A program made the translations under genes and the position numbers. The notes beneath the pieces were generated by a model. It saw only the letters and a list, made by a program, of their open reading frames with translations. It had not been told where the DNA came from and made no database searches. From the IMG/VR virus record IMGVR_UViG_3300023179_000258, positions 1 through 38,092 of that record: a stretch of 38,092 nucleotides of DNA; one strand, given 5' to 3'. This document shows, piece by piece, positions 1 through 38,092 of the stretch. Each line of letters begins with the position of its first letter. Within the stretch, counting starts at the first letter, position 1. This stretch comes from a virus.

Positions 1-1754
1 CCTGCTGCCCCTCGATTGCCACCGCCACCGCCACCGCCACCGCCATCTACCCCGGGTTTTTGCACTGCACTAAACCCATCCAACGATGCTAGAGTTTGGT
101 AGGCCAGTGGAACACCAGAACTATTTACTCCGTCTAAAGCCGGAATTCGGTAACTGCCACCGCCACCGCCACCGCCACCACCGGCAGTGGCAATGCCGTA
201 AATATTGGGCCCTACTTGGACGTATAACGATGAGGCCCCACCGCCACCACCACCTGCTCCACTAATACCTCTAGTATTTGCCGGTGCACCATTACCGCCC
301 GATGCCGAGAAACCTGATCCAAATGGGAAGCCGAACCCTACTCCGCCTAAACCAAATGTTCCACTGCTAGCTGTACTCTTGGCTTCGGCACCGCCTTCGC
401 CAATACCGGCTCCAAGTACCTTTGCGGATGCTCCGGTATCCGGGAGAATGACTTCGCCTAAAACTAGGCCACCACCTCCGCCAGCACCGCCCACGCCCTC
501 TAAATCATCAAACCCACCGCCTGATCCACCAGCACCTATTAGTCTAAACATTAGTTTTACAGGTACACCAGGTAATGTTGCATTACCAGTTAAAATAGAT
601 ATCCCCGAAGTTGTCAAATAGGCTGTGCCAGTTTGTACTGCAACCGTCGTTGTTGTTGTAGTGGTTGTAGTTGTGGTTGTTGAAGTAAAGTTGATTGGTA
701 AACAAGTACTATGAAATACTCTGTTTGTAAAATTGGTTGTTTTACTTTGCCCAGGACCCGACCAAGCCATTGTAAAATGCTTTGGTCCCGATACTTGTAA
801 GAATTGTATTCTTATTGGGTAGCGAACACCAGCTGTTAAATTAAGAACTTCTCCGGCACGTGTTGCCGAATTGCTCAAACCGAAGTGAAGATATGCGTTA
901 GCAATCGTGTAACCCGATGTAGCCCTTTCACCTATCCATACTGTAGCAACGTCATCGAGAAAGCCGTCAATATAAAAAATATGCGGACCAGTCTGTGCAG
1001 GAACGAAAAACCCTACCCACTCCATACTAAAGTATTCTTGGTAAGGAAATAATGTAAAGTCTAACGCACCATTAAATGTGAAAATTCTTCTATCAATGGC
1101 GGTTTGATAGCTGAACCAGGCAGGATCATATGTGTAGGAAACACCTACAATAGGCAAGTTATTAAACGACGATAAACACAATCCAGCAAACACTGGTTGC
1201 AATGTGGTGGTTGATGTTGTTGAAGTAGTTGTAGCAACCACTAGATTAGTGACTAAAGTTCTTGTATTTCCGGCTAAAATCACCTGTCCAACTAAAGGGG
1301 TAAACGTGACTAAGACAGTTATCGCACCAACAGGCCACGTTGCACTAGATTCTTGAGCAGTTTCATAATTACCAGTTACAGGTACAATGTCGGTTATAGT
1401 AACTGGTGACCCCGAAGCATAAGTAATTGTCATAGTAAACCCAGCTCCGGGTGGTCCGCTAAAACTAAATTGGTAGAGAGGACCTTTAAAAATACTAACG
1501 ATTTCCGAAGTATTGGGACTAGTTACTGTAGCAGTCCTACCTTTAACTGTAACAACAGGATTGTAGGTATTTGGCGGTAACGTTGTGCTTGTGCTAGTAC
1601 TAGTGGTACTTGTACTAGTGGTACTTGTACTAGTGGTCCGTTCGGGAGCATTTGTAGTTGTTGTAGTAGGCGGTAACGGATTACAACCAAATTCTAATTG
1701 TAGTTCGCTTAAGGCAAGTGATACTGGCGGTACTACCCATTGTTTTATAGTCAC
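1..1754 (-). CDS. Adhesin / tail-fibre protein, PA14/GLEYA-type plus glycine-rich tip (partial, 3' end outside window)
   Basis: The frame is open from a GTG at 1754 to the window edge (584 codons, no stop seen). The GTG follows the upstream stop (1767-1769) and has a weak AGG about 9 bases ahead. Order by residue: a short head; a Thr/Ser hinge (about 34-62); a beta-rich Ig-like stretch (62-170); a second hinge (172-185); a domain at about 187-347 resembling PA14/GLEYA lectin domains (motifs EWVGFFVPAQTG, then DGFLDDVATVWIG with adjacent Asp267-Asp268, then a GYT and a PIRIQF strand); a third poly-Thr hinge (355-372); and a glycine-rich region from about 399 with two runs of eight or so glycines. 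Known: PA14/GLEYA domains in adhesins bind glycans, often with Ca2+ at an Asp-Asp pair. Inference: this is a host-surface-binding fibre tip. The exact ligand and the C-terminus are unknown. Confidence 0.8.
   Translation of the reverse strand, partial: MTIKQWVVPPVSLALSELQLEFGCNPLPPTTTTTNAPERTTSTSTTSTSTTSTSTSTTLPPNTYNPVVTVKGRTATVTSPNTSEIVSIFKGPLYQFSFSGPPGAGFTMTITYASGSPVTITDIVPVTGNYETAQESSATWPVGAITVLVTFTPLVGQVILAGNTRTLVTNLVVATTTSTTSTTTLQPVFAGLCLSSFNNLPIVGVSYTYDPAWFSYQTAIDRRIFTFNGALDFTLFPYQEYFSMEWVGFFVPAQTGPHIFYIDGFLDDVATVWIGERATSGYTIANAYLHFGLSNSATRAGEVLNLTAGVRYPIRIQFLQVSGPKHFTMAWSGPGQSKTTNFTNRVFHSTCLPINFTSTTTTTTTTTTTTVAVQTGTAYLTTSGISILTGNATLPGVPVKLMFRLIGAGGSGGGFDDLEGVGGAGGGGGLVLGEVILPDTGASAKVLGAGIGEGGAEAKSTASSGTFGLGGVGFGFPFGSGFSASGGNGAPANTRGISGAGGGGGGASSLYVQVGPNIYGIATAGGGGGGGGGSYRIPALDGVNSSGVPLAYQTLASLDGFSAVQKPGVDGGGGGGGGGNRGAA
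19..182. repeat. CCACCG hexamer tracts encoding polyglycine
   Basis: Two GC-rich tracts (about 19-44 and 155-182) are made of repeated CCACCG units, in otherwise AT-rich DNA. On the coding strand each gives eight to nine glycines in the fibre tip of the partial gene. Similar but shorter proline-codon-like tracts (glycine on the minus strand) occur at 10920-11000 and 11160-11440 in the giant gene. Confidence 0.8.
1591..1635. repeat. 15-base tandem repeat encoding a Thr/Ser hinge
   Basis: Two identical 15-base units (1606-1620 and 1621-1635, GTACTTGTACTAGTG) with a more diverged copy before them. On the minus strand they encode Thr-Ser repeats in the first hinge of the partial adhesin gene. 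The CTAGT core recurs in the 30-base repeat at 7501-7586. Confidence 0.8.
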
Positions 1755-1766
1755 AACTTTTACCTA

Positions 1767-2939
1767 TTAAACTAATTTTGCTTTTTTTAACAAAGACACT
1801 TCATTTTTCAGTTCTTTGATGGCTTCTACTACCAATCCCAATACTTTTTCATAATTAATTGCCAATAAGCCATTTTCACGTTCACGTGTAGCTTCAGGTA
1901 AGACCGATTTGACTTGGTTCGCCAGTAGACCTGTCTGGCGTTGCTCTTCGGTCTTGCCTAGATCCTGTGCTCTCTGATTCCAATTATAGAAAATTCCATC
2001 TAATTTAGAAAGTTTTTCTAGTGCATTGTCTATTTTAGTAATGTTTGTTTTAAGTCTTTCGTCTGATAAACTAAAACCAATAATATCACCTCTAGCTTCA
2101 AAGTCACCGTTACCGTGTACTATGGCTTTGACTTCTGTGACTAGCGTGCCATCTTGTGTAGCTAAAAATTCAATCTTAGTGCCATTTGCAGCACCAGTAT
2201 AGGTCTGCGAAGAGACAAAACGTATCATTGCTCTAGGGGCTGTTAATGCTACTCCCGTATGACCTCGAGCTTCAATTGCTCCAATTGTGGACCCAATAAG
2301 TGTTGCCGCAGAACCGGTGGGTGTACCAATGAGTGGAGCACGTCGAAAACATAAAATTGGGGCAAGATCAGTATTTGTTGGAGTATTACTTGCATAATTA
2401 TCAATGACTACCCTAACCGATGTGTTATCATCACTGTGAACATGCATGACTGTATTGGGTAAGGTAGGATTCACAGTCCTTACCGAACTTACGCCATTAT
2501 TAATTTCTAATTTACAGGTGGCAGCGGCTGCTTTATTAATAGAGAAATTACCAGTTGCAGGTTGAAGGGCTAGTCCTTTGTCTTTCGCTACTTTGGTGGC
2601 CGGTAACCCAAAATCATTTTCAACAAAAGTCAAATAGTGTAAAGCAATACTAGTTTTATCTAACTCAATACCACCACCCGAGCTGATGAAACTACTACCA
2701 TCATATACTTTTAACACTCTATTTGAACTATCATACCAAAGCTGACCTTCAAGCGGACTGTTTGGTTGTGAGCTACTAGCAAAGTTTTCTAGAATATGGA
2801 TCAAATTTTCATTCAAATATTCGCCATACCCAGCAAAATTTCTGCCTACCAGTGCAATACTAGTCGATGTTAGATCAGCTGTTCCATCCTCAACGGTAAC
2901 AAGAAGATCACCATTGCTCTTATTAATATTATATGCCAT
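1767..2939 (-). CDS. Tail-fibre protein with C-terminal intramolecular chaperone (peptidase S74 type)
   Basis: A 390-residue protein. The N-terminal 85 residues carry a pattern common in fibres of aquatic T4-like phages (GRNFAGYGEYLNENLIHILENF, then PLEGQLWYD). The middle is beta-rich. The last 99 residues are a typical S74 chaperone-of-endosialidase domain, starting at SDERLKTN (Ser292, Lys297), followed by the conserved FYNWN and GLLANQV motifs and an amphipathic helix at the end (VEAIKELKNEVSLLKK). Known: these domains help fibres trimerise and then cut themselves off just before the Ser. Inference: the mature fibre is about residues 1-291, released from a trimeric chaperone. An SD-like GGAG lies 10 bases before the ATG, and an AATAAATA box (2963-2970) lies further upstream. 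The next gene starts 13 bases after the stop. Confidence 0.9.
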   Translation of the reverse strand: MAYNINKSNGDLLVTVEDGTADLTSTSIALVGRNFAGYGEYLNENLIHILENFASSSQPNSPLEGQLWYDSSNRVLKVYDGSSFISSGGGIELDKTSIALHYLTFVENDFGLPATKVAKDKGLALQPATGNFSINKAAAATCKLEINNGVSSVRTVNPTLPNTVMHVHSDDNTSVRVVIDNYASNTPTNTDLAPILCFRRAPLIGTPTGSAATLIGSTIGAIEARGHTGVALTAPRAMIRFVSSQTYTGAANGTKIEFLATQDGTLVTEVKAIVHGNGDFEARGDIIGFSLSDERLKTNITKIDNALEKLSKLDGIFYNWNQRAQDLGKTEEQRQTGLLANQVKSVLPEATRERENGLLAINYEKVLGLVVEAIKELKNEVSLLKKAKLV

Positions 2940-2962
2940 TGGATATTAACTCCATATTTTAC

Positions 2963-2970
2963 TATTTATT
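2963..2970 (-). promoter_or_regulatory. Candidate T4-type late promoter box (AATAAATA)
   Basis: Read on the minus strand, this is AATAAATA, one base off the T4 late consensus TATAAATA. It lies 23 bases before the ATG of the S74 fibre gene, leaving room for a leader with the GGAG ribosome site. It directly follows the stop codon of the preceding gene. The sequence is AT-rich, so chance is possible. Confidence 0.4.
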
Positions 2971-3582
2971 TTAGCTTATACCTGTCAAATTAGTTAAACT
3001 TTGAATTCTTATAGTATAATCAATTTGAATCAATCTGTTTAAACTTTTTTGTATAGGATGAAATACTACGTGAGTTAATAATTTACCAGTCCCCGGTCCA
3101 CTACCACTCCAAGATTTCAGACCAAGCTCATCAAAAACAAAGTCGTTTTCAAGAGTGTTTAAATTATCAAACGCTTTTTGACCTTGTGGTTCACCGTAAT
3201 CCAATAGACAGGTACACAAAATATCACTATATACTGTACCGGGGATATGACGTATTGTCATTGCGTTGCGAACAGGATCAGTGTTATCTTCATCAGTGTC
3301 ATCTATGATTTTAAAAAATGTAGGATTATACAAATCTGCATTTTGTGTATTAGTGTTTGTAGGTAAAAAATTAATAACACCGGTGCTGTCAAAGTTAGTA
3401 CCACCACGACCAAAATGCATCTCAGTAATAAAATGAGTGCGTTTGTTAGCTAGACTGTATGCAAGGGCTTCACTAATATTCTCAAAATGTATTGCGTTCT
3501 TTTTATCTAAAAGAACTTCGTTGGTGGTGGGGTCAAATATCTTTACATGTCCCGTCATTTGTAATAAACTTTCATTTTTCAT
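2971..3582 (-). CDS. Conserved T4-like virion-associated protein of unknown function
   Basis: A 203-residue protein starting at ATG 3582. An in-frame GTG at 3612 would add ten residues but would overlap the small upstream gene by 29 bases; the ATG sits one base after that gene's TGA, which favours coupled translation from the ATG. The N-terminus has a pattern seen in proteins encoded near fibre genes of aquatic T4-like phages: TGHVKIFDPTTNEV, then KKNAIHFENIS and ITEMHFGRGGT. The rest is predicted mixed beta, ending in a beta strand rich in Ile/Thr. No catalytic motif, signal peptide or membrane segment is visible. Its place among fibre genes suggests a structural or fibre-attachment role. 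The function is not known to me. Confidence 0.8.
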   Translation of the reverse strand: MKNESLLQMTGHVKIFDPTTNEVLLDKKNAIHFENISEALAYSLANKRTHFITEMHFGRGGTNFDSTGVINFLPTNTNTQNADLYNPTFFKIIDDTDEDNTDPVRNAMTIRHIPGTVYSDILCTCLLDYGEPQGQKAFDNLNTLENDFVFDELGLKSWSGSGPGTGKLLTHVVFHPIQKSLNRLIQIDYTIRIQSLTNLTGIS

Positions 3583-3583
3583 A

Positions 3584-3733
3584 TCAAGCACGACCTTGCG
3601 TATAAATTTCACCGGTTTCTGGATCCGATATTTTTAAGAAACCCTGGAATAATATACCAGAATTTTCATCTGGCTTTACTGGATTTTGATCTTCTGTTTC
3701 TAAGGATTTATCGTCAGTTTCTTTATTTATCAT
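3584..3733 (-). CDS. Small acidic protein (49 residues), possible truncated relative of its neighbour
   Basis: ATG at 3733, TGA at 3584-3586; 49 residues. It fills exactly the gap between the 1079-residue fibre gene (stop at 3749) and the 203-residue gene (ATG one base after this stop), and a GGTGA ribosome-site-like stretch precedes it, so it is probably translated. The first half is polar and acidic (Lys/Glu/Asp-rich). The second half, GFLKISDPETGEIYTQGRA, resembles the head of the next protein (GHVKIFDPTTNEVLLDKKNA) at about eight of twenty positions, including the KI-DP-T-E pattern. Inference: it may be a decayed or shortened paralogue of that protein. It could also be an independent small virion protein. 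No other domain is visible. Confidence 0.6.
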   Translation of the reverse strand: MINKETDDKSLETEDQNPVKPDENSGILFQGFLKISDPETGEIYTQGRA

Positions 3734-3748
3734 GAATTTTCACCACAT

Positions 3749-6700
3749 TTACGTAATCTTAGATATCTTAACCGCACACCAATTGGGACTATAATCAGAT
3801 GTGGTTACTCCATTATTTGTTGAACCAGTATAACCAGTCCTGTCACCTAAACTTTCAAATTTTATGTTCACTAATTCTCCGGCGACTGCCAATCCGGCAT
3901 GTACTATTGCCCTTGACCAATCACTGTCATCAGTATAAATAAACTCGAACCCAGTACCCCCACCCCATACGGTAGTACCAGATGTGCGTCCTCTAATTTT
4001 TGCTGTTTGGATTTCGCCAACAGCACTTTTACATGTCGGACCCCACAACGTGAAACTTCCTTGTTCAGGAACAGAACTTGAAGGTTTAATTGTACAAATC
4101 GGGGATCTGATTATTTCAGTTGCGGTTATTACCCCATTAGTAATTAACATTTGAAAAACTTGATCGGCTCCGGTAATGGCAACGGCGTTTACCGAAATAT
4201 TTACAGTTCCGGGACCTGCTGGGATTGATAAGTTATTCGATGCACCTAAGTTAAGCCCAGTTATGCCTGAGCCAGAAAATGCTGTGTTTGTACCAGGAAC
4301 TACAATAAACCAACTCAATGTTTGAGCTAATTCTGAGCTAGGTATTGTTAATGTAAAGGTAAAAGTAAGTGGTGGAGATTCTTGATTGTCGACCACTAAC
4401 TTCCAGGGCTCCGGGGGAGGAGCTCCGGGAATTTTATCTATGTTGTCTAAATAAAGGCTTGCACCCAAAGCTGTGCCACCAGATTCGTCTTGTGACCCAC
4501 ATATAAAAACAAACCTATACGTTCCCTCTTCTGAGGCAGAAATTTCTTTTTCAACACGTTGCCATGGGGTGGCTCTTGATCCAAACGCTGTACTACTTGA
4601 ATCTAATAATAATACTGTTTTACAGGTGCTGGGTTCTACCAAATAAGCGAAAACATCAAAGTCGTCACCCCCGGCCTCGGCCTTCCAGTTAAAGGCTACC
4701 TTATCTCCAGCACGACACGAGATTGGATTATCTGAAACAAGATACGGACCTCTTACAATTCCAAAAGCCACAGACGATCCACTACTTACAAGTCTAATAA
4801 CATTTTTCCCACCAAATGGCGGTATAACAGCACTCTCTATTGCCCAAGTATAACTGAAACCGCTACCAGGACTCTGATCTCCGTAGGGAGAAGGAGTAGG
4901 CCCTATTCTACCAACATAAGTCTTGGTCGGATCATCAGGTGTTGGGCATCCTAAAATAGTGCTGAATCCACTGGTACGAAGATGATCGGGCGTAGTCCCA
5001 ACACCAGGTTTATAAATGCTCCATCCCGGTATATGATCAACACCATCAGCATCAGTAGATCGAGGAGTATCGATCTCAAAATCTCCATTAAAAAAGTTTG
5101 TTAATACTTCACCGGGTTTAGGTGCAACAGCTGGCGGAGGAGCAGCAGTAGTAGTTGTAACTTTACTGGTGTCAGCAATGTTAACCGTTATTGCTGCTGC
5201 TGCCGGAGGAGGAGTCGGTGTTCCACTAGGGTTACTCTTGTAAAGAGTGAATATTATTGTTTCAGGGCCTTCTTCTGGGTCAGGGGTTAATGGAGTTAAA
5301 TCTTGTTTGGATTTGAACGCTACGGTGGCAGTACCAGCTTTGTAAGTACCCCCCAAAACAACAGTTCCAGCATCATTTGGTGTTATTGAGTCAAAATCAG
5401 CCAAATTTGTTGTACCAGTGTTGGTCCAATACAAGGTCGTCCCCGGGGCTATACCTTCTGTTGTAATAGTAAATGTTGCAGTAAATCCTTCATCCATAGA
5501 TGTTCTATCTACTGCAACATTAATTACAGGTGTTAAACTAGTGTCGTTTATATTAAGAGTAACTGGTCCTATTATATAACTGTCAGCATCAAAGGCTCTA
5601 GTTGAGTAAACATTAAAAATTAAACTTTCTGGACTGCTACCAATTTCTGTGGTCACATCTTCAGCTATGTTTATAATTACACTAGCAGATGCACCAAACA
5701 AAGTGCCGTCTGTTTTAAACGAACCCCAAGTTAATGAGTCGGTCCCGCTATAATCACTGCCTGTCACTGTTCCGGTTATTTCGTAGAAAAATAAAGTTTT
5801 AGGCTCTACACCAACAGTTAAAAAGTCAAATCTTACATTTTCGCCTTCATCACAACTTATACTTTGATTATTACCGGCCCACCCTCCATAACTTTGTAAT
5901 GTTGCTCTTATATCATAGGCCGGATCAGGCAGATCGCTTATATAAACAACATTAGCAGTCTTCAAAATAGGACCTGTAGATGCAGTCTCACGTAAATTTA
6001 AAACAATTGATTTACCATAACTTTGACCAAAATTTCTAATGGTGTCTAATTTAATATACCCTATACCTTCGCCATATCCGCCCACAACCGTAACTGTACC
6101 TGTTTCTGACTGAATAGCGAAATCAGTGACTTGGCTGGTTCCTTCATTACTCCAATATAGCATAGTACCATTGGGAATACCTCGGGTCACTACTTCATAT
6201 ACAATGCTAGATCCTTCTGCTATGGAACTAACTCTAGGGGTAATTGTATAAGATGGAATTATACTAATGTCATTTATGGTAACTGTTTCAGCAGTAGCAA
6301 CGACTGGACCAGTGACAGACCCGGTGCGTACCTGAAATATTATAGTCTCATCGCCCTCTGTTATAACATCCATTCTCGGTGTAATATCAACAAACGCAAC
6401 TCCAGTTATATAGTCCCCGCCCAATACAGTACTACCGTTATTAGTGTAGCCAGTATCGTAACCAACAAAATCTATTATTTGAGCAGTCCCAGCATTAGTC
6501 CAATAAAGAGTAGCTCCAGGAAAAATATATTTTGTGTTAATTAAAAACCTTATCTGATTTCCCTCAGGAACATTTAGTGCTTGAGGATACACTCGGTACT
6601 CGGGTTTAGGCGTCCATTGATTAGCATTATTATAACGATTAGGACCTACATCTTCTACATCAGAATTAGCTAGATGAATTGAAGGTACGCCAGTCCCACC

Positions 6701-6988
6701 AACGCCTCTTCGTAAACGACTCAATCTATTACCATCTTTTTCATAGTAAATTATACGTTCACCGTTTACATGAATTATACCGGGTATGACTAGACTAGGA
6801 TCAGGTGTTCCCAACACACTGCCATTCGATACGTAGATATTAGAGCTATCTAGATATATTGGTTGTGTAAGTTTGACAACGTAGGTAGGATTGGCCACAG
6901 ACCTGAACCTTTGTTCATTCATGTCAATGAACAACCTAAAACTAGTGTCAAATGGTTCTTCGCCGTAACTTCTGTTTGTTAGTTGCAT
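3749..6988 (-). CDS. Multidomain fibre/adhesin: Calx-beta repeats, carbohydrate-binding-like domain, LCCL-like C-terminus
   Basis: A 1079-residue protein. Residues 1-125 look like a virion-attachment head common in aquatic T4-like phages (IYVSNGSVLGTPDPSLVIPG, then NGERIIYY and RLRRGVGGTG). Four beta-sandwich repeats of Calx-beta type follow, at about 130-240, 245-350, 357-480 and 487-605; each has an EG near the start, most have a TLYWTN-type strand, and each ends near an IND/ISD. A hinge (TTTTAAPPP, about 607-620) leads to a galactose-binding-like module (about 632-845; NGDFE, then GWSIYKPG and SLYLDNI), another Calx-beta-like stretch (860-965), and a C-terminal LCCL-like domain (about 985-1079). 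Calx-beta repeats usually bind Ca2+ and act as stiff spacers. Inference: a long receptor-binding arm. Domain names are by motif only. Confidence 0.85.
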   Translation of the reverse strand: MQLTNRSYGEEPFDTSFRLFIDMNEQRFRSVANPTYVVKLTQPIYLDSSNIYVSNGSVLGTPDPSLVIPGIIHVNGERIIYYEKDGNRLSRLRRGVGGTGVPSIHLANSDVEDVGPNRYNNANQWTPKPEYRVYPQALNVPEGNQIRFLINTKYIFPGATLYWTNAGTAQIIDFVGYDTGYTNNGSTVLGGDYITGVAFVDITPRMDVITEGDETIIFQVRTGSVTGPVVATAETVTINDISIIPSYTITPRVSSIAEGSSIVYEVVTRGIPNGTMLYWSNEGTSQVTDFAIQSETGTVTVVGGYGEGIGYIKLDTIRNFGQSYGKSIVLNLRETASTGPILKTANVVYISDLPDPAYDIRATLQSYGGWAGNNQSISCDEGENVRFDFLTVGVEPKTLFFYEITGTVTGSDYSGTDSLTWGSFKTDGTLFGASASVIINIAEDVTTEIGSSPESLIFNVYSTRAFDADSYIIGPVTLNINDTSLTPVINVAVDRTSMDEGFTATFTITTEGIAPGTTLYWTNTGTTNLADFDSITPNDAGTVVLGGTYKAGTATVAFKSKQDLTPLTPDPEEGPETIIFTLYKSNPSGTPTPPPAAAAITVNIADTSKVTTTTAAPPPAVAPKPGEVLTNFFNGDFEIDTPRSTDADGVDHIPGWSIYKPGVGTTPDHLRTSGFSTILGCPTPDDPTKTYVGRIGPTPSPYGDQSPGSGFSYTWAIESAVIPPFGGKNVIRLVSSGSSVAFGIVRGPYLVSDNPISCRAGDKVAFNWKAEAGGDDFDVFAYLVEPSTCKTVLLLDSSSTAFGSRATPWQRVEKEISASEEGTYRFVFICGSQDESGGTALGASLYLDNIDKIPGAPPPEPWKLVVDNQESPPLTFTFTLTIPSSELAQTLSWFIVVPGTNTAFSGSGITGLNLGASNNLSIPAGPGTVNISVNAVAITGADQVFQMLITNGVITATEIIRSPICTIKPSSSVPEQGSFTLWGPTCKSAVGEIQTAKIRGRTSGTTVWGGGTGFEFIYTDDSDWSRAIVHAGLAVAGELVNIKFESLGDRTGYTGSTNNGVTTSDYSPNWCAVKISKIT

Positions 6989-6995
6989 AATTTAG

Positions 6996-7003
6996 TATTT
7001 ATT
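6996..7003 (-). promoter_or_regulatory. Possible late promoter box (AATAAATA)
   Basis: Minus-strand AATAAATA lies in the 19-base gap before the Calx-beta fibre gene, ending 7 bases before its ATG. That spacing matches the exact TATAAATA in front of gp25. If active, the transcript would have almost no leader. It is one base off consensus in AT-rich DNA, so confidence is low. Confidence 0.3.
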
Positions 7004-7007
7004 TGGT

Positions 7008-10000
7008 TTATGCAGGACAATTCATAGTTATCTGCCAGAAAGTGCCAGAAAGTGGTGCAAACACAGCAATATAGGCATATCTTGGTGATGCTGTCTTGGC
7101 AAAAGTTATCCCTGGTGACGAGTTACTGGGTCCAAAATCACTGGCAGTAAGCGGGGAATGATTGATTGTTACGCCTTGTATTACATGAGATCCCGGTAGA
7201 TTGGCTAACTCGGTGTTGATGTCAATTGCCAGCTGTGGATAATCACTTGGATTCAAATTAGTAACATATCCCGAATCAAAAACAAGAGTGCCATCATATA
7301 TAACTACAAATCTATCAGGTACAGAAAAAGCATCAAAAGTGAATGTAACAGTCCCGGTAGTACCAGATCCTAAATCAACCCTAAATTCGCTTGGGAATGT
7401 CGGTCCACCATTATAAGATACTGCTGCGGGGCATGGGTGTTGATCAAAACTATATGGTGCTTCAGTAGTTGTTGTAGTTGTTGTGCTGCTAGTACTTGTT
7501 GTACTAGTAGTAGACGTTGAAGTAGAAGTTGTACTAGTAGTAGACGTTGAAGTAGAAGTTGTACTAGTAGTAGACGTTGAAGTAGATGTAGAAGTTGTTG
7601 ATGTTGTTACTGTGGCAACAGCTATAGTCAGAGCATGACTAGGAAGATTTGGATTTCCAACAGCATCATTAAATTTACTGTCATCTATATACAATTTGAT
7701 AGATCCGTTTGTATTAGCAGTTGGTGTTACTTGAACTTTATACAAATTATCGCGAACAGATCTAAAATTGCTTAAAACTCCATCACCGGTCACTGTGATA
7801 TCACTTAGATTAAAATTAGACGTAACGTTTGATGTAATAATCATAACATTGGTTGTTTCGCCATACGTCAGGTACTCGTCATCACTGAACATTGATACCC
7901 AAGGTCTTCTAGTATCATAGTATAATGTTAAGTCATTACTACTGGTGTTTGGATTACCGTTAGCACTAGTGTACGCCGCGGCTTGAACATTAGCAACAAT
8001 ATTACCGGTGAGTCCTTGAACATTGCCCTTAGCCCAACCTTCGGTGCCTGTCTTAATTATTTGTTCGTAAGCTGGAACTTTAAAATCACTTGAAACTAAG
8101 ACTCGAGCATGAGTGACATACATGGCTTCGTCGATTTGTGGTTGATCTGCACCAAAATACATATATAGATTAGCAGTGGCAGCAGTGTGATTTATCCAAC
8201 CTGTATCTACTATAAAATAACCATCCCTGGTGTCTCCAGTCCAAGGACTATAACTATAGGTATTATTGTCTACCCATCTAAACACAGAACAAAGATTTGT
8301 AGTTATGTCTGCAGGCGATCCTGCAAAACTGTTTCTAACAAACTTAAGATATTTTACTCCATCAATAGTAAGGGTATGCTCTTCACCATCAATGCTGTCT
8401 ACAAAATGCCAATAAAAACTATATCTTAACTTAGTATGTGCCGGTAAACTAGGTACCTCTAATTTAAATCCAGTAAGTGGTGTGTAGCCGTGTCCGGTTC
8501 CTGCACCTAATGATCCATATGTCATATTATAAGTTGTACTAGGCGTCCATAGGCCTAATGTGGCTGTGGGATCAAGACCCTCGTCAACTAAAACAGTAGA
8601 GTTGTGCTTGTAACCAATAAACACATGACTGTAACGTGTAGCGGTCCATGTATCAGGACGTATTCCCCCAAAACTATCATTGAGAACATTTCTCAGTCCA
8701 ATGTTACAAGCTGTAGCATCAAAACTTGTCATAACCAATAAATTACCAGTGGGTATAGCAGTAAGATAATTCATTAGATCACCAACTTCGGTGATACTGC
8801 CAAAAGTGTCTTTGGTAACAGTGCCGTCTAGATCAAACACATTTGTATTTGATTTCACGTCAAAATAAGCCACAGTATGGCCTCGACCAATAGTTCCGAT
8901 TGAGGTACCATTTAACTTGATGTAACTGACAAATTCCTTGGAAGGTTGATCATAATTACTGGCCTGAACTTCGATTTTGTCAATTGCACCAGTATAATTG
9001 GCAGTATATACTTTGTTTGAACCAGAAAAATCACTTATGTTACCAAACCCAACTGTGGTAACATTAGCCAGCTCGAAACTATCAGTTTCAATGTTACTGG
9101 TAAAAGTTATTTGGCTAACATTACCATAACGTACAAATGATGTATTTGATGTGATTGTCATAGACGGTATACGAGTATCAACATCAAATGTATATACATT
9201 GCTAGGTCTATTAAAATTTCCAACAACATTTGTATAGGAAAGAGCAGCAACATTAACAGAAATATTACCGAGCCAATTAGTTCGAGGGATAATATTTGCA
9301 GTGTAGATAGAACCAGTTATTGATTTAAAATCAGTATCTAGAGTTCCATCTCCGACTATCGTAATATCTGCACTGCCGAAAGTACCAGTGGCATTTGAGC
9401 TTGTAAATGTTATGTTAGCCTTTTCTCCGGCAATTATCATAGGATCTGTGCCGGATACGACCATCTCTGGCCTTATTGAGTCAACATTTAAAGTAACTAC
9501 GCTAGAATTTTTATTCCACGCACCATTAATTCCTTTGACTGCTCTTGCTGGAACAAAAATACTATATGAACCTATACCATCTAATGTTGGAGTAAAAAAT
9601 GCAGTCGCATAGGTATCACCCGGAGTATACGAAAAAGATCCCAAAGATCCAAACCCAGCAGCAGTTACATTTGCTAGCTCAAAACTAGTAAGAGGTAAAC
9701 TAAAATTAAATGTGATAAGTGGCAATTGGTGTGCAAGTATAGGATTTGGCAAACTTGAAGAAACAGTTATAGTTATAGGAACTGGTGGTTCTGTGGTGGT
9801 TGAAGTTGTACTTGTTGAGGTGGTTGTAGTAAATTTAACACGAGGTGCCGGTGGTGTGAAATAACCCGCGGCCGATTCTGTAATGGGTAAAGCTCCGGCT
9901 CTGTGATAATGTGTGAACGTAACTGACTGAGTGGTTCCAACAAGCCCGGCTCTGAACACAAAACGCTGTTTTCCTGGAAAAGAATCTGCTAGACCAGCAT

Positions 10001-10562
10001 CTAATCTCAAAATTAGCCCATCACTGGGAATGTTTCCAACATCAGCTAAATATTCTAATTCAACATGGCTTAAATACATGGCTTCGTTGGTCTGTGCTTC
10101 ATCATGCCCAAGTATATGGTCTACAATTAATGTTTTAGCTGAGTGATCAAAATATCCTGTATCAAAAATAATATAACCATCTGATGTATCATTGCCTGTT
10201 CCCCATGGAGCATAACTATAGGTAGCAGTAGTCCATACCGAAGATTGAAAGCGATTTACAGTATAGACGGGTACTCCGGTTCCCACTGTTCCGCTTTTTC
10301 TAAATTCAGCATAGACTAAACCATCAATAAGTATCGTACTTTGCTCGTTATCTAGACTATCAACAAAATGCCAATATACCTTATATCTTAATCTACTGTG
10401 GGTAGGCAAATTTGTTAGTGTTAGCGTATATTGACCCGATACAGGACCGTGGCAGGTAACAGCCCCTAGACCAGAAATGCTAGTAAAAGAATAAATGTCA
10501 CTTTTGTTCCACTTACTTAAATTTGATCCGGCATTAGTGCCTTCTGAATAAAACGTTGTCAT
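7008..10562 (-). CDS. Multidomain fibre/adhesin: duplicated jelly-roll, Big_12-type Ig repeats, ILEI-like domain, Thr-rich hinge
   Basis: An 1184-residue protein. Order: a jelly-roll/lectin-like domain A (about 10-184; LRYKVYWHFVDSLDNE, then DGYIIFDTG); a Thr/Ser hinge (about 250-262); Ig-like repeats of Big_12 type (about 265-360 and 365-460); a third Ig repeat begun at about 468 and broken at about 525; an ILEI/FAM3-like domain (about 538-665); jelly-roll copy B (about 665-815); the rest of the third Ig repeat (from about 839); a fourth Ig repeat (about 895-980); a Thr/Ser hinge (about 985-1037) encoded by 30-base repeats; and a beta-rich end domain (1040-1184) with one Cys near the end. 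Inference: a modular host-recognition arm. No enzyme motif is visible. Its start lies 14 bases after the giant's stop, with only a weak GGAAA ribosome site. Confidence 0.85.
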   Translation of the reverse strand: MTTFYSEGTNAGSNLSKWNKSDIYSFTSISGLGAVTCHGPVSGQYTLTLTNLPTHSRLRYKVYWHFVDSLDNEQSTILIDGLVYAEFRKSGTVGTGVPVYTVNRFQSSVWTTATYSYAPWGTGNDTSDGYIIFDTGYFDHSAKTLIVDHILGHDEAQTNEAMYLSHVELEYLADVGNIPSDGLILRLDAGLADSFPGKQRFVFRAGLVGTTQSVTFTHYHRAGALPITESAAGYFTPPAPRVKFTTTTSTSTTSTTTEPPVPITITVSSSLPNPILAHQLPLITFNFSLPLTSFELANVTAAGFGSLGSFSYTPGDTYATAFFTPTLDGIGSYSIFVPARAVKGINGAWNKNSSVVTLNVDSIRPEMVVSGTDPMIIAGEKANITFTSSNATGTFGSADITIVGDGTLDTDFKSITGSIYTANIIPRTNWLGNISVNVAALSYTNVVGNFNRPSNVYTFDVDTRIPSMTITSNTSFVRYGNVSQITFTSNIETDSFELANVTTVGFGNISDFSGSNKVYTANYTGAIDKIEVQASNYDQPSKEFVSYIKLNGTSIGTIGRGHTVAYFDVKSNTNVFDLDGTVTKDTFGSITEVGDLMNYLTAIPTGNLLVMTSFDATACNIGLRNVLNDSFGGIRPDTWTATRYSHVFIGYKHNSTVLVDEGLDPTATLGLWTPSTTYNMTYGSLGAGTGHGYTPLTGFKLEVPSLPAHTKLRYSFYWHFVDSIDGEEHTLTIDGVKYLKFVRNSFAGSPADITTNLCSVFRWVDNNTYSYSPWTGDTRDGYFIVDTGWINHTAATANLYMYFGADQPQIDEAMYVTHARVLVSSDFKVPAYEQIIKTGTEGWAKGNVQGLTGNIVANVQAAAYTSANGNPNTSSNDLTLYYDTRRPWVSMFSDDEYLTYGETTNVMIITSNVTSNFNLSDITVTGDGVLSNFRSVRDNLYKVQVTPTANTNGSIKLYIDDSKFNDAVGNPNLPSHALTIAVATVTTSTTSTSTSTSTTSTTSTSTSTTSTTSTSTSTTSTTSTSSTTTTTTTEAPYSFDQHPCPAAVSYNGGPTFPSEFRVDLGSGTTGTVTFTFDAFSVPDRFVVIYDGTLVFDSGYVTNLNPSDYPQLAIDINTELANLPGSHVIQGVTINHSPLTASDFGPSNSSPGITFAKTASPRYAYIAVFAPLSGTFWQITMNCPA
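7501..7586. repeat. 30-base tandem repeat, about 2.9 copies, encoding a Thr/Ser hinge
   Basis: Two identical 30-base units (7501-7530 and 7531-7560) are followed by 26 matching bases of a third. Each begins GTACTAGTAGTAGACGTTGA on the plus strand. On the coding (minus) strand the unit gives ten Thr/Ser residues. The perfect DNA identity, rather than just protein similarity, points to recent slippage or recombination. Related, less regular Thr codons extend to about 7455 and 7610. Confidence 0.9.
8080..8565 (-). repeat. Jelly-roll copy B (internal duplication in the 1184-residue fibre protein)
   Basis: Residues about 665-815 repeat the protein's own N-terminal domain (10010-10535). Shared patterns: LRY-x-x-YWHFVDS, then DGE/DNE, T-x-x-IDG, YSY-x-PW, DGY-x-I-x-DTG, and EAMY-x-x-H. 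The DNA has diverged, so the duplication is not recent or the copies were acquired separately. Confidence 0.75.
8565..8945 (-). other. ILEI/FAM3-like domain in the 1184-residue fibre protein
   Basis: Residues about 538-665. Visible pattern: a first strand with IKLNGTSIGT; an RGHTVAYFDVKS strand; a GS-x-x-EVGDLMNYL helix; an IPTGNLLVMTSFDATA strand; a helix ending near FGG; then YSHVFIGYKHNSTVLVDE. This is the order of elements in the Pfam ILEI (interleukin-like EMT inducer) family, known from FAM3 proteins and also seen in bacterial and phage surface proteins. A ligand is not known. Confidence 0.6.
10010..10535 (-). repeat. Jelly-roll copy A (N-terminal domain of the 1184-residue fibre protein)
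   Basis: Residues about 10-184, matching copy B at 8080-8565. The sandwich-like pattern with a VDSLDNE turn resembles bacterial lectin or galactose-binding domains that carry a DSWDG-type calcium turn; this family assignment is a guess. Confidence 0.7.
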
Positions 10563-10576
10563 TTAACTAGTTTCCG

Positions 10577-13500
10577 CTATACGCTATAGTTTGATCCGCC
10601 TTTGCCGCCGGCCCCAGCGTAGCCGCCAGCTCCGCCGCCGCCTGCACCTACATCAAACACTGTGGTATTATCATGGGTGCCACCTTCACCGCCATTACCG
10701 CCGGTTGTTGTACCAGTAAATACTCCGCCTAACGGCTTTCCAGGTCTTCCACCGGTTATAGTACTGGTATTTAAACCACCTTTACCACCACCTGCTACGA
10801 TTCCAAATCCTGTAGAATCTTCACCATCACCAAAATTTATGTGGCCATTAATATCACTCTTACCACCAGCAGCAACCACAAGTGTATACGGGGTGCCAGC
10901 TGTTACAGAGATGTTATTCTTCCAAGCTAGAGCACCTCCACCACCACCTTCACCACCACCACCAGTGCCGTTAAACCCAGCACCAGCACCACCTCCGCCA
11001 ACTAACACTACGCAAACACTGGTTACACCTGCTGGTGGTATCCATATTTGTTGACCCGGAGTATCAAAAATAGCCTCTTGTGCTGGATCTGAGGCAGCAT
11101 TAATTGGGAAACTACGCCCTGTGCCCCAGATAATTCTTATAGCACCGTCCCCGCCGTCCCCGCCTTTTCTATTACCAGCCGAGCGATCGGCACCGCCACC
11201 GCCACCGCCATATTTGCCACCATTACCGGATTGAGCGTTTGCTCCTGTACCAATAGCTCCTGGGTCACCACCACTACCGCCTTCGCCTCCGAGAACTTTA
11301 AAATTAGGTTTACTTCTATCTGTGTTCCAATTAACTCCACCAGAACCACCGCTGGCTCCTTGGCCAAATAAACCAACGCCACCACCACCGCCACCAGTTT
11401 CATTTCCGCCCAATGATCCGCCACCTCCGCCACCACCACTACCGGCTGTACCTTCCATTACACCACTTGGTCTTGTGCTCGGACAACCAACAATTAAAGT
11501 TTCTACCACAGTCGGATTTGGGCTACATACGTAGTAGCAAGTCACAGCTACCGTTGCCCCAGCAGCTACTTTTCCAATGTCCCAGCCAACCCCCATACCA
11601 AAATCACCGTCCCCGTCATTACCACCAGCTAGGTACACATCTATATTATAACTCGGCCAAGCTGCAAACACAGCAGCATTATGGTTGTAACCGTTGCCTG
11701 ATGTGTAAAGGCTTAATGGAGCGTTTTGTGGGCCCACAGAATTGACAATATCAGTGGCCGGAATAGAACCAAAACCTCTTGTATTCTTAGAGAATGTTCC
11801 ACCGTTATCTGGATCTAGGCCACGGCAAGCCCTGACCGAAACCTCACTTGCAGTAGTATTCTTGTAGGCCATTCTTATTCGTATAATTGGTTCTCCGGGT
11901 AGAGTTTTATATTCTACTACTAAATCACCCACAGCTGAACTCTTTGTTATCACAGTATGATTAGCAGCTATTGAGTAGGCCGTGGCCGAACCAGTTAACT
12001 GATTTATATTATCTCCACCGAAATTGGTTTTTGTGCCACCTTGAGTGATTTCAAAACAGAAACCTTCCCATGGATAACCCGGAGCGATAAAATCTCCTCC
12101 ATAATTGCTGTCTCCATTAGGAGCAAATTGAAGCCCAGGAACAGTTCCGCCTTGACCTAATGCTCCTGTTCCGACTCCATTTACGGAATATTTGATCCAT
12201 TCATTGTAATGAATGATAGCACCAGAGACTGGTGTACCAAAATTGTAACCAGGATTTTGATTCGTAAAGTTAGCATCAAATTGTGCTAATCCACAAGATG
12301 GCCCAGTTGTGGTTGTTGTCGTGGTTGATGTAGTAGTAGTCGTAGTTGGCGGAGAAGGATAACGCGACCTAGTTGCGTAATATAAAGATTCTATCTCAGA
12401 CGCAGACAATTCTTTATTGTAAACAAAAACCTCACTGATGTCACCGTCAAATTCGTATGAATCGGGTGTTGATATAGGATTAGTGTTGTTAGCCCATGTT
12501 ATACCTATACCAGCAGTTCCTGAAGTGGCCGGGGGTTGAACTTGAGTAAGCGTCCTAACTATACCATTGATATACAATTTATTGAAACCAACATAGGTGC
12601 TTCCACCTGTGGTATTATGGAATACAGCAGAAACGAAAACCCATGAATCTTTATATAAATCCATCGTGGATGACGAAACACCATACAAATCACCAGCACC
12701 ATTATTGAATCCTAGAGCTCCGCCGGGCATCCATAACCTATAACCTGTTTTCCATTCCATCGGAAAACCACCAGTATCGCCACCTGCTCGCCAACGCATC
12801 CACATATTAACCGTATTATAACCGCCAGGTGTTGTATTAATACCGGTCATTGAAGTTATTGAGCTGGCACGATCTTTTATATTGGCACCAAAATTAAATT
12901 TAAAATTACCGCGTACGATGTCGTTCCATATTGGACTATTATCTAATAGAGCAAAATTATTTTGGTTACTGGTCAAATCATACCATACATTACCGTCAAG
13001 CATGACATTCTGTGTGCGGAAAAATACTTGTTTTTGTTGCCCGGATAATAAAGAGAATGTATTAGGAACAATGGTAACAGACGAGTTCTTAGGTGCTTCT
13101 ATTACATCTATCACAATATTATTCAAGACACCATCTTCACCGCCATTAATACCGACAGCAAATGAGTCACTGGTCTCAACCGGTCTTTCTACAAAAGGTA
13201 CTTCAATTGTTGATTCCGTATTACCAACTAATTGTAATACCTTAGGCCCAGGAGGTCCTGCTGTTGTTACTGCTGCTGGGGTAGGCGGGGGAGTTGCTAT
13301 TTCAGCTACTCTAATAGATAAACTATCGTAAATGGTACCCGGTAATAACTCTTCTGGAGAGTGACTAAACAATCTATCAACGAATTTACCACCAGCAACT
13401 TTGATATTGCCCGAACTTATACCTACGTTTGAACCAAATGTGTCGCCAACTAGGATAGTATCATTTACTTGTCTAACATTACCCACTATGACAGGATTCA

Positions 13501-16500
13501 ATGGGTTAATGCCAGGAATTAGTTGATATAGAACTTTGGGTATTACGTTGTCTTCGGTTTGAACATAGAAGCCCATTGTTCTATCATTGGCATTATCAAA
13601 ATCCTTTGCAGCAACAGGAGAAACAAAGACTTCTTCTAAGACATTGGTTGATGAAAAATTAGTGTTAACAAAATAAGCACGACCTTGGTAACTTATATAT
13701 TCTCCAGCAATAAAATTGCTGAATGGTGTCCATTCACGTATTTTTGTTGTGTATTGCACACGATCAAACTTTAAAGTTGTGTTAACTTTTCTAACAGTTT
13801 TATTAGTTAACTTGGGTGTTAGAATAGCCGAACCCGGCATTTTACTTGTAGGTAATGCTGGAGTAACAACCTTAGTTCCACGCCAATGAAAACCATCATA
13901 AACCCAACTGCGTTCTCCGTAAGTATAAGTTTGGCCTTTAGTGACACCAGCAGGCAAATTAAAAGGTTGTGCAAATACATAGTGCCGTGGGTCAGAAGAT
14001 AATGCGGCAAAGTAACCTTTTTCAATTCTAAAAGAAATGCTGCAATATGCATCGTCTGTGTTATCACCAGAACCTGCATAATGTTCTATACCACGACCGG
14101 TGCCACATCCAGGAATACCAACTAATATATAACTGCTTCTGAATTTGAAATTGTCTGAGATTCCTGGTTTACCAAATACTTCTACACTGGCTCCGCATCT
14201 CTGCATGGCAAGATGTAAGTTGTTAGATAATCTATTATTTTTTGGCTCGTCGTATGTATGTACCACAACTACGTAATCATCAGTTGTGGCATTTAGATCA
14301 CGAACTAGGTCAGCAGTAGTATAACCTGTGTAATTTAAGTTATTTTGCAAGTATGCATCATAAAATCTTGAAAAGGCAACGTGACCGTCAGCTCGTCTAA
14401 TACGATGCATATGATAGCCACGCTGACGAGTTTTCCATTTGACATCGGCATATGGACCATAGTCAAGCAAATCACTAACAGCAGGTTCAGTGCCATCTAC
14501 TTCTTCAAATCTTGGATATGCGAATTGGGCTCTCGTTGAAGTATTGGTTGAGTAATTATGGTAAACACGCTGCATCGCCTGTGTGGCATTTGGTGGGAAT
14601 TTACCATCATCAATTGTACCTGTATTGCTATAGACTCTACCTTGACTGCGTGTGTATATACCACTGTCAGGGTGGTTAGTAATCCCAGTATGGTTCCGCG
14701 GGAAAATATAACCAATGTGTAAATACCATTCACCTAATGAATAGTCACTGATATTTCTAGCGTTCCATACAGGATCGGATTCGCCTTGTCCATCAACTAG
14801 TCTACGTACACTACCTGTGGGAATAACAGACCCCGCAGGAGTCGGCCATGATCCATCTGTGTAAAGACCATGGAATAACATGCCGCTCGATGTTCCTGAA
14901 TTTCTACGCATCCAAACAGCACTACGATAAGTCTTGTTGGGGTTAATTGCAAAATATGTTGTTGTATAACCACCATCACTGTTTCCATCACCGGCTGGTC
15001 GAGTTTCCCAGACAATGTTTTTCATTTGCCAAGGATCGGTATCTCGCACTCTAAAGTTTTCTGCCGACGTACCGTTTTGTATGAAGTTCGTTAAACTACC
15101 ATATCCAGTAGTCCATTCAGAAACTTTAATCGATGACCTAGCTGTATTCTTTATTAACGAATTCTTATCAAAGTTGCCGTATAAGCCAAAAGATAACTTA
15201 GTATCTCTACCATTAGTGAAGTAGCTATAACCCTGCGATACCACTGTGAATACATATTTGTCATCGTCTTTGGGTCTGTTACTACCTACACCAATAACTT
15301 TAACTATTGGAGTAGAGGTATAATTCTCCCCGGCACGCTCCATATAAACTTTATTGATACCGAAATTATTAGTATCTAGTTTAACAACAGCATTGGCTTC
15401 AGTACCAGCATTTATGTCAGTTCTTAGAATTTCTATGTCTGGAACAATTTCAGAACCATCAACAAAATTTTGATAGCCGTATCCCGAACGTGAAATTTGT
15501 AATTCGTCTATAGAATATCGATGATTAGCTCTCCATTCTGCATATTCAGGACGTTGGATACGAACTAAATCAATGTCAGGATATGTGCCATCTGGGCTAC
15601 GATATATCCCAAGTTCGCTGTCATAATAGGCAGGTAAATCAAAATCTGTAACTGCACTGTTAAGAACTTCAATATTCTCATATGCAGCAATAAACTCTCT
15701 TATCTTTGTTCTATAAGGTTTAATTTCACTGACATAGTCTTCTACATTTTTTTGATAATCATTTATAGTACTGGTTATCTGTGATAGTTGTTTAGTTATG
15801 TGTTTTACAGAAATAAAACTAGTCTTAAAGAACCAATCTATATACTTTTGTTCAGCTAAAATATAATCCACTAGACTAAACAACATTTTAGTATATTCGT
15901 CTTTTAACTCATTGATAAAGATTTCTTCTTTTAAACCTAATAAGATATAACGAAATTCGAGATCTTTACGATTATCGTAAACGTCTACATCAAAATCAAA
16001 CGAATCAAATCCCTCTGTCCCCGATACTTCATCTAAAATTTGAATAGTTTTCTTAGCTAGCCCGATTAGAACAGGGTAGAATCTCCCACCTGGGCTAGCA
16101 TTAAAACGATACATCTCCCAGTCGCCCAGTGTCTCTTCGTAGTCATTGATTATGTTACCATATGCACGAATGGTGTTTCCTGCATTTTTAACTAATACTA
16201 TATCGCCATCTTTTAAAGATAGTCTATAGATATCTTTAAATTCACCTACGATATGATCAGGCAATGTTTTATTGTCATAGCCAGTTAAATACCAATCATG
16301 GTATTCCCATAATTGGGTAACATCAAAACTCTGTTTTCTGATTAAACTTAAAGTGGTATTTGCTGGAGTTGGGTACTGACCGACTACACCAGTTCTACTG
16401 TACAAACCCCATAAGCCACCCAATGATGAATCATTCCTAACTAAAATTTTTATCACCGGATAAATTTGCTCGGGATTATAAATTTGGTCTTTAGTATCAA

Positions 16501-19500
16501 CTGCTACTGTGTATGAATTAACTTCCGGCTCATCTTCACTGGCAAAAAAGTTATCTGAAAAAATTCTATTATCATTGATAATTTTTGTTACCACTGGGTA
16601 TTGAATTAAAATATCATTTATATATTTGATAAGATTTTTTCTAGCTCTTTGGCGATCAGAAATTAGAGTTTGGTTGGGGCTAATACCCAATCCTATACGC
16701 TTTTGTTCGAGCAACAGCGGATTTGGGACAAGATTATTTTCTTTGTCAGAACCAACAACACTATCAATAAGTTTTTTCTCTAATTGTTCAGGAAAACGAA
16801 CTAATGGATTACCATCCTGCAATAAAACATAATCACTGTGAATAATTTGATCAGTTACCAATAACTTACTAGAAATATAAATGGTAGTTTCATCGCCAGC
16901 TAGATATGAACCGGCGTTATACACGGCTACTGCATCATCTCTCAATGCAGCCATGTATGGATACCCATGACTAAGCGGATCTCTAATCATCGACTCCAGG
17001 GATACAGTGCTATGAGTTTTATTCTGCGCAGATTTATTTGAACGAGATCTCACCCAGAAGAAATATTTGGTCTTGAAAGATCCAGTCTCTTTATCTAAAT
17101 ATACTGTATCAGTGTAATATTCATTGTTTGGATACAATGGCTCGCCTTCTAATCCTCGAGCTACATGAACCGTTGGTAACACATCACTGGCATACCATTC
17201 ATATACTTGAACTTTGCTTCCCGGGAACATGGCTCCCCAGTTATCAATTCTATATTTTAGATTACCCTGCTCGTAATCCAAATATCTACAACTATCAGTA
17301 TTCCACCAATAGGTGCCAACTTGATCTTGTCCCCAGAATACTTCTTGACTCCAATATAAATCAGACGTCGAGTCAGTGTTTCTATAAGAAGCTGGATCTC
17401 TATTAGATATAACATCTATCTCAGCACGAGCAGCACTGAGAATCCTTCCTTTGGCAGGATCAAACAAATCCACTCTTGAGAGTATTTGCTTGTTTTTATT
17501 GTTGTAAAGATAGATGTTATTAATACTTTCGATGTCTACAATAAGATTAGCTGAACGTAATTTAATATAATCGTAAACTACAGATTCGATGCTAGTAGTA
17601 TTTTCTTCTACAGTGATTAATTCGCCACCTATTTGAGCGTCACGAGCTAAATCTTCTTCAGTGGGAGTTTCTATTGTATAATACAGATCTTCGTTTTCTG
17701 AAGCTGAGAACACACAGAAATTAATAACATCTTCGTACTCGGCACTGTTAACTATTGAATTAGCTATTTCACAATTTATACCTACAATATTATAGATGTT
17801 GGCAACTAATAAATTACTGTAAAAAACGTTTTGGTATTCGAAGTTTGCTATAGAGGGCCTATAGACTGACCAAGAATTTGGAGAGTCGACTTCATCTACA
17901 TATATATTATCTTTAGGCAATCCATCGGGCAAAGCATATTTGTTATCTGCCATCCATCCATATTTTGGCTTGTAGGCCTTTAGTTCAGTTAGATTTTTAA
18001 ATCTTAAACGTTCTAAATCAATTAAATCGGCAGATTTATCTGACACTTCAAAGTCAATGTCTAACCCAGACTTAACAACTGTGATTTCTAATTCTGTTGT
18101 ATTAAAAATTTGATAAAAGCCATCAACAGCAGTATCTACACCGCGTATGGCTATCATATCAGCCGGTTTGCAATTATGTGCAAAACTTGTTGTTATAATT
18201 AGTTTATTATCTAAATCAGATCTTGCTGATAAAATCTTAACTGGAGCTATATATGAACGATAAACTTGCCAATCATTGTCAAAATCTTTAGCTACCCAAA
18301 TTTTATACCCTGTAGATAGACTAGATAACAAAGTACTATCAAATTCAGCATACTTTCTAATGTCAAATACAAGACTGTCGACTTCTTCCAACAAAGGATA
18401 CCCAGCACTCTTGATGTCATCTTCGTAGTACTTAAATTGACTAAGTATCTGATCATTTATTGCTTGTCGCACCACAGGCTGTAAAAGTTCTTCAACTATT
18501 AGCCTATATCCTTCCTGTGTTGGATGAATTCCATCGATGTCTAAATGATTTTTTAATTCGATATAATTATAAACATCAACTATATAATCACCATAATCAT
18601 TGGCTACTTCAGTCATTGCCTTAGCATATAAACTTAAATTATTTGTGCCGACTGGCATGAAATTAGTATATGGATTGCTAATATCAATGTTTATAGGTGT
18701 TTGCCATATTACAATCTTTTCTTTAGGCAATAGTTCACGCAATTGTTTAAGATTATTCTTATAGTCAACTACCGACACACCATTACGTGCATCATTTAAG
18801 CCATGGTTAATAACAACAATTTCTGCTTCAATACCATCAGGCCATGGACCATTAACACCATCAGTCCCTTGTAATAAAGTACCGCTTGTTGAATTACCAA
18901 CAGACCTTGTCAATACTGCAAGATCAAATTCTTTTTCTAAATTTTTAAATAATAAGAAGTCGGGCGGTTCCGCAACCCTACCAGTTACTTTATCTCGCAG
19001 ACACACTTCAGGTGTATTGATATCCCCTAGTCCTAGGGTAACTACACCGGGCTGTTCTTGTTCTGCAACTTCTTCAATTGACCAATAAACATCTTCTTTC
19101 TCAAATAACGATGTAACTTCAACAAAAAAATCTTGCCCCATTAATAACTCATCAGGTGAGTATGTAATACCTTCAGCTGTTGATGTAAGAGGGACATCTG
19201 GGTATAAGGCAGGTTCTAAAGAAACATACAATGGTTCAAATATATCATTAGATGTTAGAAACAAAGATAATTCTGTTCCAGCCGAGACATTATCAGTTGA
19301 AGCATATATCAATTCGTCACCGGGCATAGTAGATAATTCTCGATCATTGGCCGTCGGAGTTTCAATGCTCACAAATAAAGGTTCATTTGGATAAGCTGAT
19401 GTAAAATAAATTTGAAAACTATTTTCTGAATCTAGCGATTTAATAAAGTTTTGATCAAATGGACCAGTAACACTGACACTATAACCAGACTTTTGTCTTA

Positions 19501-22500
19501 CATCAATTGAATACCCATGACGCTTGACAACATCAACGGCATAACGATCGGTTTCGACCTGTTTGCCACACATTGTGCTGTCACCGAACAACTCAATTCT
19601 CCAGAGTTGTTTTTCTAATACGTTTCTATTTCTAAAAATATGTCGACTATAATTGTCCGGATACAGTAATAGATCTCTAGGCTTGATACCTATAGTCAAC
19701 TCGTTTTCTGGTTTTTGATTTTTATCTACCATTTGGTAGATCAATGGATTATTGTCAATAATGCTATTCTTAATAATGAAACTAAATTCTGGATTGTTGT
19801 CTATTGATCCATAGACGCCAAGTCTTGCTCCCCATTCTTCATAAATTTCAATAGCATTTTCTACATTGTTAAAAACACCACGTTCAAATGCTGTGACAGC
19901 ATTCATCGTACCTTTGTCTCGAATAAACCCCTGGTAAAACTTAATTTGCGATACAGAATCTAATCCTAAATTATTAAGATAACTTCTTGTACGGTACCCA
20001 ATTAAACTGTTACTGTAGACAGTAAGATTTTCATCATATGGCAATAAATCTACATCATATATATCAGTGAAAATAGCAGCATTTTGGCTAAAGTTTGACA
20101 ATAGTCCTTCTCTAAAACTTGAATCTAATCTAGCCCAGTATGAGAAGTTAAAACTATCAGATCCATCAATGTCACGCAAAGCACTGTAATATCGACTCTT
20201 ATATTGAACTATTTCGCCTTTCTTATAATCATAATTAGCTTGCCATTGGTCGACGTCACCGTCAGAATAAACAAATCCCGGAGGTGTTAATTCACCATCC
20301 CAAGAATTTGTAACAGATCCCACAATCTTTAAACGTTGTTGTCTATCACCAACTTCGGGCTTGTATAAAATATCATTGAAAATACTTATGTTATCCAATA
20401 ATAATACATGCTCGTACTGCACTAAATTCAAACGCACCATTCCAATGGTTTGCCCACTAATGGTAGAAATTGTCGTACGTTTATTATCACGGAGTACAGT
20501 GAAATCGTTATTTCTAATTATGTTAGAATTTGTTCCTAATAATTGAGATCCGTACGCATAATTATCTATGTGATCTACCACAAAATTTTGTGAGTAAACA
20601 TGAATAGTGTCTACTATAGGACTTAGTACAAGTATATTACCCGAATCCCAGCCTTGTTTGGCCCAAGTTACAAACTCCTGTACACTGAGACTAAAATTTC
20701 GAACCTGTTGCAGGTTTTCATCATAAGTGTCAAAAACTATACCCTGAGCAGATAAGTACCTTTGATAACTGACTAAAAAATCAGCCACTTGTTGCAGAGT
20801 TACAAATTCAAAGCCATATGGGATCTTAATTTTTTGTGGTAAAAACTTTTCAAAAAATACAATATTTTCGCCCAATACGTTTACTTGTAAACTAGTACCA
20901 TTAGTTTGGCTAGGAATAATTGTAAAATATGGAAATTTTTGATCGTATCCGTTTACACTAAATCCTCGGCTAGTTCTTTCAATAATCACAGCACTGTAAC
21001 TAATGCTCTCTATTGGTAAACTTTTGTTCAAATATATTGAATAACTTTCTTCGGGTATGACCAAACTACGACTCTTACTAGACAGACTAATTTGATTAGC
21101 TAAAACATTGATGTAGTTTTTATTTGTAAATCCACCAAACTTGTAAGCTAAATTTAATTCAGAGTTATTGATCAAATCTCTGATACTGACACCGGCATCA
21201 ATACCTAGTCCGACAAGGTAGCCGTGTATCCAATTTATATAACTTGCGGCTCTTTGAGTGGCACCATCTTTAGTTTCACCGTTAATTAATGTGTCCCTAA
21301 AGTCTAATCGTTTTGAAGTACCTTTTATTACATACTGATTTATACGAGAGTTAAATGTTGTATTATAACTATCTAAGTAAAGTCCAAAATATTGAGCAGG
21401 TTTTAATAAGGCGAACGCACGTTGTTCGGCAAAAGCATAATCACTAGACCTTGCCCATGCTGCTTCGACTGGCCCGTAATCACCAATAGAAAAATTGCCA
21501 GATAATCTAGCACTATCAAAACCAGAAATTAAAACCTGTTGTGGGGGCAACAAACGACCATTTGCATCAACTGGGACGACTTGGCCGAAACCTGCTCTTG
21601 CATAGGATATATTAACAGTAGTAAGATAAGTTGAAGAGGCAGGACTAGATATCCTGCCATTCTCTATGGCTGCAATCAAGCTAGCACGACGGTCAGTATC
21701 TTGCCAACTATAATGATCGTCCCACCACTTTGGCTTAATTGTGTACCCTAACATTTCCCAAGGGTGAGTATGTGGTCTATCAGTATCAAAATAATAACGA
21801 TAGATACCCCTCCAATAACCAGGAATACGATTGTTATCTAAGTCTCTAGCTTGGCTGTAATTCCACGACCATTCATCGTTTGAATTGAAGAAACTATTAG
21901 TGGTGTAATCTAAACTGTTTTCTCCTACCCATCTTAAAAATTCTAAACTTAAAACAGAATTAAATTCATTTCTTGAATATTCAGTTGTTCTGAATCTGCC
22001 TGGTATATGACTACGGCGATTAAAAAGTCTTTCAGTATACCTTACTTTAATGTTATTATAAATTCTTGTTTCTAATTCTAAAATTAATAAGTCTCTGATG
22101 TCATTGAATGCCGGTACAATACTGCCATCATGGCCCTGTATTACATAGATAGGTGTCGAGTAACTTTCATCGAATATTTTCTCAGGAGTATACTTGGGAT
22201 ATAGTCCGAGTTTGCTCGGTGTTTCGGGCACGTAACAACCATCTGTGTCATAATATTCTTTTATGGTTATTACATCGCCCTCTCTCAGGGTAATTGCATT
22301 TGTCAATGTCAACAAAGCATTATTAATTACATAATCTTTTTCTATTACAAGAATTCTATTATTGACATAAACTATAACAGCTATGTTACTCGGGGAATCT
22401 GAAAATGTAGACGTAAGATTATAAACCGTCTGAACTACACTAGTAACACGGCGATTTGTTATATTAGTGCGTTTTCCAAATGGCACCATATCTGAATAAT

Positions 22501-25500
22501 GCCAGGCAAACTTGTCAGTTTTTATTTCCGTAAATTTTTCTAAGATTTCATCAACAATAAACGGAACTTCATTTATATCTCTGTCTAAATAATTGTTTAT
22601 AGCATCAAAAAATTTATTCTTAAATCTTGTGTATTCTTTACCAGCATAATCAATAGCATTGATGAAATTGATTTGTCGATTTGTTAAAAATGCTAGAGCC
22701 GGAACAATGCTAGCACTATGTTGTTGAATAGTCCCCGGGACATTTCTATAATTTAAATCGCGAAGGTTGTTAGACTGAAAAACATTTCCTTGTAAAAATC
22801 TATTGTTTTCGCCAATTTTTTTGAGATTGTTTCGTAATTGCCCAAAAGAAATCGTGTCAACCGTATCATTAAAAGGATTATTTTCTAAATTACTTGGTAT
22901 TTCGTAATACCCAAATGGCGTAGGATCTGCGTAGACAAATATATCAATCTTATCGCCTTTAGTTAATAAGGTATAATCTATTACAAGGGCGACTCTTTCT
23001 CCAACATATTCTGTTCTATACTCAGGATTATCATAATTGGTCAATAGGAGCTGTTCACTATTAACAAAAACTTTTACATTTGGTCTTTTACTTATTGGAC
23101 TCCTTGGCATTTTGCCAATTTCAAAGTAATTTGTAACAGCATCATATTCGGCCTTAATATGTTGGTACTGTCTTGAATTTTCTCCCAATGTAGTATAGTT
23201 ATTCAACACAGTAGAAGAATATCTTCCGGTTATTTTTCTTAAAAAACCAACACTGACATTTAAACTTGCTTTGTTTTCTAACATTAAAACAGTTGTATAA
23301 TCAAATGTATCCGAATCAAAATTGTTATCAAATAAAATGTCGCCAGATAATTCTGTGTCACCTGAATATACTAACGGAAATTCTAGTACACTGTCATTAG
23401 CCCCTTTAGCAATTTTATAACTAAAAACTTTAGAACCTGAAAAGTTACTGTTGTCATAAGCAGTGCTTAGACTTTCACCTCGGGTATCGATAACGTCAAA
23501 TAAAGGTGCTTGGTTAATTGTTGTTTTTTGTTGAGCACTGTGCCAAGCATTTTGATTATAATAAAAAGATTTGCCCCTGTTATAACCATCAGTTACAGCT
23601 ACTATATCAAAGTCATTGACTGTGGCTATTTCGGCTAAAGTTACTCTAGATTTATTATATCTTACACCACTGATATTATTATAGATAATATTGGATGCTT
23701 CTTCTAGGATTGCTTCAGTGTTGCCTTTAATTTCTAATATCCTACCGATATATGAATTATTAGATTCATATAAATCATCCCCAATTTCGAGCTGATTAGC
23801 AAAATTAGTACCGGTTCCGATAATTCGATCGTTTTGGATAAACAACGTGCCAGTTAAAATTCCATCAAACACCACCGAAGCATTTTGATCCAATCTATTA
23901 ATCTGATATATTTTCTTTCTTACAATATCTGACTTATCATTTGAAAAAATTACACGTTGTCCATTAGAAAAGACGAAGCCTAACTTTTCTAGATCTGCAA
24001 ATTTTGTACTGGAAATTATAGCTAACGCATTGTCAAAAACTTTAACTTGCCCACGATCCGCATAAGTAAAATCATTTCTATAGAAATGATTAACGAATCC
24101 GGCAAATATTCTGCCAGAATTAAAAAGCTGTAGGTCAGCATCAAATTCAATAATAGGACGTTGAGCGTTTAAAAAATTGCTTAAGTCTTCTTGGTATCCA
24201 TTTCTACGCAAAGATTCGATTATAACGTCTTTGTGAAACCAACGATTAACACGACTCCATGCGTTTTTATCAATGCTAGATCTATTAATGACTATATAGT
24301 CAGGAATTTTTGAGCCCGAAAATGTTTCATCAAACTTACCAACATCAAATTGCTTGACTTCAAATGCTGTTTGTACTAAATTTTGCACTACTTCTGGGGC
24401 TATTAAATTGTCAAATTCAACTAATCTTATACCGGTTCCTACACCTTCAACAATATATGTTTTGTTATGATACTGGCTAGGTGTAACAGTTGTATCAAAT
24501 GATACTTTCATCCCGTTAGATAGTGTAATACCATCTGGTGTGGTATAGGTCAAGGCTCCTATGATATTGTTTACATTAATCGTCTCGTATGCTCGATCAA
24601 TTAACTCAATTTCTCCATAAAAACCACGTCTACTATGTTGATAAAATAAACGACTGCTTTCGGCTGTAATTCCGTTAAATTCTATAAACTGACCTGAATT
24701 AACTGTATATTCTTTACCTTGTTTTAGACCACGATAGATTTTAATTCTAGTGTTTTCAGGAATTGAACGCACGTAAGTCAACTGCATTCTAGCTGGTTGA
24801 CCTGAATACTTTATCATATCGATACGCCATATTCCTTGACGACGATTAGCGGGTACCACTGTGCCTGTTCGATCGATCCAATCAGCATTATTTGTACTAT
24901 TTGATAATAATATTATTTCTGTGTTATCTGGGTAAAATTGTTCGCCATCAAGTTGGCTGTTCATGCCGTCACCAAAAGTCCATATAACGTTGTCTAGACT
25001 TGCGAATGTTGTGTCTAGTGCATATTCAACTTGGTCGATCTGCGGGAATCTTAAAAAGAAATCTTGTGCTGATTCCTTTGGTGGTGTAAAAGTTATACTA
25101 CTGGTGCCATTATTAACCACTCCTGCTACTACTCGACTACTAACGCTAGGGGCGTATGTCTTTGTACCAGTAATAGTAGGTTCAGTTTGTATAAACAAAT
25201 TACCTAAAACTGAGCTAACATTGAATGTATAAGTAACTCCTCGTTGTAAAACAAGTTTAGGATTTAATGTAACACCAGCAACGTCTACTGTATAAGCGTA
25301 CGATTGGTCAATAAAATTATATGTAGTACCAGGATAAACTTGTTTGGTACCAATGCGTATTTCTTCTGGTCCAGCTGGCAACCAATAATAGTTTTTGTAA
25401 TTAATTAATTTATCTAAATCAATGGGAGGTGTGTACGCATATGAGATATTATTAAATAGTCTATCATGATTATTTGTTACCCCACCAAAATAAGTAATCT

Positions 25501-25780
25501 GGTTGAGTAAGTCTTGATAGTTAGCAAAATTCTCTGTCTTACCAAACTTGTTTTTAGTGACTAACCCAACTTCTAACTGATAGTTTTGTCTTGTACGGTT
25601 GGGTTCGACTAAGTAATTTTCTGTAGATGAACCATATGTTCTACCAATATAACCATTAACCTTCTTGAAATTGGGTTCACTGACTAATTGATCTAAGGTA
25701 CTACCTAAGAATTTCTTATTAGCATCACTTTGAAATATTCCTGGTAATAATTTTACAGTTTTTCTACTAACGGCCATCAT
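10577..25780 (-). CDS. Giant multidomain baseplate/tail-fibre protein (5067 residues) with an SGNH-hydrolase domain
   Basis: One open frame of 15.2 kb. The position right after gp6 and the head (VKLLPGIFQSDANKKFLGST) match very large baseplate-type proteins of aquatic T4-like phages, in the gp7 slot. Order by residue: attachment head (1-145); cupredoxin-like sandwich (about 150-240); long conserved structural part with HPWEMLGYTIKPKWW (about 1335); SGNH-hydrolase domain (about 2060-2445: GDS 2066-2068, Gly2295, GLND 2327-2330, D2416-H2419) split by three 47-49-residue repeats; carbohydrate-binding-like module (about 3560-3780); ILEI-like domain (3785-3905); LamG-like domain (about 4264-4471); poly-Thr hinge (4478-4495); beta domain; and two glycine-rich regions (about 4768-4881 and 4908-5067). 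ATG 25780 or 25777 could be the start; GGA fits the second slightly better. Inference: a baseplate arm that binds and de-esterifies a surface glycan. The gp7 equivalence is by position only. Confidence 0.85.
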   Translation of the reverse strand: MMAVSRKTVKLLPGIFQSDANKKFLGSTLDQLVSEPNFKKVNGYIGRTYGSSTENYLVEPNRTRQNYQLEVGLVTKNKFGKTENFANYQDLLNQITYFGGVTNNHDRLFNNISYAYTPPIDLDKLINYKNYYWLPAGPEEIRIGTKQVYPGTTYNFIDQSYAYTVDVAGVTLNPKLVLQRGVTYTFNVSSVLGNLFIQTEPTITGTKTYAPSVSSRVVAGVVNNGTSSITFTPPKESAQDFFLRFPQIDQVEYALDTTFASLDNVIWTFGDGMNSQLDGEQFYPDNTEIILLSNSTNNADWIDRTGTVVPANRRQGIWRIDMIKYSGQPARMQLTYVRSIPENTRIKIYRGLKQGKEYTVNSGQFIEFNGITAESSRLFYQHSRRGFYGEIELIDRAYETINVNNIIGALTYTTPDGITLSNGMKVSFDTTVTPSQYHNKTYIVEGVGTGIRLVEFDNLIAPEVVQNLVQTAFEVKQFDVGKFDETFSGSKIPDYIVINRSSIDKNAWSRVNRWFHKDVIIESLRRNGYQEDLSNFLNAQRPIIEFDADLQLFNSGRIFAGFVNHFYRNDFTYADRGQVKVFDNALAIISSTKFADLEKLGFVFSNGQRVIFSNDKSDIVRKKIYQINRLDQNASVVFDGILTGTLFIQNDRIIGTGTNFANQLEIGDDLYESNNSYIGRILEIKGNTEAILEEASNIIYNNISGVRYNKSRVTLAEIATVNDFDIVAVTDGYNRGKSFYYNQNAWHSAQQKTTINQAPLFDVIDTRGESLSTAYDNSNFSGSKVFSYKIAKGANDSVLEFPLVYSGDTELSGDILFDNNFDSDTFDYTTVLMLENKASLNVSVGFLRKITGRYSSTVLNNYTTLGENSRQYQHIKAEYDAVTNYFEIGKMPRSPISKRPNVKVFVNSEQLLLTNYDNPEYRTEYVGERVALVIDYTLLTKGDKIDIFVYADPTPFGYYEIPSNLENNPFNDTVDTISFGQLRNNLKKIGENNRFLQGNVFQSNNLRDLNYRNVPGTIQQHSASIVPALAFLTNRQINFINAIDYAGKEYTRFKNKFFDAINNYLDRDINEVPFIVDEILEKFTEIKTDKFAWHYSDMVPFGKRTNITNRRVTSVVQTVYNLTSTFSDSPSNIAVIVYVNNRILVIEKDYVINNALLTLTNAITLREGDVITIKEYYDTDGCYVPETPSKLGLYPKYTPEKIFDESYSTPIYVIQGHDGSIVPAFNDIRDLLILELETRIYNNIKVRYTERLFNRRSHIPGRFRTTEYSRNEFNSVLSLEFLRWVGENSLDYTTNSFFNSNDEWSWNYSQARDLDNNRIPGYWRGIYRYYFDTDRPHTHPWEMLGYTIKPKWWDDHYSWQDTDRRASLIAAIENGRISSPASSTYLTTVNISYARAGFGQVVPVDANGRLLPPQQVLISGFDSARLSGNFSIGDYGPVEAAWARSSDYAFAEQRAFALLKPAQYFGLYLDSYNTTFNSRINQYVIKGTSKRLDFRDTLINGETKDGATQRAASYINWIHGYLVGLGIDAGVSIRDLINNSELNLAYKFGGFTNKNYINVLANQISLSSKSRSLVIPEESYSIYLNKSLPIESISYSAVIIERTSRGFSVNGYDQKFPYFTIIPSQTNGTSLQVNVLGENIVFFEKFLPQKIKIPYGFEFVTLQQVADFLVSYQRYLSAQGIVFDTYDENLQQVRNFSLSVQEFVTWAKQGWDSGNILVLSPIVDTIHVYSQNFVVDHIDNYAYGSQLLGTNSNIIRNNDFTVLRDNKRTTISTISGQTIGMVRLNLVQYEHVLLLDNISIFNDILYKPEVGDRQQRLKIVGSVTNSWDGELTPPGFVYSDGDVDQWQANYDYKKGEIVQYKSRYYSALRDIDGSDSFNFSYWARLDSSFREGLLSNFSQNAAIFTDIYDVDLLPYDENLTVYSNSLIGYRTRSYLNNLGLDSVSQIKFYQGFIRDKGTMNAVTAFERGVFNNVENAIEIYEEWGARLGVYGSIDNNPEFSFIIKNSIIDNNPLIYQMVDKNQKPENELTIGIKPRDLLLYPDNYSRHIFRNRNVLEKQLWRIELFGDSTMCGKQVETDRYAVDVVKRHGYSIDVRQKSGYSVSVTGPFDQNFIKSLDSENSFQIYFTSAYPNEPLFVSIETPTANDRELSTMPGDELIYASTDNVSAGTELSLFLTSNDIFEPLYVSLEPALYPDVPLTSTAEGITYSPDELLMGQDFFVEVTSLFEKEDVYWSIEEVAEQEQPGVVTLGLGDINTPEVCLRDKVTGRVAEPPDFLLFKNLEKEFDLAVLTRSVGNSTSGTLLQGTDGVNGPWPDGIEAEIVVINHGLNDARNGVSVVDYKNNLKQLRELLPKEKIVIWQTPINIDISNPYTNFMPVGTNNLSLYAKAMTEVANDYGDYIVDVYNYIELKNHLDIDGIHPTQEGYRLIVEELLQPVVRQAINDQILSQFKYYEDDIKSAGYPLLEEVDSLVFDIRKYAEFDSTLLSSLSTGYKIWVAKDFDNDWQVYRSYIAPVKILSARSDLDNKLIITTSFAHNCKPADMIAIRGVDTAVDGFYQIFNTTELEITVVKSGLDIDFEVSDKSADLIDLERLRFKNLTELKAYKPKYGWMADNKYALPDGLPKDNIYVDEVDSPNSWSVYRPSIANFEYQNVFYSNLLVANIYNIVGINCEIANSIVNSAEYEDVINFCVFSASENEDLYYTIETPTEEDLARDAQIGGELITVEENTTSIESVVYDYIKLRSANLIVDIESINNIYLYNNKNKQILSRVDLFDPAKGRILSAARAEIDVISNRDPASYRNTDSTSDLYWSQEVFWGQDQVGTYWWNTDSCRYLDYEQGNLKYRIDNWGAMFPGSKVQVYEWYASDVLPTVHVARGLEGEPLYPNNEYYTDTVYLDKETGSFKTKYFFWVRSRSNKSAQNKTHSTVSLESMIRDPLSHGYPYMAALRDDAVAVYNAGSYLAGDETTIYISSKLLVTDQIIHSDYVLLQDGNPLVRFPEQLEKKLIDSVVGSDKENNLVPNPLLLEQKRIGLGISPNQTLISDRQRARKNLIKYINDILIQYPVVTKIINDNRIFSDNFFASEDEPEVNSYTVAVDTKDQIYNPEQIYPVIKILVRNDSSLGGLWGLYSRTGVVGQYPTPANTTLSLIRKQSFDVTQLWEYHDWYLTGYDNKTLPDHIVGEFKDIYRLSLKDGDIVLVKNAGNTIRAYGNIINDYEETLGDWEMYRFNASPGGRFYPVLIGLAKKTIQILDEVSGTEGFDSFDFDVDVYDNRKDLEFRYILLGLKEEIFINELKDEYTKMLFSLVDYILAEQKYIDWFFKTSFISVKHITKQLSQITSTINDYQKNVEDYVSEIKPYRTKIREFIAAYENIEVLNSAVTDFDLPAYYDSELGIYRSPDGTYPDIDLVRIQRPEYAEWRANHRYSIDELQISRSGYGYQNFVDGSEIVPDIEILRTDINAGTEANAVVKLDTNNFGINKVYMERAGENYTSTPIVKVIGVGSNRPKDDDKYVFTVVSQGYSYFTNGRDTKLSFGLYGNFDKNSLIKNTARSSIKVSEWTTGYGSLTNFIQNGTSAENFRVRDTDPWQMKNIVWETRPAGDGNSDGGYTTTYFAINPNKTYRSAVWMRRNSGTSSGMLFHGLYTDGSWPTPAGSVIPTGSVRRLVDGQGESDPVWNARNISDYSLGEWYLHIGYIFPRNHTGITNHPDSGIYTRSQGRVYSNTGTIDDGKFPPNATQAMQRVYHNYSTNTSTRAQFAYPRFEEVDGTEPAVSDLLDYGPYADVKWKTRQRGYHMHRIRRADGHVAFSRFYDAYLQNNLNYTGYTTADLVRDLNATTDDYVVVVHTYDEPKNNRLSNNLHLAMQRCGASVEVFGKPGISDNFKFRSSYILVGIPGCGTGRGIEHYAGSGDNTDDAYCSISFRIEKGYFAALSSDPRHYVFAQPFNLPAGVTKGQTYTYGERSWVYDGFHWRGTKVVTPALPTSKMPGSAILTPKLTNKTVRKVNTTLKFDRVQYTTKIREWTPFSNFIAGEYISYQGRAYFVNTNFSSTNVLEEVFVSPVAAKDFDNANDRTMGFYVQTEDNVIPKVLYQLIPGINPLNPVIVGNVRQVNDTILVGDTFGSNVGISSGNIKVAGGKFVDRLFSHSPEELLPGTIYDSLSIRVAEIATPPPTPAAVTTAGPPGPKVLQLVGNTESTIEVPFVERPVETSDSFAVGINGGEDGVLNNIVIDVIEAPKNSSVTIVPNTFSLLSGQQKQVFFRTQNVMLDGNVWYDLTSNQNNFALLDNSPIWNDIVRGNFKFNFGANIKDRASSITSMTGINTTPGGYNTVNMWMRWRAGGDTGGFPMEWKTGYRLWMPGGALGFNNGAGDLYGVSSSTMDLYKDSWVFVSAVFHNTTGGSTYVGFNKLYINGIVRTLTQVQPPATSGTAGIGITWANNTNPISTPDSYEFDGDISEVFVYNKELSASEIESLYYATRSRYPSPPTTTTTTSTTTTTTTGPSCGLAQFDANFTNQNPGYNFGTPVSGAIIHYNEWIKYSVNGVGTGALGQGGTVPGLQFAPNGDSNYGGDFIAPGYPWEGFCFEITQGGTKTNFGGDNINQLTGSATAYSIAANHTVITKSSAVGDLVVEYKTLPGEPIIRIRMAYKNTTASEVSVRACRGLDPDNGGTFSKNTRGFGSIPATDIVNSVGPQNAPLSLYTSGNGYNHNAAVFAAWPSYNIDVYLAGGNDGDGDFGMGVGWDIGKVAAGATVAVTCYYVCSPNPTVVETLIVGCPSTRPSGVMEGTAGSGGGGGGGSLGGNETGGGGGGVGLFGQGASGGSGGVNWNTDRSKPNFKVLGGEGGSGGDPGAIGTGANAQSGNGGKYGGGGGGADRSAGNRKGGDGGDGAIRIIWGTGRSFPINAASDPAQEAIFDTPGQQIWIPPAGVTSVCVVLVGGGGAGAGFNGTGGGGEGGGGGALAWKNNISVTAGTPYTLVVAAGGKSDINGHINFGDGEDSTGFGIVAGGGKGGLNTSTITGGRPGKPLGGVFTGTTTGGNGGEGGTHDNTTVFDVGAGGGGAGGYAGAGGKGGSNYSV
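14040..14425 (-). other. ILEI/FAM3-like domain in the giant protein
   Basis: Residues about 3785-3905. Pattern: HVAFSRFYDAY, a TADLVRDL helix, DDYVVVVHTYDEP, a helix with LHLAMQRCGASVEVFG, then FRSSYILVGIPG. It has the same strand and helix order as the domain at 8565-8945 of the neighbouring gene, though the sequences are far apart. It directly follows a carbohydrate-binding-like module, an arrangement suggesting glycan recognition. Confidence 0.55.
18440..19600 (-). other. SGNH/GDSL hydrolase domain inside the giant protein
   Basis: Residues about 2060-2445. All four signature blocks are present: block I ELFGDST (Ser2068 nucleophile), block II Gly2295 in SVGNST, block III NHGLND (Gly2327, Asn2329), and block V DGIHPT (Asp2416, His2419). 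Around them are the usual strands (AEIVVINHG, KIVIWQTP) and a final helix (GYRLIVEELL). Known: this family removes acetyl or other acyl esters, and phage virions use it on capsule or O-antigen. Inference: an active virion-borne esterase. The spacing between blocks I and II (about 225 residues) is far larger than usual because of an insert. Confidence 0.85.
19070..19450 (-). repeat. Three tandem 47-49-residue repeats inside the SGNH domain
   Basis: Units anchored at Glu2140 (NEPLFVSIETPT), Glu2189 (FEPLYVSLEP) and Glu2236 (KEDVYWSIEE), each preceded by a TSA/TSN/TSL stretch. A fourth, separate copy lies at Glu2704 (NEDLYYTIETPT, near 17671), outside the SGNH domain. Each looks like a small beta unit. 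The repeats are at protein level; the DNA is diverged. No known family is recognised. Confidence 0.7.
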
Positions 25781-25787
25781 TTATCCA

Positions 25788-28700
25788 TCATACAGTAGCA
25801 GGTTGCAACTCTAGTGCAGTAATCGAATTTACAATTTCAACATCATCCACAGTAGCAGCACTAATTAACAACTCATAAGGCTCGCTGTTGATCTGATACA
25901 AGTTTCCAAATGACATATTGATATTCTTACTAGTAATTATGATCGCTGCAATGTTGGGAATTAGAGTTTTGTGCAAATAAGCCGCTAGTTCACTAAAATA
26001 AAATGTCTCACCAAAATCCCAATTGTCTGTAGAAAAGAACTCGTTTACCGCTGCAATAACCGATGACTTAATTTCGGCATCTGTTACATTGGCTCCGGGA
26101 TTCTTTACAACCTTAAATATAGATTGAAATTTAGGGTGTGCTTTTGATCCAAAAAGTGGTTTGTACACAGCACTTTGTATGACTATGGTATCACTTATAG
26201 CTTTGTAGTTTTCTAACTCACCGTACTTGTTTTGTAACTCGAGATCAGTTGGTGCAGTAGGCTCTACAACTTTTCCAGATGTATCTTCTAACCATAAACG
26301 ATAATTAGTTTCATATTCAGCAGTTAACACATAGATATCAATGATGTTGCTGATATTAGGATCAATTCTATTTGTATTTGGTGAATTGTGTCTATACTGA
26401 TATCTTAAATTTTGTCTTCCAACAAAATATTTGTAAATCGGGACAGAGGCGGGAGAAGTCCCATTTATACCCGGGCCGAGATCTTTGAAACCGAAACTGT
26501 TTAATTGACAGCGATAAAATTGTCTTTCACCTCGAGCGAAAAATAACTGCCCAACAAGGAAACTTTTAATTTCGGCTAATATTTCCGATCTTGTGTAGTA
26601 CGAATCTATAACTCGATTGTTATCTATTAGTTCATAGCTGTCATAACCGGTTGTGTTATTTTTTACAAGCTGGAAATATACTAAATCACGGTTGGTAATT
26701 TTGCCGTCTCTGAACATTAGTGCCTCGGGCAAACCATAAGTTAGACTGTCTATGTTATCGATGTCTATTTCGCCGGCTATAATTTGTCGAATATAAGAAT
26801 CTAGTTCTCGCTGCGAAGGATACCTACCAACATTCTTTTTAAAAATATAATTAATTCTAGTCGCCTGTTTTTGAGATATTAGACTGTTATAAGTTGTTCT
26901 GTACGGCGTTCCTGATACAACCTGCTCAAATAAGTTATAGTTGTCAGGTACACCATCTTGATTTGTATCTGCATAGGTTAGGTTAATACTCTTAGTTTCA
27001 ATATAACCATTTGCTCGTTTAATTTCTCGTTCAACAAACCAAGTAAAATCAGCTGTTAATCCACGATTAGCATCTAATATCTTAATTTTATCGTTAATTA
27101 CTTCGTTATTTACTGGATCATATATTTGCAAATCAGGATCATAGAAAAAGTTAGTTTCCCTAGGGCTATGGAACGTATATTTTAAGTTTTTATAACTAAT
27201 AATATATTTTTTCTGTACTCCGTTCCATTCAAACTTAATCCACCATGCATTGGGTTGCGTAAGAAGAGTAGCATCAACAATCGCCCAATTTTGCGAATCA
27301 TTCTTATAGATGAGACCAAAGTTTTCATTGGCTACTATCCTATCAACAACTTGGTCAACGATGAATTGACGTAAAGAATTCTTATAAACCGGAATCACTG
27401 ATTCTACCACAGCCCCGGTAGGTATTGATAAGTTTATTCTAACCGGACCAGTGCCATTCGAAAAGTTGCCGGTTCCGTTATTGGATCCAGCTCCAGAAAT
27501 CTGTGTAATGGCTGAATATAAAGCCATCGAATCGCCAGATTTTTGTACAGGACCTTTTACCATGTTTAATGATTGATTAAAATGGTACCCGTAGTCAGGT
27601 GCAAATTTAATTAAAGCACCGGTACTTAATACTTTTGTATCAGATTGTACGGTGGGGCCTATTGCAACTACTTCATTATTGTAAGAAAAATACCCGGTAG
27701 CTACACCAGTTTCAGTTGAACTCAAATTCCATTTAAAATTTGTTTTGACAAGGCCGGTTCCAAAGTCTTCGACTATGATTTTTCCAGCTAGATGGTTAGT
27801 TGGCCATGTTGTGGGACGATCGGCAAATAGTCCTCCTCCATTGCCCGGTAAGAATGGTTTATTATGTGTATATGGTCTTGTTGAATCAACAACAGCGGCA
27901 GTAAAAAAAGTATTGTAAAAATCTTCACTTTCAGCATCTTGATTACTTGATAGACTATTTGTAGTCCAGTATGCTAGATCACCGCGATTTGGATTCCTGT
28001 ATAGCCCATAACGCAATTCACCGTTTGGCAGTACATACTCATTATTACTATAATATAGAGGTAAAATTTTTAGAGCTTGTTGTCTATATACACTGGCTGA
28101 ATAACTGCCTCTGAACTCTGCAACAAAATCATCTATATTGTAGGCCCTACCTGTGTAATTTCTAGACACATAATAATAAGTACCCGGTGGAACATCTTTT
28201 GTATCCCAAGCCACTATGCCTGAACTAGAACCATTGTTTAAAACCGAACCCACTATTACATTACCTAATACTCCGCCAGTTAAAGACGATTTGATGTGAA
28301 GTGGCTGACCACTTAGATTGTTGATATTAAGTACTTCTCCAGTTTTGATTCTAATGATAGGATTCTGCATTGAGCCAACAGTGGTGACCTGATCCAAATA
28401 TCCAATACCAACATTAAGATAAGGATCGGCAACTGTTGCTGCAACAACTGTCAGTACATAACGTCTTACGGGGCCGTCTGTTATATTACCTTTGTAGGAA
28501 TGAAAAGTTACTTCATATTCGTATATACCTGGTTCAGTATAAGTAACCTGTCCTAATGCTCTAATGCCATCTTCACCGATAATTTCTGGTTCGGTCGTGC
28601 TGGGGTTTGGTGACCACGGGGGAGTGCCCGAGCCGGTATATTTTCTTTTTACTCTAAATAAAGCATAAGGAGGTGCATTGTAAATAGTTATGTTTGCATA

Positions 28701-30575
28701 CGTGCCTGACTCAATGGTATAGCTGGTTTCATACCTAAAGTCACCATTAGTAGGTCCTATAGATGGATTATAAGATAATAGTGGACCATTTAAAAAATAA
28801 TAATCATTAGAACTAACCGTAGCTTCATAATTTATATCACGTAAAGCATTGCGGGTTGATCTAAAAACTGTACCTACTGAATTTTCAATAGCACCGTAAT
28901 TGATAAAATCCGTGGTCCCAACTGTGGCTATTTCATATAATTCATCCTTTACTATTGCTGCTTCAGACAAACTATTATCAAATAGAATTTGTGGCGGGAC
29001 TATGTCATGGTAATAGTGCATGACATCTTTATTATCAATCACGTCCGGTATTAACGTATTGCGAACAAATTTTAGTGCTTCAATCCTATTTGTAAAAGTG
29101 AACTCTATAGTGTCTGTATTCTTTTCTGAGTACAGCACACCATCCTCACCGAATATGTTAGTGCTAGAGTATTTGCCAGTTACGTCTAAGGTATCTAGAT
29201 ATCTGCTTAACCCCGAACTAATACGATTTATAGACTTTACTTTCTTAATATCGGAAAAAGTTGTGTAGGGGAGAATGTTATAATCCTCCCCGGATATCAT
29301 ACGATTTTGAGTGTAGTATTGTTGCGGTGCTTTTTGTTTAATTTCGTCAGCAGATTCTCTTGCTTTGGCATTGGCCACTGTGTATCGTAGACTAGCACGG
29401 AAGGTAACAGTTTCAACTCGATTATTTCTACTAATATAGTCAAAACTTATCTGTACTCCGCGTATTTCGTCTGGTGTAATCTTATAAGTATTGCCGTTAC
29501 TGATTCTATAATATAATCTATATTTGCCTTGAGGAATGTTGGCAAATGCCCCATCGCCAAAAACTAAACTAATTTGATCATTTGTTCTACTATTAACTTG
29601 ATAGATGTTTTTTGTATTACTAGTATTGTAAATTACATTTGTACTGGCTACTTGTTGCCATAACTCATCAACATACCCCGATGAATCAATGCTGTATAAC
29701 CATAGGTCATGATTATTAATATTATCGACATCAATGTTGACTATTTTATTCGGTATGCCGGTGTCTATAGTAAAATCGATATTGTTTAATTCGCCCTGTT
29801 TAAAATATAAAAAGAATCCTGTGTTATTACTGTCATTACCATTACTGTCATTTCTGTATAACAGGTTAAAAGGTTTATTAATATTTGGTGCCTGTTCGTA
29901 GATGTAATTTTTACCGGTACTAGTGGCACTAATTACTTCAAAACTAGTTGTTAGTCCGTTTACACTAGATTCAAAACGATAAATTGGTAATATGTTATTA
30001 ATTAAATTAATGCCATACTCTTCGGTTCGTACATTATTAACTATTTGTTGATTGGCCGGACGTCCAAAAGTTTGATACTGAACTAGACTGCTATTAACTA
30101 CACTAATGAATTGCTCAAACCAATTTGTATTGCTAAGATCGTTCCAAAGAATTATCCTGTTGCTTAAATCTAGCCCATCACTATCGTAGACAGTTTCAGT
30201 TGTGCTTATACTATCAATTTTTAAATACCCGGACGCAGATATGTTACGTTTTGGATTGTAACTAATCAATCTAGCTAATTTTAGGATACTGTCTCTACGT
30301 TCAGCAGTATCAATAAAGTTTTCTCTTGCATTAAGATCGGTACGAAATGCTAAACTCTGCCCCAAATATGCAATCAAATCAATTAAGGCTATAAATTCAG
30401 AACTTTCTGTAAAGTCATTATATTCTTCTGCATAATTGATCTTGATATAATCAATCATGGTCTTACGTAGACTCTCAAAGTCGTAAGAGGTGAAATCAGC
30501 GTCTCTAAAAGTTTGGTAAACTTTAGTCCAGTTTTCAGCTAGTAGTGATCCAGTTTGGCGACTTGTAATTGGCAT
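25788..30575 (-). CDS. 6: Baseplate wedge protein, gp6-like, greatly enlarged
   Basis: A 1595-residue protein; T4 gp6 is about 660. Both ends look like gp6 of aquatic T4-like phages: the N-terminus has FESLRKTMIDYIKINY, SEFIALIDLIAYLGQSLAFR and ENFIDTAERRDSILKLA; the C-terminus has VFKVVKNPG, FFSTDNWDFGETFYFSEL and AAIIITSKN. Known role: gp6 dimers form the ring of the baseplate that joins the wedges. The extra length lies in the middle: an Ig/PKD-like part (about 612-710), a cupredoxin-like part (about 713-830; GEVLNINN, then VPPGTYYYVS), and a segment with a calcium-loop-like DTNQDGVPD near residue 1200. The start has no clear SD; a GATAAATA box lies 19 bases upstream. The next gene begins 7 bases after the stop. 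Confidence 0.9.
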   Translation of the reverse strand: MPITSRQTGSLLAENWTKVYQTFRDADFTSYDFESLRKTMIDYIKINYAEEYNDFTESSEFIALIDLIAYLGQSLAFRTDLNARENFIDTAERRDSILKLARLISYNPKRNISASGYLKIDSISTTETVYDSDGLDLSNRIILWNDLSNTNWFEQFISVVNSSLVQYQTFGRPANQQIVNNVRTEEYGINLINNILPIYRFESSVNGLTTSFEVISATSTGKNYIYEQAPNINKPFNLLYRNDSNGNDSNNTGFFLYFKQGELNNIDFTIDTGIPNKIVNIDVDNINNHDLWLYSIDSSGYVDELWQQVASTNVIYNTSNTKNIYQVNSRTNDQISLVFGDGAFANIPQGKYRLYYRISNGNTYKITPDEIRGVQISFDYISRNNRVETVTFRASLRYTVANAKARESADEIKQKAPQQYYTQNRMISGEDYNILPYTTFSDIKKVKSINRISSGLSRYLDTLDVTGKYSSTNIFGEDGVLYSEKNTDTIEFTFTNRIEALKFVRNTLIPDVIDNKDVMHYYHDIVPPQILFDNSLSEAAIVKDELYEIATVGTTDFINYGAIENSVGTVFRSTRNALRDINYEATVSSNDYYFLNGPLLSYNPSIGPTNGDFRYETSYTIESGTYANITIYNAPPYALFRVKRKYTGSGTPPWSPNPSTTEPEIIGEDGIRALGQVTYTEPGIYEYEVTFHSYKGNITDGPVRRYVLTVVAATVADPYLNVGIGYLDQVTTVGSMQNPIIRIKTGEVLNINNLSGQPLHIKSSLTGGVLGNVIVGSVLNNGSSSGIVAWDTKDVPPGTYYYVSRNYTGRAYNIDDFVAEFRGSYSASVYRQQALKILPLYYSNNEYVLPNGELRYGLYRNPNRGDLAYWTTNSLSSNQDAESEDFYNTFFTAAVVDSTRPYTHNKPFLPGNGGGLFADRPTTWPTNHLAGKIIVEDFGTGLVKTNFKWNLSSTETGVATGYFSYNNEVVAIGPTVQSDTKVLSTGALIKFAPDYGYHFNQSLNMVKGPVQKSGDSMALYSAITQISGAGSNNGTGNFSNGTGPVRINLSIPTGAVVESVIPVYKNSLRQFIVDQVVDRIVANENFGLIYKNDSQNWAIVDATLLTQPNAWWIKFEWNGVQKKYIISYKNLKYTFHSPRETNFFYDPDLQIYDPVNNEVINDKIKILDANRGLTADFTWFVEREIKRANGYIETKSINLTYADTNQDGVPDNYNLFEQVVSGTPYRTTYNSLISQKQATRINYIFKKNVGRYPSQRELDSYIRQIIAGEIDIDNIDSLTYGLPEALMFRDGKITNRDLVYFQLVKNNTTGYDSYELIDNNRVIDSYYTRSEILAEIKSFLVGQLFFARGERQFYRCQLNSFGFKDLGPGINGTSPASVPIYKYFVGRQNLRYQYRHNSPNTNRIDPNISNIIDIYVLTAEYETNYRLWLEDTSGKVVEPTAPTDLELQNKYGELENYKAISDTIVIQSAVYKPLFGSKAHPKFQSIFKVVKNPGANVTDAEIKSSVIAAVNEFFSTDNWDFGETFYFSELAAYLHKTLIPNIAAIIITSKNINMSFGNLYQINSEPYELLISAATVDDVEIVNSITALELQPATV

Positions 30576-30594
30576 GTTTAGATAGCTATTAAAT

Positions 30595-30602
30595 TATTTA
30601 TC
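30595..30602 (-). promoter_or_regulatory. Possible late promoter box (GATAAATA)
   Basis: Minus-strand GATAAATA, one base off the T4 late consensus, between gp25 and gp6, 19 bases ahead of the gp6 ATG. It falls in a 28-base gap, one of the larger ones in the structural block, and no SD is visible in that gap. Confidence 0.35.
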
Positions 30603-30603
30603 G

Positions 30604-30996
30604 TTACAAAACCATGGTTGGTGAACCCGAGCCACGTTTTGCTGCATCTCTATCGAATCTCATAGCTAGAGTGGCAATTTGGTTGGTGGGCACGTAGACT
30701 ACTTCGATTTCAACCATTATGCCGTGTCCAAAATCGCTGATATTCACACTTTGGGCCGCCAACCTAGGATCGTATGCCACAATTGTTTTGATATCTGCTG
30801 CTATGGCATCTTTTATACTTAATGTGAATGGCTCAAACATCAGGTCCCAGATGATGGTACCAAAACTGGGGTTCATCAACTTTTCGCCTTTTCTAATATG
30901 AAAATGATTGAATAAATCCTGTCTAGCTAACTCAAAGTCAGTTAGTTTATATTTTTTTATTCTATTGTACGTACTATGTCCGCGATATGTTGGCAT
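30604..30996 (-). CDS. 25: Baseplate wedge protein, gp25-like
   Basis: A 130-residue protein of normal gp25 length. The family core is visible: a DFELARQDLFNHFHIRKGE helix, NPSFGTIIWDLMFEP, a DAIAADIKTIVAYDPR helix, and a closing strand pair (HGIMVEIEVVYV, IATLAMRFDRD). Known: gp25 belongs to the GPW/gp25/TssE family, which joins the wedge to the sheath and starts sheath assembly. In many members the core motif reads Glu-Pro-Arg; here it is Glu-Pro-Phe. The gene sits between the gp5-type spike and gp6, a typical order. Its ATG lies only 10 bases after the previous stop, with no recognisable SD and a TATAAATA box overlapping that stop. Confidence 0.93.
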   Translation of the reverse strand: MPTYRGHSTYNRIKKYKLTDFELARQDLFNHFHIRKGEKLMNPSFGTIIWDLMFEPFTLSIKDAIAADIKTIVAYDPRLAAQSVNISDFGHGIMVEIEVVYVPTNQIATLAMRFDRDAAKRGSGSPTMVL

Positions 30997-31003
30997 GATC
31001 TAT

Positions 31004-31011
31004 TATTTATA
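31004..31011 (-). promoter_or_regulatory. T4-type late promoter box (exact TATAAATA) before gp25
   Basis: Minus-strand TATAAATA, identical to the T4 late consensus. It includes the stop codon of the upstream spike gene and ends 7 bases before the gp25 ATG. A transcript starting the usual few bases downstream would be leaderless or nearly so, and no SD is visible here. It is one of only two exact minus-strand matches that I found by eye, both between genes. Confidence 0.6.
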
Positions 31012-33229
31012 TGCCGCCGGGACCCTTCTTTATAGCCTTAGCACCTAGATTATACAACTTTGTAAAACTGTTACCATAAGCATCGATAGGATTAGATCCA
31101 GTTAATCTTGCTGCTTTAGCTAGATCATTACCTAGGCTATATCCAGCATTAAGCATACCAGCCACTGTGGATTTGGTGTCGCCCGCTTTAATCATACCAC
31201 TTACAACACCTTCTTTATAATTCTGTTGAGTGTTTTTAACAAAGGCCTCTACCTGAGCAGTGGGATTAGCGAGAAAATCTTTGGCGTTTTCAATTCCCTT
31301 TAATCCAGTCCAACTGGCCGCATCTTGTAGAGCAGCACCGGGATTCTTAGCGTATTGGTCTAAGGCCGACAATGCTACGTGCCCGGAATCTACCAAGTTC
31401 TTTGTTGTAGCTGCATAGGCCCCGAGAGCACCGTTTGTGGCGACTTGTAACGGATTATTATCGCTTAGGGTTTTAGCTGCTTGAGCAGCAAGAGACTTAA
31501 CATTGCCGGAATCAAGTACTCCCACTGATTCATTCACGGTCGGGGCATCTTCGGCCAACAAGTCAGATTCTGTTATTGCTTCGTCTTTGTCTACAGTTTC
31601 TTTGGCCGCTTCTTCGAGACCAGGATCTCTTTCACCTGCTACTTCGGGTTCACCATCTGAATTAAGATTAATTCCTTGGTCATCAGTTAGTGTTGAGTTA
31701 TCCGCACCACCATCAGAAGTTTCAGTGTCATCTCCAGAGGACATTTCTGAATCAGGCGAACTTTGATTTTCTAATTCAGTGTCGTCTTTTTCTGTATCTT
31801 GAACGGCATTACTTTCTGCACTGGCAGTACCGGACTTTCTATTCCATGGCTCGTGTGTTGGTACAATAGTAGCCACGCTTTTGATCTTACCTTCTTCTAC
31901 TACCCATTGTCCGGTACTAGTTTTTTTCGTATCCGCCGAAGACTTTAGAGGAATATCCCTTGGCTTAGTTACTACAGGACCCGGTCCTGAATTAAGACCA
32001 ATTGTGCCGCCAGTCATCATAAGACTTTGTTTAGCAGTGAAACTTCCGCCGCCCGATGTGTACAAATCTAAACGTCCATCGGATCCTAGTTTTAAACTAC
32101 CTCCATAAACAGTAACTCCACTTAGACCCTTGGCTGTGATTGTCGAGGCTTGTAAGTTCATTTGTCCTTTTACATTTAAGTTGAAATTACCGCCTACGTT
32201 AACATTCATATTTCCGTCAGCATGGAAATTTAATTCTGCTTTAGTTCTAAAATTTATACTGTTACTCGAATATACGTTTAGGTGACCAGCCTTGCTCATT
32301 TCTATATAAGTACTACCACTGGCACTAATGATGTATAAAATATTCTCGGAATCATCCATTAGTATCTGGTGTCCACCAGCACTACGCCAACGAGTTAAAT
32401 TGTTTTTACCATCTTTGTCTCCGTCATCCATGACAAAGGTATGCCCACCTTTCCTAGTTCTAACTCTACGCTCGATGACTGTAGCATCTTGCTCGGGATA
32501 GGGCCCTAATGGACGACCGGGGGTACTTACACCAAAAACGCCAGTAGGAGTTTCTCGTTGGCTTGTGCTAGTAATTAAACCTCTTGTACCAGTGAGTCTT
32601 TTTCTATCTAAACCTTGTTCTAATAAGACACGCAATTGAGTTTCATGAATAGGTTTTTTATTTGTATCTATGTCACTCCAATTAACCGATTTATCATTTT
32701 CGTTAAACTCAACTACAGGATAAGGTTGACCAGGCTCAACAATTTTTTGTAGCACTGGATCTTCGACAGGAGCTAGCTTGTCTGTGGCCGCGATACCAGG
32801 AACCATATAGTGGCCCAACTGATTAGGTACACAAGCGAACCAGTAGCCACGTGCAGGATCACCACCAACAAAAGTACATAGTACCCAATTTTCGTAATCG
32901 GGTACGTTATACCACATACCATAAGTGTGTCTTACGGTTTTAAAACTATTTTTATCTGTAGCACCGGAAGAGGGCGATGCTTGTGCGAAAGGATCTTGAT
33001 ATGTTGCCCCAAGAAAGGGACTAGCATAGTTTACTGTACGCCAATATTTTGGATCTGTTTCAATCCCACCAAACTCAGGAATCCATACTTGTAAGCGTCC
33101 GGTCATTAAGGGATCACGGTTATCTTTTACAATACCTATATAAGGACCCGAGTCATAGCGAGCACCTTCGGTATCCTCACGTTGCACCCACTCAGCGGTT
33201 TTTCTTGATACGCTATTTGTTGTTGACAT
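31007..33229 (-). CDS. 5: Baseplate central spike protein, gp5-like, without lysozyme domain
   Basis: A 740-residue protein. Residues about 25-175 form an OB-fold head (GIVKDNRDPLMTGRLQVWIPEFGG), as in gp5 and VgrG. Residues about 255-420 form the triple beta-helix: KGGHTFVMDDGD, GGHQILMDDSE, then short repeats such as NMNVNVGGNFNLNVKGQMNL. The lysozyme domain that T4 gp5 carries between these two parts is absent; only about 80 residues with no catalytic pattern lie there. After the helix come an acidic Ser/Glu/Asp-rich linker (about 430-550) and an Ala-rich, probably helical tail (about 555-740). Known: gp5 forms the membrane-piercing spike under the hub. The start overlaps the previous stop by one base (TAATG), with AGGA as ribosome site. 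Confidence 0.9.
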   Translation of the reverse strand: MSTTNSVSRKTAEWVQREDTEGARYDSGPYIGIVKDNRDPLMTGRLQVWIPEFGGIETDPKYWRTVNYASPFLGATYQDPFAQASPSSGATDKNSFKTVRHTYGMWYNVPDYENWVLCTFVGGDPARGYWFACVPNQLGHYMVPGIAATDKLAPVEDPVLQKIVEPGQPYPVVEFNENDKSVNWSDIDTNKKPIHETQLRVLLEQGLDRKRLTGTRGLITSTSQRETPTGVFGVSTPGRPLGPYPEQDATVIERRVRTRKGGHTFVMDDGDKDGKNNLTRWRSAGGHQILMDDSENILYIISASGSTYIEMSKAGHLNVYSSNSINFRTKAELNFHADGNMNVNVGGNFNLNVKGQMNLQASTITAKGLSGVTVYGGSLKLGSDGRLDLYTSGGGSFTAKQSLMMTGGTIGLNSGPGPVVTKPRDIPLKSSADTKKTSTGQWVVEEGKIKSVATIVPTHEPWNRKSGTASAESNAVQDTEKDDTELENQSSPDSEMSSGDDTETSDGGADNSTLTDDQGINLNSDGEPEVAGERDPGLEEAAKETVDKDEAITESDLLAEDAPTVNESVGVLDSGNVKSLAAQAAKTLSDNNPLQVATNGALGAYAATTKNLVDSGHVALSALDQYAKNPGAALQDAASWTGLKGIENAKDFLANPTAQVEAFVKNTQQNYKEGVVSGMIKAGDTKSTVAGMLNAGYSLGNDLAKAARLTGSNPIDAYGNSFTKLYNLGAKAIKKGPGGI

Positions 33230-35820
33230 TATATTCCTGGATAATTATATTCGCTAGCGAACTCTTCGGGCCAAGATTGTATATCGGCGTTTGCAAGTTC
33301 GAAATCAGTTTGTGGAACGGATTCTTCAATTGATGAGGCTGCATCAGGGTCACCGCCTATGAGCTCACCGCCCTCACCGTATTCATCTTCAGTAAATGCT
33401 GGATCAATACCACTCTCCCGATCTTCCGTGCCCAATGTTGGATTAGTAACCGATCTGTTAGGGTTGCTTGCTTCTCTAGATACTTGTTTATTTTGTGTGT
33501 CGGCTGGTTGGTCAAACAATCGAACACATTTTAATTTTTGTTTAAACACACCGTTGTTAAAAGTATTCTCTACTCTTATTATTGTATATATTCCAGAAAA
33601 AGCACTGTTTTTAGTTTCAAACTCGTATAAACCAGTTGATAAATTAATATCTTTAGGTATTTTAAAATTCAAACGCATGAACAACTGTTTTTTATCCATA
33701 AGCAAACTGGATGTGTTTCTAGCAGCACCAGGCGGTAACCAAACATCATCTTGTTTAATCAAGTCAGGATCCCCGGATATTTCTAAATCTATGCTAATCA
33801 TGTCAGCACCGGACTTATTAAAAACTGAATTGAACAAATCTACTGCCTGTACGGATTTTTTACTGCCATCGTTCAATTGATTATGCGAATGATTAACTGG
33901 GCTAGTTTCTATGCGGAGAGTCTGCAACCCTCCACTGCCCGATGAGGATTGATTGCTACCCACAGCAGCGGCACGTACTTGACTGGGGTCGATGCCTTCA
34001 GCAAAAGCGTATTCATTTGAAGTATCAAGATTATCTAATGCAGTTTTAGTTTCAAAAGCAGTTAATGCTTGAAAAAATAGTGTATTGAATTCTATCTTCA
34101 AATCAAATATCTCTTGATTCTTGCCCATGAATATATAATTATATTCTTTATCCATCACTGAAGGAATGGACTTTTTAGCATTTGGATATTGCTGATTATG
34201 ATATTCAAACTTTGTAATATTAAACGTTATTTTTTTCTTATATATTTTACGCTTATTGTCCCATTGATCTAAATATTCAACTGTGGTAATAATTTTATGT
34301 AAATTAAGCGGTTGATTTTTGCTATTGGCTTCGTTTTGCGATTCCATTTCGTTAGATGCTGCTGATACTTTTGACCTGTAATAATCGCTACTGCGTACAA
34401 TATTATTAATGACTTCTATTAAATTCGATCCTGCATTAATAGGAATAATGCCTGTTGACTTGTCTAGATCACCTTTCTTAGTTTTATCATTTTGCGGGGG
34501 AGCCTGTGTTAGATTATGAAAATCTTTTACAAAAATGTTTGCTCGCTCAATTTCAGGATCTATGACAAATACATATTCGTCAGCGACACCTTGATACCCT
34601 TTTTTTACAAGTTCTTTTTGATATTCATTAAGAGCATCAACTAAACTTAGAGTTCCGTAGGATTTTGGTTTAGGACTTGCATTTGTACCCAATCTCCGAG
34701 TCTCAGCCTCGGTTTTGTTTTCATCCCTGCTGGGATTGTTTACAGCACCGGGATTTGAACCATATGGCGGTAAGTCATACTGAAGATTAGATGCTCCAGT
34801 AGATTTAAAAAATTCTTGAACAGTCTTTGCTGTAACTTCAAAATTAACTGGAATTGTCACGCTTTTATTTTGCAAGGCAGAATGACTTTGGGGGATTGCT
34901 CGTATTTTATATTCTGCACCTTTTTGAGTTATAACTAATTTAATATCTATAATTTTTATACAAACATACTTTGTAATATCAGGAATCGGATTCGGAGCAT
35001 AGCTACCATCAGGATTTATGGCAAAGAAATCTATTTGTAAGACTAAAGGCATTTGATCCCACATTTTAACACCGGCTTCTTGAGCAACTGAAACTAAATT
35101 CTCAAGAAAACTAGCTCCTAAAGGCTCATGTACAGTAAATTCCATGTCTATGGCGTTAGTGCCTTTATTGCCAGAGTTTAAACCAATCACTGTAGACATT
35201 TTAAAATCGGTTATGTATATGTCTAATTCAAATTTTGAATTGCGACTAAATTCCGGTGATCGTCTTCCACCACTGGCTATCAATACTTGCCCCCGGCTAG
35301 GGCTCCATGGGGCTCCCCTTGCTACTACAGAGTTATACTCCTGTATTGTCATGTAGGCTAAACTTAAACCATATGTATAGGTGGTGTAGGCATTAAGAGG
35401 ATTCGGTCTAGGTTTTTTTGGTGTATTGTCTACGCCGCCCGAGCCCAGAGTTACTTCCTTACCGCCTTCACCATATTCGTCTTCGGCAAAAGCAGAATCC
35501 ATTTCACCACCATAAGCATCACCGCCCTCACCATATTCGTCTTCAGTGAAACTGCTATCATTTAGGCCATCATCGGGCGGCGAAGCAAAATCAATGCCGG
35601 CTGCTGCGGGATCACCAGGTCCACCGTCGGCAAAATCAAAACCTGCAGCAGATTCATCACCGGCTGAGGAACTTTCGGGGAGATCTAGATTAAATTGTTC
35701 TTGAGCATTAATGGGCTCGATGTCACCTAATTGTGGCTGACCAGGAGAAATATTTGAACTGACAGTTTCGTCGCTGGCTTGCAGCGAATCAACGAATTTA
35801 CTAAAAGTAAAAGCGACCAT
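33229..35820 (-). CDS. Baseplate hub-type protein (gp27-like position)
   Basis: An 863-residue protein. The first 130 residues are acidic and low in complexity, with two copies of the motif FTEDEYGEGG / FAEDEYGEGG (residues 91-100 and 111-120). A conserved part starts at LNAYTTYTYGLSL (about 142), followed by a long beta-rich region (FELDIYITDFKM; DMEFTVHEPLG; LVLQIDFFAINP) and helical segments. A third FTEDEYGEGG is at 809-818 near the end. It directly precedes the gp5-type spike, and the two genes overlap by one base, as expected for a hub protein that holds the spike. Sequence similarity to T4 gp27 itself is not obvious by eye, so the name rests on position and on resemblance to hub proteins of aquatic T4-like phages. 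Confidence 0.7.
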   Translation of the reverse strand: MVAFTFSKFVDSLQASDETVSSNISPGQPQLGDIEPINAQEQFNLDLPESSSAGDESAAGFDFADGGPGDPAAAGIDFASPPDDGLNDSSFTEDEYGEGGDAYGGEMDSAFAEDEYGEGGKEVTLGSGGVDNTPKKPRPNPLNAYTTYTYGLSLAYMTIQEYNSVVARGAPWSPSRGQVLIASGGRRSPEFSRNSKFELDIYITDFKMSTVIGLNSGNKGTNAIDMEFTVHEPLGASFLENLVSVAQEAGVKMWDQMPLVLQIDFFAINPDGSYAPNPIPDITKYVCIKIIDIKLVITQKGAEYKIRAIPQSHSALQNKSVTIPVNFEVTAKTVQEFFKSTGASNLQYDLPPYGSNPGAVNNPSRDENKTEAETRRLGTNASPKPKSYGTLSLVDALNEYQKELVKKGYQGVADEYVFVIDPEIERANIFVKDFHNLTQAPPQNDKTKKGDLDKSTGIIPINAGSNLIEVINNIVRSSDYYRSKVSAASNEMESQNEANSKNQPLNLHKIITTVEYLDQWDNKRKIYKKKITFNITKFEYHNQQYPNAKKSIPSVMDKEYNYIFMGKNQEIFDLKIEFNTLFFQALTAFETKTALDNLDTSNEYAFAEGIDPSQVRAAAVGSNQSSSGSGGLQTLRIETSPVNHSHNQLNDGSKKSVQAVDLFNSVFNKSGADMISIDLEISGDPDLIKQDDVWLPPGAARNTSSLLMDKKQLFMRLNFKIPKDINLSTGLYEFETKNSAFSGIYTIIRVENTFNNGVFKQKLKCVRLFDQPADTQNKQVSREASNPNRSVTNPTLGTEDRESGIDPAFTEDEYGEGGELIGGDPDAASSIEESVPQTDFELANADIQSWPEEFASEYNYPGI

Positions 35821-36122
35821 TAACCACCTAATGCCGACATTAGTGTATTTGCGTCAGGGATGAATATCTTTTGCCCTAAATAAAAATCAAATATAGGATC
35901 ACGTATGGTGTTGGGATTTCTAGCAGCAAACACCCACCATAACTGTGGGTTATTGTACATATCATTTGCCAGTAAATCCGGACGGTATTCGTATACTCGG
36001 TTAATTTTAAACACAATATCTTGGTTGCTGCGTGGAATTGATCGATAGTTCAAAACATCAAGAAAGCGACCAAATCTTTCAGTTGTAAAATACGGACTAT
36101 ATTGTGAATATTCAGCAGACAT
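35820..36122 (-). CDS. 53: Baseplate wedge protein, gp53-like (short form)
   Basis: A 100-residue protein; T4 gp53 is 196. The core match is RPDLLANDMYNNPQLWWVFA followed by NP, against the T4 pattern of ELANAIYGNPQLYWVLL and N. The C-terminal FDFYLGQKIFIPD resembles the end of a LysM-like fold, which the gp53 family carries. Known: gp53 clamps adjacent wedges together. It is linked by one-base TAATG overlaps to the genes on both sides. A GGGAG ribosome site lies 12 bases before the ATG. Confidence 0.85.
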   Translation of the reverse strand: MSAEYSQYSPYFTTERFGRFLDVLNYRSIPRSNQDIVFKINRVYEYRPDLLANDMYNNPQLWWVFAARNPNTIRDPIFDFYLGQKIFIPDANTLMSALGG

Positions 36123-37021
36123 TATATGAATTTACTCCCAACCAATTTTCCTTGGGCAAACTGATCTAAATCAAATTTAGTCAATGATTCTTTACTGTAT
36201 ACAGGTTGTAATGAAATACTAAATGTACTTGAAACAGGAATTCTTGTACGTGCTTCTCCCCCACCGCTAGAGAAATTCATAAGTCCACTTAATCTAGGCT
36301 CTTCTCCAAATTCCCCGGCTCCAGTACTGGGTTGAAAACTCGTACTTGAGCTAGATCCGCTGGTTTCTATGTAATCTACTTCACTGGGCATAGTATGACT
36401 AAAACTCGTAACAATGCATGGCACATCTGGGAAATAATGCCGTCCATATCCGCTTAAAAAAACTAGGGGAGGTGGGTGACCCGCGAACTCGCCTTTACCA
36501 AAAAACATCTTAGATGTAGCCCTAAAGAAATAAATACAAGCTAGGACATAATCGGCTTCTTCTTTGTTTTGTGCTGTAAACTCGGCTTGTATCTGAATTG
36601 TTTGCACTTCAGAATTGTCATAGCTATAATGAGCATAATTACTATGAGTAAAACGTTGCAGTGTATAATTAGCTTGATATGCTACAGTGATGTTAGGAGT
36701 ATAAGGAAAAATTACTCCACCACTATCAATTAACGGAGTCAATAAACCACCGATGCCACTTTTGTAAAGGATATTGGCATTACCTATGCGAATACGAACT
36801 TTCCAATTCGATGCACTGCTTCCTTGGCTATCTGTAAAATTTATATCAAAGTCTCTGCCGCCAAAGTTCCCAAACCCCAATCCCTTGGTACCTAATAGAC
36901 CCGAAGATTGTAGTCGTCCCACCACCGGATCTAGAATAGGTGCAATGGCTCGGCCCAGCATTCTTGTCCCAACAAGAGCCGGGGCAGCTATGGTGCTAAC
37001 AATGTTTTGGAAATCAAACAT
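36122..37021 (-). CDS. Baseplate/tail-tube junction protein (gp48/gp54-type candidate)
   Basis: A 299-residue protein from ATG 37021. An upstream in-frame start at 37054 exists, but it would place the TATAAATA box (37042-37049) inside the coding part, so 37021 is preferred. The core is VIFPYTPNITVAYQANYTL, then HSNYAHYSYDNSEVQTIQIQ and EFTAQNKEEADYVLACIYFFRA, then MFFGKGEFAGHPPPLVFLSGYG and VTSFSHTMPSEVDYI. This is a conserved pattern in aquatic T4-like phages, in proteins that cap or start the tail tube on the baseplate. The first 60 residues are hydrophobic and Gly-rich, with no clear signal peptide. It is the first gene of the leftward block. Whether it equals gp48 or gp54 cannot be settled by eye. 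Confidence 0.65.
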   Translation of the reverse strand: MFDFQNIVSTIAAPALVGTRMLGRAIAPILDPVVGRLQSSGLLGTKGLGFGNFGGRDFDINFTDSQGSSASNWKVRIRIGNANILYKSGIGGLLTPLIDSGGVIFPYTPNITVAYQANYTLQRFTHSNYAHYSYDNSEVQTIQIQAEFTAQNKEEADYVLACIYFFRATSKMFFGKGEFAGHPPPLVFLSGYGRHYFPDVPCIVTSFSHTMPSEVDYIETSGSSSSTSFQPSTGAGEFGEEPRLSGLMNFSSGGGEARTRIPVSSTFSISLQPVYSKESLTKFDLDQFAQGKLVGSKFI

Positions 37022-37041
37022 AGAATTACTCGCTTTATTAC

Positions 37042-37049
37042 TATTTATA
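37042..37049 (-). promoter_or_regulatory. T4-type late promoter box (exact TATAAATA) for the baseplate block
   Basis: Minus-strand TATAAATA in the divergent gap between the baseplate block and the sigma-factor gene, ending 20 bases before the ATG at 37021. Position and sequence fit a T4 late promoter, the type read by RNA polymerase with gp55. A short leader of about 14 bases with a GCGAG stretch would follow. Confidence 0.75.
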
Positions 37050-37103
37050 ACCACAAAAATGGTTGTTTTTGTCCCAAATCTATGTTACTATTTTTATAGT
37101 ATT

Positions 37104-37109
37104 GAGGAG
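37104..37109 (+). promoter_or_regulatory. Strong ribosome binding site GAGGAG that sets the sigma-factor start
   Basis: GAGGAG sits 7 bases ahead of an in-frame ATT at 37117. There is no in-frame ATG until far downstream, and the nearby TTG at 37102 overlaps the site itself. The site is one of the strongest SD sequences in the window. Confidence 0.7.
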
Positions 37110-37116
37110 AATTAAA

Positions 37117-37980
37117 ATTAAAAGTAACTATCTCAACAACAAAGATATATTAAAAGAAATACACAAGAGTAAAAATACATACTGTAGCTATGTAACGCCA
37201 GATGTTGCTGACTACGATATAATCACTCACAACATAAAAAATATAAATGCCGAATTGATAGAACAAGCCAGACAGAATCGTGCTGAACGATTAGCAAGAC
37301 TCGCTTGGGAGGCTAGCCAACAACAAGGGGGAAAACGCAAATTAGATGAATTTGCCATACCGTTATCTCAGATAAAAAAACAAGATATAGTAGTACGTGT
37401 AATGACTTGGGATCATGTACCAGTTGCACCCGTAGTTTCAAAAAAAGTTTTATTAGTGGACATAGAAGAAGAACCTGTTGTTACTGAATATGATGACGAG
37501 CCCACTGCTGGTCCAGTAAAATATGTCAAATGCAACTTTCCCCCGTTCCAGCATTACAAGATTGGACTAAGAAATAAACCATACTGCGTGGGCAAAAGCC
37601 ATTGGCAAGGCGACATAGAAACTGGTGTCTACTCTAAAGACCACGGTACAATGACACGTACTCTAGCCCATATGTTTATGAAACTATGCGAACGCTATGC
37701 TACCCGTTCAAACTGGCGTGGTTATACTTACAATGATGAAATGCGTAGCCAAGCCCTGCTGCAACTAAGTCAAATCGGACTACAGTTCGATGAATCCAAA
37801 TCACAAAACCCGTTTGCCTACTACACTGCTGCTATCACTAATAGTTTTACCCGTGTGCTTAACATCGAAAAACGTAACCAAAACCTGCGTGATGACATAT
37901 TAGAAATGAACAACTTTGCTCCGAGTTATACTAGACAAGGTATGCTGTCAGGTGGGCATATTGGTGACGATCATGACTAG
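37117..37980 (+). CDS. 55: Late-transcription sigma factor, T4 gp55-like, with a long insert
   Basis: A 287-residue protein if begun at ATT 37117; T4 gp55 is 185. The C-terminal half carries the family signature: MFMKLCERYATRSNWRGYTY, NDEMRSQALLQLSQIG, then NPFAYYTAAITNSFTRVLNIEKR and the N-L-R-D-D-I-L-E-M end. This part matches the core-RNA-polymerase and -10-binding region of gp55. The N-terminus (NYLNNKDILKEIHKSK) also looks like the family. About 110 residues between (roughly 25-160) are an insert with an Arg/Glu-rich helix and an acidic patch (DIEEEPVVTEYDDEP). Known: gp55 directs phage late transcription from TATAAATA together with the sliding clamp. I see no clear clamp-binding tail in the last 15 residues. 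The next gene, gp47-like, follows 33 bases on. Confidence 0.88.
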   Translation: MKSNYLNNKDILKEIHKSKNTYCSYVTPDVADYDIITHNIKNINAELIEQARQNRAERLARLAWEASQQQGGKRKLDEFAIPLSQIKKQDIVVRVMTWDHVPVAPVVSKKVLLVDIEEEPVVTEYDDEPTAGPVKYVKCNFPPFQHYKIGLRNKPYCVGKSHWQGDIETGVYSKDHGTMTRTLAHMFMKLCERYATRSNWRGYTYNDEMRSQALLQLSQIGLQFDESKSQNPFAYYTAAITNSFTRVLNIEKRNQNLRDDILEMNNFAPSYTRQGMLSGGHIGDDHD

Positions 37981-38013
37981 ATTTTCGTCTACCAGTATGT
38001 TATACTAGGTGCT

Positions 38014-38092
38014 ATGGCAAATCTATTTAAAAAAGTTGCAGTTTTTACAGATCTTCACGTCGGTCTAAAATCAAACAGTATTGTTCACAATA
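38014..38092 (+). CDS. 47: Recombination nuclease subunit, gp47/SbcD-like (partial, N-terminus only)
   Basis: Only 26 codons are in the window. The start reads VAVFTDLHVGLKSNS, whose Asp13-x-His15-x-Gly17 is motif I of the Mre11/SbcD metallophosphatase family. In T4-like phages gene 47 commonly follows gene 55, so context agrees. ATG 38014 has an AGG a few bases upstream. The protein would pair with gp46 to process DNA ends; the rest of the gene lies outside. Confidence 0.75.
   Translation, partial: MANLFKKVAVFTDLHVGLKSNSIVHN

Follow-up and report, generated by a model that had tools for sequence, protein, structure and literature searches.

A domain with the fold and the catalytic residues of an SGNH hydrolase lies inside a giant virion structural protein encoded in the window, by which we mean the whole 38,092-nt stretch of viral DNA analyzed here. 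Twenty distinct giants, which form one clade (support 100/98, in a tree built on one 521-column core block upstream of the insertion site), carry this domain at the same position, and Ser, Asn, Asp and His are all kept in only three of them: the window giant, L098 and L102. We consider it reasonably probable that the domain is a glycan-binding module derived from a deacetylase, with catalysis probably kept in the window phage and dropped by most of its relatives. With somewhat less assurance, we lean toward a switch from esterase to binding-only pseudo-esterase that was repeated within this one clade, the fold and the active-site surroundings being kept and the window being among the few members that are still complete.

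The Giant Protein and Its Gene Neighborhood

The features of this region, all on the minus strand, are:

31007..33229, minus strand: gp5-like spike/hub protein with an OB-domain match (phrog_13211)
30604..30996, minus strand: gp25-like wedge protein (PF04965, 2.9e-08)
25788..30575, minus strand: gp6-like baseplate wedge protein (phrog_10646, E 1.9e-280)
10577..25780, minus strand: giant virion structural protein of 5067 aa, at the T4 gp7 gene position, after the gp25- and gp6-like genes
19613..23623, minus strand: conserved core block that precedes the insertion site in the protein (about residues 720-2056), with 25-47% identity to other jumbo-phage giants
18434..19612, minus strand: SGNH module spanning about residues 2057-2449, an insertion when compared with sister giants, recognized by PF13472, AlphaFold2 and structure searches
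17831..18433, minus strand: conserved 'AGY...DV...WVAKD' block that follows the insertion site (residues 2450-2650), aligned in relatives

The reading frame of the giant is open throughout, and the protein matches the virion structural protein family phrog_10938 (E 1.1e-230 and 7.9e-73). Blastp to six named phages identified same-position orthologues in 121Q, RaK2, PA5oct, SCTP-2, Vibrio 2.275 and Phosso. Giants of the RaK2/121Q/PA5oct type share the orthologous core blocks and the gp25-gp6-giant gene order with the window but, unlike the window giant, the named ones have 3323-4555 aa and no SGNH domain. The first-pass annotation had rightly put the domain midway along a giant structural protein of the baseplate region, and homologues of gp25 and gp6 are encoded alongside. 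The annotation's term "gp7-position" stands as far as gene order is concerned, since the giant follows the gp25 and gp6 homologues as gp7 does in T4; no homology to T4 gp7 was detected by profile comparison (core block A6 against the single T4 gp7 sequence, hhalign probability 0.1), and we use the name in a positional sense only. No lysozyme domain was found by Pfam in the gp5-like protein, as had been claimed, its only Pfam matches of note being Phage_base_V and DUF2345, both sub-threshold. The further suggestion, that the virion tip may owe its main enzymatic activity to the SGNH domain, has only partial support and goes beyond what a 38-kb fragment can show. Giants of this type hold many tandem modules, and between the same core blocks of homologous giants lie other possible surface-binding modules: FG-GAP_2 (41 of 49), CBM_5_12 (in six), YHYH (in one) and CBM_X2 (in one).

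An SGNH-Hydrolase Domain With Its Catalytic Residues in Place

The domain matched PF13472 at 5.8e-15 (56.7 bits, cut-off 32.9) and PF00657 at 7.1e-07. On the intact domain the PF13472 match begins at profile position 24-25, past block I; leaving out in silico the 180-190 residues that follow this block let the match span the whole profile (1-178 of 178), starting at the GDS strand, and raised the score from 57.3 to 62-64 bits. An alignment-based AlphaFold2 model gave the SGNH core a pLDDT of 90-98, with a helix beginning at the serine (model residue 29, Ser2068), while a single-sequence prediction of residues 2040-2460 had a pLDDT of 34 and was discarded. The model superposed on 1yzf, a solved SGNH lipase, with a Z of 21.5 and an rmsd of 2.3 A over 182 of 195 residues, and the superposition takes in model range 20-403, so that blocks I and V are both included. 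Among the nearest solved folds are carbohydrate acetylesterases and two phage tailspikes, 9d81 (Z 18.7) and 9d84 (Z 18.1). Chance motif matches as the source of the SGNH blocks are ruled out by the profile, the in silico splice test and the fold. The blocks are:

19562..19591, minus strand: block I, LFGDSTMCGK, with the nucleophile Ser2068 and Cys2071
18884..18910, minus strand: block II region, TRSVGNSTS, with Asn2296 in the canonical glycine column
18788..18808, minus strand: block III, NHGLNDA, with Asn2329
18515..18544, minus strand: block V, LDIDGIHPTQ, with Asp2416 and His2419

According to the model, residues 2057-2449 form an SGNH-hydrolase domain in which Ser2068 (context ELFGDSTMCG), Asn2329, Asp2416 and His2419 are correctly placed. 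Both the profile score and the predicted fold bear out the first-pass annotation, which had read the catalytic blocks in order at 18440-19600; the location is confirmed with a slightly wider extent (about 18434-19612), and the four residues just named stand. Its fifth residue, Gly2295, does not, as it sits one position before the canonical oxyanion column, which is Asn2296. The block II glycine is a backbone NH donor, and SGNH members without it are known. It is replaced, for instance, in SpOatA (PMC9487903), and the backbone NH of Asn2296 could serve in the same role.

A Repeat Insert Nested Between Blocks I and II

The SGNH domain is itself interrupted, and a related repeat is found further along the giant:

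19004..19561, minus strand: nested insert between blocks I and II (about residues 2074-2259, ~190 residues)
17591..17785, minus strand: a further, divergent repeat of the insert type, the fourth, located outside the SGNH domain (residues 2666-2730; blastp E 2e-4 to the insert)

The insert comprises three tandem beta-type repeats of ~48 aa, with motifs starting at 2122, 2171 and 2218. No similarity to a Pfam or PDB family was detected for it, and its fold was predicted by AlphaFold2 without confidence. L210, L245 and L107-L112 lack it, L105 and L177 have a shorter form and the others have it at full length; in insert-less homologues, block I comes shortly before block II. An alternative nucleophile inside the insert was considered and rejected, as there is no GDS-like motif and no Pfam match in it.

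The peptidoglycan O-acetylesterase Ape1 (4k3u), which Foldseek matched to the model at E 4.2e-6, has a domain nested at the same place, namely a CBM35-like domain (residues 104-221) between Ser80 and Gly236 (PMC6174289). The window insert differs in being built from ~48-aa repeats, in which no likeness to CBM35 was detected; no profile match pointed to a CBM35 identity, for an insert whose fold was not predicted with confidence. In hemagglutinin-esterases, the lectin domain sits at a different place in the SGNH fold from the window insert. They resemble the window in combining a non-continuous SGNH domain with another domain, in their case a receptor-binding one (PMC9487903), a likeness of architecture.

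Insertion Site and Association With an ILEI-Like Domain

The insertion site is uninterrupted in the giants of the sister clade (support 100/99). In the L155 giant, residues 4-2064 align to window residues 5-2056, and the alignment resumes at 2064 with window residue 2450. A raw-domain scan for close relatives gave no match, and PF13472 was absent from the giants of core-based relatives (50 records around them searched). These SGNH-less relatives first suggested that the domain was unique to the window, an idea abandoned when an alignment-based scan found more SGNH giants. The L088-L093 matches in relatives' genomes are small separate proteins below the cut-off, distinct from the giant's SGNH domain. 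A bacterial donor was set aside, with only three relatives, at 36-38% identity, in Betaproteobacteria MAGs.

In the sister phages of G045, G046 and G049, a separate protein of about 1250-1640 residues carries the same SGNH domain, lacking the insert, with an ILEI domain after it; this weakens the contrast that had been drawn between a giant and a fiber tip as carriers. The window giant also has such a domain:

13961..14461, minus strand: ILEI-like domain (PF15711, Pfam 1.4e-07), residues 3774-3940

An ILEI-like domain was present in 10 of 10 SGNH giants compared (the window and nine others) and in 0 of 9 SGNH-less giants compared. It travels with the SGNH domain, both in giants and in the separate protein of the sister phages. 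Domains of the ILEI/FAM3 type can bind GlcNAc (PMC9802357).

Parsimony on few genomes suggests transfer from the separate protein to the giant. The source would be an SGNH carbohydrate-esterase subfamily that is otherwise seen in secreted bacterial lipoprotein-like esterases and the large separate protein of the sister phages. The domain would have joined the gp7-position baseplate-region giant in one jumbo-phage clade, entering between conserved core blocks at a joint that insertions prefer. Its beta-repeat insert, of variable size, sits in the loop that follows the nucleophile, much as Ape1 carries its CBM35-like domain.

Loss of Catalytic Residues Across the Clade

Among the 20 giants, Ser2068 is retained in 10, Asn2329 in 8, Asp2416 in 18 and His2419 in 13. 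As reference we took the columns conserved in 12 or more of 13 separate or free-standing SGNHs, 23 in all; the four catalytic columns are kept in 49 of 80 cells of the giants and the other 19, which include the G.DG.N..WP and NHG motifs, in 371 of 380. Serine changed about four times on the tree; without regain, losses of any catalytic residue would number up to eight. While scans with SGNH motifs favor intact members, the core-block scan provides a fair sample for counting losses, and in the set found without SGNH motifs 1 of 15 keeps all four residues.

With serine lost in half of the giants and only 3 of 20 intact, de-esterification cannot be why the clade as a whole keeps the domain, and the earlier proposal that a surface glycan is de-esterified as the baseplate docks is not supported as a general mechanism. 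As the fold is kept in most relatives while catalytic residues are lost, the domain is probably retained mainly to grip host surface sugars. Losing the block III Asn need not end activity, since the oxyanion hole differs in other SGNH families (PMC9487903).

Alternatively, the domain may be an active de-O-acetylase that shaves the surface glycan at docking, the losses in relatives being adaptations to hosts that lack the acetyl group in question. The complete residues of the window, L098 and L102 fit this, as do the 13 of 13 separate or free-standing relatives intact at all four positions and the activity of tail SGNH proteins elsewhere, SGNH domains of phage receptor-binding proteins having been shown to be deacetylases or esterases (PMC13123978, PMC11654681). 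However, so few giants have the full set, L099 has Gly in place of Ser despite ~85% core identity to the window, and the window's own canonical block II Gly is Asn; we regard this explanation as unlikely, although worth keeping in mind. Catalysis may well be under selection in the lineage of the window and its close relative L098, given the whole triad in both.

Decay of catalytic residues in a protein type with many tandem modules could also mean that the SGNH fold is a structural spacer, a folded building block of a long protein that neither binds nor catalyzes. The near-complete conservation of the 19 non-catalytic columns and the joint travel with the ILEI domain make this improbable. A switch to another nucleophile or to transferase activity in the Ser-less members, which would keep the domain an enzyme throughout, is very improbable. 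Several SGNH families do show a changed oxyanion hole or act as transferases (PMC9487903), and Cys2071 lies three residues from the serine, but this cysteine covaries with Cys2260 across the nested insert (L099 lacks both), a pattern more in keeping with a disulphide, and the 7 of 20 giants with a replaced His have all lost Ser as well.

If the domain is a glycan-binding module derived from a deacetylase, as we favor, its main selected role would be to recognize an acylated or acetylated surface glycan as the baseplate nears the cell, exposure at the baseplate being suggested by gene order, and the ILEI-like domain would act together with it in this recognition. Ser2068, His2419 and Asp2416 would remove O-acetyl groups, probably still doing so in the window phage, and most relatives would have dropped catalysis to become binding-only pseudo-esterases.

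Comparison With Known Systems and Implications

Phage SGNH tail fibers and tailspikes (G7C gp63.1, Moo19 gp82, B2 gp48/49 and Klebsiella prophage RBPs) likewise bring an SGNH fold into the virion. They are stand-alone receptor-binding proteins, with activity either shown or proposed, that act on acetylated surface polysaccharide, whereas the window SGNH is an internal insert of a giant whose catalytic residues are lost in most relatives. Ligand binding kept after the loss of catalysis has been described for the esterase-derived C-terminal domain of PgaB and for other pseudo-esterases (PMC7828330). PgaB has a CE4-related fold and is a single cellular protein, while in the window clade losses recur within one phage clade.

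All tested records exceed the Pfam cut-off, so automatic annotation would call all of these proteins "GDSL hydrolase," although the classical mechanism is closed to most of them. The same SGNH module can occupy a baseplate-region giant or a separate protein, and the gp7-position giant of jumbo phages appears as a carrier with preferred joints for the exchange of surface-binding modules. The clade provides a directly testable series of intact and broken members for asking whether phages need deacetylation or only binding, with the window and L099, ~85% identical in the neighboring core, as a close intact/broken pair. If our reading is true, it would represent a natural series from a receptor-modifying enzyme to a lectin within a virion protein.

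The SGNH Domain of the Giant Protein

The reading frame and motifs proposed in the first-pass annotation were confirmed: the giant ORF (10577-25780, minus strand) is uninterrupted over 5067 codons, and the SGNH motifs lie within it as follows.

Residues 2066-2068, giant ORF, minus strand: GDS (block I)
Residues 2327-2330, giant ORF, minus strand: GLND (block III)
Residues 2416-2420, giant ORF, minus strand: DGIHP (block V)

Profile searches recovered the domain (Pfam PF13472, 5.8e-15; PF00657, 7.1e-07), with the unaided PF13472 match starting only past block I because 227 residues lie between Ser2068 and block II. Despite this distance, three observations identify Ser2068 as the predicted nucleophile. 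When the extra stretch was removed in silico, PF13472 covered its full 178 positions and the score went up. In the nearest homologues lacking this insert, block I is found a little upstream, as in the related phage record L107 ('IELFGDSIMCGR', 46 residues between blocks). Finally, the confident SGNH core of an alignment-based AlphaFold2 model takes in the block I strand, and a helix starts at the serine. Its superposition with experimentally solved SGNH enzymes spans nearly their whole length, from close to their first residue to close to their last (1yzf: Z 21.5, rmsd 2.3 Å, 182/195 residues); the nested insert is modeled with low confidence (pLDDT mostly <50).

Of the catalytic set originally claimed, Ser, Asn, Asp and His stand, and the block II glycine was misplaced by one residue. 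Alignment with separate and free-standing relatives places the oxyanion glycine (e.g., GVSGTT) at residue 2296, which is Asn, with Gly2295 just before it. The "GN" arrangement is shared by intact close relatives, L107 and L108 among them, which suggests that it need not abolish activity.

The Carrier Protein and Its Insertion Site

The domain is carried by a giant virion structural protein of RaK2/121Q/PA5oct-type jumbo phages (phrog_10938), located as in those phages after gp25- and gp6-like genes. The assignment to the gp7 position refers to gene order; a profile of the giant's core block had no match to T4 gp7. The first-pass annotation put the SGNH domain forward as a candidate for the main enzymatic activity of the virion tip region; in line with its premise, Pfam found no lysozyme domain in the gp5-like protein of this 38-kb fragment.

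The giants of the named relatives (3323-4555 aa) lack SGNH. In the relatives, a variable stretch lies between core blocks. A non-redundant set of 49 SGNH-less giants showed FG-GAP_2 repeats there in 41, CBM_5_12 in six, and YHYH and CBM_X2 in one each. The chain is continuous across the insertion site in the closest SGNH-less giants; the site reads ...PLFSNRPMNEYFETDIKTAGYISIDD... in the related record L155 and ...HIFRNRNVLEKQLW [SGNH, ~390 residues] DDIKSAGYPLLEE in the window. In L016 (6027-8273), a close SGNH-less relative, a YHYH domain (3.9e-29) fills the second variable stretch of the giant. The C-terminal third of the window giant contains three further domains, connected by Thr-rich linkers.

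Residues 3787-3891, giant ORF, minus strand: ILEI-like
Residues 4319-4463, giant ORF, minus strand: Laminin_G_3
Residues 4907-5062, giant ORF, minus strand: glycine-rich, phrog_4474-like

Downstream of the giant, a 1184-aa protein (7008-10562) combines four Ig-like domains of the Big_12 family with a second ILEI-like domain that scored below threshold; it had no match in PHROG. A 1079-aa protein (3749-6988) has a C-terminal match to LCCL (2.3e-05), a domain not expected in phage; the gene after the SGNH protein in L107 has a segment similar to it. A truncated edge ORF (3-1754) contains GLEYA and PA14 domains, which are typical of adhesins. The only large plus-strand gene with a family match encodes a late sigma factor (37063-37980; phrog_12791).

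Conservation of the Fold and Loss of Catalytic Residues

An alignment-based scan showed that giants of other environmental phages also have SGNH at this site. A second scan used the neighboring core block as sole query, thus avoiding bias toward intact SGNH motifs, and added further members. Together with one more member (L177), the scans gave 20 distinct SGNH giants, which form a single clade (support 100/98) whose sister clade (100/99) consists of giants without SGNH.

We scored the 23 columns in which at least 12 of the 13 SGNH relatives (separate or free) agree. Across the 20 giants, the catalytic Ser, Asn, Asp and His were kept in 10, 8, 18 and 13, respectively, and all four were intact only in the window, L098 and L102, while the other 19 columns were kept in 371 of 380 cells. 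The complete four occurred in one of 15 distinct giants from the scan independent of SGNH motifs. Where the serine is lost, the residue is Gly (nine giants) or Asn (one), and four such changes are required on the tree; L099 has Gly despite ~85% identity to the window in the neighboring core. No second SGNH was found on the contigs with a broken SGNH, all of which are fragments. Retention of the 19 columns with frequent loss of the catalytic four points to selection in most lineages for the fold and active-site surroundings, and not for catalysis.

The Nested Insert

The window insert consists of ~48-aa repeats (pattern F.V..TS....E.LY.SIE) and had no match in Pfam or the PDB; one divergent copy lies outside SGNH (residues 2666-2730). 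The insert is absent in L210 and L245, and blocks I and II are separated by 98 residues in L105, 152 in L177 and 213-238 in the remaining SGNH giants. Its location is shared with the CBM35-like nested domain of Ape1, residues 104-221 between Ser80 and Gly236 (PMC6174289). A Mu-like tail SGNH protein of Shewanella phage MuM16-2 (L096, 2038-3840) has roughly 190-200 residues between the two blocks, apparently a nested insert of independent origin at the same place. Cys2071 and Cys2260 flank the window insert. Of the 20 giants, 19 have the pair, as do the separate proteins; L099 has neither cysteine. This joint presence or absence suggests a putative disulfide in a phage tail protein.

Binding or Catalysis

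Deacetylase or esterase activity is known for SGNH domains of tail fibers and tailspikes (PMC13123978; PMC11654681), so that a deacetylase acting at docking, in line with the initial proposal, is a fair reading of the window by itself. As the reason the clade keeps the domain, it is contradicted by the relatives' catalytic losses. We therefore rank binding first, as the probable main reason for retention, and obligatory catalysis second, as unlikely.

Three related phages (G045, G046 and G049) encode this SGNH in a version lacking the insert; it lies in a separate ~1370-1640-aa protein and is followed there by an ILEI-like domain; by their giant proteins, G045 and G046 fall in the sister clade. 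In the SGNH clade the giant holds both domains, at two different joints, and both are absent from 9/9 SGNH-less giants compared. SGNH and ILEI thus travel as a pair. ILEI/FAM3-type domains are able to bind GlcNAc (PMC9802357), and the pairing would fit a common glycan target.
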